A stretch of DNA of 60,193 nt from Bugula neritina (lineage: Eukaryota; Bryozoa; Gymnolaemata; Cheilostomatida; Bugulidae), in the NCBI GenBank assembly GCA_964035545.1, contig CAXIUT010000257.1, forward strand, positions 1-60,193, given 5' to 3'. The position numbers and the translations under genes were made by a program. Below the pieces are notes generated by a model. That model was not told the origin of the DNA, did not search any database, and saw only the letters and a program-made list of their open reading frames with translations. Of this stretch, positions 1 to 60,193 are shown piece by piece (within the stretch, counting starts at the first letter, position 1; each line of letters opens with the position of its first letter).

Positions 1-2153
1 CCTGAGAATGCCTGCGCCAAACGAACGATCAGCGATATGAACTTTTGCCCCTGCCCGGGTGAACCGAAAGTGGAACACAGATCCCTCAGTGCGATTTCCA
101 GAAAATCTGCTTGCTCAGGATCAAGCGCAACGGTGTATGTCCAATTCAGGTTCTCCTCTAGACCCCGATCCCGAATGACCAAAGGGGCAAAACCGGTGGT
201 CGCTCTAAGTACGACCGCTTCGTCGATTTTGTCCAATCCGAATTCTTCACGCAACCGTTCAGACAGTTCGATCTGGGAGGCCGCCCGGTTGCGTAGATCA
301 TAGGCGTCGTTCTCGTTGCCCGCTGATTCAGCCCCGCCTCCTGTCGCGCGAATATCACGCACACTGCGCGTCACCGCGCCGGTTACAAAACGTAGCCCTG
401 CGCTGACGGCCGCGGGAGTTTTTTCTTTGAAGTCAACAAGATCAATTGTGAACACATCGTCTTCGGTAGGATTGCTCAGGAACGTACGCATTGTTTCACG
501 CGCCTGTTTTGCAAACGCCAGGCGGGCTGCGCGTGCGGCATCTGTCTCGTCACTTGTGACAATTGACAGCGGGATATATTTTGTGCGGACGGCGTTAAGT
601 TCGTCGCGGACTTTGTTCAGATCTAAACTGCTTCGAGAGCCATGGTCGGCAAGGTGAATGACAAAACGCGGTCCATCTTCAAACCATCCTTGATCTGTTT
701 CAAAACGTCGGGCTTGTTGCACCACGGCTTCAAGCGCCGCTTCCTCTCGCAAACCTACCTTATCGTTAAGTCCAGCATGGCTCGAGATAACCTCGAGCGG
801 CCCCGAAAGATCGACGCCTCGGTTAATTGACCGCGAAGGCATCAAGGTTTTGGTGTCAATTGGGTCATCCAGCCCAGTGGCAGACGCTTTTTTGAAATCG
901 CTGTAGGCATAAACCGCCATGCGCATATCCGGCAGTCGCAGCGCTTCGTTAAGCCGGTCCTCGCGATATTTATCAATAAAATCAGAGATGCCTTGCCGTA
1001 CCAGCGGCAGATAGGGCCTCATGCTTTCTGTCGTGTCAACAACCAACATAACGTTGATCCGCTGAAACTCGTTCAATCGTTTGGCCAGATCGGCCTGCGA
1101 GACAAGATCGCCAGCTGCATTCGATCCTGAGCGTCCTAAGAAAATTACCTCGTGATAGGCTGGATCCTCAGGGTCGGCGAAAATGTCGCTCAAAGGATCC
1201 ACTGTGCGTACAATGGGGTAAGACAAGAGTTGCCGGTTGCCGTGGACATATTCCTCAAGTTCTTCAGCAGGCAAACCGGGACGGATGTTTGGTGCCGGTG
1301 TTCCGTCGCGCCAATTTGTAATCAAATCTCCGAGTTCTGTGAAAAGATAACCTTTGCCTGCTGCGTCATAGAACAGCCCCAAACGTGTCGGCCAAATTTC
1401 GAGTCGATTGAGCGCGATCCAGCCGAATATTCCGCTCTCTCCGTCGCCAACCAAAACGACAGGGCCGCCGGATTCATCGATATCTATATCGTGAATTTCA
1501 AGAACAGAAAAAAACGTGCGATTAGGCAGCGCTTGCCCACCACGCGCCTCGGTCCGGAACACCACTTCGCCACGGCCCGCGGCTGCATCCGACCCCAAAA
1601 GGACCCCTTTGGCACGCAACCCCGACGGAATTCCATCACACTCTAGGTCTTTTTGGTCAGGCACAAGCGTGCTGAGTTTGGTGCAAAATGTTCCTAATGG
1701 CATCGCCCGCGCAGCCTCGCATATCGGGCGGGATTTTCGTGTAAAGGTATCCAGTTTCTCGCGGCGATGTTCATCCAAAAGCGCCTTCCGCGGGACCCAG
1801 CCGCATGATGACAGATCCTTGGTTGCCACAAAAACCCGTCGCTCACTTGAAGGACCCGTTTCGGCGTAGCAATTCACCTGCGCAAACGCGCCATTTACAG
1901 TTGCGGCCGACGTTCGACTGCCAGCCAACGGGAAAAGTGGTATGCCATCCCCGATCAGCCATTGGACACCGTTTGATTGTCCTTCTAGCGTTTTTGAAAC
2001 CTCTTTACAGTCAAGGGAATCGTCGAGCTGCAAAAGTTCTTTGGATATCCCTAGATCCCTATCTTGCGCTTGACTGTACGCAACATTCGCAAAGGCGCAG
2101 ACCGTGGTTACCGCTAATGCTGACCGCATAATAATGTTTGCAAATACAGGCAT
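1..2153 (-). CDS. Secreted vWA-domain protein, partial (3' end off the left edge; full copy at 54416-56974)
   Basis: This is the N-terminal 717 or so residues of the 852-aa vWA protein described in full at 54416-56974. The reading frame is still open at base 1, so the truncation is a window-edge effect and not a broken gene. The start codon shares one base with the stop codon of the upstream gene (TGATG arrangement), which suggests translational coupling. Confidence 0.9.
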   Translation of the reverse strand, partial: MPVFANIIMRSALAVTTVCAFANVAYSQAQDRDLGISKELLQLDDSLDCKEVSKTLEGQSNGVQWLIGDGIPLFPLAGSRTSAATVNGAFAQVNCYAETGPSSERRVFVATKDLSSCGWVPRKALLDEHRREKLDTFTRKSRPICEAARAMPLGTFCTKLSTLVPDQKDLECDGIPSGLRAKGVLLGSDAAAGRGEVVFRTEARGGQALPNRTFFSVLEIHDIDIDESGGPVVLVGDGESGIFGWIALNRLEIWPTRLGLFYDAAGKGYLFTELGDLITNWRDGTPAPNIRPGLPAEELEEYVHGNRQLLSYPIVRTVDPLSDIFADPEDPAYHEVIFLGRSGSNAAGDLVSQADLAKRLNEFQRINVMLVVDTTESMRPYLPLVRQGISDFIDKYREDRLNEALRLPDMRMAVYAYSDFKKASATGLDDPIDTKTLMPSRSINRGVDLSGPLEVISSHAGLNDKVGLREEAALEAVVQQARRFETDQGWFEDGPRFVIHLADHGSRSSLDLNKVRDELNAVRTKYIPLSIVTSDETDAARAARLAFAKQARETMRTFLSNPTEDDVFTIDLVDFKEKTPAAVSAGLRFVTGAVTRSVRDIRATGGGAESAGNENDAYDLRNRAASQIELSERLREEFGLDKIDEAVVLRATTGFAPLVIRDRGLEENLNWTYTVALDPEQADFLEIALRDLCSTFGSPGQGQKFISLIVRLAQAFS

Positions 2154-4246
2154 CAGTTTACTCCAGATCCGGAAATAGTGTCTTTTATTATGAGAACCAA
2201 TTGGTCAGACAATGCCGTCGTGTAGCGCGCTGCTACATCGACACTATCGCGCCAAGGCTCTACGATGAAGGGATAAATTGTAACGTTGAGATCGCCGTTG
2301 TCGCAAGTATATGCCCCTCCTTCGCCCAATGCTGCTGGCGAAAATCCTCTGGGCTGCAAACGGCTTGTGTCTAATGGTTTGGTGCTTGGAATATGGCGCA
2401 TGATCGAGAAAACTTTGAACTGCACAGGGACACCTGGTCGCGTGTTAAGCCGGGCTACCGCATCTGTAAACAGTTCACCTTTGCATGGGTCAACCGTCTC
2501 ATCGCTTGTATCTGGCTGGACATAGCTCAGTAATGTAACGGTCAGCGCCGTCAAACCGTCTTCCGTTGCCTTATCTTGCAGCGGAGAAATCGCTTTCTCT
2601 AGCGCTTTCGCATCAAGTGCCATCCGAGAATTGATCAGCTTCGTGCGGAAACGGTTTACCTTTTTAAACGACCCTAGAATACGGTTTCGCAGCGCATCTG
2701 AGCCGAGTTCCAATGCCTTATTGAAAACTCCGCGCCCGGACACGTTTCCCATGGTGAGATTATCCAACGACCATGCCTGGGACCCGCTTGTTTTGGACAG
2801 GCGGAAGTGTGCTGCCTGTACCGCATCCACAGATTTGCGGGCTAAATCGGCGGCATCTAACGGATCGAGCCCTAGGCGTTCTTCAAGTTCTTTCCCATCA
2901 ATCAGAAAAACATGCGCTAAAGCTTCGCGCTTCGCATCGCCAACACCAAGCCCAATTTCCAAAGTCTTCTGAACCGGCAATGTCACCTCCTGGTCAGTGA
3001 AATCACAATTCTCGACAGGTGCCACATTAACAAGGGTTGCCCGAACTTGATTTTGGTTAATCAAAAAGGGTTGTTTGATCGCTGCACCAGTACGTAAACT
3101 ACCATCAGCTTGACGCCTAGGTTCCAATTCCAATTTTGCGGCTACCCCATCGGTATCGGTATAGTGCAAATCGAATCGGCAATTTCCGTAGTTAAGCACT
3201 GCTGGAATTTTGAGAAAAACCTGCTCAGGCATTTCAACCGCCGCGCCTTCCTTGATTACCCAAGTGCCATTGTTGGACACGTCAATTCGCGCTTTTAGTG
3301 CCGTAAGTTTAGCCATCTGCGATCCACTTTCGGTGCAATCTACGCGATCTTCAAAAACGTCGGCTCCAAGCGCCAAAAGAATGCAATCCAGACGATCTAT
3401 CCCAAGATCTTGTGCATCTTCTACGCGTCCGTCGTTGTATTTAATCTTTATGTTTGGTCCACTCCTCTGTGCAGAAACCTGTGCGGATGGGGCTTTTATC
3501 TCCACTTTTAGAATGGCTTTCTTCGTTTCTCTGGTCGGTGTCGGTACTGCAGCCTTTACGAAAGACTTCATGCTCTCACAATTAACGCCACCGCAAAGTA
3601 CAAAAATTGGCATGCCTTCCTTGACGCTGGCCAATTGAAAAAATTTCTTAATGTTCTCTGATATACCGTCGGCTTTGATGCTACGACTATGTCCAACATT
3701 CCCTTTTTTCAGTCCAAGATAACGAGGTTCAGACAGGTTTTGGCTATCAAGTTTCAGAAATAGATTTGTGCCGTCAGTTTCAACTTTTCCATTGAAAAAG
3801 GCCGATATATTGAAGTTTTTGGCAGCCCACTTTTTGGCTTTCGTTTCAGCGTCAGCGGCCGTTTCAAAAGTACGTACAAGCAAGACCGGTAAACGGGTGT
3901 TATTAAGAAAACGAAATTGGTCTGGGTTAGGATCTTTGTTGGCAACAAGCTCTACAACAATCAGTTTACAACCTAATTTCACAGCGTTGCTATCACTGGG
4001 TGAATCTGTCAGCAAATATGGTTCAGTTCTAGAATCCAATATTTCTCTGACGCTCACGGGGTCGTTAGAAACTGTCCACCCAATTCGACTGAAAATCATT
4101 GCGCCAGATATCTCAGTACTCTCTAAGAAACCTGCAGAGGACAGTAAGCTTTGACAATCAAACTCATCCTGTGTTTGAGCGGTTAGCGGCCCCGACAAAG
4201 CAAACAATAATACTGTTCCAAAACTCTGAATCAATTGTTTAAGCAT
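2153..4246 (-). CDS. Secreted protein of unknown function, 697 aa, envelope cluster
   Basis: I do not recognise a family. The N-terminus has a typical Sec signal (positive start, hydrophobic run ending in a TAQ-type cleavage site near residue 24), so the mature protein should be periplasmic or surface-located. Residues 90-160 look like a SPOR-like or alpha/beta segment in which a target is read from secreted proteins, but this is weak. The C-terminal third is helical and acidic. Paired cysteines are scattered through the protein, as expected for an oxidised compartment. The gene lies 12 nt after the 278-aa coiled-coil gene and its TGA overlaps the ATG of the vWA gene, so all three should be made together. 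It is repeated at 56974-59067. Confidence 0.85.
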   Translation of the reverse strand: MLKQLIQSFGTVLLFALSGPLTAQTQDEFDCQSLLSSAGFLESTEISGAMIFSRIGWTVSNDPVSVREILDSRTEPYLLTDSPSDSNAVKLGCKLIVVELVANKDPNPDQFRFLNNTRLPVLLVRTFETAADAETKAKKWAAKNFNISAFFNGKVETDGTNLFLKLDSQNLSEPRYLGLKKGNVGHSRSIKADGISENIKKFFQLASVKEGMPIFVLCGGVNCESMKSFVKAAVPTPTRETKKAILKVEIKAPSAQVSAQRSGPNIKIKYNDGRVEDAQDLGIDRLDCILLALGADVFEDRVDCTESGSQMAKLTALKARIDVSNNGTWVIKEGAAVEMPEQVFLKIPAVLNYGNCRFDLHYTDTDGVAAKLELEPRRQADGSLRTGAAIKQPFLINQNQVRATLVNVAPVENCDFTDQEVTLPVQKTLEIGLGVGDAKREALAHVFLIDGKELEERLGLDPLDAADLARKSVDAVQAAHFRLSKTSGSQAWSLDNLTMGNVSGRGVFNKALELGSDALRNRILGSFKKVNRFRTKLINSRMALDAKALEKAISPLQDKATEDGLTALTVTLLSYVQPDTSDETVDPCKGELFTDAVARLNTRPGVPVQFKVFSIMRHIPSTKPLDTSRLQPRGFSPAALGEGGAYTCDNGDLNVTIYPFIVEPWRDSVDVAARYTTALSDQLVLIIKDTISGSGVN

Positions 4247-4258
4247 TAAACCGTCCTC

Positions 4259-5095
4259 CTATTCGAAAATGACAATATGCGCCGCATCGGAATTGTTGCG
4301 CGGAGCCAAGCGGATCATTTGGCCTGTACGATCACGAGCACAAAGATTTGGGACGTCATTTTCCCACACCCAGATCACGCGTCTAAGAGCTTTTTGACTT
4401 CCGTCCTGCGCGATCATCCAATCAAGACCCTGTTCACACTGCTTCACGCTTAACCGCGGGATTCCAACACGCAATGAATTGATGTTTTTGGCTGTGGTGA
4501 GAGATAGCCGCGCGTTATCCCCCAAATAGCTGAAACCTGGATCAGGAGAGATCTCGAACGCGGCCAACCGCGCTTCGAGCTGCACAACGCGGGTTTCAGC
4601 CTTGAGGCGCTTATCGAGCTCGACTCTCAATTCATCGGTCCGCGCTGTCAACTGGTTCGCAAGGCGATTGACTTCGGCGCTCATTTCGCTCGTTGCTTCA
4701 TTCTCTTTGGGGTCGTCACTAAAGGATGTGCAAGCTTCCAACCGATCATTCAAATTCAGATTCGAGCGACGGGCCTGCTGCCTGTCTTCTTTGCAAAATG
4801 TGATTTCTTCTTGCAGCAACTGTAACTGTGCGTCGTCAACACCGCAGCTATCTGCGGGTGGCTCCAAAGACGCCATTGACGAAAGCATCAAGACAAGTTG
4901 GGCCTTGTCTGACGTACAGGACGCGAGGGCCAGCTGCGTCGCTGTTTTGGAGTCCGTTGTATTTTCAGCAGTCCCAACGGCTGTGGGTTCGGTCATTTGT
5001 TGGTCGCTTGTCGGTTCTGTTTCTTGCGCAGCAATGAATGTGGTGAAATTCAATCCCAAAATTGTAGCGCAAACAATGCGTCCGAATTGTATCAT
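4259..5095 (-). CDS. Periplasmic coiled-coil protein, 278 aa, envelope cluster
   Basis: The open frame extends upstream to 5227, but I place the start at 5095. An AGGA ribosome-binding sequence precedes this ATG by about 9 nt, the first 25 residues then form a clean signal peptide ending AAQ, and the longer version would run deep into the ABC transporter gene. The mature part begins with a Thr/Glu-rich linker, followed by a charged heptad-like region around residues 95-180 with many Leu, Glu, Arg and Gln residues, probably a coiled coil. A C-terminal domain of about 80 residues contains two Cys and several Trp residues. Only four bases separate it from the stop of the MacB-like transporter. 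A periplasmic coiled coil next to a MacB/FtsX-type transporter could act as its partner, in the way EnvC serves FtsEX. That is an inference from context only. Confidence 0.85.
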   Translation of the reverse strand: MIQFGRIVCATILGLNFTTFIAAQETEPTSDQQMTEPTAVGTAENTTDSKTATQLALASCTSDKAQLVLMLSSMASLEPPADSCGVDDAQLQLLQEEITFCKEDRQQARRSNLNLNDRLEACTSFSDDPKENEATSEMSAEVNRLANQLTARTDELRVELDKRLKAETRVVQLEARLAAFEISPDPGFSYLGDNARLSLTTAKNINSLRVGIPRLSVKQCEQGLDWMIAQDGSQKALRRVIWVWENDVPNLCARDRTGQMIRLAPRNNSDAAHIVIFE

Positions 5096-5099
5096 GGCG

Positions 5100-7463
5100 T
5101 TATTCCTGTAAATATTTCTTAAGCTGGTTGCGGGTTTGTCGCCACCAGATCGCAACGACCAATGCGGTAATAATAGCCGTCGCGGCCCCCAGCTTGACAA
5201 CAGATTGTGTAAAGCCCACTTCGGCATAGTCCCAAATTGACCCCAGATTAGGCGGTAGAGCAGGCATTAGGAAATACAAAGCGAGCGCGCCGTATCCGAC
5301 AAAGAAAACCAAAGCGAAGATAAAGGCGGGTATAAGATGGCAAAAAATGGCCCAAAAGATATCTAAAAAGCCTGCACCGTGGGCAATGAAAAGAGCGAGC
5401 ACGCGTTTGTTGAGTTCCAGAATATTGTTGATGACAAGGAACACGAGCATTGCGCATCCAAATAGGCTCATCCAGACAATGACGGGCGGCACACGGTGCG
5501 CCAATCGCGAGATATTCTGAAGCGTTTTGACCGCCGCTGCACTGTCATCGCGCACACGGTAATGACTGTCCTGAATCACATCACGCGCGTTTTCAAACCC
5601 ATCAATCGGGAAATAGGCGGTTGCGATATTAAACGGCCGCGGTGAGTAACCTGTTTGCAGCCCCGCCGCCCGTTGGAAATCATGTTCGAAAATGATGATC
5701 TCTGCTTGCGACGGATATAGCGGTGGGGGCAAAGCAATGGAGCCTCGGATTTCAAGTTCTATCGGTGCGGTGCGACCGCCCTGCCCCGCAGCCCATTGCA
5801 CAATGATTGGGCTGTCTATCGGATGGCCGCAACGCTCGATAAGCGTATCGACATAGAATTGGTCAAGCATGGCAATTCCAAGCGGGTTATCAAAATTGGT
5901 TTCATCCGCGCGCGCCTCGGAAATGATGACGTCTGGCACATCGGTAAGGCCCGCTTCGCCACTGGATTTGACAAGCTGCGTTTGGCGGACCAATGGATCG
6001 TGCGCGTTCAGTGCAACGGTTTGCAACGGCAGCCAACGATTGCAGCCCGCCTCTGGCGATCTGAAACGTATTGCTGAACCACTGACCGATCGTCTTCCAT
6101 AAACCGAGACGCGTTCTATTTCCTGCGCGGAGGTTCCTTTGGTCTTTAACGCGCTGGCTATTTTGTCGCGTATAGTAGGCACAGTGCTATCGCCATACAG
6201 CTGTTGAGGCGCGTCGTCGGCGTTTTCGTCGGCAGGCACAATGTATTCAAAGACAATGCGCGCCACTGACGGGTCCTGCAATTGGGCGTCACTATAGGAT
6301 TGCGCAAGACGGCCAAAACCTTCGACCGCAGCGATTTGCGCCAACAGAATGCACAGAACAAAACCAAAAGAATATCGGCTGTAACTGAGCAAGCGAAGCA
6401 GCCAAGACCGGACCCTGTTTTCCTTCACCGGCTTGCCAGTCACCAGCCCCAACGTCCGCAAAAGAGATCGGGGGGCAAGGTGTGGATGATTGGTTCGCTC
6501 TCCACGCGGAGACAGCCATTCCTCGTAAGACAAAGCGTTCGCGATCCAACCGGAAAATTGCCACCTGCCAGGTGCAATAACACGGTCTTCGGTCGGTTCC
6601 GCCGCAGCCTGCGTGGTGTTGTTTTTGGCGTGTGTGTTAATATCCTGGCTGATGTCCCGTAAAACGGTGAGCCGCTCTGCCCAGGTTTCGGTCCCGAATG
6701 GATCAAGATCCGACGCCTCGTCTTCTTCGTATTTAATGGCCAGAGCGAAATTTTGCGCTTCGGTCGGTTCTACGACGCGCCCGTCAGCGACGAAAACGAA
6801 ATGATTTGCAAAGCGCGCGGCATGTTCCAGATTATGCGTCACCCAAAGAACGGGCCGCCCAGTTTCATCCGACCATGCCTGCAGCGCTTCCATTGCATAT
6901 GTTGCCGTACGTTCATCTAGGCTGGATGTTGGCTCATCACACAGAATTGCGCGCGGGTTCATCGACAAGGCGCGCATAATCGCGATGCGCTGCGCTTGCC
7001 CGCCACTTAATTGATTGGCCTTCTTTCCGACCAAACTGTCTGACCCATCCTGTAGATCAAGTTTTTCCAAGGCGCGGCGTAACTTGGACAATCCGAGGGG
7101 TGGATTATCTGCATCTGGCACCCGCGAAACTTGACCCTGTAAAACATTCAACAGGCCACTGCCCACACCAAGGAGCATCGGGTTTTGGAAAACGAAAGAC
7201 ACCAGCCCCGGGGCAACACCTGAGTGCGAGATATCGCGGCCCTCGAATGTGAAATGACCACCATCTTTAATCTGTGGTGTCAAAAAGCCAGCAAGAATCG
7301 ACAGCAGCGTCGTCTTGCCCGATCCCGAGTGCCCAATAATGGCCGTCACACCTGTCGGATTAATGTCAAGGTTTTCGACGATAATCCCATGCACCCGCGT
7401 GCTATCGGTCTCTACTTTTTTGTTGTTGTAGAGATAGCAAACGTCTTTCAATGAATATGACAT
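5100..7463 (-). CDS. MacB-topology ABC transporter, ATPase fused to permease, 787 aa
   Basis: The N-terminal 230 residues are a LolD/MacB-type ATPase: Walker A GHSGSGKT at 44-51, signature LSGGQ at 152-156, Walker B ending in DEP at 176-178, and the switch histidine at 210. A linker follows, then one membrane helix near 364-384, a periplasmic domain of about 270 residues, and three closely spaced helices near the C-terminus (about 650-775). This one-plus-three arrangement after a fused ATPase is the MacB/FtsX (type VII, mechanotransmission) layout, in which ATP use in the cytoplasm moves a periplasmic domain instead of pumping solute across the membrane. It is longer than typical MacB (about 650 aa). 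No MacA-type adaptor or TolC-type outer membrane channel is encoded nearby. It is separated by one base from the upstream membrane-protein gene and by four from the coiled-coil gene downstream. A 5'-truncated second copy lies at 59921-60193. Confidence 0.93.
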   Translation of the reverse strand: MSYSLKDVCYLYNNKKVETDSTRVHGIIVENLDINPTGVTAIIGHSGSGKTTLLSILAGFLTPQIKDGGHFTFEGRDISHSGVAPGLVSFVFQNPMLLGVGSGLLNVLQGQVSRVPDADNPPLGLSKLRRALEKLDLQDGSDSLVGKKANQLSGGQAQRIAIMRALSMNPRAILCDEPTSSLDERTATYAMEALQAWSDETGRPVLWVTHNLEHAARFANHFVFVADGRVVEPTEAQNFALAIKYEEDEASDLDPFGTETWAERLTVLRDISQDINTHAKNNTTQAAAEPTEDRVIAPGRWQFSGWIANALSYEEWLSPRGERTNHPHLAPRSLLRTLGLVTGKPVKENRVRSWLLRLLSYSRYSFGFVLCILLAQIAAVEGFGRLAQSYSDAQLQDPSVARIVFEYIVPADENADDAPQQLYGDSTVPTIRDKIASALKTKGTSAQEIERVSVYGRRSVSGSAIRFRSPEAGCNRWLPLQTVALNAHDPLVRQTQLVKSSGEAGLTDVPDVIISEARADETNFDNPLGIAMLDQFYVDTLIERCGHPIDSPIIVQWAAGQGGRTAPIELEIRGSIALPPPLYPSQAEIIIFEHDFQRAAGLQTGYSPRPFNIATAYFPIDGFENARDVIQDSHYRVRDDSAAAVKTLQNISRLAHRVPPVIVWMSLFGCAMLVFLVINNILELNKRVLALFIAHGAGFLDIFWAIFCHLIPAFIFALVFFVGYGALALYFLMPALPPNLGSIWDYAEVGFTQSVVKLGAATAIITALVVAIWWRQTRNQLKKYLQE

Positions 7464-7464
7464 G

Positions 7465-7956
7465 CTACAAGTAACCCCTTCCCGATCTTACCAATATGAC
7501 AGCCAGCGCAACCGCAAGCAGCCCGGATACTATAAAAAGTGCACGCGACGTCGACGTTACCAGCCCGCCATGACCCATGAGCGGTACAATAAATCCGCTG
7601 AACCAAATGACGGCGAATACGATTGCGCGGTCACGCTGCAAGCCTACATTACGAGCAACAAACGCACCGCCTGCGGCCACAATAACCCATGCGATAATCG
7701 CAGACGTGAAATTTACGGAGAACGATATCCAGCCAACCGGAACAGGCCAACCGCTGATTAAATCAATCCCGAACGGCCCGATACTCACAGACACTGCGTA
7801 CCAAAGCAGCACCCATACCCCGATAGCGAGGCCAAGGCCCACGCTGGTTAATAGGGCCGTGCGTGGTCTTTTGCTCAGCAAAACTAAACCTGCGATCGCA
7901 AGTGCTGCCGCAAAAGGCGGGGCGAAGGAAATTGGATCACTCTGTTGGAGTATCAT
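7465..7956 (-). CDS. Small integral membrane protein, about four helices, 163 aa
   Basis: The protein is almost entirely hydrophobic, with about four membrane segments (near residues 12-28, 33-58, 75-100 and 110-160, the last possibly two) joined by short charged turns. It has no cleavable signal and no recognisable catalytic motif. Its start lies 20 nt inside the upstream gene and its TAG stop is one base from the ABC transporter ATG. It is therefore probably an inner-membrane subunit or accessory of that transporter. I cannot name a family. Confidence 0.82.
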   Translation of the reverse strand: MILQQSDPISFAPPFAAALAIAGLVLLSKRPRTALLTSVGLGLAIGVWVLLWYAVSVSIGPFGIDLISGWPVPVGWISFSVNFTSAIIAWVIVAAGGAFVARNVGLQRDRAIVFAVIWFSGFIVPLMGHGGLVTSTSRALFIVSGLLAVALAVILVRSGRGYL

Positions 7957-8920
7957 TGAAGCGACCCTCCAGCAGTGAAAGCTCTGACATCATCGGCGCG
8001 GCGCAACTGACGTTTTTTTGGATTTTGGATAAGTCCGACATCGCCTGCGTGTGCACAGCTTTGTCGCCAACAACCACGGCCAAAAGCCCCAAGGCAAAAT
8101 GCCGCCAAGACGCCATTTCTGGGGAAATTTGGCGCACGACCTGCTCTGCCAAATCCCGATCAAGGGCGAAAGCCAAATGTCCAAGCATCAAAGGGCATGC
8201 GCCCGCCTCGGAGAGATCAAGGATCCGGTCGGAAAAGTCGCCAATGATCTTGGGGCACTGGCTGTTACCCTGCTCCCAAGGTTTGGCGCGCATCCACCCC
8301 AACACACGCCAGCTGAGAACCTGAAAACTTAATGGATCAGCCTTCTGCGCCTCGTCTAAGCGCAGCAACAGGTCACTGGACCATGCCTTTGACGACTGGT
8401 CGTTGGCTGTGACAATGGACCAAAAAAGCCGATCTGAACGCAGGCTATCCGGCACGTCTGATTGAGCCGCAAACTGGTCAATAAAGGCTCTCGCTTCAGC
8501 GTATTTTCCAAACTGGATTGCTGTTAAAATAAGTTGATTTTCAAGTACTTGTCTTTGATTTACAGACAGTTGCCCCGCGTCGAGCCCATCGTTCAGAAGA
8601 CCAATCGCAACCTCATAGTCACGCGCAAAACTGGCGAAAGATACTGCGCGCCGGACGTCTTCTGGCATGGGATTCAGCGTGATCTGCTCGCGCATTGTTG
8701 CAGTATCTCCAAAACGGACCAGAGACTGACTACAGCCCTTTTCGATCTGCGACTCTATCCGGCGTGTATCGACGATAGGCTGCGGCACGACAGTGACAAT
8801 GCGTGCCCATTCCAGATTGGTGCGCACCCATTGGGTTTGCGGTGCCGCAAGCTGGTCTGCCAACGTCACCGATCCAAGTCCCATTACCAGAGCCGTAGAA
8901 GTGATACGCGCAATCTTCAT
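7937..8920 (-). CDS. Secreted helical-repeat (TPR-like) protein, 327 aa
   Basis: A signal peptide of about 21 residues is followed by a chain of paired helices rich in Ala, Leu, Tyr and Asp between residues 85 and 310. The spacing resembles tetratricopeptide or Sel1-like repeats, although no single repeat is textbook quality. Such proteins usually act as periplasmic scaffolds. The start ATG overlaps the stop of the ExbD-like gene upstream by four bases (ATGA), and its own end overlaps the next gene by 20 nt, so it is firmly inside the operon. The function is inferred only from position and shape. Confidence 0.85.
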   Translation of the reverse strand: MKIARITSTALVMGLGSVTLADQLAAPQTQWVRTNLEWARIVTVVPQPIVDTRRIESQIEKGCSQSLVRFGDTATMREQITLNPMPEDVRRAVSFASFARDYEVAIGLLNDGLDAGQLSVNQRQVLENQLILTAIQFGKYAEARAFIDQFAAQSDVPDSLRSDRLFWSIVTANDQSSKAWSSDLLLRLDEAQKADPLSFQVLSWRVLGWMRAKPWEQGNSQCPKIIGDFSDRILDLSEAGACPLMLGHLAFALDRDLAEQVVRQISPEMASWRHFALGLLAVVVGDKAVHTQAMSDLSKIQKNVSCAAPMMSELSLLEGRFNDTPTE

Positions 8921-9549
8921 CGGAAAACACTTTGCGAGGTGAAACTGCGGGGTGACAGGACAAGCACAAGTTTCAAAAGTTCGTCTGCTTTTGGGGCCTT
9001 GACCAAGGCATAGCGAAGCCGAATATCACAGGCCTGGCTTAGGCCCGACAAAGGCGCAAGATCGTCCACATCCGATACCAAAAAGACGGTTAGCTGAGAA
9101 CGCAATCCTTGGGGGCATTCGATGCCCCGCGCTAGATCCAACTTTGCCCGCACCCACGGCTCAGGCGGGGCCACTGGATCGACGTACAGCTGCAGGGATG
9201 ACGCATTTGGCACAGCTTTATAGCGCGAGCTGGTGGAAAAGATGGCATCACCGCTTGGGCCAGCGTAGGCCGCATCGGGTTCCTGAAGTCCTAAGGCAAC
9301 GGCCGACATATTAAGGACAGTCAACGCGCCACCCGTATAGATCGCGAAATCGCCACGCTCCCTGACGGCCTTCCAGCCCGAACTGTTCAGTTCTTGCGTC
9401 ATGTTCTGTTGCGCAATGGATTCAACATTTACGCGCGGTTCTTCGACAACGATGCTGAATTTTATGAATACGAATAAAACAAGGATCGAACAGAAAAAGG
9501 TAATCGCCAAATCGATCGATGCAGTGTCCAGATCGCTTTCATTTTCCAT
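8917..9549 (-). CDS. ExbD/TolR/MotB-type protein, second copy, 210 aa
   Basis: I choose the start at 9549 rather than 9648. It gives the short charged cytoplasmic N-terminus usual for this family and only an 11-nt overlap with the preceding gene. Asp13 sits at the start of a single membrane helix (about residues 12-34), the place of the proton-carrying aspartate of ExbD, TolR and MotB. The rest (residues 35-210) is a periplasmic domain with two Cys residues and no PG-binding OmpA motif that I can see. Together with the preceding ExbD-like gene and the ExbB-like gene it should form a proton-driven motor unit. One channel protein with two partners recalls AglR/AglQ/AglS in Myxococcus and ExbB/ExbD1/ExbD2 sets. 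Confidence 0.8.
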   Translation of the reverse strand: MENESDLDTASIDLAITFFCSILVLFVFIKFSIVVEEPRVNVESIAQQNMTQELNSSGWKAVRERGDFAIYTGGALTVLNMSAVALGLQEPDAAYAGPSGDAIFSTSSRYKAVPNASSLQLYVDPVAPPEPWVRAKLDLARGIECPQGLRSQLTVFLVSDVDDLAPLSGLSQACDIRLRYALVKAPKADELLKLVLVLSPRSFTSQSVFR

Positions 9550-10000
9550 CCGGCAACTCCATATTTGCCAAGGAAACGACATATACAGACCGCGACCCAG
9601 AATCGGCGCGCGGGATGTCATCAAGATTAGAGTTCCGCGTCGCCACAAGTTCCTTTGAAATAAACGTATAGCAACGCCCTGTAATCACGCCGCGCTCGTC
9701 GGGGACAACCGCCAAAAGGTAGTAGGGTTTTGCGCTCATGTCCATTCGATCGGGAAGGTTCGCCAGATCGCTTGCTTGCGCTACAGGCATGGCATCGGCG
9801 GCAATTCGATCTGCGGGCCAAACCAGCGCGTTTGTAATGACCTCATTGTCAGTTTGTGCGGGGCACGTCGCAAGGAAATCGGCCTGAAGCGGAATTGGCT
9901 GGGGTTCGAAAGGTTGAGACACCGCAAGGACCATCAACAAGGCCGCGGCCGCAGAAATGAATAGGTCCGTCATCGCCAAGCCAGCTGATTGACCGATCAT
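9539..10000 (-). CDS. ExbD/TolR/MotB-type protein, first copy, 153 aa
   Basis: A ten-residue N-terminus leads to Asp12 and then a hydrophobic helix (about residues 11-29), again matching the single helix and essential aspartate of ExbD/TolR. A proline-rich linker follows, then a small periplasmic domain with two cysteines. The ATG overlaps the TGA of the ExbB-like gene by four bases, the usual order for exbB-exbD, tolQ-tolR and motA-motB pairs. Sequence similarity beyond the membrane helix is too low for a firm family name. Assignment rests on the helix, the aspartate and gene order. Confidence 0.8.
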   Translation of the reverse strand: MIGQSAGLAMTDLFISAAAALLMVLAVSQPFEPQPIPLQADFLATCPAQTDNEVITNALVWPADRIAADAMPVAQASDLANLPDRMDMSAKPYYLLAVVPDERGVITGRCYTFISKELVATRNSNLDDIPRADSGSRSVYVVSLANMELPDGK

Positions 10001-10488
10001 GCCGAGGCGGTCTTGATTGCAAGATGGCTCACTGTTCGAAAGATCATCAACAAAACTGACGACGTCAGCCCAAGAAAGGTTGTGTCGAACGCGGTCGATA
10101 GTCCTCCAATCAAAGCCGCTGGATCACCTTCGCCCATCGCAGTCTCAAGCCCGCCAACAGCCAGCGACACACCAATGATTGTCCCTAGAAAGCCCAAGGA
10201 CGTGAACAGAGTTTGACCCCACAACGTGAACATATCATAGGCTGCGGCACCGGATTGACCCCGACGCATCGCTACAACGGCATGAAGCGGCATCGCCAGC
10301 AAACCACTCAGCAACGCGCCTTGATAAACGCTTTGGAAACTGCGCGACAAAACACCGCCCAGATATCCGCTCTCGGCAAAACGCTGATGATCTAGCCCAT
10401 TGGCAGCAGCGAGCCAAAGAAGACCCGCCACCAGCATGGTCATACCAATCGCATCAAGGAAAACGCGTGCTCGAATTTCCATTTTCAT
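9997..10488 (-). CDS. MotA/TolQ/ExbB-family channel protein, compact, 163 aa
   Basis: There are membrane helices near residues 12-31, 92-118 and 130-150. The second contains GFLGTIIG (99-106) and the third STAFDTTFLGL (131-141). These are the two conserved pore segments of the MotA/TolQ/ExbB family, which conducts protons or sodium to drive a periplasmic partner. At 163 aa it is clearly shorter than ExbB or TolQ (about 230-245 aa), and most of the large cytoplasmic loop is missing. A GGGGG run just before the ATG can serve as ribosome-binding site. It is followed directly by two ExbD-like genes. In this cluster it should power movement or force transfer in the periplasm. Confidence 0.85.
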   Translation of the reverse strand: MKMEIRARVFLDAIGMTMLVAGLLWLAAANGLDHQRFAESGYLGGVLSRSFQSVYQGALLSGLLAMPLHAVVAMRRGQSGAAAYDMFTLWGQTLFTSLGFLGTIIGVSLAVGGLETAMGEGDPAALIGGLSTAFDTTFLGLTSSVLLMIFRTVSHLAIKTASA

Positions 10489-10505
10489 GCCCCCAGTACA
10501 TTGGT

Positions 10506-11132
10506 TTACTGAGTCACACCATCCAGCAGGCTTTCGGCTAGAACTTTACCGTTTTCGACAATGCTCGAAAATTCATTGACGTTATTGCGGATGGATTGTG
10601 CGGCAAGCTGCACCTGATTTGCCTTGATGAAAAACACGAGCGCGTCATCATTTTCTTCGAGCGTGCGCAGCAAGTTGCGCGCCTCTACCACAGTCGATGA
10701 ACGCTTGCGGTCATCAGACTCCAAGTCATCCAACGTTTTCTCCAACCCCGGAATCGCGGTTTTAATAGCACTGTTGTTAGAGGCTTCTGCTTCGGCAATC
10801 AAGGCAAGCGTTTCCTCCTTATACTTGTCGATCGCCAGATCAAATGTAGATCCATCCTCCATCTGGGTTGTCGCTTCTTTCAGATCAGCAATAAGCCCAG
10901 AAACGCGTTCTTGAGCCTGCTCGATTTCGACCAACCCTTTTTCGAGTTCTTCCAGAAAAGGCGGGAACGCCTCGGTGCGGGATTGCAGTTGTTCCATCAG
11001 TGATTTGATCTGTGCAGCACTGGCCTCAACTTGGTCTTCCGCTGACTGTGCCCATGCACCTTGTGCCGCAAATGGCATGGCCAAAGACGCACAAACGGCA
11101 ACTCGCATGCCAAAATCCAACAGTTTAGTCAT
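10506..11132 (-). CDS. Periplasmic coiled-coil protein, 208 aa
   Basis: A signal peptide of about 28 residues ends in an AWAQS-type cleavage site. Nearly all the mature protein is amphipathic helix rich in Glu, Ala, Leu, Gln and Lys with heptad spacing, predicted as one long coiled coil. There are no cysteines in the mature part and no enzyme motifs. It lies 17 nt upstream of the ExbB-like gene and 76 nt downstream of the 277-aa gene. A long periplasmic coiled coil beside a motor pair suggests a spacer or force-transmitting rod. That is an inference. Confidence 0.85.
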   Translation of the reverse strand: MTKLLDFGMRVAVCASLAMPFAAQGAWAQSAEDQVEASAAQIKSLMEQLQSRTEAFPPFLEELEKGLVEIEQAQERVSGLIADLKEATTQMEDGSTFDLAIDKYKEETLALIAEAEASNNSAIKTAIPGLEKTLDDLESDDRKRSSTVVEARNLLRTLEENDDALVFFIKANQVQLAAQSIRNNVNEFSSIVENGKVLAESLLDGVTQ

Positions 11133-11208
11133 AGAGAATCTCCTTACAGATTAATAATGTTTATCTAGCCTAAATTGAGACTAAGCTTGACGTTTGGAAA
11201 GCCCAAGC

Positions 11209-12042
11209 TCAGCTTTCGCAGAAGGCAACATAGAGTCGAACAATGCCACGGATCGTTCCAGCCGCGTTTTCCAAGGTCTTTACAGAGGTCGTCAGACTCG
11301 AAATTTCGACTTTCAATCCTTCTAGCTTTTGCTCCGATCCTCGAACCAATTTATCAACCAAATCGTCCGCAGTCCCTTCGGTTTTGTACCCGCGCACGAC
11401 GTTCTCCCAGTCTGTCTGGCATTGCTGCACATCTTGGGCTTGACGCTGAAGAGAGCGCAAGTTTGCCGGATTTTCGGAGGCCAGTTTGAAGCTGGCGCTA
11501 AGATCTTCTCGTGTAAATCCGCACAACGCTTCGCGCTCGCTTACGTCTCCATAATCTCGAGTAAGCAATTCACCATAGGTTGAAAGTTCGGATTTGATGT
11601 CCGTGATAAGCAGTGCGGATCGCCCTTCAAGTTCCACAACCGTGGATGAGCACGCGGGTGCAAGCTTAGCCAACTCACATTCTTCTTGCTCGAAGATATC
11701 ACCAAGCTTGGAACAGTCCACTCCCGACTCCGTTACTGGCTCCGACACGACGACCTCAGCAGGTTGTGTATCGCCTTCGGCTTTTCCACCAAGCAGCGAC
11801 GCACATGTCGCATTGTCTTTCGCATTTGCGCGCCCCTGTTCGTCAAAGAAGTTTGCGACGCAGAATGACACATTGCTCGACAGGAAATCTTCATTTCCGC
11901 AAGAAAATTGGGCGCAAGTTGCAGGACAGGTCGACTGCATCTCCGTGTTAGAGCAAATGTCGATGTTAGCTTGAGCCTGAACCAAAGTTCCAAAAAAAGC
12001 AAAAAAAATAGCGGAAACACTAAATCGCAGCAAAAAATTCAT
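11209..12042 (-). CDS. Cysteine-rich secreted protein with coiled-coil C-terminus, 277 aa; first gene of the envelope operon
   Basis: The frame is open to 12096, but the ATG at 12042 has a GAGGG ribosome-binding sequence about 7 nt upstream and opens directly into a signal peptide ending VQAQA. The first 80 mature residues hold many cysteines in short spacings (CxxxxxxxC, CxxxC, CxxC-like), as in small disulfide-rich domains. The second half is helical with heptad character and ends in a lone Cys. It is the first gene of the minus-strand run. The next 200 bases upstream are AT-rich and hold no gene, so the operon promoter should lie there, although I see no convincing -35/-10 pair. Confidence 0.85.
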   Translation of the reverse strand: MNFLLRFSVSAIFFAFFGTLVQAQANIDICSNTEMQSTCPATCAQFSCGNEDFLSSNVSFCVANFFDEQGRANAKDNATCASLLGGKAEGDTQPAEVVVSEPVTESGVDCSKLGDIFEQEECELAKLAPACSSTVVELEGRSALLITDIKSELSTYGELLTRDYGDVSEREALCGFTREDLSASFKLASENPANLRSLQRQAQDVQQCQTDWENVVRGYKTEGTADDLVDKLVRGSEQKLEGLKVEISSLTTSVKTLENAAGTIRGIVRLYVAFCES

Positions 12043-12240
12043 AATTAGCCCTCTTTTCCTGAACAACAGGTAAGCGTTAATTTTAAAGGAACGCAAGGTG
12101 TTAGTATGACATGAACCGGATCACGAGAGGAATTGCGTACGGTCAAAATTGCCAAATTCATCAAGGGGCGGATTACGCGGTTTCACTTTAACTATTTGAC
12201 TTAACGTTAGTTTATCACCTTTAATGGCATTTTAATTATT

Positions 12241-12717
12241 CTATTCTGCTCTGGTTTTCAAATCCCAGGCTGGCCATTTCTGTATATAAAAAGAAGGCGT
12301 CGGTGCACGAATAAAAGTGGTCCCACTAACTCGGACAGCTTTACGGCCTTTGGTTCGGGTGAACAGATACGCACGGCGCCGCTTGCCAGAGACAGATATC
12401 CAATGCGCCACCGCCTTGCGGCTCACGCCGGTCAGCTCTGGATGCACGGGCTTCGCGGTCTTTCTTTGCTTTGCCGAGATCTTACTGCGCACCTGGCCGT
12501 TTGAGCAGCAAACATCGCGCACCTGAAGGTTTAGCAGATCGACCGAGCGCAACATGCTGTCCAGCGCCAGCGACAGGAGCGCATAGTCGTGCCACTGTTC
12601 TTGCTTGATCAGCCAGATCGAGAGCTGGCGAATTTCCGCTGCGGTGAAGTGGACTTTGACCCCTTGCGATCGGTCCTTGTTCCAGCCCGCGCCGTTCAAG
12701 CGGTGTTTTTTTCTCAT
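12241..12717 (-). pseudogene. Tyrosine recombinase (phage-integrase family), 3'-truncated
   Basis: The N-terminal part (about 130 residues) matches the short integrase-like recombinases common on Rhodobacterales plasmids. It has a basic start, a helical bundle, then a segment LDSMLRSVDLLNL whose Arg corresponds to the first catalytic arginine. The conserved C-terminal boxes (HxxR, His/Trp and the nucleophilic Tyr) are absent. After about residue 130 the sequence no longer looks like the family and stops at 12241. It is therefore probably inactive. It lies at the boundary between the envelope block and the replication genes, consistent with past integration or rearrangement here. Confidence 0.75.
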
Positions 12718-12744
12718 GGATGGGAGGGGCTAAAGGTTCGCTTC

Positions 12745-12878
12745 TTCTAAAAGCGAACGTATTATATCATTTTATCGCGCAATATCAGAGCATTGAACGC
12801 ACGTACACACAGGAGACCTGATCATGGAACATGAAGATTGCATGAAGAAACAGGGGCTTGCGGGGTTCGCTTTTAGAA
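12745..12878. repeat. Perfect 14-bp inverted repeat bounding a 106-bp segment, with an extra hairpin
   Basis: TTCTAAAAGCGAAC at 12745-12758 recurs inverted at 12865-12878. In addition GTTCGCTT at 12736-12743 pairs with AAGCGAAC at 12751-12758, so the left arm can fold on itself. The repeat lies just upstream of the broken recombinase and contains the start of a 32-codon ORF. Spaced inverted arms next to a tyrosine recombinase could be recombination core or arm sites, or the ends of a miniature element. Confidence 0.6.
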
Positions 12879-12922
12879 TTAGCAATACTGCGTCAGATCT
12901 GTGTGCTGACAGCGGCGCATAG
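12824..12922 (+). CDS. Possible 32-aa micro-ORF
   Basis: This ORF has a strong AGGAG ribosome-binding sequence about 8 nt before its ATG. It runs 32 codons to TAG across the right arm of the inverted repeat. The peptide has two Cys residues near the ends and no known motif. It may equally be the 5' end of a gene cut by rearrangement. The good ribosome-binding site is the only positive evidence. Confidence 0.3.
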   Translation: MEHEDCMKKQGLAGFAFRISNTASDLCADSGA

Positions 12923-12955
12923 CGGAAGTCTAATCCATCGCGGCGCATGGGCAAA

Positions 12956-13210
12956 TTAGAGTGCAAACATGGTCAGTTGTTGCGGTTCGACAAAATACCC
13001 GCGCCGCCGTTTTGTGGTTTCCAAAAGCACCAATGCCGCCACGGCGTCTTCCTCCTGGTCGTACCAATCCATACGGATTTGTCCGCCCTGCCCGATGCGC
13101 CCCCACTGGCGCTCAAGGGTCCATTCGCCAAACAAGTTTGGCAGCACAGCCATACGGTAAAACCGCGCCTGCCGCTTCTTTTGATCTCGTTTTTCTAGGT
13201 ACGTGTGCAT
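12956..13210 (-). CDS. WGR-domain protein, 84 aa
   Basis: Most of the protein is a WGR domain (tryptophan-glycine-arginine fold, here QWGRIGQGG in the middle), a small nucleic-acid-binding module best known from PARPs and found as free-standing proteins on alphaproteobacterial plasmids. The frame is open to 13324, but that start would overlap the replication gene by 91 nt. The ATG at 13210 gives a domain-sized protein beginning 23 nt after the RepA stop, and I prefer it. No clear ribosome-binding site favours either start. Its position behind repA suggests co-transcription and a DNA-related accessory role. Confidence 0.8.
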   Translation of the reverse strand: MHTYLEKRDQKKRQARFYRMAVLPNLFGEWTLERQWGRIGQGGQIRMDWYDQEEDAVAALVLLETTKRRRGYFVEPQQLTMFAL

Positions 13211-13233
13211 GATATCGAGGTTTTCTTGTTCGC

Positions 13234-14496
13234 TCAGCGCCCTTGTTTCTGCTTCATGAAAGCTTCCAACGATAAGCGGTTTTCGGGCCGATGGCGGCAG
13301 CTCTTGTCGCATTCCTTGATCCAATCCCTACCTCGTTTGTGAGCTTCGACATGGACAAGGTACATGTAAGCCCTAATTGGGCTTTTATTTATCAAGCCGC
13401 GATAGTCCCCCTTAAGCAGAGACAGTACGTCAAAGAGCATTTGCCGAGGATACCACCGCACCAGCACGCCAATTATTTTGGTGCTGCTGGTATGGATTGT
13501 TCCTAGTTGACTGAGCCCATCTACAATACCCTCGATGATGTAGGGGATATCCTCACTGGGGTTTGCTTGTTTAGGCGGTATTCGCCCTTTTGGGGCGGTT
13601 CGAGGAATTTTTGTTGCTACAAATTTCCAGTCGGTTTTATCTTTGGTTTCCTCAATCCACACCTGTAATTTACCGCTAGAAAGCTCTTTACCGTCCAGTT
13701 CTAGCACAAAACGCTTAAGCAACTCGTGACGAGCAAACCGCTGGTCGTATCGCGTGCCTCCCAAAAAAAGCTCTTCACGTATGAGCCCTAGCGACCGCCG
13801 TTCCCACTTTCGCTTTTGGCTTAAATAGCTATCAAGCAAAGTGTAGAGGTTGGCGCAGCTTTCGTTTTTGATCGACAGAAAAGCGTCATAATTCACTGGC
13901 TTAGTATTCCCTGCCAACATGTTTTCAACAATCCGTGGATTGAGCATGACGGTTTGTTGAGACGTGAAAAGCTCACTTCGCAGAGAGTCCTCTCTCTCGA
14001 TGTATGAGCGATCAGAAATGATGTTCATTTCTTGAACTCGAGTCTCTACCTTGGAGTCCCGTGTATATGAACGTAGCCAATCAATTTGAGTGCCTTTAAG
14101 GATGGTCAAATGATCCTGTATTCGGCGGGCAACGTTCTTTCCTGACCAACGCCAGTGGAGTATATGTGCCATCTGGCGTGCCGAGAATACGACCTCCCCA
14201 TTCTCTGGTTTACCTGCCAGCTCCCATAGTTGCGTCAACCCTAAGTAAACCTTGAGAGTCGTGGTTGTAGGGCGCTTTTTTCCCATCAACGGCGTGATTG
14301 TCAGCGAAGCTTTGGCTTTCTCTCCCCCTCGATCAACTTCCCACGTAAATACTTTGGGTTGATCTAGGTCGCGAGCGTATGGAGATGCAAAAATTCGACC
14401 CGCAGACCGACCGATGTTTACGTCCGGTCGTGTGATTTCGACCGGATCGAACATTTCTAACTGGATAGCCGATTCAGCCTTAATGATGTTGTTCAT
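13234..14496 (-). CDS. repA: Plasmid replication initiator (RepA, RPA-type), 420 aa
   Basis: The protein resembles the replication initiator protein A family: an N-terminal domain with beta-rich ITPLMGKKRP-type segment, a winged-helix region around residues 95-280 including the RFARHELLKRF stretch, and a basic C-terminus. The decisive evidence is the flank. Six copies of a 19-bp iteron and a perfect DnaA box lie immediately upstream (14502-14664). The first iteron begins only five bases before the ATG and overlaps the AGGG ribosome-binding sequence, so RepA binding should repress its own synthesis as well as start replication. The family name is from memory. The initiator role is well supported. 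Confidence 0.9.
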   Translation of the reverse strand: MNNIIKAESAIQLEMFDPVEITRPDVNIGRSAGRIFASPYARDLDQPKVFTWEVDRGGEKAKASLTITPLMGKKRPTTTTLKVYLGLTQLWELAGKPENGEVVFSARQMAHILHWRWSGKNVARRIQDHLTILKGTQIDWLRSYTRDSKVETRVQEMNIISDRSYIEREDSLRSELFTSQQTVMLNPRIVENMLAGNTKPVNYDAFLSIKNESCANLYTLLDSYLSQKRKWERRSLGLIREELFLGGTRYDQRFARHELLKRFVLELDGKELSSGKLQVWIEETKDKTDWKFVATKIPRTAPKGRIPPKQANPSEDIPYIIEGIVDGLSQLGTIHTSSTKIIGVLVRWYPRQMLFDVLSLLKGDYRGLINKSPIRAYMYLVHVEAHKRGRDWIKECDKSCRHRPENRLSLEAFMKQKQGR

Positions 14497-14501
14497 GATC
14501 C

Positions 14502-14664
14502 CTGGGACTTAGCCTGTATATATTGATCATACACACTGGGACCTTTTCTGTATAGTCTGGGACTTAGCCTGTATAAGACCTGTGGATAACTTTTTCACCC
14601 CTGGGACCTAGCCCGTATGCGCATTGGGACCTAGCCTGTATGCCTCTGGGACCTAGCCTGTATG
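14502..14664. repeat. Replication iterons, six 19-bp direct repeats
   Basis: Copies of CTGGGACCTAGCCTGTATG or close variants start at 14502, 14536, 14557, 14601, 14624 and 14646. Distances are 34, 21, 44, 23 and 22 bp, so most lie about two helical turns (or twice that) apart, placing initiator monomers on one face of DNA. The three distal copies are nearly identical. The second copy (14536) is the most divergent, with TTTT in place of the TAGC core. This is the origin of vegetative replication, and the copy next to the start codon probably also mediates autoregulation. Confidence 0.93.
14581..14589 (-). other. DnaA box inside the origin
   Basis: TGTGGATAA is the exact reverse complement of the consensus DnaA box TTATCCACA. 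It lies in the 44-bp gap between the third and fourth iterons, where host DnaA can cooperate with RepA at the origin. Confidence 0.85.
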
Positions 14665-14972
14665 GCGACGTCGTGAAAAACTCTTTAGCTGAAAGGGTTT
14701 AATGCCATTCAGGAGTATCTGAACACTATATACTAAACACTAATAAATTAAACACATTGCCAAAGGCATGAGATTTTTAGAATTTTCATTAAGAATACAG
14801 CCTGAATAATAGGTCGTACAAAATGGCAAAGACAGTGAAAAAAGAAAGACACTTAGAAGAATCAGGAGCAATGTGTGAGACTTCAAAAAAGTTGCTTCAC
14901 AAGCCACCAAGAATTAAATTGCTCAAAAAATATTACTATCTTTAGTATAGTTAGTAACAATAGTAATTATAC
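14665..14972. other. AT-rich part of the origin (probable unwinding region)
   Basis: About 300 bases lie between the last iteron and the partition genes. There is no plausible gene on either strand and the composition is strongly AT-rich, including runs such as ATATACTAAACACTAATAAA and many TTAGTA/TACTAA words near 14930-14970. It fits a DNA unwinding element beside the iterons. The TTAGTA-like words at its right end resemble those upstream of parA and may be extra partition sites. Confidence 0.6.
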
Positions 14973-15212
14973 TCAGATAACTCCAAGATCTTTTAGCTTT
15001 AAACGAAGGTAAGCTGACATAGGAACGGCTCCTCTATCAGCTTCCAACTTTTCAAACTCAACTTCGGTGAGCATTGTTTGTATACGTTGGGACAATTTTT
15101 CCTTTTTTGGCTTTTTTGGCGCGCCCACTTTTTGAGATGGCTTTGGTGCCACTGTCAAAACCGGCGCAGAAAGCGATTTTCTCTGAAATGCGGAAAGATC
15201 ATTTTTGCTCAT
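14973..15212 (-). CDS. Small plasmid partition protein (RHH/ParB-type), 79 aa
   Basis: A basic, Lys/Pro-rich N-terminal half (residues 1-40) precedes a C-terminal segment of about 39 residues with strand-helix-helix character (TMLTEVEFEKL, then YLRLKLKDL), as in ribbon-helix-helix partition adaptors such as ParG. Its ATG overlaps the parA TGA by four bases. In such modules the small protein binds the centromere and stimulates the ParA ATPase through its flexible N-terminus. Assignment is by size, charge pattern and position behind parA. Confidence 0.75.
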   Translation of the reverse strand: MSKNDLSAFQRKSLSAPVLTVAPKPSQKVGAPKKPKKEKLSQRIQTMLTEVEFEKLEADRGAVPMSAYLRLKLKDLGVI

Positions 15213-15877
15213 GATATCAGTTGCTTGTTAATTTGAGTAAGTTGGTCGCATACGGTCTTGAAGCGGTTTGCAATGAAGGCGGCTACAAATGGAGTGCCAT
15301 CAATCTTAGTCCCTTCTATGAGTTCTTGAACACTAACGCCGTCATTTTGTGCCCACTCAAAAGCCGTGGTCTCCATGATTGGTAGCATTGGAAGTTCTAA
15401 TCCTGTCCCCTGCTTAATGGCTTGCCGGATCATGACGCATTGCTCACCATCCAGCGGCTCGCGGTTAAATTTACCTCTGGTCTTAACGTGTGTGGCCACC
15501 ACGATAGTTTTGGCGATCAGCTCAGGCTTGAAATCTCTAATTTCCTCAAGTGTCCGGTTGGTCTTAATCAGGGTGTCACGCAAAGCCACCGTTGGTACAA
15601 TTACCCAGTCCGACTGACTGAGAGCCGATTTGATACTTGGGGCTGAGGCTTTGGTCAGGCTCCCCTTAAGATCAAACACTATGTCGTAGCCGTCCAAATC
15701 GGGGAAAGCTTCGTCTTCTGGCACAATCAATAGTCGGTCTTCTGGTAGAACGTCATCGATAGTAACATCATCTAAAGCTTCATTTGTGGCGACCGCCCAA
15801 TCGTTGCGGAGCGCCAGCTCAGAGGCGATTGGACTTTTGCCAACACGCCCCTTTATGTTCCAAACAGTAATTTTCAT
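15209..15877 (-). CDS. parA: ParA-family partition ATPase, 222 aa
   Basis: The protein opens with a deviant Walker A, KGRVGKS (residues 9-15), the ParA/MinD signature with the extra lysine. A Walker B-type hydrophobic strand ending in DLKG follows near residue 70. Its short length with no N-terminal HTH is that of type Ib ParA proteins (ParF-like), which rely on a small RHH partner, and one is encoded directly downstream. Repeats of TTACTAAATT lie upstream at 15891-15974. It segregates the plasmid at cell division by ATP-dependent oscillation or relay on the nucleoid. Confidence 0.88.
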   Translation of the reverse strand: MKITVWNIKGRVGKSPIASELALRNDWAVATNEALDDVTIDDVLPEDRLLIVPEDEAFPDLDGYDIVFDLKGSLTKASAPSIKSALSQSDWVIVPTVALRDTLIKTNRTLEEIRDFKPELIAKTIVVATHVKTRGKFNREPLDGEQCVMIRQAIKQGTGLELPMLPIMETTAFEWAQNDGVSVQELIEGTKIDGTPFVAAFIANRFKTVCDQLTQINKQLIS

Positions 15878-15890
15878 GTTTTCATAGTAT

Positions 15891-15974
15891 ATTTAGTAGG
15901 CTTACTAGGTCAAGTAATGTTACTAAATTTGATAATTATGGTATTTTTAGTAGAAATAATAAAGTTACTAAATT
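15891..15974. repeat. Candidate centromere/operator repeats upstream of parA
   Basis: TTACTAAATT occurs exactly at 15920-15929 and 15965-15974. The inverted form TTTAGTAG occurs at 15892-15899 and 15946-15953, with a partial TTACTAG at 15902. The alternating orientation just upstream of parA is typical of sites bound by RHH partition proteins, which serve both as parS and as operator. Confidence 0.65.
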
Positions 15975-15998
15975 GAGTATATTTATCCAAATAAGTAC

Positions 15999-17186
15999 CT
16001 ATCCACCCATTTCCCTTATAAGCCACTGTATTTGAGCTGCTGTAAGATCCCCAGGATCCTGCACAGTGTCAGGAATGCCAACATCTACCCGCACATCAGA
16101 CTGAAATCTCTGATCCCAATCAAACCCCTTAGCAGTGAGCCCATCGGCTTTCAGCGCGGCTATTGCGTGGGTCTGAGCGGTGGTTCCAGGCTTGTCGCGA
16201 TCAAACCACACTAGGATCTCATTTGCCCCCAGGATCTCTTTCAGCAGATGCAGCTTGGCGATCTGTGCGGCATTGAGCGTTGTACCAAAACTTGCCAGCA
16301 CGTTCTTGACTCCTGCCTCGACGCATTTGGCGACATCAAAGCAGCCTTCGACTAGGATCAATCGTCCGGTCTCTTTGATTTGCGCCTGTGCTTCGGGATC
16401 AAGCCGCACCTGATCGATGTTGTAGAGCTCCAACGATTTGCGAAACCCTTTGTAGTAGGTCCATTTGCCGACCTCTTCGATCTGCTCAGGCGTTGTGGCG
16501 CGCCCCATATGGGTGAGGATCGCTGGTTTTGGTTTCACGGCTTCCAGATCATCGACGGATCGCACTTGGAATACCAAGCGTTCGCGCAGGCTGCTTTTGT
16601 TGTTTGCTGGTAGAAACCCGCAGCCAAGGTAGCGGCAGGTCGCTTCAGAGATTCCACGGGTGGCAAAGCCGGAATGTGTGCCGAGCTCTGTGAGCAGTGG
16701 CAGCAAAGACTGCCGTATTGGCGCGTTCTTAGCCTTGATGCGCGTCTCTGGGGCCTCTTTCCTTTTTTCACCGCTCGGATTTTCAGCCTTAGGCTTCTGC
16801 TTTGTCCGTTGCTGCGGCTCAGCGCCTTGGTCCAGATAGGCGCGGGGCTGGGGACAGCAGCCTTCATCTACAAGCCAGCGTCCCGCCTCAAAGATGTTGC
16901 CGCCTTGAAGCGCTTGCACCAGATCCAGCAGCCCACCACCTTTTCCGGAAGAATGGCAGTACCAGCGGCCTCCGCCGTTTGGATCCCCGTTCATATGGAA
17001 CGAGGCGGTCTTTTCTTCTGGATTGAACGGTGACTTCGCCCACCAGTCATCTGGCCTGCTGTGCTTTTCATCGCGTGTCAGGCCGAGCGTTAGGAAAGCC
17101 CTTTGCCAATCGGCAGTTTGGCGGATTTCATTGAGAGTGTCGCGGTTGATGAAAGGCCGCTCTGGTGATGTGCTGGGTTTGCGCAT
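15999..17186 (-). CDS. Plasmid-encoded DnaG-like primase (zinc-binding plus Toprim), 395 aa
   Basis: Residues 60-110 hold a CHC2-like segment (RWYCHSSGKGGGLLDLV), where DnaG has FHCFGCGxxGDVIDFV. Only part of the zinc ligand set is visible. The Toprim domain is clear: the ILVEGCFD glutamate near residue 276, then LVWFDRDKPG near 327. A Pro/Lys/Glu-rich linker separates the two. The product should synthesise primers for plasmid replication or for the strand received after transfer. The frame runs up to 17330, but the 48 extra residues have the composition of non-coding sequence, so I favour the ATG at 17186, although it lacks a good ribosome-binding site. It diverges from the methyltransferase-like gene across about 200 bases. 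Confidence 0.82.
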   Translation of the reverse strand: MRKPSTSPERPFINRDTLNEIRQTADWQRAFLTLGLTRDEKHSRPDDWWAKSPFNPEEKTASFHMNGDPNGGGRWYCHSSGKGGGLLDLVQALQGGNIFEAGRWLVDEGCCPQPRAYLDQGAEPQQRTKQKPKAENPSGEKRKEAPETRIKAKNAPIRQSLLPLLTELGTHSGFATRGISEATCRYLGCGFLPANNKSSLRERLVFQVRSVDDLEAVKPKPAILTHMGRATTPEQIEEVGKWTYYKGFRKSLELYNIDQVRLDPEAQAQIKETGRLILVEGCFDVAKCVEAGVKNVLASFGTTLNAAQIAKLHLLKEILGANEILVWFDRDKPGTTAQTHAIAALKADGLTAKGFDWDQRFQSDVRVDVGIPDTVQDPGDLTAAQIQWLIREMGG

Positions 17187-17389
17187 GGGGCAGGGGATTA
17201 CAGGGTGCAGCATACCCACGCGGCGACATCGCGCAAATCTTGCAAGCCGGAATTTGAACGCCGGTTTCTTTGACAAATTTCCAAAACTTGGAACACTCAT
17301 CTCCAGAAGCCCAAAAGGGCTTTCTCTCAACCGGCATTGTCGGTTGGGGGTGTCCCTGACCGATTGCCCTGAACCCCAGGAGATCTGTC

Positions 17390-18190
17390 ATGGACCCATC
17401 CGCTTTGGCGGCTAAGACCGCCTTTGAGAAACTGTTCCGCCACATGGCCCCGGAACGCCACCGCTACGAGGTGTTTCGCGACTTCGTCACACTGTCTGCC
17501 TGCGCGTTGCACAACGGTTTCTGGAAAGAGCCCAAGCGCGAGGCTGAGTACATGGCGATCATTGCACTGTACAAGCCAGCCGATCAAAAGGCTTTCCCGG
17601 AGCTGTTTGCGCATCTTGTGGCCATGCTAGAGCCGGAGCCCCGCGATATGCTGGGACCGCTCTACATGGAGATGGAAGTGGCCAATCGCGATCAAGGCCA
17701 ATTCTTCACGCCTCCAGAAGTCTCAGAGATGATGGCGCAGATACAAGGGGTAGATCGGCTACTGGCTGATGGACGTCCCTTCATCACGCTCTCTGAGCCT
17801 GCATGCGGGGCAGGGGGCATGGTCCTGGCTGTGGTTAAGACCCTCATAGGCGCTGGGTATGATCCGGCTCGTGCCCTCTGGGTGCAAGGCTGGGATATCG
17901 ACCGTCTGGCGGCTCTCATGGCCTATGTGCAGCTCAGCTTATGGAACGTGCCCGCCGAGATCGTGGTGGGCAACACGCTCAGTCTGGAGGTGCGCGAGAT
18001 CTGGCATACCCCAGCGCATCACTTGGGCTTCTGGTCAGCAAAGCTCGCGGCAGAGCCGCGATTGACGCCGAAAACGAGCGCAGTGCCCGCTGAACCAAAG
18101 GGGACTGATGCGCAAAGCGCACCAGCCCCAAAAGCAGAAGAGGCGGCAACGCCGCCCTCCGACCTGACGCAGCTCAGTTTTGATCTCTGA
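17390..18190 (+). CDS. N6-adenine methyltransferase-like protein lacking the catalytic NPPF motif, 266 aa
   Basis: Residues 104-110 (QFFTPPE) and 136-143 (EPACGAGG) match the two most conserved N-terminal features of HsdM-type DNA methyltransferases, the latter being the AdoMet-binding motif I. GWDID at about 168 fits the following acidic loop. The catalytic NPPF/Y motif expected after the VGNTLSLE segment (about 201) is absent, and the protein ends in a low-complexity Ala/Pro/Lys tail. It is about half the length of HsdM. It may therefore bind AdoMet or DNA without methylating, or be a divergent plasmid family. AGGAG about 8 nt before the ATG is a strong ribosome-binding site, and a textbook terminator follows at 18268. 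Confidence 0.8.
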   Translation: MDPSALAAKTAFEKLFRHMAPERHRYEVFRDFVTLSACALHNGFWKEPKREAEYMAIIALYKPADQKAFPELFAHLVAMLEPEPRDMLGPLYMEMEVANRDQGQFFTPPEVSEMMAQIQGVDRLLADGRPFITLSEPACGAGGMVLAVVKTLIGAGYDPARALWVQGWDIDRLAALMAYVQLSLWNVPAEIVVGNTLSLEVREIWHTPAHHLGFWSAKLAAEPRLTPKTSAVPAEPKGTDAQSAPAPKAEEAATPPSDLTQLSFDL

Positions 18191-18267
18191 GCCGCATCCC
18201 ATGTCATCCAAACGGTTGTCACGCGGCGGATCATAGATCCCGCCCTGTGCGCCCCAGGATAGCTCTC

Positions 18268-18304
18268 ACGCCCCGCCATTGAAGGCGGGGCGTTTTTCTT
18301 TTTT
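18268..18304 (+). terminator. Rho-independent terminator after the methyltransferase-like gene
   Basis: ACGCCCCGCC (18268-18277), a six-base loop, and GGCGGGGCGT (18284-18293) form a perfect 10-bp GC-rich stem followed by TTTTCTTTTTT. It separates the methyltransferase-like gene from the toxin-antitoxin pair. Confidence 0.93.
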
Positions 18305-18371
18305 CACCGCTTCAGATTTGACATTAGCCCTATCGTAATTACACTGTAAGACAATGTCCTAACCCGAGCAA

Positions 18372-18650
18372 ATGAAAACCATGCCAACCGCATCCTTTAC
18401 CACTCGTATCGATTCCGAGCTAAAATCAGAGCTGGAGCAAATTGCCCGCTATGAGGATCGCAGCGCGTCCTACATTGCTAATCAGGCAATTCGAAACTTC
18501 GTAGAAGAGCGTAAAGCGACCCGTGAACTGGTGGACCTGGGGCTGGAGCTGGTTGAGCGCGGCGCGCCTGGCATCCCAGAAGAGGATATAGATGCTTGGC
18601 TTGCGGCAGATGAAGAGCAATCGTTCCCAAAACCTCGATCCACTAACTGA
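18372..18650 (+). CDS. Ribbon-helix-helix antitoxin (ParD/CopG-type), 92 aa
   Basis: Residues 6-50 form a ribbon-helix-helix DNA-binding fold: a short strand (SFTTRID), a first helix and a second helix (SASYIANQAIRNFVEE). This is the standard N-terminus of ParD/CopG antitoxins, which dimerise on their own promoter. The acidic, probably disordered C-terminal third would wrap around the toxin. An alternative ATG three codons later is equally possible. The toxin gene follows after eight bases. The pair should stabilise the plasmid by post-segregational killing and be autoregulated by the complex. Confidence 0.88.
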   Translation: MKTMPTASFTTRIDSELKSELEQIARYEDRSASYIANQAIRNFVEERKATRELVDLGLELVERGAPGIPEEDIDAWLAADEEQSFPKPRSTN

Positions 18651-18658
18651 GCCTTCCC

Positions 18659-18994
18659 ATGAACCTCAAATTTCTGGAAACGGCCCAGCCTGGTTTGCGC
18701 TGGTTTCATCGGTATTACCGAGAAAACCCACAGCTTCGCAAACCAGCGGCCTTGGCTGCGTTTCGCAAGGCGCGTGAGCTTATCAAAGGCAACCCATACA
18801 TTGGTCATTCCTACGAGGGCATCGACACAGTTCGGGAATACACGATCCAAAGTACGAACTTTTCCATCCTCTATACCTTCGCGGACGAGACGATCTGGGT
18901 GATCGACATCCGCGATGCGCGCGGTCTTCGCAGTGCCGAGGCGCTAAGCCAGTTCGCAGCAGAGCTGCGCGGCCAAATGAGCAGTGAGGGGTGA
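18659..18994 (+). CDS. RelE/ParE-superfamily toxin, 111 aa
   Basis: Size, basic N-terminal helices, the hydrophobic strand pattern in the second half (REYTIQ, then SILYTF, then IWVIDIRDAR) and the position directly behind an RHH antitoxin identify a RelE/ParE-type toxin. ParE members poison DNA gyrase and RelE members cut ribosome-bound mRNA. The RHH partner favours the ParE side, but sequence alone does not settle this. The gene appears complete, with no frameshift. It is slightly longer than usual (about 95-105 aa). Confidence 0.87.
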   Translation: MNLKFLETAQPGLRWFHRYYRENPQLRKPAALAAFRKARELIKGNPYIGHSYEGIDTVREYTIQSTNFSILYTFADETIWVIDIRDARGLRSAEALSQFAAELRGQMSSEG

Positions 18995-19083
18995 TCCTGC
19001 AGAGCAGGATTGTGCCAAGGTGCCAAGTGAGTTGGTGAACCTGTGAGCCGTGCCCGCCGCAAAGCGGCGCGGAAGCAAGATTG

Positions 19084-19101
19084 CATGTTTGTGCAAACAT
19101 G
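19084..19101. repeat. Short palindromic hairpin downstream of the toxin gene
   Basis: CATGTTTG and CAAACATG form a perfect 8-bp inverted repeat with a two-base centre in the 290-bp gap between the toxin gene and the next gene. The rest of that gap contains two copies of a CCGCAAAGCGGC-like word but no gene. The hairpin may be a protein-binding palindrome. There is no U tract. Confidence 0.5.
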
Positions 19102-19285
19102 ACCCGCAAAGCGGCGGTGATGGGGGAGACCCATGCCCCAATTGACGGCTAGGTGGATAAGACACTACCCATCGGTTGCTAGGTCAAAGACTGTGGAAAA
19201 ATCGCCAAACCTTGATTGAAATTCCGGATCAGGCCAAGATCTGATCAAATCACGCCATTTTATAACTTCGCTGGAGAAACTTATC

Positions 19286-20128
19286 ATGAGAATTTTATAT
19301 TTTGTATTGATTATGTTGATGATTGTTAGTGTTGCACCTGCGCAAGCAGAAGAATGGGTGGAGATAGACACGTTTGAGGAAAGTACTGTGCTGTCCAAGG
19401 ATGCACCAAGCGTCACATTTAACGATAGGACCTATAAGTTCGAGATTGGTGCAACCAGGTCCTATGAAAAAGGCACGTCTTTGTCTTTTCTGGTATGGTC
19501 AAGTGAGTTTAGGCCTTTCGTTTTGGTCCGCGAAGCGTGGTCAAAAAAGGGTAAGGCTGGAAACGGTGACATTATCGTAAGCGGAACCAACTCTATTCGC
19601 GACAACAACGGTGTTGAAATCTATATTTCCGAAATATCATTTGAACCGTCCGAAACTAATAACTATCGGCTGATAGTTACCAGTGTTGAAGACATCGCTA
19701 GCGATATCGCGCACACGGGCAAAATTGATATTTCCTGGACCATGTATGAGTGGAAAGAACCCGAAGTAGTAAAGCCCGATCGTCCTGCCGATGCCTATGT
19801 AAATGGCTGCACTATTGGAGGCGCTGATGGTTTGCTCAGTGAATGGGACGCAGCAGAATATGGAGCCGTTTGGGTCGCGGATATCGACAACAAACGCTCA
19901 TATGACACAAGAATTTTCACCCTGCGCACCAAACTTTCATTTGGCAAAGCCCAAGAACTTGCAGATCGTATCAAGCCAGTACAACCTGACATGACTTTTG
20001 TTGACATGATGTCTCGCGATGAAGCTTGCGACTTCATCCTCAAGACCTGCGGGAGCGCGGATGGTTTTGCAAAAAATTGTGTACCGTTAGGATACGCGGC
20101 CATTCCAGAGCAGCGGTTCAGTCGGTAG
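19286..20128 (+). CDS. Secreted protein of unknown function, 280 aa
   Basis: GGAG lies about 10 nt before the ATG. The first 21 residues form a signal peptide ending AQAEE. The mature protein is rich in beta-strand-like segments between residues 30 and 150 and ends in a cysteine-containing domain (four Cys residues after position 170). I recognise no family. It is flanked by a convergent small secreted protein gene. Unlike the neighbouring backbone genes it has low G+C, which suggests separate acquisition. Confidence 0.75.
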   Translation: MRILYFVLIMLMIVSVAPAQAEEWVEIDTFEESTVLSKDAPSVTFNDRTYKFEIGATRSYEKGTSLSFLVWSSEFRPFVLVREAWSKKGKAGNGDIIVSGTNSIRDNNGVEIYISEISFEPSETNNYRLIVTSVEDIASDIAHTGKIDISWTMYEWKEPEVVKPDRPADAYVNGCTIGGADGLLSEWDAAEYGAVWVADIDNKRSYDTRIFTLRTKLSFGKAQELADRIKPVQPDMTFVDMMSRDEACDFILKTCGSADGFAKNCVPLGYAAIPEQRFSR

Positions 20129-20282
20129 TTACCTGTTTGTATGGCATAAAAACCCAGAGGCAGTTTGCGATATAAATGTGCAGCAAAGCTAAATATAAGG
20201 GCAAATTGTCCTACTTAACGAAAGGCTGTCAGTGAACCAAGTTAACACACTGATCGATGCTAAAGTGGCATCAACAATTTAA

Positions 20283-20744
20283 TTATGGGCAAGGGCTTGG
20301 CCCGATCCAGTTGCCAGTCTGTTGTGCAAATAAGCAAAGCCTTTTCGCGCGTTGAGACGGCGTTCCGTAAGTATGCCAGTCCGAACTGCTGCCACCGTTC
20401 ATAAACAGTTGCCATGCAACAAGAACAGCTTGCGGGCTCGCTCTTGACGCTGCACATTGATCGGCGTCTCGTTCCCTGAAAGTCGGGTGAATTCCTGGCT
20501 GAAATTGGTGACCCAATCCCACGTGACAGTGTTCGTGTACTTGAAAAAAAGCACACGCTAAACCAATTTGAGAGCAAATAATTGGATTGTAAACAATAAC
20601 AGCGCCCGTCGGCGAGTTTGGATTTGAGAAGACGGCTGCAATGTCGCCAAATTGCGGATTTGGAATTTCTGGCGTGTTCGTTTGTGCTGACGCTGGGCTG
20701 TAGCATCCAATCGTGAGCACGATGATCTGAAGTAATTTTTTCAT
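20283..20744 (-). CDS. Secreted putative zinc metallopeptidase, 153 aa
   Basis: A signal peptide of 20 residues is followed by a small domain containing HEHCH at 70-74, which fits the HExxH zinc-binding and catalytic motif. The pattern continues with LGH (78-79) and an ERDAD segment at 91-95, where gluzincin-type peptidases of the M48 or neutral-zinc type have the third ligand (ExxAD). Four or more Cys residues suggest disulfides. At about 130 mature residues it is a minimal catalytic domain. GAGG precedes the ATG by about 8 nt. It faces the 280-aa secreted protein gene (convergent). The substrate is unknown. Confidence 0.7.
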   Translation of the reverse strand: MKKLLQIIVLTIGCYSPASAQTNTPEIPNPQFGDIAAVFSNPNSPTGAVIVYNPIICSQIGLACAFFQVHEHCHVGLGHQFQPGIHPTFRERDADQCAASRASPQAVLVAWQLFMNGGSSSDWHTYGTPSQRAKRLCLFAQQTGNWIGPSPCP

Positions 20745-21003
20745 TTATCTGGACCTCATAATGAGAGCATCATAGCATTCTATGCTTGCTAAAGAAGAAA
20801 TTTCTTAGTGGCATAACTTAGAGTTGATTCCATGGACGGTTCAACTTGGCCTTCGCAACTTTTGAGTAATGACCCTATCTTTTGCCAAAGAAATACCCTG
20901 CGGCTCTCAATATTTGCTTACCAAACACTGCACCCTGCCAAAACCTCCTGTAATTTTTGACAGGTTTTTTGCCTCGCTCTAGACTGCGGCCAAACCCAAA
21001 AAA
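20745..21003. other. Candidate transfer origin (oriT) region upstream of the mobilisation genes
   Basis: This gene-free stretch of 259 bases lies directly before mobC-relaxase, the usual place of oriT. Near its end AAAACCT (20941-20947) pairs with AGGTTTT (20963-20969), and within it CCTGT (20948-20952) pairs with ACAGG (20961-20965). The result is a hairpin followed by T-rich and GCCTCGC sequence, a plausible relaxase recognition arm and nic neighbourhood. The relaxase family's nic consensus cannot be matched by eye. Confidence 0.5.
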
Positions 21004-21366
21004 ATGCCGCGAACCGAATACCAAAAGCAGTACTGGCAACAGTACCGCGCCCGTAGATGCCGTGTTACGATCATGCTCTCCCCAGGCGAGTACAGATTGT
21101 TAAAGGCGCGGGCGGGCAAATCCCGCAAACCTGGAGAACAGATTTGGCTGGAAGCGCAGGCCTACCGCGAAGAGCGCTATCTGCCGCCCGAGGTGGTGGT
21201 GCAACGGTTAGAGACTGTTTTCGCCATGATGTTGCGTCTCCACGATCTTCTCACGGGTCTGCAGACTGGTCCACTGGCGCAGACGCGCGTTTTGCCAGAA
21301 ACTCTACAGCGTTTACACCAAATGCGAGCGAGCCTTGATAAATTTCTCAGCCCATCACGGCGATGA
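21004..21366 (+). CDS. MobC-like relaxosome accessory protein, 120 aa
   Basis: This is a small, very basic protein beginning with a Tyr/Gln/Arg-rich segment and an RVTIMLSPGEYRLLKARA stretch that fits an RHH-type strand and helix. Helical regions follow, as in MobC proteins that melt oriT for the relaxase. Its TGA overlaps the relaxase ATG by four bases. Function follows from this coupling. The protein itself is too divergent for more. Confidence 0.75.
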   Translation: MPRTEYQKQYWQQYRARRCRVTIMLSPGEYRLLKARAGKSRKPGEQIWLEAQAYREERYLPPEVVVQRLETVFAMMLRLHDLLTGLQTGPLAQTRVLPETLQRLHQMRASLDKFLSPSRR

Positions 21367-22304
21367 TCCTGAAATCTCTAGGTCATAAAACCCGCTCATT
21401 CGGAAAGCTCTTGGCCTATGTGGCGCGCGGCGCTGCGCAGGACGGCGCGGCAAAGAACAGAACTGACCAAAACAACGCACAAGAATGCGCAGGCAAGCCT
21501 GCTGTTTTCAGCCGTAACCTGATGGTTGATCCAAACGATCTGGCCGCAGTGGAGCAGGCATTTGAGCAAAACGCACGGTTTTTGCGTCCGCGCCAAGGTG
21601 GCAATTGGTGCTATCATGAGATTATCGCACTGCCGGAGCCGGTGAAGGAAAAAGACAAGGCGGCGGTGGAGGCAATGCTGTTTGAGCTGGCAGTTCAGTA
21701 CGTCAAAGGACGTGCACCGCGCCAGCTGGTTTGGGGGCAGGTTCATTGGGAAACCAAGCATCCGCATTTGCATCTGGTGATCTCTGCCAATGAGGTCAGA
21801 TCCCCGCGCCGGGTCCGACTGCCCAAAGCGCGCTTTACCCAGCTCATTGAAGAGCTGGAGGTATTCAAATGCGCGCGCTGGCCTGAAGTACTGCCGGAAA
21901 AGCTTTGGCAGCACCGCAAGCACTACAATCAAAAGCGCCGCAGCCATGCAGAGGATCATCTGACACGTCGCACGGGCCGCGCGTCCAAGCGCGCTGAGTT
22001 GGCCGAGACACTGTCGGAGATCTTTACCCGCGCTCGCTGGATTGATGATGTGAGGCATGCGCTGAGCGAAAAAGGCCTGGCGCTTTACCGACGAGGCCGC
22101 ACCTGGGGCGTACTGCAGCAAGCCAGTGGCAAGCGCCACCGCTTGAGCCGTCTAGGGCTGTTCAGCGCCTTTGAGGCGATGGCACAGCGCATGCAGATCT
22201 TAGAACATCGTTTGGATCAGTTGACAGAGAGGCGCACCACCGGCACCGAGCATGCAACGGGGCGCGAAAGAGTTACCAAACCATATAACCCATTAAGACT
22301 ATGA
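21363..22304 (+). CDS. Relaxase/mobilisation nuclease (MOBP-like), 313 aa
   Basis: The start MILKSLGHKTRSFGKLLAYV matches the N-terminus of alphaproteobacterial relaxase/mobilisation nucleases and includes a candidate catalytic tyrosine at residue 19. The three-histidine metal motif is at 128-137 (HWETKHPHLH). The basic C-terminal half would hold DNA. The enzyme nicks oriT, stays bound to the 5' end and pilots the strand to the recipient. It is shorter than relaxases with primase or helicase domains, and a separate primase is encoded at 16-17 kb. The gene overlaps both neighbours by four bases. Confidence 0.9.
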   Translation: MILKSLGHKTRSFGKLLAYVARGAAQDGAAKNRTDQNNAQECAGKPAVFSRNLMVDPNDLAAVEQAFEQNARFLRPRQGGNWCYHEIIALPEPVKEKDKAAVEAMLFELAVQYVKGRAPRQLVWGQVHWETKHPHLHLVISANEVRSPRRVRLPKARFTQLIEELEVFKCARWPEVLPEKLWQHRKHYNQKRRSHAEDHLTRRTGRASKRAELAETLSEIFTRARWIDDVRHALSEKGLALYRRGRTWGVLQQASGKRHRLSRLGLFSAFEAMAQRMQILEHRLDQLTERRTTGTEHATGRERVTKPYNPLRL

Positions 22305-23851
22305 ACCGCCGCATAATCCGATATTGGCGCGCCTGCTTGGCGATTGCTGCTGTGTTATGGGGCATCACGCGCTTTAGAGAGAGACGAAGCCAAGGAAAGG
22401 GCAGCGCCAGCTTCATGTCTGCTTGGCAACGCTGGCGTCTGCTCAGTGAGCGCAACGCCGGATTTCTGATCGACGGGGTGTACCGCGCGCTGTCGCGGAA
22501 AAAGTCGTTTCAGAGCGTGCTGGTCGTGGGCGGCGTTGGAAAGGGCAAAACCACGGGGTTGTGTATCCCAAACCTGTTTCATCTGAAGAACGCATCCTTG
22601 GTGGTGATCGATACCTCAGGCGAGTTGTTCGAGCTGACATCCGGCACACTGGCAGCCGAGGGCCGCGATATCCAAGTGCTGGATCTGATGCGCCCGGGGC
22701 AGGGGATTGGCTACAACCCGTTTGAGCGCTGCACCACCTTGCTTGAACGGCACCGTGCCTGCGCTGCCCTGGTGCAAGCCGCATCGCTCAATGAGGGCGA
22801 TCCGTTCTGGGATGACGGAGCCACTAAGGTTCTGCGCGTGCTCTCTGGCGCGCTCTATGCCCAAGACCCGGCGCAATGCCATCCGGGAAACCTACGTACC
22901 TTACTGGCGCATTTCGATGTGTTCAGTGCCAAACCTGGCTTTAGCGTGATGGACCGCTATATGGCCGAGGCCACCCGCAATGATCCAGCTACGTGGGAAG
23001 ATTACCGCACGCTGGTGAATGGAAACCCCAATACAGTGCTGTCATTTATTTCAACGGCGGACACAGCGCTGACGGCGCTCGCCAGTCCTGAAATCGCTCG
23101 ACTGACGGCAAAGACCACGTTTGATTTTCAATCGCTGCGCAAACGTCCAACCGTGCTCTACGTGAAGGTCAACGAACAGGACGTCAGCTTTTATCGGTTC
23201 ATCTTAAATCTTTTCTTCACCGATCTGTTTGGCGCGCTGCGCGAGCATCTGCCCCAAGAGCGAGAGCTCGATGTGTTCTGCCTGCTCGATGAGTTCGGTC
23301 AGCTCAAATTGCCTGATTTCGATAACGTCATCGCCACTGCCAGAAAATACCGGCTGGGCGCGATGATCTTTTTGCAAAGCCTGGCGCAGTTAGAGGATCG
23401 CTATGGCCGCGCCAAGGCGCGTACCATCCGCGACGCGCTGCAAACCGAGCTCTATTTTGGCGGAGTGGATTTGGAATTGGCCAAAGAGTTGGAACGCCGC
23501 CTGGGTCGACAGCGCATTGCACTGGAACAACAAGGCCAGCGCATCCACCGCGAAGAGAACTTGATGAACGAGGATGCTATCATCAAAATCCCCGACAACA
23601 CGCTGATAGTGTTTCACTCAAACATGTCTGGATTTCTGCAGCGGTTCACGCCGTTCTATCAGCGCAAGGCGCTGCGGCAGGGGACCAGCATGCCGCCGAT
23701 CAAGACCGCAGAGCAGCCGCGCGTTGTGCCGACAATTGGGCCTGAGTTGGAGCGACTGCGTGAGATGAGCGAAGGGCGCGTGCGCGGTGAGAAGAGCAAA
23801 GAGAACGCCGGGAGGATTGCCAGGTTAGAGGACATCGCGGTGACGTTGTGA
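22301..23851 (+). CDS. Type IV coupling protein (VirD4/TraG family), 516 aa
   Basis: A single N-terminal membrane helix (about residues 9-23) is followed by the ATPase domain: Walker A GGVGKGKTT at 77-85, Walker B LLDEFGQL near 328, and the RKYRLGAMIFLQSLAQL segment typical of VirD4/TraG. The hexameric pump links the relaxase-DNA complex to a secretion channel in the inner membrane. No VirB-type channel genes occur on the circle, so it must work with a channel encoded elsewhere in the host. ATGA overlap with the relaxase gene shows one transcript. Confidence 0.92.
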   Translation: MNRRIIRYWRACLAIAAVLWGITRFRERRSQGKGSASFMSAWQRWRLLSERNAGFLIDGVYRALSRKKSFQSVLVVGGVGKGKTTGLCIPNLFHLKNASLVVIDTSGELFELTSGTLAAEGRDIQVLDLMRPGQGIGYNPFERCTTLLERHRACAALVQAASLNEGDPFWDDGATKVLRVLSGALYAQDPAQCHPGNLRTLLAHFDVFSAKPGFSVMDRYMAEATRNDPATWEDYRTLVNGNPNTVLSFISTADTALTALASPEIARLTAKTTFDFQSLRKRPTVLYVKVNEQDVSFYRFILNLFFTDLFGALREHLPQERELDVFCLLDEFGQLKLPDFDNVIATARKYRLGAMIFLQSLAQLEDRYGRAKARTIRDALQTELYFGGVDLELAKELERRLGRQRIALEQQGQRIHREENLMNEDAIIKIPDNTLIVFHSNMSGFLQRFTPFYQRKALRQGTSMPPIKTAEQPRVVPTIGPELERLREMSEGRVRGEKSKENAGRIARLEDIAVTL

Positions 23852-23911
23852 GGGAGGCACGGCTCAAATCGGACGTCCTACTACGCCACTCACACCTGTG
23901 TTGGTCAGAGC

Positions 23912-23940
23912 AGGTGGTCGAAGTTTCAAGCCGACCACCT
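23912..23940. terminator. Hairpin between convergent genes
   Basis: AGGTGGTCG (23912-23920) and CGACCACCT (23932-23940) form a perfect 9-bp stem with an 11-base loop between the ends of two converging genes. There is no U tract, so it is a weak or bidirectional terminator candidate. Confidence 0.45.
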
Positions 23941-23962
23941 AACTCACGCTGTACTAACAGCG

Positions 23963-25084
23963 TCAGCGCTTGATAACGCCGTGCTCTTCATAGGCTTCAG
24001 TCAATACTTCCACGAACTTGGTAGTATCCGAAGTCAAATTGCCCAAATCTGGCCAAGCAAACGGTTCTGAGAACAAAGAAACTTCTAGCTCGACCTCGAA
24101 CCCCAGTTTCGCCGCAACCGCCAATGCTGACGTTGTCTCCTTATCTTCTGGCCAAAGCAGTTCGTCGAAGGTGATCCAGACCACTTCTTTATCAATAAGG
24201 CTTATCTTCGCGCGCATGGCACCAAGCCGTTCGTTGACGCTGGTCGCGTCTTCGAGCAACGCACACCGGATCAGTGTCGAGACGGTTTCTTCATCCACGT
24301 GCAACATAAGTCGTGGCTCCACAAGTCGTACCTCTGCTTTCATTCGTAGCTCTGGGTTTGGGGTTTGCGCTTGTTCCCCCGGAAATTGTTCATCAAATGG
24401 TTCGGCGTGGAGATTGAGTGGATGAGTGCCACAATTGGGGCAATGCCAAAAGTTTTCCGCAACTTGTTCACCCGTAATTTGTGCATCACAGCTGTGACAA
24501 TACCAAGTGACGGCTTCAGCGCCACTCAGTGGATCTCTAGCTATCCCGTCGTGATCCGCTTTTGTTGACCGTCGCGGCCAATCGACCGCCATTTGCGCTC
24601 GAATTCGCGTACTGCGTTCTTGAGCGATCTTAAGAAGTTCTGCTTGAAAATCGGAATTTTTGGCCGGGCTTGTTTCTGAATAGCGCTCATCTATCTCAAA
24701 GACGGGCGTTTTGTACGGGGCTTCTGGAATTCGTAGATCCCATCCCGTTCCTGAGATAAAAACGTCCCCGAGTGAGTCTCTAATCTGGTATTGATGTCCG
24801 CAAAGCTCACCTTCTTCCGATGCTGGTTCACTGAAGAAGATTGCACCACGTTGCGGAGCACCTTCTTGAGTTTTGCCCCCAGCTTCGCGAACGAATGCTT
24901 CGGCCCGAGCGATATCCTCGTCGTTGATCTGCCAACCACTCTTCGCCGCATCGGTGAGGGCTTTCCAATGTTTAAACCCAAACTCCGTTGCTAGGGCGTT
25001 TAATGCTACAATGTGGGCCTTAGTGGTCGCTCGCGCGTATCTCTTGCCCAACGTTCTTAACTTTTTAATATGATAGTCTGACAT
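23963..25084 (-). CDS. Zinc-ribbon protein of unknown function, 373 aa
   Basis: Residues 1-50 (LRTLGKRYARATT, then ALNALATEFGFKHWKAL) form a small helical domain seen at the N-terminus of several plasmid-borne alphaproteobacterial proteins. Residues 190-220 hold a zinc ribbon with two CxxC pairs (WYCHSCDAQ and WHCPNCG). The C-terminal 130 residues are acidic and unrecognised. It lies just downstream of the giant helicase-nuclease gene on the same strand with a 311-base gap, so it might belong to the same defence island. That is conjecture. Confidence 0.75.
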   Translation of the reverse strand: MSDYHIKKLRTLGKRYARATTKAHIVALNALATEFGFKHWKALTDAAKSGWQINDEDIARAEAFVREAGGKTQEGAPQRGAIFFSEPASEEGELCGHQYQIRDSLGDVFISGTGWDLRIPEAPYKTPVFEIDERYSETSPAKNSDFQAELLKIAQERSTRIRAQMAVDWPRRSTKADHDGIARDPLSGAEAVTWYCHSCDAQITGEQVAENFWHCPNCGTHPLNLHAEPFDEQFPGEQAQTPNPELRMKAEVRLVEPRLMLHVDEETVSTLIRCALLEDATSVNERLGAMRAKISLIDKEVVWITFDELLWPEDKETTSALAVAAKLGFEVELEVSLFSEPFAWPDLGNLTSDTTKFVEVLTEAYEEHGVIKR

Positions 25085-25395
25085 GTGTCATCTCCAATGG
25101 GATCTGACTAGGTGTCCGCTGCTAATCACACCGTGCAATAAGCACGGGTTGCAAAATATGATTGAATACGCTGCTTGGCTTTGCATGGCGGACACACTGG
25201 CCTGCGTTTGGGCCAACTAACAGATATGGCCTCTATTGAGTTTCGTCAAGACGGGCCAAACCGGACATCCGACACGAACCTTTCATAATGTAACCGAGCC
25301 TGCATTGCCGACGGTTGCGTCGCCATAAAAAATCAATCTGGGTCAGCCTAGAAATAGCTTAAAGGCTTCTCTTGTGAGAATCCCTGGAGTTAAAA
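25085..25395. other. Intergenic region, no gene seen
   Basis: These 311 bases lie between the helicase-nuclease stop and the start of the zinc-ribbon gene, both on the minus strand. I find no ORF with a ribosome-binding site, no clear terminator stem with U tract and no repeat. It presumably holds the promoter of the 373-aa gene. Confidence 0.5.
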
Positions 25396-28300
25396 TTATT
25401 TTTCCGCCTCGTACCAATAAGCAATTTTCTTCAGATATTCGCGTGCTGAATTGCTGACGCGCGAGACCCCTAAGTGACGCGCAAGGTCTCCAATCTGATC
25501 ATCCGAAGTTGATAAATCATTTCCGATCTGATCAAGTACAAAAGCGATTTCTGTCCGCGAAACATCTTGAATTGATCGCTCAGCAAGACCGCGAAATGGA
25601 CTCCTTGTTTGGATGGTGCCCGCAGCCCAAACGAAAGGAACCCCAAACTCTTCATGCAACTCTGCATCATCCATCGCACGCTCGACGCGCTCCATGATGC
25701 GACGGCCTGTGCGCTGCCATCCGTGACGGTTTGCAACCTCTCTTCCAAGATTGCGGAGGGGAATTGGCGCTTCTTCTTGGATGATTTCCTGAACCAGCTG
25801 CCTGAGTTCACCTATGTATGATAGATCATAAAACCGGTCTGGGTCCGGCGTTGTAGCCGGTGCGACGTTTGCCGTAGGCTTGGAGCTGTGTGCTCCATCC
25901 ACGAACAGGCTGGTTTGTTCGTCATTTTCTACTGGATCATGCTCAAGTTGGAGAACTGTCTGTTCAACTTTTTCGACCGTTGGAGGCGGTAAAGCACGCG
26001 GCTCGCTTGGTATGTCCAACGGCTCTTCAACAGTTTCTGCTTCCTTTGCCGCTTTTTCGGCTCGATTCTGTTCAAGAAGCGCTTCAAGTGCTTCATTGAG
26101 ACGTTCGACAACTGCGGGAGGATTTCGGAACCAATCGGTCGACCAGATCCGTAGTATGTTCCACCCCAAGTTCTCAAGGACGGCCTGACGAACTTTGTCT
26201 CGATCGCGTGCGGTGGCAGAACTGTGGTAGGTCGCGCCATCACATTCAATCCCTGCCAAGTAAGCGCCTGCGCGGTCTGGGTTTACAATTCCCAAGTCAA
26301 TCCGGAAGCCGGAGACACCGATTTGAGTTCTGACCTCCCAACCTTTTGCGCGGAATGCAGTAGCGATCGCTTCTTCAAATGGGTTCTCTGCTGGACCGAG
26401 TGATCCCTCGTCTCGGGCCGGAAGTGCGACTGGCCCACTTTCAGCGTAATGGAGGAAGGTTTTCAGGTCACGGACACCAGTCGCGCGGGTTCGTGACAGA
26501 TCTATTTGATCATGTGTCAAAGATGCGAAAACGTGCAGTTCGCTTCGCGCACGAGTGATTGCAACGTTTAAGCGTTTTTCGCCTCCATCCGAGTTGAGTG
26601 CGCCAAAGTTCATTGTGAGCTTACCCGCCATATCCGGGGCAAAAGTGATGGAAAAGAGCATGACATCGCGTTCATCACCTTGGATGTTTTCGAGGTTTTT
26701 TACGATGACGGGTTCTTCACGTTCATCTGCGAAGAACCATTCAAGTTCCGTATTTTGTCTCCGCACTTGATCAAGAAGATCAAGGATCAGCCCTTGCTGT
26801 TGGGCGTTAAATGTAATGACGCCAATCGTTAGTCGATCTTCTTCTGGCAGTTTGATCCAAGCGGTCAATCGCTTGCGGATCAGCGCTACGATTGCCTTTG
26901 CTTCATCGACATTGGTGCGACCGGTCCCGCGCGCATAAGTGCCGTCTATTTTGTGAAACTGGACTGCTTCACTGTCAGTGGTTGGTGCAGGAAAAGTGAC
27001 CAGTCCGCCGTCATAGTAGAAGTGGTTTGAAAACGCGATAAGTGCTTCGTCTCGGCTGCGATAGTGCCAGTCCAGACGGCGTGTGGGGATGCCTGCCGTG
27101 GCAACTTCGTCAAGGATAGAAGGCATGTCACCCAAGATCCCAGTTGCGTCGTCGTCACCTTCGCCATCATCAGAGCGTCCAAAAAAGTTGGTAGGCGGGA
27201 GTTGTTTAGGATCCCCAACAATGATCGATTGCTTGCCGCGTGCGATAGCGCCTACTGCGTCCCAAGTGGTGATCTGTGACGCTTCATCAAATATCACAAC
27301 ATCAAAGGTTGCCTGACCTGCTGGCAAATATTGGGCGATAGAAAGTGGTGACATCAAGACGCAGGGCGCAAGCTTTGGAAGGGTATCACCAAGGTTTTCA
27401 AGTAAGTTACGAATTGCCATTGAGGGCCGCTGTAGTCCAAGCTGATGGCGCAAGACACCTAGTTGAGAATTGCGCGGAACGCCGTCTCGCGCTGGCAGTC
27501 GATGATGTATTCGGCGCATGACCTCAATCGGCGCAAGTCTTGCCACTTCGTCGTCTAAATCTTGGAACGCCGTGATAACGTCCTCATGTTCCCAATGTGC
27601 AAAGCGGCGTAAAGGCTCTGATGCATCCATCGCAAGAGGTAGCCACCACCGAGCATATGCGCTTCGGCACTCTCGTATAGTATCTTCCTTTAGTTCACCG
27701 GCCTCCATAGCCTCCGATAGTGCTGACAGCCCTGCAATGTCAGCGCGGGCTTTGACGTCTTTCCAGCGGGTCCAGTCCGCCAGTCTTGCACGCTCTGAAA
27801 GAGTTTGATCCACGGACTCTTGCAAGTTGCGCAAGGGCATCTCTAAAGGAATTTGACCTCCGCACTTCTCAAAGTCCGTGATAGCTGTCTGCAATTCGGC
27901 ATTTGAGGTTCGCCAATCCTCAAGGGCGCGCTGAAGTTCCCTATCGGGCCCTTCAACCAGCGCAGCGAGTGCCGCTCCAAAAGTAACCGTGTCAGAAACA
28001 TCCAATTTTATCTCGGTCGCAGCTTGTCTAAATGAGGTCGCCTGGGAAATAACTGTTTCGAGCTGATCAATTGAACGGTCTTCCCCAGCTAGCTGGGTGA
28101 CAGGTATTTGGCTTAGTAAGTCAATCTGTTTGCGTGCAGCTTCTATTGCACGCAATTCGATTTCTGGGTTTGCTTGACCTGAGGATGCGTAAGTTTGAAG
28201 GAGTTTGCGAACCTTCCCCTTTTTCACCGAGGAAAATGGCCAAGTGGAGACCTTGGCAGCACGCCAGTCAGCGTCCAATTGCCCAAAGGGCAATCCTATT

Positions 28301-31272
28301 ATGCTATCTTCAGAGTAGCTTGCTTGCAGCTGGCTCTTAGCTTGGTTGAGCGCTTTGCAGGCCGTGGTGAAACGGTCCAGTTCGACATTCAGTTCGCTCT
28401 TTGACAGCTGAGGTACCAACTTCAAATTTTTCGCGTCATCGTTGGCGCGTTGTGCCAAAGCAGTTAGATTTTGCAGACGCTCGGGTGATGTTGCATTTTC
28501 AGGTCTAAGGCCAAGTTTATTGCCAAGATCGGCGGCTGATCTGCTCGCCCTCTCGATTGCGACACGCAAGCTTTTTGCGTGATCGATGATCTGTTCTTCC
28601 CATGCAAAGGACCATTCAGCTTGACCAACTAGAAGCAAGGTGGGTCCGTCGCCAACGGCTTTATAGGTCTGCCCTAATTCTTCGGCCATATTGAGAATGG
28701 CCTCAAAACTTAGCTGATCGTGTGCGTCCTTGTCTTCGAATTGAAGTAGTAGTCCTTTTGGTTTTGCAGCAGTCCATGAAACAGCGTCATAAACAGAAAA
28801 TCCCTGCGTCCCCTTAGTATGCACGGCTTCAACATAGGTATTTAGCTGATCGCGCTTGATGCGAAGCTTATCCGTTATGGCAATCCACTCGCTTTCGCTT
28901 GCAGCTGATGCTCTGTCCCAGCCCCGACCAAGTTGGGTCAAAACGCGTTTGCGGTCAGTCTTGTTTGAATGAAGTTCCAATACTGCGTCACCCAAGCCAT
29001 GCGACACTAGACGACGTTGAACAACATCTAGTGCAGCTGCCTTTTCGGCTACGAAGAGAACTGTCTTGCCATGAGCAATGCACTGGCAAATGATATTCGC
29101 AATCGTTTGACTTTTGCCAGTGCCTGGCGGGCCGATCAGAACGAAGTCTTGTCCTTCCGCCGCAGCAACGACGGCTGCCAATTGTGAACTATCGGCAGGT
29201 AGTGGCGTTACCAAGTCTTTTGGTGCAACGCGCCGATCAATTTCATAGGGCGCTATCGGCGACCCTGTACCAGCTTCAAATGTCTTTTCAGGGTTGTCGA
29301 CTAAATGTGCGACAAGGCGGTTGTTACGCAACTGATCAGTCCGGTCGACCAGGTCTTTCCACATTAGGAACTTAGAGAAAGAAAATGTCGAAAGCGATAT
29401 TTCCTCCACAACCTCAAAACCAGGAATGTCGCGAACACGCGACCTCATCCACTCGAATACCTGTGGCACATCGATCCCGCTTTCGTCTCGCGGAAGCTCA
29501 CCCTCTAATTCGGGGAGAATTAAATCGAAGTCGCGTTTTAAAAACTCCAAAAGAGTAGAGTTAAAGCGGACTTCATCCTCGTGATGGGTGATTTTGAACT
29601 CGGACCTCGCAGATTTGCGTTCAAGTTTAATCGGGACCAGCAACAAAGGAGCTCGGTAACTTTTCTTGTCGCCGTCTCTTTGCCAGCGCAGAAACCCTGC
29701 CGCGAGAAAGAGCGTGTTAGTCCCACCTTCTTGAACGTCACTTTTTGCTTTGCGGTACAAGGACAGCAGCCGGTTTTCAGTGTCCTTCTTGACCAGAGGA
29801 ACAGTTATTTGCCCACGTCTAAATGCATCATCGACCGCGCTTTGAATAATCGCATCTTTGTCGGCCTGTGCTAGCTGGCGCTCTCCAATAGGGTCGTCTT
29901 CCATCAAGGGATAAGCTTTGAAAGGCTTCTCTGCGGCAAGTGCGTCCTCAAGGTCAGCAAGATTAGGCACCATGCATGGCACCGTCTGCTTAGTTTGCTT
30001 GAAATTCAAAAGACGATTGCGCAGCGATAGATCAAGTAATTTAGCTTGCCAACGGTCGATCCGTCCTTTCGGTGTATCTGGCACAACATCAACAAGTTCC
30101 GTTGGAAGAAGACCAAATTCGATTGGTGATGGCAGCTTGGCTGGGGCGGCTTCAATATGCTCAGCTTCGCCAGTGTCGTTACTTGCATGGCTTGCCAAAG
30201 GTCGGATACGTGCTGAGCGTGCGCGTGTTATGTCAATCGCCATACGGAATTCGTGCTCACGCTCTTCAGCAAGACGACTATGTCCAGCTTCAACAGCCTG
30301 TTCGAATCCGACAGTCGGACGTTGTGTCAACAAAGTCGTCTCAACCGGGATGAATTCTTTCGCTTGGGATGCTTTGCGGACCGTAACAACATCCGGTTCC
30401 GTCACTTGACCAAAATCACGCTTCGTAATCCAAACACCGGCCCACGCATGCCCTTCACTAAATAGAATTACGGGGTTCAGCCCAGCCTGTTCCCACGCAG
30501 CGGCCAGCAACAATGAACTATCCAGGCAAGTGGCTAGACCTTCGCTGCGTATCCGTGCAGGAGACCGAACTTTCTGCCCATCGATTTCAAAGGACGCGGG
30601 AGGATTGGCATATGTCAAACCCATGCCAGTCATTGCTGACCAAATCGCTCCAGCGATCATCCATGCGCGCTGCGGGTTATTTGACTGGTAACCTTCCAAG
30701 GAGCCGTCATGACCGCTTTGCTCAAGAAGCAGCGAAGCTTCCTTAAGAATTGATGCGACAACTGAGTCGTTGGGCGAGACAAACGCGGCAAGCAAACGAT
30801 CCATGTCGCCAAGTCCACCCCACTGGTCTCGGGCAAGGAGCTCTAGCGTTCGAACTTCAACTAAAAGAGCACCATGTGCATGCGTAACCGAAACCGAAAG
30901 AGACCCAAACTCTGTTTCGTTGAGGCCGGACAAGTGCTGGATGTCGAGCGGTGTTGATAGGTCGTTGAGGCTTAAGCTCTGATCGGCTTCTAACCGATCA
31001 ATCTTCCAAGTTTTTGTTCTGAACACTGCGGGGTTAGCAGATAGTGTAACATCTATTTCTGTGAGTGCGTGTTCTCCGGTGTTGGTCAATGAGAGGGATC
31101 TGACAACGGGCACGTCATTTTGAGCTGATGCAAAGTTCACTCTGCTCGAAGTATTAAGTTCTATTACAATGTCATATTCGGCTTTTGCTTCCTGAATCCC
31201 TTCAGACACAACACCTTCCAAGTCACCAATTGCGTTACCTGCAGTGTGCTGACCGTCAGAAGTCTCATCCAT
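25396..31272 (-). CDS. DUF4011 / SF1 helicase / Vsr-like nuclease / DUF3320 protein, 1958 aa (probable anti-phage defence)
   Basis: I place the start at 31272, where GGAG lies 7 nt upstream. The frame itself is open to 31359. Domains in order: an N-terminal region with a transglutaminase-like Cys/His pair (ATCLDSS near residue 248, EGHAW about 25 later); the DUF4011 segment (LLDLSLRNRLLNF) near 410; an SF1 helicase with Walker A GPPGTGKSQ near 713, Walker B FDEASQ near 1324, QGDERD near 1540 and a final ITRARSEL near 1570; a Vsr/restriction-like nuclease (FRIDLGI, ECDGATYH, then RIWSTDWF) near 1640-1720; and a DUF3320 C-terminus. Proteins of this architecture are found in bacterial defence islands and have shown anti-phage activity in published screens (recalled, no search made). 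It would act alone on foreign DNA. Confidence 0.9.
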   Translation of the reverse strand: MDETSDGQHTAGNAIGDLEGVVSEGIQEAKAEYDIVIELNTSSRVNFASAQNDVPVVRSLSLTNTGEHALTEIDVTLSANPAVFRTKTWKIDRLEADQSLSLNDLSTPLDIQHLSGLNETEFGSLSVSVTHAHGALLVEVRTLELLARDQWGGLGDMDRLLAAFVSPNDSVVASILKEASLLLEQSGHDGSLEGYQSNNPQRAWMIAGAIWSAMTGMGLTYANPPASFEIDGQKVRSPARIRSEGLATCLDSSLLLAAAWEQAGLNPVILFSEGHAWAGVWITKRDFGQVTEPDVVTVRKASQAKEFIPVETTLLTQRPTVGFEQAVEAGHSRLAEEREHEFRMAIDITRARSARIRPLASHASNDTGEAEHIEAAPAKLPSPIEFGLLPTELVDVVPDTPKGRIDRWQAKLLDLSLRNRLLNFKQTKQTVPCMVPNLADLEDALAAEKPFKAYPLMEDDPIGERQLAQADKDAIIQSAVDDAFRRGQITVPLVKKDTENRLLSLYRKAKSDVQEGGTNTLFLAAGFLRWQRDGDKKSYRAPLLLVPIKLERKSARSEFKITHHEDEVRFNSTLLEFLKRDFDLILPELEGELPRDESGIDVPQVFEWMRSRVRDIPGFEVVEEISLSTFSFSKFLMWKDLVDRTDQLRNNRLVAHLVDNPEKTFEAGTGSPIAPYEIDRRVAPKDLVTPLPADSSQLAAVVAAAEGQDFVLIGPPGTGKSQTIANIICQCIAHGKTVLFVAEKAAALDVVQRRLVSHGLGDAVLELHSNKTDRKRVLTQLGRGWDRASAASESEWIAITDKLRIKRDQLNTYVEAVHTKGTQGFSVYDAVSWTAAKPKGLLLQFEDKDAHDQLSFEAILNMAEELGQTYKAVGDGPTLLLVGQAEWSFAWEEQIIDHAKSLRVAIERASRSAADLGNKLGLRPENATSPERLQNLTALAQRANDDAKNLKLVPQLSKSELNVELDRFTTACKALNQAKSQLQASYSEDSIIGLPFGQLDADWRAAKVSTWPFSSVKKGKVRKLLQTYASSGQANPEIELRAIEAARKQIDLLSQIPVTQLAGEDRSIDQLETVISQATSFRQAATEIKLDVSDTVTFGAALAALVEGPDRELQRALEDWRTSNAELQTAITDFEKCGGQIPLEMPLRNLQESVDQTLSERARLADWTRWKDVKARADIAGLSALSEAMEAGELKEDTIRECRSAYARWWLPLAMDASEPLRRFAHWEHEDVITAFQDLDDEVARLAPIEVMRRIHHRLPARDGVPRNSQLGVLRHQLGLQRPSMAIRNLLENLGDTLPKLAPCVLMSPLSIAQYLPAGQATFDVVIFDEASQITTWDAVGAIARGKQSIIVGDPKQLPPTNFFGRSDDGEGDDDATGILGDMPSILDEVATAGIPTRRLDWHYRSRDEALIAFSNHFYYDGGLVTFPAPTTDSEAVQFHKIDGTYARGTGRTNVDEAKAIVALIRKRLTAWIKLPEEDRLTIGVITFNAQQQGLILDLLDQVRRQNTELEWFFADEREEPVIVKNLENIQGDERDVMLFSITFAPDMAGKLTMNFGALNSDGGEKRLNVAITRARSELHVFASLTHDQIDLSRTRATGVRDLKTFLHYAESGPVALPARDEGSLGPAENPFEEAIATAFRAKGWEVRTQIGVSGFRIDLGIVNPDRAGAYLAGIECDGATYHSSATARDRDKVRQAVLENLGWNILRIWSTDWFRNPPAVVERLNEALEALLEQNRAEKAAKEAETVEEPLDIPSEPRALPPPTVEKVEQTVLQLEHDPVENDEQTSLFVDGAHSSKPTANVAPATTPDPDRFYDLSYIGELRQLVQEIIQEEAPIPLRNLGREVANRHGWQRTGRRIMERVERAMDDAELHEEFGVPFVWAAGTIQTRSPFRGLAERSIQDVSRTEIAFVLDQIGNDLSTSDDQIGDLARHLGVSRVSNSAREYLKKIAYWYEAEK

Positions 31273-31560
31273 CTTTAATCTCCACAGCGGGAAATGAGCT
31301 TCCCAAAACGCTAATTTTTCAACGATTTCATGATGTCCGCCGGAAGCGGTGAAAGGCAAGACGCAATATGTCCTGCCAAGTAGATTTACCTATGATGGCG
31401 AGCAAAGTAGCTAATCCTAAATCCATTTTAGCCGTTAATACGTCAGGTGCATTCGCGATCGAATGAATCTATCGACGGCAATAGGTGATCTTGAGGCACG
31501 TGATCTTCAATTTAAAACTCGTAAAACAGTGCGCCCTGCGTTTCTTATTTAGGTCCAATC

Positions 31561-32496
31561 TCACCGAAACATCCCCACGGGCGATCCGTCTGCATAGCGC
31601 CATGCCGTTGCAAAATCTTTCTTTAGCTCGTCGAGATGCGCAAAAAACAATCCGGGCAGCACCTCTTCAAACACAGGGCTTTGGCGAACCTGTTTTTGCA
31701 CGGATCTCATGATGGCGGGATCGGTATAAACCGAGAGGACAAACGGCGCGCTCTTGGTAGGGTAGTTTGGGAATTTTTCCTTAATCGCGGTTGAAGCAGC
31801 AAAGTTCCGATAAAGCTGATCGATAACAAGTTCGGTGACGCTCTCGTTATGCAGCTCAACCACAAAAAGCCTGGGCGTGTCTTTGATGGTCAGCCCCAAG
31901 AAGCCATCGGGCTTGGCTTGGAGCTGGCCGCGCTCATTCCAAGTCACCATATTGATCGATACAGGACGACCACGTTTTTCGGGGCGGTTCGGATCGCCTT
32001 GGTAGTCGTGGGTAAACAAATCTATGGCTGCACCGGAATGCTGGACCCATTGGCGCAATGAGATGTGGAAATCCACATAAGCGCGGCGATGAAAGTACTC
32101 GTTGGTGAGCGTGGTTTTTTCTTTCGGGATCCAGATTTTATCGAACTGTAGTTCGCCGACGTTGCTTATAAATTCATCTTCAAACGCATGATACAATCGA
32201 TCGAGGCCCGTCTGCGTCAGATAATACATGTAGTGATGTTTGCTGGGGCGTTCGCCTGGGGCAAACTTGCCATTGCGCAGGCTGAGGCAGAAATATGCGT
32301 TCTTGCGCTTTCCGGGCGCGATTTTTTCTTCACCGGTTTTGGCATCCACAGTGGGCGCTAAGTAGGGCAGAGCGTGGTTTTCCAGACTTGCAACGGACTT
32401 TGCCAGGCCTAGGCCCACCATCTGCGGTTTGGTCAGGTAGTGGTAATGACACAGAGCCCTCATGATGCTTAAGGCGGCTGGGGGGAGATGGATCAT
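31561..32496 (-). CDS. Replication-relaxation-like protein, 311 aa
   Basis: The first 60 residues have winged-helix character (ALSIMRALCHYHYLTKPQM), followed by a core with conserved acidic and aromatic patches (KPDGFLGL, then LFVVELHNES). This resembles the Replic_Relax family of plasmid proteins thought to nick or open DNA at replication or transfer origins, with a restriction-like PD-(D/E)XK-type core (D then E..H) as an alternative reading. It begins one base after the stop of the HerA/TraG-like ATPase gene, so the pair should act together. Family assignment is moderate. Confidence 0.7.
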   Translation of the reverse strand: MIHLPPAALSIMRALCHYHYLTKPQMVGLGLAKSVASLENHALPYLAPTVDAKTGEEKIAPGKRKNAYFCLSLRNGKFAPGERPSKHHYMYYLTQTGLDRLYHAFEDEFISNVGELQFDKIWIPKEKTTLTNEYFHRRAYVDFHISLRQWVQHSGAAIDLFTHDYQGDPNRPEKRGRPVSINMVTWNERGQLQAKPDGFLGLTIKDTPRLFVVELHNESVTELVIDQLYRNFAASTAIKEKFPNYPTKSAPFVLSVYTDPAIMRSVQKQVRQSPVFEEVLPGLFFAHLDELKKDFATAWRYADGSPVGMFR

Positions 32497-32497
32497 T

Positions 32498-34462
32498 TCA
32501 CTCGTACCCTGCGCCTGGATCTAATGCGGTCTTGTTCTGAATCGCAGCTTGGATGCTAGATTTGCTGGTTGGATGCTCTGCTTTACCCACTGTTTGGCGC
32601 GCGGCGGTGTCAGAGTGGCGCTGCCCCAGATCTGATGTTGGGCAGTAGTAACTCTCCAACTGCTGCTGCTTGGTGATCTCCCATTCAGCGTCCGTCATAT
32701 ACCGAGCGGCGTTCTGCTCGCGCCACTTAGCGCCCTTGAACAACAAATCGGTCCCCACTTGAAACTGGCGCGGCAAGATTGGCGGCGCATCTTCAGCGCC
32801 GCGTGAGCGCAGATAGAAATTACCAACGGTTTGGTTTTGCAAAATCGTAGTTTCATCCAAGTCTTTTGACTTACCGGTAAGATCGAATGCCGCGTTCATG
32901 GCCTCCAGATTTTTGCCAGCGCAAAAGCCCGCGATCTGCACGCCCAAGCCTTTGACAGCCTCTAAGGTCTTGCTCGGGAATTGTTCGGTGTACTGCGTGG
33001 CGAGTGTCAGGTTGAAGCCGAACTTGCGCAGCTCATTGATCTGCTTGGCGGTCTCTAAAGTCACGAGATGCTGAGCTTCATCGATGAACACATGCACCGG
33101 GTGCTGGCCGGAGGATTGACCAAACTTACGTTTCAGGATGGCCATGGTGATCTGGGCCATGAGCAGTTGGCCGATCATGCGGGTGACTGGTTCGGTGAGA
33201 TCTTTGAACGGCAGGTTGATGATTATCACCTTACGCTGTTCCAGCAATTTGCCGACGTTAAAGGTGGGTGGGTTGAGCAACATGCGCTGCAGCACTGGCG
33301 ATGTGATGATGCGCTCTAAGCGCCCAAACAGCGCGTTCTTGGCCATGCCGTAATTGCCATGCATGAAGATGTTTTGAAAATGCTCGCGGATGATTGGGTT
33401 GGGAGAATTGTGGCAGGCATCCTCATATATCTGTGGATAGGGCTTGGCTGGTTTGTCGCGTTTGGGAGGTTCGACGCTGAGCAAATCCATAAGATCTTTG
33501 AGATTATAGTTGTCGTTTTCTAAGATCACATGCGCGCAGTTCTGGCAGATGGTTTCCATGTTGCCGGTGCCGGTGGGATCTGCCGTGCCTGAGATGGCGC
33601 GCAGGGCCTCACCGTATAGCGTCGCTTCCACAAACAGGTTGTCGCTGGATTTGTCATCGGTATTCAAAAGATTGGGGCAGGGGGTAAATGCGGGATCAAG
33701 CGTGGGGTCGATATAGACCAAGCGATCGGTGCCATAGAGCGGCTTCATCCGAGCGATCTCAGGGGCCATTTCGCCGTGAGGGTCAATCACAATGATCGTT
33801 TCGCGCAGGTCGGGTTTATTGAGATAGTGCCACACGCGCTGCTTGATAACTTCTGATTTTCCAGAGCCGTGATTGCCAACAATGAACGTGCCAAACTCTG
33901 CCGCAGCTTCAGGGATCGGCAGGCTGCGGTTTTTACTGAGAAAGGCTGTCAGAGGTGAAACAGGCGAGGGGGGTGCTTGGACCTCGTCTTGGCCTTCAGG
34001 GGTTTGCACCAGCTGGGAGATTTCAGCGTCGGCGTAACTGAGATAGTTTCCTAACCCATAGCCGAAGTATCGCCGGATATGATCGATCTTTGCGGCTTCG
34101 CCTTGATGAGCCAGCAGCGCGGTCTCATAAATTCTTAAGGCTTGGTGGTAGCGATAGGATTTGGCGATCTCGCGCTCTTCTGGTGCGTCGTAGATAATGT
34201 GTGCTGGATCAAAGACGGGATCATCAATGTGAGGCGCGATGAGTTTGATGTCCTTGGCATTCAGGCGCTTTTGCAGCTGATCAAATGACATGAACGCGCC
34301 GGTGTAACTTGCGGCGTCACTGACGACATCGACTGCTAGCTTGAGAGCGTTTTGCAACGTCCATGTACCAACCACACCGTCATTGGCGTTGAGGGGCGCG
34401 CCGTCCGAGGTGATGGGTAGGCCATCAACCTTGTGCAGGGCTTTCTCTAGAATGGGCTGCAT
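32498..34462 (-). CDS. HerA/TraG-like DNA-pumping ATPase, 654 aa
   Basis: Walker A GNHGSGKSE at 196-204 and Walker B HVFIDEAQHL near 455 lie in a RecA-like fold with the ELRKFGFNLTLATQY segment typical of HerA/FtsK and TraG/VirB4-type ATPases that act on type IV secretion DNA. No N-terminal membrane helix is visible, so unlike the coupling protein at 22.3 kb it should be cytoplasmic or docked by a partner. AGGG about 6 nt before the ATG is a good ribosome-binding sequence. It is paired with the replication-relaxation-like protein, an arrangement seen on plasmids and integrative elements. The role in transfer or replication is inferred. Confidence 0.85.
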   Translation of the reverse strand: MQPILEKALHKVDGLPITSDGAPLNANDGVVGTWTLQNALKLAVDVVSDAASYTGAFMSFDQLQKRLNAKDIKLIAPHIDDPVFDPAHIIYDAPEEREIAKSYRYHQALRIYETALLAHQGEAAKIDHIRRYFGYGLGNYLSYADAEISQLVQTPEGQDEVQAPPSPVSPLTAFLSKNRSLPIPEAAAEFGTFIVGNHGSGKSEVIKQRVWHYLNKPDLRETIIVIDPHGEMAPEIARMKPLYGTDRLVYIDPTLDPAFTPCPNLLNTDDKSSDNLFVEATLYGEALRAISGTADPTGTGNMETICQNCAHVILENDNYNLKDLMDLLSVEPPKRDKPAKPYPQIYEDACHNSPNPIIREHFQNIFMHGNYGMAKNALFGRLERIITSPVLQRMLLNPPTFNVGKLLEQRKVIIINLPFKDLTEPVTRMIGQLLMAQITMAILKRKFGQSSGQHPVHVFIDEAQHLVTLETAKQINELRKFGFNLTLATQYTEQFPSKTLEAVKGLGVQIAGFCAGKNLEAMNAAFDLTGKSKDLDETTILQNQTVGNFYLRSRGAEDAPPILPRQFQVGTDLLFKGAKWREQNAARYMTDAEWEITKQQQLESYYCPTSDLGQRHSDTAARQTVGKAEHPTSKSSIQAAIQNKTALDPGAGYE

Positions 34463-34879
34463 ATTTGATCCCTTGGAATGCTATCGGTAACCCACTGATT
34501 AAGCTGAAACAGTGCCTTGGGTTTTTCCTTAGTTTAGGGCTTGGTTTCGACATTCGGCAAGCAGGGATTTTGGCCTGCAAGAACAACGACATAGGTAGAT
34601 TCCATAACTTAACTTCCAACCTCACTTGGTCTCTTTCTCTCTTTCGTCATCCTGAGCGTCTTCCTCTCTCGCTCGCTCACCCTTCATATAATCCGGTTGT
34701 GACCGCCCGCGCTCCGATGGATTGTTTTTCTATCAAAGCGTTCCCCCCTTCCAGCCATGCAATCAAGCCGATCACTCCAGTTTCCAATTCAATGAACTGG
34801 CCGGACAAAATTCAGCTGAATAAAATGAACAAAAATTCAAACGAAAAACTGGGCAAAGAAGAACTGTTCGGTAGAAACG
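34463..34879. other. Intergenic region of 417 bases, no convincing gene
   Basis: The stretch separates the 410-aa gene from the ATPase gene, both on the minus strand. A 148-codon plus-strand frame covers it, but its Ser/Pro/Asn/Lys-rich product, lack of a ribosome-binding site and run into the 410-aa gene argue against it. The region near 34640-34700 is a pyrimidine-rich tract (CTCTTTCTCTCTTTC type), so a minus-strand transcript would carry a purine-rich leader. It probably holds the promoter of the ATPase operon. Confidence 0.5.
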
Positions 34880-36112
34880 CTAGAGCGGGAAATGTTTGCG
34901 CAGCAAATTGATCCGCATATCCAGCTGATCAACAGCGCGCAGCTTTTCTTCCGCTGCCATCATCTCTCGGATCAGCTTTCGGCGCTTGCCAGACAGCTGC
35001 GCACTAAGGCGATCAAGCAGGCCCATCCGATCGAATGTGGTGCGGTGTTTGGTGATAGTGGATTTGAGTTTGCGCCGGGCTTTCTTGTTGTTTTGCACGA
35101 CCCCGTCCCAGCCGGATTTGTGGGCTGTGGAGAGAAGGTGAGCGGCTTCTGCGCGCCAATCTTTCAGCGTGGTAAAACTTGCCTGGCCGAACTCTTCTGC
35201 CTGAAGGGTCTTGGTTAGCTTTTGCGGCACGCTTGACCAGAAGTAGAGCTGTAGTGATAAAGCCAATCTTTCGGTTGGCGTCGCGGCGCGTGCAAGTGCG
35301 TTGACCAACAGGCGTTTGGTGGATTGATGGCTGGCATCCAATTGCGATTGAAGTTGATGATGCAGCTCGGGGCGCTCGTCGGCCAAAGCGTCCAGATAGG
35401 CTAGGCTCATGGCTTGGCGTGTGTGTTCCCATAACTTGGTCTTGTTGATCTGGTGGCGCTTGTTCTGGCTCTTGCGCGAGGCGGTGACGGTATAGGAGCC
35501 ATCACGATTGCGGCGCATCCCATCTGGGTGACCATACTTAATTTCGACATCTGGCATGGCAGCTGGATTGATCTGCATGGCTTTCAGGCGCTCGCCAAAC
35601 CGGGCGTGTGTTTTTTGGAGGGATGTTTCGCTGACGCTGTGATCTTTGAGCGTGCTTGGAAATTTTAGAGCTTTTGCAAACGGGCGCAAAGTGGGCGTCA
35701 GTGTACCTGTAGTGATAAAATTACTTTTGCTTGGCGCGCTTTGCTTACTGGATTTAATGTCCATTGGCTCTGGCCTGTTAGTCGCATCAACAGATTTGGG
35801 GCGCGGCTCTTGTTCAAGCGGTTTAGCCTCGAGTGGGGCAGAGGCTTCTGTTTGGATCTGCGGTGTACTGGTGGCGGTGCCGATGATGTTCGTGCTTGCG
35901 GCGCGCACTGATGTGACGAGCGCGGCCATGTCGGCTTGTCCAAGTTGTTCGCGGGTGGCCCTGACTTGCTGCGCCACGGCAGGTTCCACAGCGCCTAGGT
36001 ACTCAATCGTTCGCGTGCGAACGCGGCCACCCTCGCGATAGCTTTCCTGCATATAGCCGTAGTATCGACCATGTACCTTTTTGATCGCTAAGTAGGGTAC
36101 CTGAGACCTCAC
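34880..36112 (-). CDS. Basic DNA-binding-like protein, 410 aa, shares an N-terminal domain with the 524-aa protein
   Basis: The GTG at 36112 is the likely start. The first 50 residues (YGYMQESYREGGRVRTRTI, then EYLG) match the N-terminus of the 524-aa protein encoded at 36527-38101 and recall the N-terminal segment of some IS1634-type transposases. A Ser/Pro/Thr-rich linker covers about 75-145. The C-terminal 250 residues are helical and strongly basic with no transposase DDE motif. Two copies of the GTAGTGATAA word lie inside the gene in different reading frames (35251 and 35709), and a third lies 18 bases before the start. Function is unknown. Charge and context suggest a DNA-processing accessory. 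Confidence 0.78.
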   Translation of the reverse strand: MRSQVPYLAIKKVHGRYYGYMQESYREGGRVRTRTIEYLGAVEPAVAQQVRATREQLGQADMAALVTSVRAASTNIIGTATSTPQIQTEASAPLEAKPLEQEPRPKSVDATNRPEPMDIKSSKQSAPSKSNFITTGTLTPTLRPFAKALKFPSTLKDHSVSETSLQKTHARFGERLKAMQINPAAMPDVEIKYGHPDGMRRNRDGSYTVTASRKSQNKRHQINKTKLWEHTRQAMSLAYLDALADERPELHHQLQSQLDASHQSTKRLLVNALARAATPTERLALSLQLYFWSSVPQKLTKTLQAEEFGQASFTTLKDWRAEAAHLLSTAHKSGWDGVVQNNKKARRKLKSTITKHRTTFDRMGLLDRLSAQLSGKRRKLIREMMAAEEKLRAVDQLDMRINLLRKHFPL

Positions 36113-36130
36113 AGTTTTTTATGCTTACCT

Positions 36131-36140
36131 GTAGTGATAA
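36131..36140 (+). promoter_or_regulatory. GTAGTGATAA word in the divergent gap 36113-36173
   Basis: It lies 18 bases before the GTG start of the 410-aa gene (minus) and 33 bases before the 118-aa ORF (plus). On the minus strand it reads TTATCACTAC, about where a promoter or operator would be. It is a candidate binding site for a regulator of both genes. Confidence 0.5.
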
Positions 36141-36173
36141 AATCAATTTGACGATGCGTCTAGGGTTCCTACG

Positions 36174-36530
36174 ATGAGGAAGATGATATCCACGTTTCAG
36201 CGAATTGACCGCACTGAGCGTTCGATAGGGGAGCGGGCGAAGCGGTGTTTCCAGGAGGGAGAGTTCGTGGACAGAGTTGCGCGCAAAATCTGGTTGGATG
36301 ACGTGCATGAATTCTTGCGCTGGCTGGCTATGCAGACAAACTCGCTTGATGAGGGCGCGTGGACGGTTGATCGATCCCGGCAATATGTATTGCACCTACA
36401 ACGCTACCAGCCGCGCCAACGGGCAGCTCGCAAGTGGCAAGCCGTGGTGCACCTGGCCGATTGGAGCCACGAAGCTATACCGTTTAGAACGGAAACCCCC
36501 ACTGAAGGCGTAGTGATAACTCGCATCTAA
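36174..36530 (+). CDS. Hypothetical protein, 118 aa
   Basis: This is the only plausible gene between two minus-strand genes. AGGG lies about 12 nt before the ATG. The product is charged, rich in Arg, Glu and Trp, and helical (KIWLDDVHEFLRWLAMQ). Its composition is that of a real small protein, not of a shadow frame. The last codons contain one copy of the GTAGTGATAA word, and the stop overlaps the stop of the converging 524-aa gene by four bases. No family is recognised. Confidence 0.55.
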   Translation: MRKMISTFQRIDRTERSIGERAKRCFQEGEFVDRVARKIWLDDVHEFLRWLAMQTNSLDEGAWTVDRSRQYVLHLQRYQPRQRAARKWQAVVHLADWSHEAIPFRTETPTEGVVITRI

Positions 36531-38101
36531 AGTGCCTTTATCGGCCGATCATCATCGGGTGAAAGCGCTATTGAATTCCACTCAATGCCGTAGTCATCTT
36601 GCTCGAGGGTAACAGTGTGGCCAAGCTTTTTGAGATACTTGGGAATGTCCCGTTCGTAAAAACTCAGTACCCGTCGCTGGCCGTCGCTAAGATTTTCTGG
36701 TTCATATGGATTATGCTCGTTCACTGTGTGCCAGTAGGTTTGATCTGAATTGGATTGTATGATTGCTGTGTCGCCATGTGGCGTATCCACAGCCACGTGG
36801 AACTGTCCTTGCTCACGAGTGGCTCGCTCTGCCCAATCGCTTGCAGTGGGATATTCGTCATCAAAGTATGTTTCTGCCAAATCAGATAGGTCTTCAGTAG
36901 TCGGCACATTGGTGCCTTCCCAACCATAGCTTTCTGGATCTGATGGCAGAACTTCTGTTGCGAAATGGCTGATCTCTGAGCTGCGAATTTCAGACCAGTT
37001 GTCTCGCCGCTCAATATCATAAGTGTTCAACAACAGCACGTCATTGCCATAGACCTCAAGCACGAGAGCGTCTTCACCAAAGGTCTCGATATCTGTTCCT
37101 GGCCGGAAGTCGTCAAGGATCAAGTCATCGCTTGAGGGAGATGCAAACTGCTCGATATAGGCGGCTGTTTCAGCATTTGGGAAATGCAGCTCTGCTAATC
37201 CATCGCGCGCAGCCCGGCGGATTTCTTCCTTAAGAGTGCGCTGCCACCAGGTCTTACGGTAAGCCACCAAACGATCGAAGTCTTCCTGAGCACAGGTCGA
37301 CGTCTCCAGAAACGGATTGCCTGGCTGCAATTGAAAGTCATCGGCTGATCGGTGGCTTTGGTACAAATCAGATTGCAGCTCCAAAATGCGGCGCACGTTG
37401 GCATCTGCATCGGTTTGGCAGCGGACATGGGCAAAGTAATTTGCAGCGGCGTCCTCGCGAGAAAAATGAGCCCGACCACCGGGCGTGGGGAAGGGGGTGG
37501 CGTAAATGATTTCTGCGTAGTCAAAGTCGTAATCCTGATGTTCTTCCGGCAGTTGAAACTCGTCCCATTGAGTATGGATTTCCACAGGATTAATTGGCAG
37601 TAGTTCAAGTTCTAGTCGGCGGGCGAACAGGTCCACGGGCACCCGCTCGCCGTCGATCTCAGCCAGGATAGCTTCGATCAGCTCTTTTTCAGCGGGTTTC
37701 AAACCGGGAACGCGGGCCAAGTCTAATACGAACTGCCGCGAGATGAATGTCTTCCCCTCCAACTCATCCAGAACTGCCAGTGTTAAACTATCCGCGCCGC
37801 TGTAGGGCGGAATTGGGGGATTGGCCAACTCATATTGTACCTGAGGATCAAGATTGTCAGAACCTGGGAGAGGGCTCTGCGAGGTGAAGCGCTGATCGTA
37901 ATATGAGCCCGAAGTAGCCTGCGCATCAATTGCGCTGCGTTCCGGCGAGAACAACCCCTGTTGCACTTGGATGACATCAAGGGCCGTCGCGCGGCCAAGA
38001 TACTGCAACGTTCGGGTTCGCACCTGCCCTTTGAGCCGGTAACTTTCCTGCACATACAGGTAAGGATTCCCCTTAACCCATTTGATGACAGGGTAGCTCA
38101 C
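36527..38101 (-). CDS. Acidic protein with polyvalent-like C-terminus, about 524 aa
   Basis: The frame extends to a TTG at 38125, but GGAG lies 9 nt before a GTG at 38101 and that start places the shared N-terminal domain (YLYVQESYRLKGQVRTRTL) at the very beginning, as in the 410-aa protein. The rest is acidic. The last 130 residues (RRVLSFYERDIPKYLKKLG, then a Gly/Trp motif) resemble the small domain that recurs in large polyvalent proteins of phages and conjugative elements, which are delivered with DNA. That comparison is from memory and moderate. The gene diverges from an 86-aa ORF across a gap with one GTAGTGATAA word. Confidence 0.75.
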   Translation of the reverse strand: MSYPVIKWVKGNPYLYVQESYRLKGQVRTRTLQYLGRATALDVIQVQQGLFSPERSAIDAQATSGSYYDQRFTSQSPLPGSDNLDPQVQYELANPPIPPYSGADSLTLAVLDELEGKTFISRQFVLDLARVPGLKPAEKELIEAILAEIDGERVPVDLFARRLELELLPINPVEIHTQWDEFQLPEEHQDYDFDYAEIIYATPFPTPGGRAHFSREDAAANYFAHVRCQTDADANVRRILELQSDLYQSHRSADDFQLQPGNPFLETSTCAQEDFDRLVAYRKTWWQRTLKEEIRRAARDGLAELHFPNAETAAYIEQFASPSSDDLILDDFRPGTDIETFGEDALVLEVYGNDVLLLNTYDIERRDNWSEIRSSEISHFATEVLPSDPESYGWEGTNVPTTEDLSDLAETYFDDEYPTASDWAERATREQGQFHVAVDTPHGDTAIIQSNSDQTYWHTVNEHNPYEPENLSDGQRRVLSFYERDIPKYLKKLGHTVTLEQDDYGIEWNSIALSPDDDRPIKAL

Positions 38102-38125
38102 TTTAGCGGACTCCAGTTTGACCAA

Positions 38126-38135
38126 GTAGTGATAA
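38126..38135 (+). promoter_or_regulatory. GTAGTGATAA word in the divergent gap 38102-38171
   Basis: It lies 25 bases before the preferred GTG of the 524-aa gene (minus) and 36 bases before the 86-aa ORF (plus), the same geometry as the copy at 36131. It is followed by CTTTGGTATGATAGT, which could form part of a plus-strand promoter. Confidence 0.5.
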
Positions 38136-38171
38136 CTTTGGTATGATAGTCAAACTTCTTCACCAAAAGCT

Positions 38172-38432
38172 ATGGAATTTGATGGGCCAAAGCCGGAAAC
38201 ATCGGATGAAAAACGCACGCGGTGGGAACGTGAACGCCAGGCGTTTTGGCAAAAAGCTGAAACTCGAGATCCCGGCGATGCAAACGCCCGTTGGCTAAAA
38301 GCGGAAAGCGACAAGACTTGCGCGGCCATTGATCGTCTAACTACGGGGGCTCAAAACCCAAAGCCATATTTTGGCAGCAGGGGAGACGATGTGGTTGATT
38401 TAGAAGAGCAGCCAGACGGCTCATTCCGGTAA
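38172..38432 (+). CDS. Hypothetical protein, 86 aa
   Basis: A small hydrophilic protein rich in Glu, Asp, Lys and Arg with two Trp in the first helix (RTRWERERQAFWQKAE). Low hydrophobicity suggests a helical or partly disordered binding protein. It starts in a divergent promoter gap and its stop abuts the stop of the interrupted coiled-coil gene. No family is recognised. Confidence 0.6.
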   Translation: MEFDGPKPETSDEKRTRWERERQAFWQKAETRDPGDANARWLKAESDKTCAAIDRLTTGAQNPKPYFGSRGDDVVDLEEQPDGSFR

Positions 38433-38555
38433 TCAGAGTTTGCCTTGCCGCGTCAGTTTTTCCACGGTGGCATTGATGTGATCGCTGGAAGCCGCGCCAA
38501 ATTCTCGCACCAGCTGGATCTTTAGGCGTTCTCTGAATTCAAAGTTGCCTTTATC
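38433..38555 (-). pseudogene. 3' part of a coiled-coil gene interrupted by IS66
   Basis: Thirty-eight codons plus stop on the minus strand, followed by the left target duplication CCTTTATC (38548-38555). With one copy of the duplication removed, the frame joins exactly to the 5' part at 41064-41548: 485 plus 115 bases give 600, that is 199 codons and a stop. Before the insertion the gene therefore encoded a 199-aa protein. Confidence 0.88.
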
Positions 38556-38636
38556 GTAAGCGATGTGTAGACCCCATGGTATCGGCCGCATCCGTGATGT
38601 GAGATTCTTGCCTCCAACGATTTCGGAGGGATTGTT

Positions 38637-38987
38637 ATGCTTGATAATGTTGGTGGCGGCGGTGTTCGCAAGAAGAACGTGCGCCGTTCTGCGGCGGAAC
38701 GCGCGGCGATTGTTGCTGAGAGTTATGAGCCTGGTGCGACTGTTGCGATGGTGGCGCGACGGCACGGGATTGTAGCATCGCAGCTTTCGACTTGGCGCAC
38801 GGCGGCAAAGCGCAAGAAGGAAGCGGATCACAGCCCTGCCTTTGCCGATCTATCCGTGATCCCCGAGGCGCTTCCAGCAGCGTTTGAGGGGGTCGAGATC
38901 GCGGTGGGCGCTATAACTGTCCGCCTGCCCAAGAGCACAACACCTAAACGGATTGCCGACATCGCACAACGTTTGGCACAGGCGTGA
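38637..38987 (+). CDS. tnpA: IS66 accessory protein TnpA, 116 aa
   Basis: A basic N-terminal helix-turn-helix (ERAAIVAESYEPGATVAMVARRHG, seen in part as ATVAMVARRHGI) is the standard IS66 OrfA fold, which binds the element ends. GGAGGG lies about 7 nt before the ATG. Its TGA overlaps the GTG start of tnpB (GTGA), the usual translational coupling in this family. Confidence 0.92.
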   Translation: MLDNVGGGGVRKKNVRRSAAERAAIVAESYEPGATVAMVARRHGIVASQLSTWRTAAKRKKEADHSPAFADLSVIPEALPAAFEGVEIAVGAITVRLPKSTTPKRIADIAQRLAQA

Positions 38988-39337
38988 TCTATCCCAGCCA
39001 AGCGGTTCGGATCGTGATCGCGACCAAGCCCGTAGACTTCCGCAAAGGCCACGATGGCTTGGCGGCACTGGCCGAGCGCGAACTTGGCCTTGATCCGCAT
39101 TCTGGCGTCATTGTTGTGTTCCGCGCCAAACGCGGCGACCGGATTAAGGTGTTGCTTTGGGACGGCTCTGGCCTGGTGCTGTGCTACAAGCGGTTGGAAC
39201 AGGGCAAGTTCGCTTGGCCGAAAGTGCAGGATGGCATGATACGGCTGACGAAGGCGCAGTTTGAGGCTTTGTTTGAAGGTTTAGATTGGCGGCGTGTGAT
39301 GGCGAAGCGGACCCGCCGCCCGGGTGCGACAGAGTGA
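38984..39337 (+). CDS. tnpB: IS66 accessory protein TnpB, 117 aa
   Basis: The conserved IS66 Orf2 pattern is plain: VDFRKGHDGLAAL near residue 18, RGDRIKVLLWDGSG near 50 and a final LFEGLDWRR. The start is a GTG overlapping the tnpA stop. Its exact role in IS66 transposition is unsettled, but it is required in elements that carry it. Confidence 0.93.
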   Translation: MIYPSQAVRIVIATKPVDFRKGHDGLAALAERELGLDPHSGVIVVFRAKRGDRIKVLLWDGSGLVLCYKRLEQGKFAWPKVQDGMIRLTKAQFEALFEGLDWRRVMAKRTRRPGATE

Positions 39338-39402
39338 ATCGACACGCCAGATGTGGGACGGAATGCCGTGCAAACATAGTGCTATTTTGGTAAGTATTGC
39401 TT

Positions 39403-40998
39403 ATGTTTGACGCGCTTAAAAACCTTGATCTGGAGGCCCTTCCTGCGGAGGTGCGAGAAGTCGTTTTGGGTCTTGGTCAACGGAATGCAGAACTGGAAGA
39501 GCGCACCGCCGCCCTCGCAGCCCAAAACGCCGAGCTTGAGGCGCTGAACGCGCGGTTGGAGCACTTTGTCAAAGAACTGAACCATGTAATTTACGGCGCG
39601 CGCAGTGAGAAGCTGACGGAAGATGAACGCCAGTTGGCGTTCGAGGACATTGAGGTCGCCCAATCCGAAGCGGAAGAGCAGGCAGACACCATCGAGATGA
39701 CCACGCCGCGCAAGAAGCGCAAGCCTGTGCAGCGCAACCTTGGCAACCTGCCTGATCACCTGGAACGGATTGAACAGATCATTGAGCCCGACAGTATCGT
39801 CTGTCCCTGCGGATGTGGGGATATGGTGCGTATCGGTGAAGATATCACCGAGCGACTAGAGATTGTCCCCGCGCAGCCAAAGGTCATTGTGGCCATCCGC
39901 CCCAAGTACGCCTGCCCAAGCAAGCAGGGTGGTGTGGTGCAGGCCTTGGCCCCTGTACATCTGATCGAGGGTGGGCTGCCAACAGAAGGCACACTGGCCC
40001 ATGTCAGCGTGTCCAAATATGCGGATCACTGCCCGCTGTTCCGTCAATCCCAGATATATGCCAGATCAGGCCTCAACATTGATCGCTCCACGCTGGCCAA
40101 CTGGATGGGCAAGGTGTCCTTCCATCTCGCCCCAGTGGTGGATCACATGTTCAAAGAACTGAAGAGATCAGACAAACTCTTTGCAGATGAGACGCGCTGT
40201 CCGGTGCTGGACCCCGGACGTGGCAAAACCAAAACAGGCTATCTCTGGGCCATTGCCCGCGATGAGCGCCCTTTCGGCGGCACGGCTCCACCTGGTGTGG
40301 TCTTCTGCTACGCAGATGGACGCGGCGGCAAACATGCGACAGACTTCTTAACGGGCTTTAGCGGTACGCTGCAAGTTGACGGCTATACGGGCTATAATGC
40401 CCTGACCAAGCCGGGGCGCAATTCTGGCCCCGTCAAACTGGCGTATTGCTGGGCGCACGCGCGACGCAAGCTTAAGGAAGTGCATGACCGCGATGGATCG
40501 CCCGTCGCCAAAGAAGGGCTCAAACGCATTGCCAAGTTCTATAAGATCGAAGACGCCATCAGGGGGCAATCCGCTGAACAGCGTAAGGCCGCGCGCCAAG
40601 AGCAAACCAAACCGTTGATCGAGGACTTCGAGGTCTGGCTCAAAACAACCCGCGCCCGCATCTCCGCAAAATCACGGCTTGGTGAGAAGCTCAGCTACAT
40701 CGCCAAATACATGGATGGGCTAAAGCTGTTCCTTGATGATGGCACCGTCGAGATGGACAGCAACGTGGTCGAGCGTGCGATCCGCCCGATTGCCCTTAAT
40801 CGCAAGAACGCGTTATTTGCGGGTCATGATGAGGGCGGTCGCACATGGGCGCGCATCGCCTCCCTGATCGAGACCTGCAAGCTCAATGTCGTCGAACCAT
40901 ACGCGTATCTCAAGGCAACCTTGGAGGCCATTGCGGTAGGCCATCCGGCAGCTCGCATCGATGAACTCATGCCGTGGAACTTTGACAACGTGGGCTGA
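39403..40998 (+). CDS. tnpC: IS66 transposase TnpC, 531 aa
   Basis: An N-terminal leucine-rich coiled coil (about 15-60) is followed by a zinc-finger-like PCGCGD segment near 145. The DDE core follows: an Asp in LFADETRCPV, another in LQVDGYTGY, and a Glu in NVVERAIRPIALNRKN, with the C-terminal IS66 domain. A TTG two codons upstream could also initiate. Length is normal for the family and no frameshift is seen. Confidence 0.95.
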   Translation: MFDALKNLDLEALPAEVREVVLGLGQRNAELEERTAALAAQNAELEALNARLEHFVKELNHVIYGARSEKLTEDERQLAFEDIEVAQSEAEEQADTIEMTTPRKKRKPVQRNLGNLPDHLERIEQIIEPDSIVCPCGCGDMVRIGEDITERLEIVPAQPKVIVAIRPKYACPSKQGGVVQALAPVHLIEGGLPTEGTLAHVSVSKYADHCPLFRQSQIYARSGLNIDRSTLANWMGKVSFHLAPVVDHMFKELKRSDKLFADETRCPVLDPGRGKTKTGYLWAIARDERPFGGTAPPGVVFCYADGRGGKHATDFLTGFSGTLQVDGYTGYNALTKPGRNSGPVKLAYCWAHARRKLKEVHDRDGSPVAKEGLKRIAKFYKIEDAIRGQSAEQRKAARQEQTKPLIEDFEVWLKTTRARISAKSRLGEKLSYIAKYMDGLKLFLDDGTVEMDSNVVERAIRPIALNRKNALFAGHDEGGRTWARIASLIETCKLNVVEPYAYLKATLEAIAVGHPAARIDELMPWNFDNVG

Positions 40999-41063
40999 TA
41001 CCGCTTACTGTGCGGGCAGACCGGACGGTTACGCCGATACCATGGGGTCTACACATCGCTTAC

Positions 41064-41548
41064 CCTTTATCGAGGTGATCAACCAGTTCCAGCCTTTTGC
41101 GTTCCTCAGCCAAAGTAACCAGCTCATGGCTTTGCTCACTGGTCTTAGCGTCCATCGCGTGCTGGTGATCGAGAATTGATTGCTCGGCTGTTATGCGCGC
41201 GGCCACAACCAACTCGATAATGCGGGTTTCCAGGCGCACAACTTCTTTGTCGATATCCCAAAAATGGCGAAAGAAATCGTCCTGCTGTTTGATTGAGGTC
41301 TGGATAGCTTCAAGCCGGACTTGCTGAGCGTTCTTGAATTCTTGAAACTTCAGATCAAGGGCGCGGTTTTCCTTATCAAGATCGTGATGAAGTAGTGATA
41401 ACTCTCGCTCGTTGTCCCCGCGAAGCTTTTCGATCTCAACGTCAAATTCTTCTGAGGTAATTCGATCCTGGCGGCGCAGGTCCGATTGCAGCCGGATTTG
41501 ATTTTCCCGTTGGCGTCCACGAGCTTCGATTTCCCATGCGTCAGCCAT
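41064..41548 (-). pseudogene. 5' part of a coiled-coil gene interrupted by IS66
   Basis: About 161 codons of a strongly charged, helical protein rich in Glu, Arg, Gln and Leu, predicted coiled coil over most of its length. Translation now stops one codon inside the IS66 end (a TAA formed by the GTAAGC terminus), so a protein missing its last 38 or so residues may still be made. The start overlaps the upstream 125-aa gene by eight bases. One GTAGTGATAA word lies inside the gene at 41392. Confidence 0.87.
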
Positions 41549-41918
41549 CAGTTTTGCCCAGCAGCGGTGTTTGTTGATCTGCTTTGGTGAGGCGTTGCGA
41601 AATATCGGCCCTAAAGCGTTCCATCAGATCTGTTTGCTGTTCATAGCCAGAGGAGACGGTTTTCTGCATGGTTTCGCTCATCTCCAATAGTTCAGATGTG
41701 CGTTGTTGCATTTGCCCTTCGAGTGCTGCGAACTTTGTCTGCAATGCCTCAAATTCAGCCAGAGCATCCCCAAAACTAGCTTCAATGCCGTTAAGTTTGC
41801 CGTGCAGAGCTTGGTTTTCCGCAAGGACGGCTTCGTACATGCGTTTGTAATCGGCTTGTTCTTGCTGATCGCGAAAGCGGTCACTGTCCCGCTCGTCTGA
41901 GGTGCGAAAATCTACCAA
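41541..41918 (-). CDS. Coiled-coil protein, 125 aa
   Basis: The protein is hydrophilic with heptad-like Leu, Met and Ala spacing from residue 25 to 105 and many Glu and Gln residues. The frame begins with a TTG at 41918, two bases from the stop of the upstream gene. An internal ATG at 41840 is the alternative and would give 99 aa. With its coiled-coil neighbour (199 aa before the IS66 insertion) it could form a hetero-oligomer. There is no known family. Confidence 0.65.
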   Translation of the reverse strand: MVDFRTSDERDSDRFRDQQEQADYKRMYEAVLAENQALHGKLNGIEASFGDALAEFEALQTKFAALEGQMQQRTSELLEMSETMQKTVSSGYEQQTDLMERFRADISQRLTKADQQTPLLGKTDG

Positions 41919-41919
41919 G

Positions 41920-43147
41920 TCAAATATCCAATCTCTCTAAAAGATGTTCTTTTCGTCTGAGAGTATCAAATATGCGCCGCCCTTCCATAGAGTCTTGCGG
42001 ATTGTCAATGTCGCCAGCTTCGTTTCGTATGTTATAGATCGCGGTGAGAATGCTTTCGGGGCGCTCACTTGTGGCTTTGGGAAGTTCGTATGTTTCGACG
42101 ATCTTAACCAGTGAGCGGTGTAGCTGTCGGGTTTCCTGAAACTTTCGCCACATGTCACGAGGTTCACGCGCTAATGTTGTTGTGAGCTTGTTGAACGCGC
42201 CAAAAAAACCTGTCTTGCCTTTGTTACGATCCTTTGCAGCCAGAAATTCTTCGGTCTGTTCAATGAAATGAATGCTGTAATTTGCTTTAAGATTAAGTGT
42301 CGAGCCATCAAATGCACGGTGGGCGGTCAAAATTTCGTCGGCTTCAAAGGTTGAAATGCGATACGTTTGGCAGATTTTTTCAAGGATGCCGTCCTCGCCA
42401 GTTACGAACACATCATTTGGGGATGTGTCGTAGTCGCCGCCATGTTCCGGAGCAGGGCTATCTTCGGTTTCGCGGTACTGTGAAAAATCAACATCTGGTT
42501 TTAGCACTGCGGGCACCGACATTACACTAGGGCCAGCTGAGGGAAAAGAGCTCTGGGCATTCACTAAACCCTCTTCTTGTTCCTCATGAGAAAAACGAAT
42601 ATTCTTGAAATAACTATCAGACATGTTCTCAACTAATTGTTCTACAGGAATTTTGACAAAATCTAAATCATCAAGAGAATTTATTTCTGCGAACAATACT
42701 CGAAAAACGGCCTCATGAAGGCCGAGGGATTTTTCTAGAGCAAATACTGATTTGTACATGATGGACGAGGTATAAAAACCATTTATACAGCACAGATGAG
42801 CGCAAGCGCCTAAAAATTTTTCGTCTACAAGGCCATCATGAAATGGTGCGTCGAATTTGTACAAATACTGCTTTTGCTCTTCTTTTAGCCCAATCAACGG
42901 TAGGTGAACAGATTTAGAACTTGCTGCACCGTCAATGGTTTCTTGCCCGCACTGTTCGTTATATTTCGGAAATGGGTGATGAGGTCGCTTTGAAAAATAA
43001 TAAACGGAATTCGTGTGGGAAATCAGCCCGTTCCACAGATCATTACACTCCTCGACCATTCTGTCTCCTTCGGAACTAGAGAAAGTCATGGGCATTGGTA
43101 AGCAAGCATCTTGAATATAACGCAGGTCGTATTTTATTTCCTCTAGC
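41920..43147 (-). pseudogene. 3' part of a 471-aa gene interrupted by the IS903-type element
   Basis: From an ATG at 43095 this piece alone can encode 391 residues. Across the insertion, removing the element and one 9-bp duplication joins it in frame with 44199-44395 (197 plus 1219 bases give 1416, that is 471 codons and a stop). The protein is soluble, with two Cys/His-containing helical segments in the first half, an acidic linker near 200-230 of the 391-aa piece and a helical C-terminus. I recognise no family. It is the first gene of the minus-strand coiled-coil set, so the insertion could also disturb expression of the genes downstream. Confidence 0.85.
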
Positions 43148-44198
43148 GGCTTTGTTGCACAAATCGGCTGATGGGATTCACTGCCTGAATCCAGCGTGAT
43201 AGCTCAAGGGCATGAGCAGCTGGGCACCCACGAGATACAAGACCAAGAACTGGTCGTCTTACAATGACAGTTTGAAACGACGCGGTTCGTTATCGATCTG
43301 GTTTGACCCTGAGATGATTTGGACGCCACCGCCAAGCGGCAAGCGAGGTCGGCAACAGCAATTCAGTGATGCCGCCATTCAGGCTTGTCTGACGTTGAAA
43401 GTCCTGTTTGGCATGCCGCTTCGCCAGACAACTGGGTTCGTCCAGAGCTTGCTACGGCTGGCCGGGATGGATTGGGTTGCGCCAGATTTCAGCACTTTAT
43501 GTCGACGCCAAAAGACACTGAACGTGAGCCTGCCTTATCGTGGTTCCAAGGGCCCACTGAACCTCCTCGTCGACAGCACGGGGATCAAGGCCGAAGGTGA
43601 AGGTGAGTGGAATGCACGCAAGCACGGAGGCTCCAAACGCCGCATCTGGCGCAAGATACACATAGGCATCGACGAAGAAACGCTGGAAGTACGAGCCGTC
43701 GAAGTCACTGGCAGCAACATCGGTGACGCACCCATGCTACCAGAACTTCTGAACCAAATCCCATCCGATCAGGACATCGGCAGTGTCACCGCAGACGGGG
43801 CATATGACACTCGCAAATGCCATGAGGCGATTGCGGCGCGAGATGCCCATGCGGTGATCCCGCCGCGCAAGAATGCCAAGCCCTGGAAGCCGACGAGTGA
43901 CGGAGCAATTGCGCGTAACGATGCTGTCAGTGCACAACGATATTTGGGCCGGACCCTTTGGCGACGCTGGAGTGGATATCACCGCCGAAGTCGCGTCGAA
44001 ACCAAAATGCACTGTATGAAACTACTCGGTCAATCGTTGATGGCGAGGGACTTCGATAGGCAGGTCGCAGAGATCCAGGTCCGTATCGCCGTCCTCAACC
44101 GCTACACTGCTCTTGGCATACCCGTCACTGAGCTAGTAGGCTAAATCCGTCTGGGGTAAGGGGAAGAACGTCCAGCACCCGATTTGTGCAACAAAGCC
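43148..44198 (+). mobile_element. Complete IS5-family (IS903-type) insertion sequence, 1,051 bp
   Basis: The ends are inverted repeats with 20 perfect terminal bases, GGCTTTGTTGCACAAATCGG. The flanks are a perfect 9-bp duplication TCCTCTAGC (43139-43147 and 44199-44207), the length typical of the IS903 group. It encodes a single intact transposase. As with the IS66, the interrupted gene rejoins in frame, so the insertion is young. Confidence 0.97.
43212..44144 (+). CDS. IS5-family transposase, 310 aa
   Basis: The DDE residues are visible: Asp in LLVDSTGIK near 119, Asp in VTADGAYDTR near 196, and Glu in the RRSRVETKMHCMKLLG signature near 260. AAGG lies just before the ATG. Length and motifs are normal for IS903-type transposases, and the gene fills the element between its ends. 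Confidence 0.95.
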   Translation: MSSWAPTRYKTKNWSSYNDSLKRRGSLSIWFDPEMIWTPPPSGKRGRQQQFSDAAIQACLTLKVLFGMPLRQTTGFVQSLLRLAGMDWVAPDFSTLCRRQKTLNVSLPYRGSKGPLNLLVDSTGIKAEGEGEWNARKHGGSKRRIWRKIHIGIDEETLEVRAVEVTGSNIGDAPMLPELLNQIPSDQDIGSVTADGAYDTRKCHEAIAARDAHAVIPPRKNAKPWKPTSDGAIARNDAVSAQRYLGRTLWRRWSGYHRRSRVETKMHCMKLLGQSLMARDFDRQVAEIQVRIAVLNRYTALGIPVTELVG

Positions 44199-44395
44199 TC
44201 CTCTAGCTCCTCGACTATAGAAAATGCCGCGAGCCCGGGTATCGCTCGATCCATTAGGTGGATAATAGCTTGACCTGCGCCGACCGCTAAAAACTCTCGT
44301 TTCTCCGAGTATTGCATTGTGCCTCCCCTGAAGCCTTCAGACCATATGGAGGCTGTGCCGTAAAGCTTTTCCGTGTAGCCAATTGATAGTTGCAT
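44199..44395 (-). pseudogene. 5' part of the 471-aa gene interrupted by the IS903-type element
   Basis: About 65 codons from an ATG at 44395, including a Gly/Ala-rich helical stretch (LAVGAGQAIIHLMDRAIPGL). The frame now runs into the element and ends after about 18 foreign codons. It carries the original start of the gene. No strong ribosome-binding site is seen. Confidence 0.83.
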
Positions 44396-44712
44396 CCAAT
44401 ACGCTTCGTAATACGGGTTATGTAGGGTGTTAAACCTGTGATACCTTAGTGAGGGCTAACCAGTAGGGGATCGTATGATGAAGATGGCCCAATCGAAAGG
44501 TGTGGCTACCGTCCTATCCAACCGGGCATTTGGTGATTTTTTTCTGGCGAACCATGCGATTAGTACATCTTAGTTGTAGGGGGTCGCGTAATTATTGATG
44601 ATCGCTGAAAATCCGCTTGAATTGACTTTCTGATCAATTATGGTTGAGTTTATTGATTAAACCACAGACTTTCTCATGCCACTTGGAGAGCGCCCGGCGT
44701 GGAGTGCAAGTC
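44396..44712. other. Intergenic region upstream of the hydrolase gene, with a possible 32-codon ORF
   Basis: These 317 bases lie between divergent genes. A 32-codon plus-strand ORF at 44475-44573 has AGGGG about 6 nt before its ATG but no family resemblance. An AT-rich block near 44590-44660 includes TTGACT and could be the promoter of the hydrolase gene. Nothing else is visible. Confidence 0.45.
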
Positions 44713-46386
44713 ATGATACAGCGAACAGCCTCATCCCTTCGCGCCACGATGTTCGTGGTTTTGTTCGCATTTTTGGGCGGCATCAGCACCGCACAGGCGG
44801 AGGTCACCGAGCCCCGGCTGACATTGGTGAAAAACGAGGCTGCCAACCAAATCTTGATGGTGTTTGTGCACGGCATCCGTAGCGATGCTACAGACGCATG
44901 GACCAATGCGCGCACGGGGGCCTATTGGCCCGATCTTGTCGCCGCGGACACTGCGCTAGCACATGTGAACGTAGCGACGTTTGAATACCCCGCCTCTGCG
45001 CTGAGCAAGGACGGGCTGCGCATTAACGAAGTCGGGCGAAATCTCAAGGTGTTCCTGGACCCACAGATGCGGCGGCATGACAAGGTAGTCTTTGTCGCGC
45101 ATTCGATGGGCGGTCTGGTTGTTCGGGCGATGTTGCTTAACTTCCGTGACAGCTTTGACACGCCGTTGGCGCTATTTCTGGCAGTTCCAACTGCGGGGTC
45201 GGATTTGGCGAACTGGGCACAGGCGCTGCGGCTTGGGCGCAGCAATGCCTTTGTCGAAGGGTTGCGCGAGTTGCAGCAGAACGATGCGCTGGAAGCATGG
45301 ATTTCGCAGTGGGCCGCGTGGAATGGCGGCGGAAGGCCCAAGGTCCTGTGCGCTTATGAGCGGATCAGAACAGCCGGTGTTTTTGTGGTGGAACAGGCGG
45401 GCATGCTGCCTGGCTGCGATGACGTGCCTTTGGGCGTGGCAGCAAACCATTCAGATATCGCCAAGCCCAGCAGCGCGAGCGCCATACTGCATCAGTATTT
45501 GTCATCGGCCATTCAAGCTCTGAATTCAGAGACATTTGTACCGCGCCTTCAAGGTAACATTCGCCTAACGGATGCGCGCGGCTTACAGGATGGATTGCTG
45601 ATCGCGCGCACCATTACGCTGGAAGCAGACGTGACACTACCGTCAGACACACGCATTTTCGCCCAAAACATCTTTTTGAACGGACATAAGTTGATCGGAA
45701 AACATATTTCGATACTCGCTGACACCGTCGCCGATGGCATCATCCAGTCAGCGACAACGGGCGCTGGCGGCAATGCAGGGGATATTATGGTCGTCGCGCG
45801 GCGGCTGTCTGGTGTTGAATTGGTGGCACGCGGCACGGATGGTGGATCAGGCCGGAACGGAGCGGATGGCAACGCCGGAGCGCCGGGCGGGGCGGGGCGC
45901 GAAGGACGATGCGATGGGTTTGGCAAATGGCGTGCAGCTCATGCGGGTGGCAATGGTGGAAACGGCACGCCCGGCGGACTCGGCGAGAACGGCAGCAATG
46001 GCGGCAATGGTGGCCGCATCTTCGTTGCCACGGTGTTGCAAAGCGGTGTTTTGGCGGATGTCTCCGCTGGACGTGGCGGCGCTGCAGGACAAGGCGGACA
46101 GGGTGGGCAAGGCGGATCGGGCGGGCCTGGCGGGCGCGGCTGCACCGGCCTTGGCGGTACGCAAAGCAACGCAGCCACGGGTCGCGACGGTATTGACGGC
46201 ATCGACGGACGCAATGGCCGTCCAGGCACCGACGGTCTTGAAGGCACTATCTGGCGGGCAGAAGTTGATCGACTGAGTGTGTTGCCCGCCGTTGCCGCGC
46301 TGCCTTCGTCTGACCAACTGCCGGACTATGCCACAGTTCTGTTAGGCGACCTGAAAACCGACGTGAGACTCGCGGCTTCAAACTGA
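44713..46386 (+). CDS. Secreted alpha/beta hydrolase with glycine-rich C-terminal domain, 557 aa
   Basis: I choose the ATG at 44713 because GGAG lies 8 nt upstream and a signal peptide (about residues 10-29, ending AQA) follows at once. The frame is open further up to 44644. Residues 45-290 are an alpha/beta hydrolase: an oxyanion-type VHGI near 53, the nucleophile elbow AHSMGG with Ser131, and a late ANHSDI segment that can supply the catalytic His. This fits a lipase, esterase or PGAP1-like fold. Residues 300-380 look like a beta-solenoid lead-in, and about 360-500 form a Gly-rich region with many GxxG and GGxG steps plus Asn/Asp. That composition is typical of secreted adhesive or calcium-binding tails. 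The substrate is unknown. Confidence 0.82.
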   Translation: MIQRTASSLRATMFVVLFAFLGGISTAQAEVTEPRLTLVKNEAANQILMVFVHGIRSDATDAWTNARTGAYWPDLVAADTALAHVNVATFEYPASALSKDGLRINEVGRNLKVFLDPQMRRHDKVVFVAHSMGGLVVRAMLLNFRDSFDTPLALFLAVPTAGSDLANWAQALRLGRSNAFVEGLRELQQNDALEAWISQWAAWNGGGRPKVLCAYERIRTAGVFVVEQAGMLPGCDDVPLGVAANHSDIAKPSSASAILHQYLSSAIQALNSETFVPRLQGNIRLTDARGLQDGLLIARTITLEADVTLPSDTRIFAQNIFLNGHKLIGKHISILADTVADGIIQSATTGAGGNAGDIMVVARRLSGVELVARGTDGGSGRNGADGNAGAPGGAGREGRCDGFGKWRAAHAGGNGGNGTPGGLGENGSNGGNGGRIFVATVLQSGVLADVSAGRGGAAGQGGQGGQGGSGGPGGRGCTGLGGTQSNAATGRDGIDGIDGRNGRPGTDGLEGTIWRAEVDRLSVLPAVAALPSSDQLPDYATVLLGDLKTDVRLAASN

Positions 46387-46751
46387 TCCCGCATAAACTA
46401 ATTACCTGCGAGGGCGGGTATCAGCGGACTGCCGGAAAGTACCGCAAAGCGTGGGGCAGTTTGGTGACTGGAAAGTTGCCGTGAATTCCAAGTCCTTTGG
46501 ATGCCTGCTGGTGAAGAAAATTTTTGCAGGGCCCTCTCTCTGGGAGATGCGATTGCCCCAAGCTTTGAGGTACTCTCCATGAATGCTCAATGACGATGTC
46601 ATCTCAGACTTTACCTTACTCAGAGTGTATGTTGCGCAATTAGGGTATACCCAAAACGGCGAACCAGGCGTACACCACAAATCCTGAATAACTTGTCCAT
46701 TTTGGGTGGTTTGTGAGATACTGAACACATCTCACTACAGGCACACCCAAA
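46387..46751. promoter_or_regulatory. Palindromic region upstream of the resolvase (candidate res site and operator)
   Basis: GTGAGAT (46713-46719) and ATCTCAC (46729-46735) form a perfect inverted repeat. TTTGGGTG (46701-46708) and CACCCAAA (46744-46751) form an outer inverted repeat ending at the resolvase ATG. A further ACCCAAAA word lies near 46648. Nested dyads before a resolvase gene are typical of res sites, where the enzyme both recombines and represses itself. A 108-codon minus-strand frame covers part of the region, but I do not regard it as a gene. Confidence 0.65.
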
Positions 46752-47315
46752 ATGAACACATCTCCCGCCCGTATCGGCTACGCCCGCACATCAACTACAG
46801 ATCAAAACCTTGATGCACAGATCGCAGCACTAGAGGCAGCGGGCTGCACTATGATCCGCACCGAACAGAAAAGCGGAGCGCGTCTCGATGATCGCCATGA
46901 GCTGACCACCATTCTCGATTTCATCCATGAGGGTGAAACTTTAGTGATCACACGGATCGACCGGTTGGCGCGGTCACTCCGAGATTTGCAAATCATTGTG
47001 GATCGGCTGAAAGAGAAAGGCGCACATCTTGTAGCCACTGAACAGCCAGTTGATACGTCCACAGCCGCTGGTAAGGCGTTCTTCGATATGTTGGGTGTCT
47101 TTGCAGAGTTCGAAACCAACCTGCGACGTGAAAGACAAGCGGAGGGGATCAGTGCGGCAAAAGCCAAGGGCGTTTACAAAGGCCGTCCAGCAAAGATCAA
47201 CATGGAAGAAATCATGCGCCGCTTGTCAGAAGGCCACAGACCAGCTGATATCGCGCGCGATTTGGATGTGGCCAGAAGCACCGTTTACAAAGCAAAGGGG
47301 CAGATGGATGCGTGA
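46752..47315 (+). CDS. Serine recombinase (resolvase/invertase family), 187 aa
   Basis: The catalytic domain starts with IGYARTSTTDQN, in which Ser14 is the nucleophile, followed by the Arg pair in TRIDRLARSLRDL and the long helix FAEFETNLRRERQAEGI. A C-terminal helix-turn-helix (RPADIARDLDVARSTVYK) completes a normal-length small serine recombinase of the Tn3 resolvase/DNA invertase type. It can resolve plasmid multimers or transposon cointegrates through the dyads upstream. It sits at one edge of the envelope block, with Tn-end-like sequence on its other side. Confidence 0.92.
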   Translation: MNTSPARIGYARTSTTDQNLDAQIAALEAAGCTMIRTEQKSGARLDDRHELTTILDFIHEGETLVITRIDRLARSLRDLQIIVDRLKEKGAHLVATEQPVDTSTAAGKAFFDMLGVFAEFETNLRRERQAEGISAAKAKGVYKGRPAKINMEEIMRRLSEGHRPADIARDLDVARSTVYKAKGQMDA

Positions 47316-47327
47316 GGGTAGGGTGGT

Positions 47328-47432
47328 CTAAAACGGTTCAAAACCCCAAGCGTTTTGCGCCGGAGTTTTGAGCCTTGTAAACGCCAGTAAATGCACGGGG
47401 CAGGGCGGAGAGCTCAACAACGACCGTTTTAG
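47328..47432. repeat. Nested inverted repeats downstream of the resolvase (possible transposon-end remnants)
   Basis: CTAAAACGGT (47328-47337) and ACCGTTTTAG (47423-47432) are perfect inverted copies 85 bases apart. Their outer flanks also partly match (GGGTGGT against GGGGAGTG), giving GGGG-initial ends of the kind Tn3-family elements have. Inside, GGTTCAAAAC (47335-47344) and GTTTTGAGCC (47365-47374) pair with one mismatch. The rest of 47316-47508 shows no gene. Confidence 0.55.
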
Positions 47433-47508
47433 CACTCCCCTAAAGAGTGACCCAGCCCCCTGAAATCAGGCGAGCACAGAGTTAATAATCCTCCAACTAA
47501 AATATGGC

Positions 47509-48555
47509 CTATCGATAAACAATTCTGCAGTCATAAAGTAATCCAATGATATTTCTTTTGCAAAGGCGGACTCGCTTTTTGGCCTTTCTATTGGCCTTGC
47601 GTTTGGGTTGAGGCTTGAACGCTGCTCTATTTCTAGAGTCCTGCAACCATTCATCTAACGCAGTCTGAGATTTCTTTTTCAAGGCCAAGAGTTGAGACTC
47701 ATTCAAATAACCTGTGGGCTCTGTGTTTACAGTAGCTTGCCAAGCCCGAATAGCTGAACGTGTTCCGTTGCCTATAGCACCATCTACTCCGTTTGGGTCA
47801 TGCCCGATTACTAATAGGCGAGTTTGAATGTCTCGGATGGCTTGTTTGCTCAGATTTAGCTCTTGCTCCATTCTCTCTGAACCGACGGGCATCACAGCAA
47901 TGGTCACAGTTTTGATTGAAGCTAGTTCACCATCGGTCTCGGCAGGTGAAGTCACTAAGGCCACAAGGGATAGTATTCCGGTCTCGGATGTTTTCAGTAG
48001 AAAGGACGCTCCATCACCTTTGTTCGCATAAGGAGCGCATTCTTCGAGGACAGCAACAATCTGAAGGTATTGCAGTCTTGCTCTAGAGCTAGGGCTTTCT
48101 GGCTCAATAATCTCTGGAAGGTCGAAGAGGTTCCCACCTGCATCCACAGAAAACCCGATCAACATGTTGACACTGGGCTTTTCCGCTACCGCAGTCGTCA
48201 GGCACATCTCTTTGTCATTCGGTTGAGACTGAACAGCGGCTTGATTCAGAACGATTTCGCTATCCGACGCAGCTTTCAGTCTATCCTCAAAGGCAGCGAA
48301 AACGATACCGTCATAGGATTCACCAAGCAAAATGCTCACAGCTGCGTCTGAGGCCGGAAAGTTGTCTATTATCAGCTGAACCTTGGTGATGGCTTCTTGC
48401 AGTTCGTCAATGGAAGCCCCTTCATTCTCTTGCACTGCCTTCAAATCAGCCAAAGCGGTTTCTACGCTGTCCTGGGCGGCAACAAAGCTACTCAAAGCAA
48501 CGCAGATCACACACGACCACATTAATAAGAACCTTGATCTGACCATGCGCTTCAC
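47509..48555 (-). CDS. Secreted protein with TolA-C-like and peptidoglycan-binding domains, 348 aa
   Basis: The GTG at 48555 overlaps the upstream stop (GTGA), which supports coupling. An ATG three codons later is the alternative. A signal peptide ends near residue 27. Residues 130-185 (VDAGGNLFDLP, then RLQYLQIVAVLEECAPY) fit the TolA/TonB-type C-terminal domain that contacts outer-membrane or Tol partners. Residues 240-298 are a clear PG_binding_1 domain (IQTRLLVIGHDPNGVDGAIG, then AIRAWQ and TGYL). A basic tail with Lys/Arg runs and two Cys ends the protein. It could anchor the envelope complex to peptidoglycan while contacting its motor. It is the last gene of the minus-strand envelope block. 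Confidence 0.83.
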   Translation of the reverse strand: MKRMVRSRFLLMWSCVICVALSSFVAAQDSVETALADLKAVQENEGASIDELQEAITKVQLIIDNFPASDAAVSILLGESYDGIVFAAFEDRLKAASDSEIVLNQAAVQSQPNDKEMCLTTAVAEKPSVNMLIGFSVDAGGNLFDLPEIIEPESPSSRARLQYLQIVAVLEECAPYANKGDGASFLLKTSETGILSLVALVTSPAETDGELASIKTVTIAVMPVGSERMEQELNLSKQAIRDIQTRLLVIGHDPNGVDGAIGNGTRSAIRAWQATVNTEPTGYLNESQLLALKKKSQTALDEWLQDSRNRAAFKPQPKRKANRKAKKRVRLCKRNIIGLLYDCRIVYR

Positions 48556-51500
48556 CGTTTCAGCTTGCAGTCGAAGACAGCAGAGCGACCATTCAAAGAT
48601 TGGAGTTTGGCGTCAAACCTCGCGGTTATCTTGCCGTCGAGTCTTTCCAAGACACTTGCGCTTAGGCGACATACTACGTTGACACTTGGCCCTGAATAAT
48701 CGCGCCCAACAGTCTGAGTGTGATGCAGAAACCTGTCCATCTCACGCATGTTGGCCAATTGCATGTCTCTGACAGGTTTAAGCACGTCGGTTGGATCATG
48801 CTCATGAGTGATAATCACTACCCCATCCTGAAAGGACATGTTTTGCGTTGCTAGCTGGAGTGTGACACCTTGCGAAAGCATCGAGATTGCCTTGGCTTTG
48901 TTGAACTGTAGAAGGTCGCCCACGTTTTCGATCACAAACTTACCAGAAAACATGTCATCCATGTGGCGCGCCCATCGCTGCTCAATCTGTTTTTGGAAGG
49001 CCGCAATCTCCGCCGCCTTTTTGCCAGCCGCTTCCCGTGCGGCCTGTTGACGTCGGGCTTCTGCTTGTCTTCTTATCTCAGCCTCTTGTTCGGCACGCAG
49101 TTGAGCTTTCCTCTGTTCCTCAGCACGCCTCTCTGCAGCTTCAGCACGATTGGCCGCTTCGACTTCTTTCGAAACAGCTCGTAAAGCGTTGTTCTGCTTC
49201 CACTTGGCAGCAATGTTCGTCCCTCCGGCTGGGTTTGCTCCATTGTATCTGTCAGCCCTCCATTCGACAGTCCAATCATATCTTTCATCACGAGGTTGAC
49301 CGACAAAGATCGATGCGCTGATGCCGCTATATGTTAGCTTTCCTCGATAGCGACATCTTTCGGCTAAGTTTCGTATAGCGGCCCTCATGATAAATGCAGT
49401 GAGGTAGGTATTTGAAAAAAGCCTAGGATCAACGTCGTTGTTAGTAATTACTGATATATCTCTTTTGAAATCCGCATCCCCACATCTAGCTACCGACAGT
49501 TTAAAGCTACTGACCGGATATCTTATCCTGAGACTGCCATTTTCTAGAACAAGTCCCCACTGCTCGCCCACACGTGAAATCCAAATTATCCTGCCATTCT
49601 CTCGCCACTTTAAAGTGCCCTCTCCGCTAATTTTGGCATTTTGGCATGTTCCATCCCAAGACACCGCATCAGGCTTCTCCCAAGGGAACGAGACTTTACA
49701 ACGGGTTCCTAAGACTGAAACAGTGTTGGTTTTGTAGAGTTCATAGTCTGCATCTGGCAGTGTTGTTCCATCTTGAGCTTTTGTGGATGGTGGGACCACC
49801 TTTTCTGAACTGGCCACTTGAAAAGCCTCAGAATGTCTTGCGGTCTCAACGATGGAGGTGAATTGCCCATCATTATTTTGCATCACGTAGGCATTTTCGT
49901 CACCACCGCCGCAAGAGAAAACGGAATGACAGGCCCAAGACTCGCCCTTGTTATAGCTTTGACAGATCTGGCCTTCCGCTGGTCTCCAAAGCCCTGTGGT
50001 TTTTTCGCCTTTTGAGTTTGTAAAAACTGCAGGCCCGACTTCCTTCGTCGTCAGGTTCCAGAGATTCAAAGACCAGTTCGCGCCGGATGCTGTAGTTCCG
50101 TTGATCGGTTTAGACACCCATGCAAGCAATGTGTCGCGAGAAACGGGAGACGTTGGGAGTGTGCAGCTTTGCCCTGCGATCTGAACAGAGCCAACAACAT
50201 CTTTCGACTGAAGCTCCGATGATGCCGTCGCTGTCCCTTTTCTATCTTTGCTGTCGATACTAGGACATTCTGCCTCCCAACTGTCTTTGTGTTCAAAGAC
50301 CTGATTTTGCACAGAGTAGTTGCAGATTCGATTCTGTTCAGCGCGTTCAGAATTGAGAATGTCTGGGTCTGAAAGAGTCATTGTCAGCGCGCCCGTGTTC
50401 TGGGAATACGAGGCTAAGACTTTAACGCCGCTTACGAGGCCCGATGATCCATCACCGTTGTCGGACCACAAGTTGCACTGCAACTTCGGCACCAAGGCTT
50501 CCCATGTCGTAATGCCGTACTCCGAGGCTGCACCGGCTCCTTGTGTAACCCAGTGTGTGCAATTCACTGACAGCTTATCTGAAATATCGACGTTGAAACC
50601 CGTAGACCTTAGTTCGCCGTCATCAGAGAGGCGCACAACTCGATCAAGACGCGGTTTGGGAAACACAAATTCAACGCTTCTGGAAGGGGCCTCGTCTACG
50701 CCACCGTTGTCAACGCGGGTAGCAAACGCAACCAAGTCGGCACATTTTATTACCGCTCCCTCTCCGCCGCCACCACGACAATATCCCTCTTCGTCCGGCC
50801 CGCCCCAAACAACAACGTCCTCCCCCTGTTTTAGCGCGCGAGTGTCATAGACTGTGCGTGTTCCGTTGTCCCAAGAAAACCAAATTACATCCGTCGCGCG
50901 CAGTGTTTTCGTGTGTATGAAAGCTGGCTGGGGGGTGGCGTCCGTAAGATCGGCAGAAAGCTCTTCAACGAAGCTTTCACCACGAGTTAACAAGCTGTCG
51001 TTAGGCCATCCTCGATCAGAAATCATATCGGGCAGAGACTCGCTTTCGAAAATAAGCGCTCCCGTGATTGCATGCCAGCCATTTTGCGTACGGAAGATGC
51101 GCGCTCCCGCTCCAGACGCGAAAGCACGTGCTTCATCTATTGTGCGACGCGACGCCAGTTGCGCCCACATATAACCATCAGGTGCGGAGTAATTTGTTGG
51201 TTCAAGTGAATTCACGTCGGAAACTAAAATAGCACTTGGCTCGCGAACAACTCCTAAGTCATCAAAAACACGCGCCGCAAAGCCAGCGTAATCTCGCAAA
51301 CCATCACGCCCAAGATTAACTGTTTTCGCCCAACGATACCAAAGGTTTTCTGGCGTTCCGTCAAATTCTGAAATTTGCTGCCCCAGGGATTCTAGTTCGG
51401 CGTTGACGTCTTTGCCTTCAATCTGTCTCGCCTTGATAAGCATAACCGCATTGACGATCAACAACCGACGCCCGGCACCAACATTTAGTCCAGAACCAGT

Positions 51501-52571
51501 CATCAAATCAGTAGCAACGGCGTCTTGAGCGATCTTGTAATCGAGCAAGTCTTGGAAATCGTATGTCGAAACTGACTCCAAGGCTGAAATTTGAAGCTTT
51601 GCAAAGTCGACGGATTGATCGACCAAGTCAGCATTCGCCTTATTGAGGCTGTCTAGCTCGTTGAGAACCTCCACACCTTTTGCAATCGGGTAAAGAAGGC
51701 CCCCCGTGCCTGCGCTCCCAGCGAGCAGCGCCGGTCCTGCTGCACAGGCACCGTCAACAGTTTCGTGCAGAAAGCTCACCAAATAGGAGTCAAATCCGCC
51801 ACCAAGCTTCGTTCGAACGAAAGGTTCGACGTACTGTTCAATAACAGCATCCAAAATATATGTTCCGACCAAGCAAACGAGGGCTGTTTTACTGACCACA
51901 TCGGCATTCGACGCTGTTTCGCGTACTTCTTTAACGGTTTGCGGCGCTAGAACCTTTTCCCATTTAGGAAGGGCGAGAATTTGACCAGCTAGAACTCTGG
52001 CTTCTTCCAAGTCCTTGGCAAAGAGTAATATATCAAGAATTTCAATGGAATGCTCAAGCTTGGTTAACGCACTGGCTTCTGCGAGCTCGTCGAGCTTGCT
52101 CGAAGCTGCCGCCAATGAAGCATCTATGGGCGGGGATTGGGGCACCTCATTAGAAGCGGGTAGATCACTCAGGACAATGGAGTGCTCAAGCTTGGTTAAC
52201 GCACTGGCTTCTGCGAGCTCGTCGAGCTTGCTCGAAGCTGCCGCCAGTGAAGCATCTATGGATGGGGATTGGGGCACCTCATTAGAAGCGGGTAGATCAC
52301 TCAGGACAATCGTCCCCGCATTGCCTTCTTTTATCGCCCGAGCAGGTTTCGAGTCCGGGTATTCAGAAGTTACCCGATCTAATAATGACCTGACCTTGGT
52401 CAATGACTGTTCTCGGTCACTTTCAGATAAATTCTTGGATGAGATGAAAATTGTGTTTGCTTCCACAAACAGCCTATTCGCTTCCGAGTTTGAACTTTGG
52501 GCGTAGGCCTCAACTGAAGTCCAACACATAGCCATAAAAGCCAGCAGAAAAGTTACTGATCTTCTATGCAT
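48552..52571 (-). CDS. Large secreted protein, 1339 aa, with an internal 44-residue duplication
   Basis: GGGGGAG lies about 6 nt before the ATG and a signal peptide of about 24 residues follows. Residues 89-176 are two nearly identical 44-residue units (SDLPASNEVPQSP start). Residues 215-300 contain a hydrophobic, Gly-rich stretch that may span or insert in a membrane. The middle, about 400-1050, is beta-rich with many Trp, Cys and Gly residues and no family I can name. Residues 1100-1190 are an Ala/Glu/Arg/Gln-rich helix like TolA domain II, long enough to cross much of the periplasm, followed by a C-terminal domain of about 150 residues. It is coupled to the PG-binding protein gene by a GTGA overlap. 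Possibly it is the outer, target-facing part of the envelope machine. Confidence 0.83.
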   Translation of the reverse strand: MHRRSVTFLLAFMAMCWTSVEAYAQSSNSEANRLFVEANTIFISSKNLSESDREQSLTKVRSLLDRVTSEYPDSKPARAIKEGNAGTIVLSDLPASNEVPQSPSIDASLAAASSKLDELAEASALTKLEHSIVLSDLPASNEVPQSPPIDASLAAASSKLDELAEASALTKLEHSIEILDILLFAKDLEEARVLAGQILALPKWEKVLAPQTVKEVRETASNADVVSKTALVCLVGTYILDAVIEQYVEPFVRTKLGGGFDSYLVSFLHETVDGACAAGPALLAGSAGTGGLLYPIAKGVEVLNELDSLNKANADLVDQSVDFAKLQISALESVSTYDFQDLLDYKIAQDAVATDLMTGSGLNVGAGRRLLIVNAVMLIKARQIEGKDVNAELESLGQQISEFDGTPENLWYRWAKTVNLGRDGLRDYAGFAARVFDDLGVVREPSAILVSDVNSLEPTNYSAPDGYMWAQLASRRTIDEARAFASGAGARIFRTQNGWHAITGALIFESESLPDMISDRGWPNDSLLTRGESFVEELSADLTDATPQPAFIHTKTLRATDVIWFSWDNGTRTVYDTRALKQGEDVVVWGGPDEEGYCRGGGGEGAVIKCADLVAFATRVDNGGVDEAPSRSVEFVFPKPRLDRVVRLSDDGELRSTGFNVDISDKLSVNCTHWVTQGAGAASEYGITTWEALVPKLQCNLWSDNGDGSSGLVSGVKVLASYSQNTGALTMTLSDPDILNSERAEQNRICNYSVQNQVFEHKDSWEAECPSIDSKDRKGTATASSELQSKDVVGSVQIAGQSCTLPTSPVSRDTLLAWVSKPINGTTASGANWSLNLWNLTTKEVGPAVFTNSKGEKTTGLWRPAEGQICQSYNKGESWACHSVFSCGGGDENAYVMQNNDGQFTSIVETARHSEAFQVASSEKVVPPSTKAQDGTTLPDADYELYKTNTVSVLGTRCKVSFPWEKPDAVSWDGTCQNAKISGEGTLKWRENGRIIWISRVGEQWGLVLENGSLRIRYPVSSFKLSVARCGDADFKRDISVITNNDVDPRLFSNTYLTAFIMRAAIRNLAERCRYRGKLTYSGISASIFVGQPRDERYDWTVEWRADRYNGANPAGGTNIAAKWKQNNALRAVSKEVEAANRAEAAERRAEEQRKAQLRAEQEAEIRRQAEARRQQAAREAAGKKAAEIAAFQKQIEQRWARHMDDMFSGKFVIENVGDLLQFNKAKAISMLSQGVTLQLATQNMSFQDGVVIITHEHDPTDVLKPVRDMQLANMREMDRFLHHTQTVGRDYSGPSVNVVCRLSASVLERLDGKITARFDAKLQSLNGRSAVFDCKLKR
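52043..52306. repeat. 132-bp tandem duplication, two copies
   Basis: Copies at 52043-52174 and 52175-52306 differ at only a few bases. The period is exactly 44 codons, so the frame of the 1339-aa gene is kept. The first bases of a third unit (CAAT) are all that follows. This is a recent duplication. Confidence 0.95.
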
Positions 52572-52697
52572 CTATCTCCCCCAAAACATACTCCCAAATC
52601 AAAGTAATGAATCACAGCGTCTTGAGCGATGCTACAGTTGACGCTGATAAGCGCAACACAAATGGACTGTTATCTGATAACAACCTCTCAGAGTTCG

Positions 52698-53006
52698 TTA
52701 GTGCTCAAAGCCCATACCCCGTGGAAACGACTTCCTAGCTGTGTCCAATATTGAAGCACGATTTAATGTTATGACAGGTGCCACCGCCTTCGACACAAAA
52801 TTAGGAAAAGTCGCTAGTTGCGTCGCTTTTTTGATCGAAATTTGCGGGAAAACAATTGTGCCTACTCGTTTTGCTTTGGGTGATAAATTTGCAAAACTTC
52901 CACCGTTTGCCCCGTTAGCATATACACAATGGCCCTGTACGCACCAAACCGCTGATGTGTAATTTGGGTTTTCTGTCCAAATAACATAATTCTCATTATA
53001 CGTCAT
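52698..53006 (-). CDS. Hypothetical small protein, 102 aa
   Basis: ACAGG lies about 10 nt before the ATG at 53006. The product has an aromatic, Asn-rich N-terminal third with two Cys residues (WCVQGHCVY) and a hydrophobic C-terminal half, without a signal peptide. It lies between the 1339-aa gene and an IS30 fragment, so it may be the remains of a gene cut by the IS30 insertion. There is no known family. Confidence 0.45.
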   Translation of the reverse strand: MTYNENYVIWTENPNYTSAVWCVQGHCVYANGANGGSFANLSPKAKRVGTIVFPQISIKKATQLATFPNFVSKAVAPVITLNRASILDTARKSFPRGMGFEH

Positions 53007-53022
53007 AAATGCTGACCTGTGC

Positions 53023-53248
53023 GCGCGCTACTCCGAACTGCGACTCTTGTTAGAAAACAATATGTTATCTGACGAGAGGAATCGATATGGGCGCTGTATA
53101 TACCCAACTAAGTATCACAGAACGACGTAAAATAGAACGCTGGAGGCACGCAAAAGTCCCTGTTGATGAGATGGCGCGTGTATTGAAGCGCTGTCGCTCG
53201 ACAATTTTCAGAGAGCTGGGTGCGCGCTACCCCCAACTGCGATTTTTG
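53023..53248 (+). repeat. 27-bp imperfect direct repeats flanking the IS30 fragment
   Basis: 53023-53049 and 53222-53248 match at 23 of 27 bases. Both start GCGCGCTAC and contain AACTGCGA. The left copy ends 37 bases before the transposase start, and the right copy overlaps the fragment's 3' end. They may mark the recombination that deleted the rest of the element. Confidence 0.7.
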
Positions 53249-53275
53249 AGTGATAGCAGATTGTTTGCAATCTGA
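53087..53275 (+). pseudogene. IS30-family transposase, N-terminal fragment
   Basis: The first 45 or so codons (YTQLSITERRKIERWR, then RSTIFREL) are the N-terminal helix-turn-helix of IS30 transposases. After FREL the sequence departs from the family, exactly where the second 27-bp repeat begins, and ends at 53275. The DDE core (over 250 residues) is gone, so it is inactive. It interrupts the otherwise continuous minus-strand envelope block. Confidence 0.82.
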
Positions 53276-53281
53276 ACGGAG

Positions 53282-54346
53282 TTACTGTTTCCGCCGGTTT
53301 TTCTCTCGCAGCTTTGAGCCGCGTTCCAGTTTTACCAATCGTTGTAAATCAGCAAGTTCCGATCGTGTACTTATCAATTCATCGCTCATTTGCTTCAGTC
53401 GATGTTTGGATCCTGACTCTTGTTCATCGGCAGCATCTGGTCGCGGTAGGACAGTATCAGCACTTACGCAGCTAGAAAAAGTCAAAGACAAAAAACCAAA
53501 TCCTACAGCCGCAAAAAGAAGCGGACTAAGCTGCGCAATATAGAGCAACGAGTCAGTCAATTGTGCCTGAGGTGTGCCCAAATCACCAACAATTGCGGCC
53601 ATCACAAGCAGCAGGCCAAAAGGAATGAGGCTACGGTACCGCTGCCGCTTTTGTTCTGGTGAAGTTTTTAAGCAAACGACCCAAAGCGAGAGGCTTAGAC
53701 CGAAGGCGAGTATAAGATTTGCAATCGTACGCCGCATGGTATCGTGTAACCGAACCGCCCGCGTACACTCAATTCTGGCTCTTTGAAAAACGGATTGATG
53801 TTCCGAGTGCAGCTGTTGAACCTCGCGGGGGGCTGCCTCGCCGCCTTCTGATGCTCCAAAACTTCCAAAGCCGCCAAACGTGGGTCGAACATTACTTTCT
53901 GTCGTCGGATGACTGGTCGAATTTGCTGAATTTGTTGGCGTCACGCTCACATAGTGCGAATACGCTTCTGCGATCGGATCGAAATCGCAGGCAAGGCTGT
54001 CGATCCGCTGGATAAGCGCATTCCATGAACGATCAAGGCTCTCGCTCAGTTCTTCACTTGCATCGCTGTTAAAGTCATCTGGTCCAGGAAACGGATTGGG
54101 TTGTTGGTAAATTCGTGCAATTTTTTCAAAGGTCACCCGTGCCAACTGACCCTTACGGCCAAGTGCCTCAAGATAAGAAGCAAAGCCGAAAGACTGCTCC
54201 AAGGCACCAAAAATAGCCGGGCCAATAGTGACATCATTAACGCTATGGGACGTTCGGTGAGCGCCTGGTACGGCGGCCCCAAAATTGTAGGTGACGCCCA
54301 CAATCAAGAAAGCGAGGTAAACTATAGCAAAAATTGTCCTCCGCAT
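53282..54346 (-). CDS. Inner-membrane protein with periplasmic domain and C-terminal coiled coil, 354 aa
   Basis: AAGGAAC lies about 5 nt before the ATG. A membrane helix at about 4-22 leads to a periplasmic region of some 180 residues with two Cys. Three helices follow near 208-226, 241-258 and 267-291, then a cytoplasmic tail of 60 residues with a basic coiled coil (ELADLQRLVKLERGSKL). The order of one helix, an external domain, then three helices resembles the permease part of MacB/FtsX proteins, but without an ATPase and without clear sequence similarity. It lies 69 bases downstream of the vWA gene on the same strand and likely belongs to the envelope complex. Confidence 0.82.
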   Translation of the reverse strand: MRRTIFAIVYLAFLIVGVTYNFGAAVPGAHRTSHSVNDVTIGPAIFGALEQSFGFASYLEALGRKGQLARVTFEKIARIYQQPNPFPGPDDFNSDASEELSESLDRSWNALIQRIDSLACDFDPIAEAYSHYVSVTPTNSANSTSHPTTESNVRPTFGGFGSFGASEGGEAAPREVQQLHSEHQSVFQRARIECTRAVRLHDTMRRTIANLILAFGLSLSLWVVCLKTSPEQKRQRYRSLIPFGLLLVMAAIVGDLGTPQAQLTDSLLYIAQLSPLLFAAVGFGFLSLTFSSCVSADTVLPRPDAADEQESGSKHRLKQMSDELISTRSELADLQRLVKLERGSKLREKNRRKQ

Positions 54347-54415
54347 TTTATCGTTCCTTGATACGTCTGATCGTGCGACGTCATTGGATTATTATCTTAT
54401 TAATATCTTAACGGC

Positions 54416-56974
54416 CTATCGTTCAAAGAAATCTTCGAACCCACCGGACCCTGCCTGTTCTTCAATCTGCGAGGGTAGAACGAAGAAGAAACCAGGAACG
54501 AACACAGTTTCACTACCGATAACGGGGCGGTATTTGTAGATCCGTGATGTCGCTGTTTCACCGTCCTTGAGATCAAATTCCCGACCCGTCCAGACCAGTT
54601 GGCTGGGCTTTGCATAAAGTTCTGCTCGCATCATGTTTGTAAAGTGATAGCTTGTCCAGCACACGTCGCGGCGCAGCTTGTTCGCCACCTCGGAATCAGC
54701 GCTTTCAACACGTGCTCTCAGCAGGCGCGGCTCTTGCGACAGGAAACTCTGATCGGCACCCGGCAAACTGCCCACGTCAGACAGCACCGCATAAAGATCG
54801 CTTAGATCCTGAACATCGTCACCTGAGAATGCCTGCGCCAAACGAACGATCAGCGATATGAACTTTTGCCCCTGCCCGGGTGAACCGAAAGTGGAACACA
54901 GATCCCTCAGTGCGATTTCCAGAAAATCTGCTTGCTCAGGATCAAGCGCAACGGTGTATGTCCAATTCAGGTTCTCCTCTAGACCCCGATCCCGAATGAC
55001 CAAAGGGGCAAAACCGGTGGTCGCTCTAAGTACGACCGCTTCGTCGATTTTGTCCAATCCGAATTCTTCACGCAACCGTTCAGACAGTTCGATCTGGGAG
55101 GCCGCCCGGTTGCGTAGATCATAGGCGTCGTTCTCGTTGCCCGCTGATTCAGCCCCGCCTCCTGTCGCGCGAATATCACGCACACTGCGCGTCACCGCGC
55201 CGGTTACAAAACGTAGCCCTGCGCTGACGGCCGCGGGAGTTTTTTCTTTGAAGTCAACAAGATCAATTGTGAACACATCGTCTTCGGTAGGATTGCTCAG
55301 GAACGTACGCATTGTTTCACGCGCCTGTTTTGCAAACGCCAGGCGGGCTGCGCGTGCGGCATCTGTCTCGTCACTTGTGACAATTGACAGCGGGATATAT
55401 TTTGTGCGGACGGCGTTAAGTTCGTCGCGGACTTTGTTCAGATCTAAACTGCTTCGAGAGCCATGGTCGGCAAGGTGAATGACAAAACGCGGTCCATCTT
55501 CAAACCATCCTTGATCTGTTTCAAAACGTCGGGCTTGTTGCACCACGGCTTCAAGCGCCGCTTCCTCTCGCAAACCTACCTTATCGTTAAGTCCAGCATG
55601 GCTCGAGATAACCTCGAGCGGCCCCGAAAGATCGACGCCTCGGTTAATTGACCGCGAAGGCATCAAGGTTTTGGTGTCAATTGGGTCATCCAGCCCAGTG
55701 GCAGACGCTTTTTTGAAATCGCTGTAGGCATAAACCGCCATGCGCATATCCGGCAGTCGCAGCGCTTCGTTAAGCCGGTCCTCGCGATATTTATCAATAA
55801 AATCAGAGATGCCTTGCCGTACCAGCGGCAGATAGGGCCTCATGCTTTCTGTCGTGTCAACAACCAACATAACGTTGATCCGCTGAAACTCGTTCAATCG
55901 TTTGGCCAGATCGGCCTGCGAGACAAGATCGCCAGCTGCATTCGATCCTGAGCGTCCTAAGAAAATTACCTCGTGATAGGCTGGATCCTCAGGGTCGGCG
56001 AAAATGTCGCTCAAAGGATCCACTGTGCGTACAATGGGGTAAGACAAGAGTTGCCGGTTGCCGTGGACATATTCCTCAAGTTCTTCAGCAGGCAAACCGG
56101 GACGGATGTTTGGTGCCGGTGTTCCGTCGCGCCAATTTGTAATCAAATCTCCGAGTTCTGTGAAAAGATAACCTTTGCCTGCTGCGTCATAGAACAGCCC
56201 CAAACGTGTCGGCCAAATTTCGAGTCGATTGAGCGCGATCCAGCCGAATATTCCGCTCTCTCCGTCGCCAACCAAAACGACAGGGCCGCCGGATTCATCG
56301 ATATCTATATCGTGAATTTCAAGAACAGAAAAAAACGTGCGATTAGGCAGCGCTTGCCCACCACGCGCCTCGGTCCGGAACACCACTTCGCCACGGCCCG
56401 CGGCTGCATCCGACCCCAAAAGGACCCCTTTGGCACGCAACCCCGACGGAATTCCATCACACTCTAGGTCTTTTTGGTCAGGCACAAGCGTGCTGAGTTT
56501 GGTGCAAAATGTTCCTAATGGCATCGCCCGCGCAGCCTCGCATATCGGGCGGGATTTTCGTGTAAAGGTATCCAGTTTCTCGCGGCGATGTTCATCCAAA
56601 AGCGCCTTCCGCGGGACCCAGCCGCATGATGACAGATCCTTGGTTGCCACAAAAACCCGTCGCTCACTTGAAGGACCCGTTTCGGCGTAGCAATTCACCT
56701 GCGCAAACGCGCCATTTACAGTTGCGGCCGACGTTCGACTGCCAGCCAACGGGAAAAGTGGTATGCCATCCCCGATCAGCCATTGGACACCGTTTGATTG
56801 TCCTTCTAGCGTTTTTGAAACCTCTTTACAGTCAAGGGAATCGTCGAGCTGCAAAAGTTCTTTGGATATCCCTAGATCCCTATCTTGCGCTTGACTGTAC
56901 GCAACATTCGCAAAGGCGCAGACCGTGGTTACCGCTAATGCTGACCGCATAATAATGTTTGCAAATACAGGCAT
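54416..56974 (-). CDS. Secreted von Willebrand factor A-domain protein, 852 aa (complete copy)
   Basis: A signal peptide covers residues 1-29 (an alternative ATG lies at codon 9). Residues 60-125 and 190-255 look like two SH3-type beta domains with conserved Trp, Cys and Leu (CGWVPRKAL, GWIALNRLEIW). The vWA domain begins near 365. Its MIDAS motif is DTTESM (373-378), close to the DxTxSM form known from PpkA-type vWA proteins, with MAVYAYSDF near 425 and an HLADHGSR strand near 510. The C-terminal 200 residues are helical with paired Cys. vWA domains bind partner proteins through a metal ion, so it is a likely periplasmic assembly or sensing factor. On the circle the gene spans the contig ends. 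It is coupled to the 697-aa gene by a one-base overlap. Confidence 0.9.
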   Translation of the reverse strand: MPVFANIIMRSALAVTTVCAFANVAYSQAQDRDLGISKELLQLDDSLDCKEVSKTLEGQSNGVQWLIGDGIPLFPLAGSRTSAATVNGAFAQVNCYAETGPSSERRVFVATKDLSSCGWVPRKALLDEHRREKLDTFTRKSRPICEAARAMPLGTFCTKLSTLVPDQKDLECDGIPSGLRAKGVLLGSDAAAGRGEVVFRTEARGGQALPNRTFFSVLEIHDIDIDESGGPVVLVGDGESGIFGWIALNRLEIWPTRLGLFYDAAGKGYLFTELGDLITNWRDGTPAPNIRPGLPAEELEEYVHGNRQLLSYPIVRTVDPLSDIFADPEDPAYHEVIFLGRSGSNAAGDLVSQADLAKRLNEFQRINVMLVVDTTESMRPYLPLVRQGISDFIDKYREDRLNEALRLPDMRMAVYAYSDFKKASATGLDDPIDTKTLMPSRSINRGVDLSGPLEVISSHAGLNDKVGLREEAALEAVVQQARRFETDQGWFEDGPRFVIHLADHGSRSSLDLNKVRDELNAVRTKYIPLSIVTSDETDAARAARLAFAKQARETMRTFLSNPTEDDVFTIDLVDFKEKTPAAVSAGLRFVTGAVTRSVRDIRATGGGAESAGNENDAYDLRNRAASQIELSERLREEFGLDKIDEAVVLRATTGFAPLVIRDRGLEENLNWTYTVALDPEQADFLEIALRDLCSTFGSPGQGQKFISLIVRLAQAFSGDDVQDLSDLYAVLSDVGSLPGADQSFLSQEPRLLRARVESADSEVANKLRRDVCWTSYHFTNMMRAELYAKPSQLVWTGREFDLKDGETATSRIYKYRPVIGSETVFVPGFFFVLPSQIEEQAGSGGFEDFFER

Positions 56975-59067
56975 CAGTTTACTCCAGATCCGGAAATAGT
57001 GTCTTTTATTATGAGAACCAATTGGTCAGACAATGCCGTCGTGTAGCGCGCTGCTACATCGACACTATCGCGCCAAGGCTCTACGATGAAGGGATAAATT
57101 GTAACGTTGAGATCGCCGTTGTCGCAAGTATATGCCCCTCCTTCGCCCAATGCTGCTGGCGAAAATCCTCTGGGCTGCAAACGGCTTGTGTCTAATGGTT
57201 TGGTGCTTGGAATATGGCGCATGATCGAGAAAACTTTGAACTGCACAGGGACACCTGGTCGCGTGTTAAGCCGGGCTACCGCATCTGTAAACAGTTCACC
57301 TTTGCATGGGTCAACCGTCTCATCGCTTGTATCTGGCTGGACATAGCTCAGTAATGTAACGGTCAGCGCCGTCAAACCGTCTTCCGTTGCCTTATCTTGC
57401 AGCGGAGAAATCGCTTTCTCTAGCGCTTTCGCATCAAGTGCCATCCGAGAATTGATCAGCTTCGTGCGGAAACGGTTTACCTTTTTAAACGACCCTAGAA
57501 TACGGTTTCGCAGCGCATCTGAGCCGAGTTCCAATGCCTTATTGAAAACTCCGCGCCCGGACACGTTTCCCATGGTGAGATTATCCAACGACCATGCCTG
57601 GGACCCGCTTGTTTTGGACAGGCGGAAGTGTGCTGCCTGTACCGCATCCACAGATTTGCGGGCTAAATCGGCGGCATCTAACGGATCGAGCCCTAGGCGT
57701 TCTTCAAGTTCTTTCCCATCAATCAGAAAAACATGCGCTAAAGCTTCGCGCTTCGCATCGCCAACACCAAGCCCAATTTCCAAAGTCTTCTGAACCGGCA
57801 ATGTCACCTCCTGGTCAGTGAAATCACAATTCTCGACAGGTGCCACATTAACAAGGGTTGCCCGAACTTGATTTTGGTTAATCAAAAAGGGTTGTTTGAT
57901 CGCTGCACCAGTACGTAAACTACCATCAGCTTGACGCCTAGGTTCCAATTCCAATTTTGCGGCTACCCCATCGGTATCGGTATAGTGCAAATCGAATCGG
58001 CAATTTCCGTAGTTAAGCACTGCTGGAATTTTGAGAAAAACCTGCTCAGGCATTTCAACCGCCGCGCCTTCCTTGATTACCCAAGTGCCATTGTTGGACA
58101 CGTCAATTCGCGCTTTTAGTGCCGTAAGTTTAGCCATCTGCGATCCACTTTCGGTGCAATCTACGCGATCTTCAAAAACGTCGGCTCCAAGCGCCAAAAG
58201 AATGCAATCCAGACGATCTATCCCAAGATCTTGTGCATCTTCTACGCGTCCGTCGTTGTATTTAATCTTTATGTTTGGTCCACTCCTCTGTGCAGAAACC
58301 TGTGCGGATGGGGCTTTTATCTCCACTTTTAGAATGGCTTTCTTCGTTTCTCTGGTCGGTGTCGGTACTGCAGCCTTTACGAAAGACTTCATGCTCTCAC
58401 AATTAACGCCACCGCAAAGTACAAAAATTGGCATGCCTTCCTTGACGCTGGCCAATTGAAAAAATTTCTTAATGTTCTCTGATATACCGTCGGCTTTGAT
58501 GCTACGACTATGTCCAACATTCCCTTTTTTCAGTCCAAGATAACGAGGTTCAGACAGGTTTTGGCTATCAAGTTTCAGAAATAGATTTGTGCCGTCAGTT
58601 TCAACTTTTCCATTGAAAAAGGCCGATATATTGAAGTTTTTGGCAGCCCACTTTTTGGCTTTCGTTTCAGCGTCAGCGGCCGTTTCAAAAGTACGTACAA
58701 GCAAGACCGGTAAACGGGTGTTATTAAGAAAACGAAATTGGTCTGGGTTAGGATCTTTGTTGGCAACAAGCTCTACAACAATCAGTTTACAACCTAATTT
58801 CACAGCGTTGCTATCACTGGGTGAATCTGTCAGCAAATATGGTTCAGTTCTAGAATCCAATATTTCTCTGACGCTCACGGGGTCGTTAGAAACTGTCCAC
58901 CCAATTCGACTGAAAATCATTGCGCCAGATATCTCAGTACTCTCTAAGAAACCTGCAGAGGACAGTAAGCTTTGACAATCAAACTCATCCTGTGTTTGAG
59001 CGGTTAGCGGCCCCGACAAAGCAAACAATAATACTGTTCCAAAACTCTGAATCAATTGTTTAAGCAT
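56974..59067 (-). CDS. Secreted 697-aa protein (second reading of the locus at 2153-4246)
   Basis: This is the same gene as 2153-4246, seen again because of the circular overlap. See that entry for its description. It has the same TGATG overlap with the vWA gene. Confidence 0.85.
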   Translation of the reverse strand: MLKQLIQSFGTVLLFALSGPLTAQTQDEFDCQSLLSSAGFLESTEISGAMIFSRIGWTVSNDPVSVREILDSRTEPYLLTDSPSDSNAVKLGCKLIVVELVANKDPNPDQFRFLNNTRLPVLLVRTFETAADAETKAKKWAAKNFNISAFFNGKVETDGTNLFLKLDSQNLSEPRYLGLKKGNVGHSRSIKADGISENIKKFFQLASVKEGMPIFVLCGGVNCESMKSFVKAAVPTPTRETKKAILKVEIKAPSAQVSAQRSGPNIKIKYNDGRVEDAQDLGIDRLDCILLALGADVFEDRVDCTESGSQMAKLTALKARIDVSNNGTWVIKEGAAVEMPEQVFLKIPAVLNYGNCRFDLHYTDTDGVAAKLELEPRRQADGSLRTGAAIKQPFLINQNQVRATLVNVAPVENCDFTDQEVTLPVQKTLEIGLGVGDAKREALAHVFLIDGKELEERLGLDPLDAADLARKSVDAVQAAHFRLSKTSGSQAWSLDNLTMGNVSGRGVFNKALELGSDALRNRILGSFKKVNRFRTKLINSRMALDAKALEKAISPLQDKATEDGLTALTVTLLSYVQPDTSDETVDPCKGELFTDAVARLNTRPGVPVQFKVFSIMRHIPSTKPLDTSRLQPRGFSPAALGEGGAYTCDNGDLNVTIYPFIVEPWRDSVDVAARYTTALSDQLVLIIKDTISGSGVN

Positions 59068-59079
59068 TAAACCGTCCTC

Positions 59080-59916
59080 CTATTCGAAAATGACAATATG
59101 CGCCGCATCGGAATTGTTGCGCGGAGCCAAGCGGATCATTTGGCCTGTACGATCACGAGCACAAAGATTTGGGACGTCATTTTCCCACACCCAGATCACG
59201 CGTCTAAGAGCTTTTTGACTTCCGTCCTGCGCGATCATCCAATCAAGACCCTGTTCACACTGCTTCACGCTTAACCGCGGGATTCCAACACGCAATGAAT
59301 TGATGTTTTTGGCTGTGGTGAGAGATAGCCGCGCGTTATCCCCCAAATAGCTGAAACCTGGATCAGGAGAGATCTCGAACGCGGCCAACCGCGCTTCGAG
59401 CTGCACAACGCGGGTTTCAGCCTTGAGGCGCTTATCGAGCTCGACTCTCAATTCATCGGTCCGCGCTGTCAACTGGTTCGCAAGGCGATTGACTTCGGCG
59501 CTCATTTCGCTCGTTGCTTCATTCTCTTTGGGGTCGTCACTAAAGGATGTGCAAGCTTCCAACCGATCATTCAAATTCAGATTCGAGCGACGGGCCTGCT
59601 GCCTGTCTTCTTTGCAAAATGTGATTTCTTCTTGCAGCAACTGTAACTGTGCGTCGTCAACACCGCAGCTATCTGCGGGTGGCTCCAAAGACGCCATTGA
59701 CGAAAGCATCAAGACAAGTTGGGCCTTGTCTGACGTACAGGACGCGAGGGCCAGCTGCGTCGCTGTTTTGGAGTCCGTTGTATTTTCAGCAGTCCCAACG
59801 GCTGTGGGTTCGGTCATTTGTTGGTCGCTTGTCGGTTCTGTTTCTTGCGCAGCAATGAATGTGGTGAAATTCAATCCCAAAATTGTAGCGCAAACAATGC
59901 GTCCGAATTGTATCAT
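59080..59916 (-). CDS. Periplasmic coiled-coil protein, 278 aa (second reading of 4259-5095)
   Basis: This is the same gene as 4259-5095. The start is chosen at 59916 for the same reasons (AGGA ribosome-binding sequence and signal peptide). Confidence 0.85.
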   Translation of the reverse strand: MIQFGRIVCATILGLNFTTFIAAQETEPTSDQQMTEPTAVGTAENTTDSKTATQLALASCTSDKAQLVLMLSSMASLEPPADSCGVDDAQLQLLQEEITFCKEDRQQARRSNLNLNDRLEACTSFSDDPKENEATSEMSAEVNRLANQLTARTDELRVELDKRLKAETRVVQLEARLAAFEISPDPGFSYLGDNARLSLTTAKNINSLRVGIPRLSVKQCEQGLDWMIAQDGSQKALRRVIWVWENDVPNLCARDRTGQMIRLAPRNNSDAAHIVIFE

Positions 59917-59920
59917 GGCG

Positions 59921-60193
59921 TTATTCCTGTAAATATTTCTTAAGCTGGTTGCGGGTTTGTCGCCACCAGATCGCAACGACCAATGCGGTAATAATAGCCG
60001 TCGCGGCCCCCAGCTTGACAACAGATTGTGTAAAGCCCACTTCGGCATAGTCCCAAATTGACCCCAGATTAGGCGGTAGAGCAGGCATTAGGAAATACAA
60101 AGCGAGCGCGCCGTATCCGACAAAGAAAACCAAAGCGAAGATAAAGGCGGGTATAAGATGGCAAAAAATGGCCCAAAAGATATCTAAAAAGCC
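59921..60193 (-). CDS. MacB-like ABC transporter, C-terminal 90 residues only (window edge)
   Basis: This is the 3' end of the gene read in full at 5100-7463, cut by the window edge. It contains the last two membrane helices. An internal ATG at 60133 should not be taken as a gene start. Confidence 0.88.
   Translation of the reverse strand, partial: GFLDIFWAIFCHLIPAFIFALVFFVGYGALALYFLMPALPPNLGSIWDYAEVGFTQSVVKLGAATAIITALVVAIWWRQTRNQLKKYLQE

Follow-up and report, generated by a model that had tools for sequence, protein, structure and literature searches.

Does a single bacterial operon that encodes both a proton-channel protein and a MacB-type ABC protein specify one machine of the cell envelope, and if so, of what kind? 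Two familiar devices, the proton-driven motor and the type VII ABC protein, generate movement beyond the inner membrane, and we know of no system in which both are accompanied by a common group of periplasmic proteins. The question is raised by a plasmid from a Bugula neritina assembly, analysed here as a window of 60,193 bases, for which a first-pass annotation had proposed a novel set that joins one ExbB-like and two ExbD-like proteins to a MacB-type ABC protein and a vWA protein, together with exported proteins that are in part coiled-coil-like. Our analyses show that these genes form a conserved set, and one that is apparently undescribed.

Results

Genomic setting and gene order

The window is a circular contig of 54,821 bp whose first 5,372 bases are repeated at its end (5372 of 5372 identical). 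Because the terminal 5,372 bases duplicate the contig start, an operon of eleven adjacent minus-strand genes, from A (beginning at 12042) to K (54416-56974), runs uninterrupted across the join on this bacterial plasmid. The annotation had described ten tightly packed genes within 2153-12042, and the open reading frames and gap list bear this out: from A to K the gaps are, in order, 76, 17, -4, -11, -4, -20, 1, 4, 12 and -1 bases, nine of the ten being below 20 bases (the H-I gap is 4 with the ATG of I at 5095, and -128 if the longer I reading frame is taken). Its further claim, that the operon continues into a vWA gene, also holds. What had been taken for a contig join is overlapping sequence of the circular contig that was left untrimmed, so K is complete at 852 aa and its truncation by the contig end is ruled out.

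A 354-aa membrane protein (53282-54346), a 1339-aa protein (48552-52571) and a 348-aa peptidoglycan-binding protein (47509-48555) were rejected as members of the set, each being without a full-length relative at the other compared loci. An IS30 remnant lies between the operon and the genes for both the 1339-aa and the 348-aa proteins. At the G1016 locus an adjoining 885-aa gene has a peptidoglycan-binding domain match, which offers a partial lead. The plasmid in the window also encodes a PDC-S37-like protein.

Related loci and conservation

Related gene sets, whole or partial, occur in nine other bacterial genomes, where genes were called from open reading frames, BLAST and GC3 bias. The window shares all eleven genes, identically ordered, with G701, G1180, G1194 and G1195 (together the compact loci), at 38-50% identity for H and K. 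Rearranged and diverged versions are found in four more genomes, and a tenth locus is cut by a contig end. The split loci have H-J-K and A-E as two separate blocks, which at G1016 are divergent. Identical gene order in four other genomes, together with rearranged versions in four more, shows that the operon is no chance neighbourhood. C, D, E, H and K occur together at all nine loci (window included) with enough contig, D and E of G1031 being assigned by place and transmembrane aspartate rather than by sequence; the annotation's own caveat, that motor and ABC genes might never co-occur in other genomes, thus falls away.

When profiles of the compact and split clades were compared, the like-named gene was the best match for nine of the ten shared genes (not J). 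The probability exceeded 85 for six of these (A, C, E, F, H and K) and was 54.6 for D, with values as low as 7.4 for B and 2.4 for I. The remotest locus, G1031, resembles the compact clade detectably in C, H and K alone; no I gene was found at G739, and identity of K falls to about 20% across loci. Omega, by a plain count within one genus, was 0.14-0.43 in 22 of 22 gene comparisons, covering every gene, which suggests that the operon proteins are under purifying selection. A-K constitute one conserved operon with sequence-constrained proteins.

Occurrence of the operon is patchy, at 3 of 390 and 5 of 265 genomes. For the former count the best two candidates were scored per genome, and the order of the genomes searched was taken as Rhodobacterales from an IS5 match; profile A1, combining the relatives from those 390 genomes with the window, matched no further genome in what is apparently the same collection. 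A separate search gave 0 of 398, an empty result that carries no weight taken alone. In one genus the operon is at the same site with the same flanking genes in three of three genomes, and a TadE-like gene (recognised by eye) adjoins it in one genus only. The G701 copy lies between transposase-like genes, also recognised by eye.

The annotation had looked to other Rhodobacterales plasmids for relatives; this expectation failed in PLSDB, where five different K proteins had no match in 72,556 records. PLSDB searches with J, C, M and the presumed replication protein yielded nothing useful, and H gave ATPase-type matches, none covering 80% of H among the 20 listed of at least 5000. Viral contigs returned no pattern match to C or K; genome contigs returned nine pattern matches to K, none a relative, and three ABC genes matched to H over the ATPase only. 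A literature search, covering few subscription papers or preprints, found no title or abstract opening that describes this gene set.

Motor-type proteins

C (9997..10488, 163 aa; like all members of the operon, on the minus strand) is a MotA/TolQ/ExbB channel protein. It matches Pfam MotA_ExbB at 27.6 bits, above the curated cut-off of 22.9 (E 2.6e-6), and the motifs GxxGTxxG and AFDTT are invariant in 7 of 7 homologues. Hydropathy and alignment reveal no long cytoplasmic tail, the protein ending soon after its last hydrophobic stretch. The only relative in a profile search against solved structures was ZorA (8vvn, E 0.0023), and the best PADLOC models were ZorA2 (4.3e-8).

D (9539..10000, 153 aa) and E (8917..9549, 210 aa) have the topology of ExbD/TolR/MotB, a single N-terminal transmembrane helix with a conserved aspartate, which is Asp12 in D and Asp13 in E and is invariant in seven of seven homologues of each. 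The reading frame of E opens at TTG 9648, and the ATG at 9549 agrees with its relatives. In each of 5 D sequences, residue 25 is followed by two cysteines. Searches of Pfam, NCBIfam and PDB profiles gave no match for D or E, and hence none to the ExbD, TolR or MotB families. We therefore call them only ExbD-like, a character that topology and the invariant aspartates suggest, and for the same reason the 5:2 motor is a predicted one.

The ABC protein and the vWA protein

H (5100..7463, 787 aa) is a MacB-type (type VII) ABC protein, as judged from Pfam, ATPase motifs and a model, structure models having been made for H and K. An N-terminal ATPase (ABC_tran, 1.5e-25) is joined to a permease of four transmembrane helices, with a periplasmic domain of some 280 residues between the first and second helices and an FtsX-like C-terminus, the arrangement that defines the MacB class. 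Walker A and B, Q-loop, signature and switch histidine are invariant in 7 of 7 members. The C-terminal FtsX match is weak in H itself (0.0015, below cut-off) and strong among its relatives (best 3.8e-10; seen in 4 of 7 members). In a Foldseek search of the PDB with the H model, the top seven matches were MacB chains (E 9.5e-21 to 1.6e-18, about 790 columns), the superposition being loose (TM-score 0.32-0.36 by query; rmsd 12.8). VIA rows for H cover mainly the ATPase, through which its PADLOC matches also chiefly arise (best mad3, 3.1e-26).

K (54416..56974, 852 aa) is an exported-looking protein with a central vWA domain, recognised by motif and fold; its residues 1-717 are encoded again at 3-2153. 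The vWA metal site is represented by DxTxS at 373-377 and the loop aspartate D503, and the vWA profile matches at 0.0043 for K alone and at best 8.2e-5 among relatives. The model has a confident vWA fold within residues 360-600, nearest to integrin I-domains, and is poor outside this domain (mean pLDDT 54). The N-terminal region of K contains GW and recalls SH3b domains.

Exported proteins and a small membrane protein

A, B, F, I, J and K look exported, signal peptides having been assessed by eye and hydropathy only, and cysteine counts are even in most of the exported proteins. A (11209..12042, 277 aa, with an alternative longer TTG start at 12096) is cysteine-rich, ten cysteines being invariant in 6 of 6 aligned sequences; it has sequence relatives at 7 of 9 other loci, is positional only at G1031 and is not visible at G1081. 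B (10506..11132, 208 aa), helical and coiled-coil-like with no cysteine after the signal region, is 51-53% identical in the compact loci and has a weak profile match to the split loci; its Pfam matches are of coil type and below cut-off. F (7937..8920, 327 aa) resembles a helical-repeat protein and has relatives in both compact and split loci (hhalign probability 87.5 between them). I (4259..5095, 278 aa), coiled-coil-like with a conserved C-terminal stretch, has relatives at other loci and, in each of 4 compact members, six cysteines.

J (2153..4246, 697 aa; identical DNA again at 56974-59067) is a large protein related at 22-32% identity in the four other compact loci, and elsewhere it is matched by position only; none of 8 members, of which three were assigned by position alone, has a Pfam family at E 0.01. 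G (7465..7956, 163 aa) had been described as a four-helix membrane protein: hydropathy supports a small polytopic protein with four to five transmembrane helices, but its sequence relatives are confined to the four other compact loci, weak for the G of the window (E 0.11 to 3.7e-8), and it was not found in split loci.

The description "envelope-spanning" was not supported. Of the 47 N-termini examined, one had a lipobox-like motif, which lay at residue 40, and the set showed no recognisable lipoprotein, outer-membrane protein, MacA, TonB, TolA or cytosolic effector. As the annotation had noted, Ton, Tol and Mac partners were not recognised: across the eleven proteins Pfam returned no TonB, TolA, Pal or TolB match, no HlyD/MacA domain and no helicase or nuclease domain. 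NCBIfam, run on seven of the eleven with the best 25 of 190 matches considered for H, likewise showed no Ton or Tol-Pal part.

Discussion

The best explanation of A-K, to which we would give an even chance, is an inner-membrane machine with dual power, from protons and ATP, that acts on periplasmic or cell-wall targets. From what is known of these families, C would form a pentameric proton channel around two single transmembrane helices contributed by D and E, most simply one each, and proton flow would move the periplasmic domains of D and E; a dimer of H would open and close its periplasmic domains on ATP binding and hydrolysis, as in MacB. More tentatively, A, B, F, I, J and K might be seated in the periplasm on both engines, stiffened by disulphides, and the metal-site vWA domain of K might grasp a target or a growing structure. 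The ABC ATPase is the sole catalytic domain recognised, and the set includes no recognised outer-membrane part, so the most likely action of the machine is to exert force on, or to control, cell-wall or envelope factors encoded by the host.

Patchy occurrence and the plasmid and IS settings are as compatible with an accessory or defensive function as with one in the envelope. C-D-E could sense envelope damage, or open to depolarise the cell, in a Zorya-like response to phage or competitors in which H and the exported proteins would act as sensors. We think this unlikely: it draws on the likeness of C to ZorA in both profile and PADLOC searches, the plasmid copy, the copy between transposase-like genes and the PDC-S37-like protein, but C, at 163 aa, has no ZorA tail, no cytosolic effector was recognised, one genus keeps the operon at one site in all three genomes, and PADLOC matched only C and H of seven scanned proteins (C, D, E, F, H, J and K), H mainly by its ATPase. 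The MacB-like character of H along its whole length would fit an exporter akin to MacAB-TolC, expelling a periplasmic peptide or lipid through host TolC while C-D-E opens or drives the outer-membrane step; with no MacA/HlyD adaptor or TolC-like protein among the eleven, and no gene for a small substrate seen alongside them, we consider this improbable.

We hold it equally improbable that the operon serves surface-structure assembly, adhesion or gliding in the manner of Myxococcus Agl-Glt, K providing an adhesin-like element. One MotA-like with two MotB/ExbD-like proteins is also the AglR/Q/S pattern (PMC9389320), the K vWA domain is closest to integrin I-domains, and a TadE-like gene adjoins the operon in one genus; yet that neighbour was seen in that genus only, and neither an outer-membrane or surface-anchored protein nor a lipoprotein or pilin was recognised in the set. 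The separation of the H-J-K and A-E blocks in split loci, and their divergence in G1016, might indicate two unrelated operons, motor and ABC, that are merely adjacent. We regard this as very improbable indeed, as each of the nine loci contains both blocks, rearrangement and the divergence of K notwithstanding, and none of the nine has the H-K block without a nearby C-E block. The motor and ABC modules could nevertheless share an operon without a common task. That the dual-powered machine is a single complex, combining a proton motor that has an obligate pair of unlike ExbD-type proteins with an ATP-driven MacB-type lever, seems to us conceivable at somewhat less than an even chance. If it is, two energy sources feed one periplasmic apparatus, an envelope machine of an undescribed kind. 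Every complete locus carries a pair of unlike ExbD-type genes, which also offers a natural test of whether a motor of this sort works with a heterodimer.

Among 5:2 motors (ExbBD, TolQR, MotAB, GldLM, ZorAB and AglR/Q/S), C-E share the MotA/ExbB-type channel and single-pass proteins with a transmembrane aspartate. They differ in having two unlike ExbD-type proteins per channel gene, as do only AglQ/S of those named, and in the MacB-type ABC protein of the same operon, while no TonB, TolA, Pal or OmpA-like part was recognised. Zorya offers the closest channel by profile, ZorA, which was the sole Zorya component matched by PADLOC among the seven proteins scanned; C is without its tail, D and E are without a detected peptidoglycan-binding domain, and no ZorC, ZorD or ZorE was recognised. 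With the type VII ABC systems MacB, FtsEX, LolCDE and YbbAP, H has in common the ATPase, FtsX-like permease and large periplasmic domain, MacB being closest by model; here, in contrast to those systems, no MacA/TolC, LytM-type, LolA or TesA partner was recognised, and the neighbours are motor-type and unclassified exported proteins. By analogy, the set probably works like a 5:2 motor of the Tol or Agl type together with a type VII ABC regulator of the FtsEX type, although we assign it to neither system.

Structure and content of the operon

The window covers slightly more than one turn of a circular contig of 54,821 bp (bases 1-5372 are identical to 54822-60193); the overlap is untrimmed, such that whole-window gene counts take the genes there twice. 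Its plasmid-borne operon, which adjoins a short integrase gene, comprises eleven genes (A to K), all on the minus strand: A lies at 12042-11209, followed by B, C, D, E, F, G, H, I and J (4246-2153), and K (56974-54416) is reached from J through the circular join. Neighbouring genes overlap or lie less than 20 bases apart at nine of the ten junctions, and K is intact through the join, bearing out the first-pass annotation of tightly packed genes continuing into a vWA gene. Every start adopted is an ATG, with a purine-rich stretch upstream of some.

C encodes a MotA/TolQ/ExbB protein scoring over the Pfam cut-off, D and E each have one transmembrane helix and no family match, and H is an ABC ATPase fused to an FtsX-like permease. 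K contains a vWA domain, G has 4-5 hydrophobic stretches, and signal-peptide-like N-termini, many ending A-x-A-Q, were recognised by eye in A, B, F, I, J and K. Pfam revealed no TonB, TolA, Pal, OmpA, MacA, lysozyme or amidase domain in any of the eleven proteins, in agreement with the earlier observation that TonB, Tol and Mac partners are missing from the operon. An NCBIfam scan of C, D, E, F, H, J and K gave nothing above a curated cut-off among the matches listed (for H, the best 25 of 190).

The C motifs GxxGTxxG and AFDTT, the transmembrane aspartates of D and of E, and the catalytic motifs of H are each invariant in seven of seven homologues, and the vWA metal-site residues of K are kept in 8/8. 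For A, D, E, F, I, J and K, most members have an even number of cysteines (the exceptions being A of genome G701, K of G1031 and one untrimmed E), and ten cysteines of A are invariant in all six aligned sequences, a pattern consistent with disulphide-bonded periplasmic proteins.

Distribution and conservation

Prokaryote genomes were reached from loci in a contig scan and then by an IS5 DNA match. An H query against 390 genomes of the order gave matches at 1e-28 in three (G701, G684 and G739); a K profile built from these and the window returned the same three of 390 and, within the family of G701, five of 265, namely G701, G1180 and three weaker matches (G1016, G1031 and G1081). The compact operon occurs in 3/3 genomes of the G1180 genus. 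A draw across the class matched one genome in 279, the centre genome itself, and a single-sequence query across the phylum matched none of 398. From these counts, the system is rare; so far all its carriers are probably Rhodobacterales, and its genes have stayed together.

G1180 has the complete compact operon and G701 has A to K in the same order, although its G match is weak (E 0.11). The set is rearranged in G684 and G739: one block holds H, J, K and an extra gene, F and an extra coiled-coil-like gene are reversed, and then come A, B, an extra small gene, C, D and E; an I-like gene follows E in G684, and G was not found at either locus. C, D, E, H and K are all present in G1016 and G1031, where the positions matching the other six are taken by A-, B-, F-, G-, I- and J-like genes; in G1031, every assignment other than C, H and K is by position and features only. 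In G1081, H is truncated by the contig end and is accompanied by I-, J- and K-like genes. The ExbB-like, two ExbD-like, MacB-like and vWA genes, whose co-occurrence on other plasmids had been proposed as a check, do stand together in other genomes, but searches of plasmids and viral contigs found no relatives. By eye, the operon has the same neighbours in 3/3 genomes of the G1180 genus (L030, L031, L038, L039), a response-regulator-like gene at one end and a TadE-like gene at the other, and transposase-like genes flank the G701 operon.

In profile-profile comparison of compact loci with the split clade (G684, G739), the like-named gene ranked first for every one of the ten shared genes except J. 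The probability was 54.6 for D and low for B (7.4) and I (2.4); it was high for the other six (A, C, E, F, H, K). Against G1016 the gene of the same letter ranked first for 8/11 (A, B, C, D, E, F, H, K), weakly so for D (1.4), E (5.7) and B (37.4), and against G1031 matches were strong for C, H and K only. BLAST connects A-E of the split clade and G1016 (1e-13 to 1e-36). Omega, a plain count within one genus, was 0.14-0.43 in 22/22 comparisons of the eleven genes between G1180 and two genus mates, that is, fewer amino-acid than silent changes in each. By amino-acid identity in that genus, K and B are slowest and G, J and F fastest; J and G diverge past recognition between loci.

The plasmid and its probable host

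C is the only MotA_ExbB match listed for the 215.8-Mb, 295-contig assembly, and the plasmid is therefore probably that of a bacterial associate of the sequenced organism. The IS5 element of the plasmid is 84.5% identical to a Phaeobacter-plasmid element and 81.3% to a Sulfitobacter-plasmid element, which supports Rhodobacterales as the predicted host. Relaxase-like and TraG/VirD4-like genes at 21363-23851 (the relaxase scoring 24 bits, just below the Pfam cut-off of 24.6) indicate that it is probably mobilisable. The gene at 13234-14496, presumably encoding the replication protein, has no Pfam match and no match among 72,556 PLSDB plasmids; the replicon type is possibly undescribed so far.

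Elsewhere, a 1987-aa DUF4011/helicase/REase protein (25396-31359) matches candidate defence family PDC-S37 across most of the profile, and a HerA/TraG-like ATPase gene lies upstream (32498-34462). An IS30 remnant near 52981-53217 stands between the operon and a 1339-aa exported-looking protein that overlaps a 348-aa protein with PG_binding_1 (4.9e-9), the two together spanning 47509-52571. An 885-aa gene adjoining the G1016 locus (L033, 16004-18661) has a PG-binding domain in common with the 348-aa protein.

Predicted function and comparison with known systems

Apart from the ATPase, none of the domains recognised in the set is of a kind that would cut, make or modify anything, and we therefore favour, as a prediction from sequence, a machine delivering force or a signal to host cell-wall or envelope factors, in which motor and ABC protein would both act on the periplasmic side as parts of one machine. 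The rival readings are defence, export and surface assembly; a defence system would fit the patchy occurrence and the mobile surroundings. None of the papers listed by literature searches describes such a gene set. The first-pass reading of a candidate envelope-spanning machine is supported in part: the system is real, conserved and apparently undescribed, but 'envelope-spanning' is too strong, as none of the recognised parts reaches the outer membrane.

The motifs of C and the aspartates of D and E form the same constellation as in 5:2 motors, described as a channel pentamer around a dimer of single helices (PMC12905483). Since two different partners with such an aspartate are encoded at every complete locus, the simplest arrangement would be a C channel enclosing one D and one E helix; two homodimeric motors are possible. 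By profile, ZorA of Zorya is nearest to C, yet C lacks the ZorA tail and the set lacks effectors, both of which Zorya needs (PMC11890865). AglR/Q/S is the nearest known pattern of motor genes. MacB is the best match to the predicted structure of H over about 790 columns, although the superposition is loose (TM-score 0.32-0.36 by query; rmsd 12.8 over 550 residues). MacB-type proteins are described as relaying ATP-driven changes to the periplasm, with no cargo passing through their own membrane (PMC5985334). Of the known systems H comes closest to MacB, but it belongs to a set without MacA.
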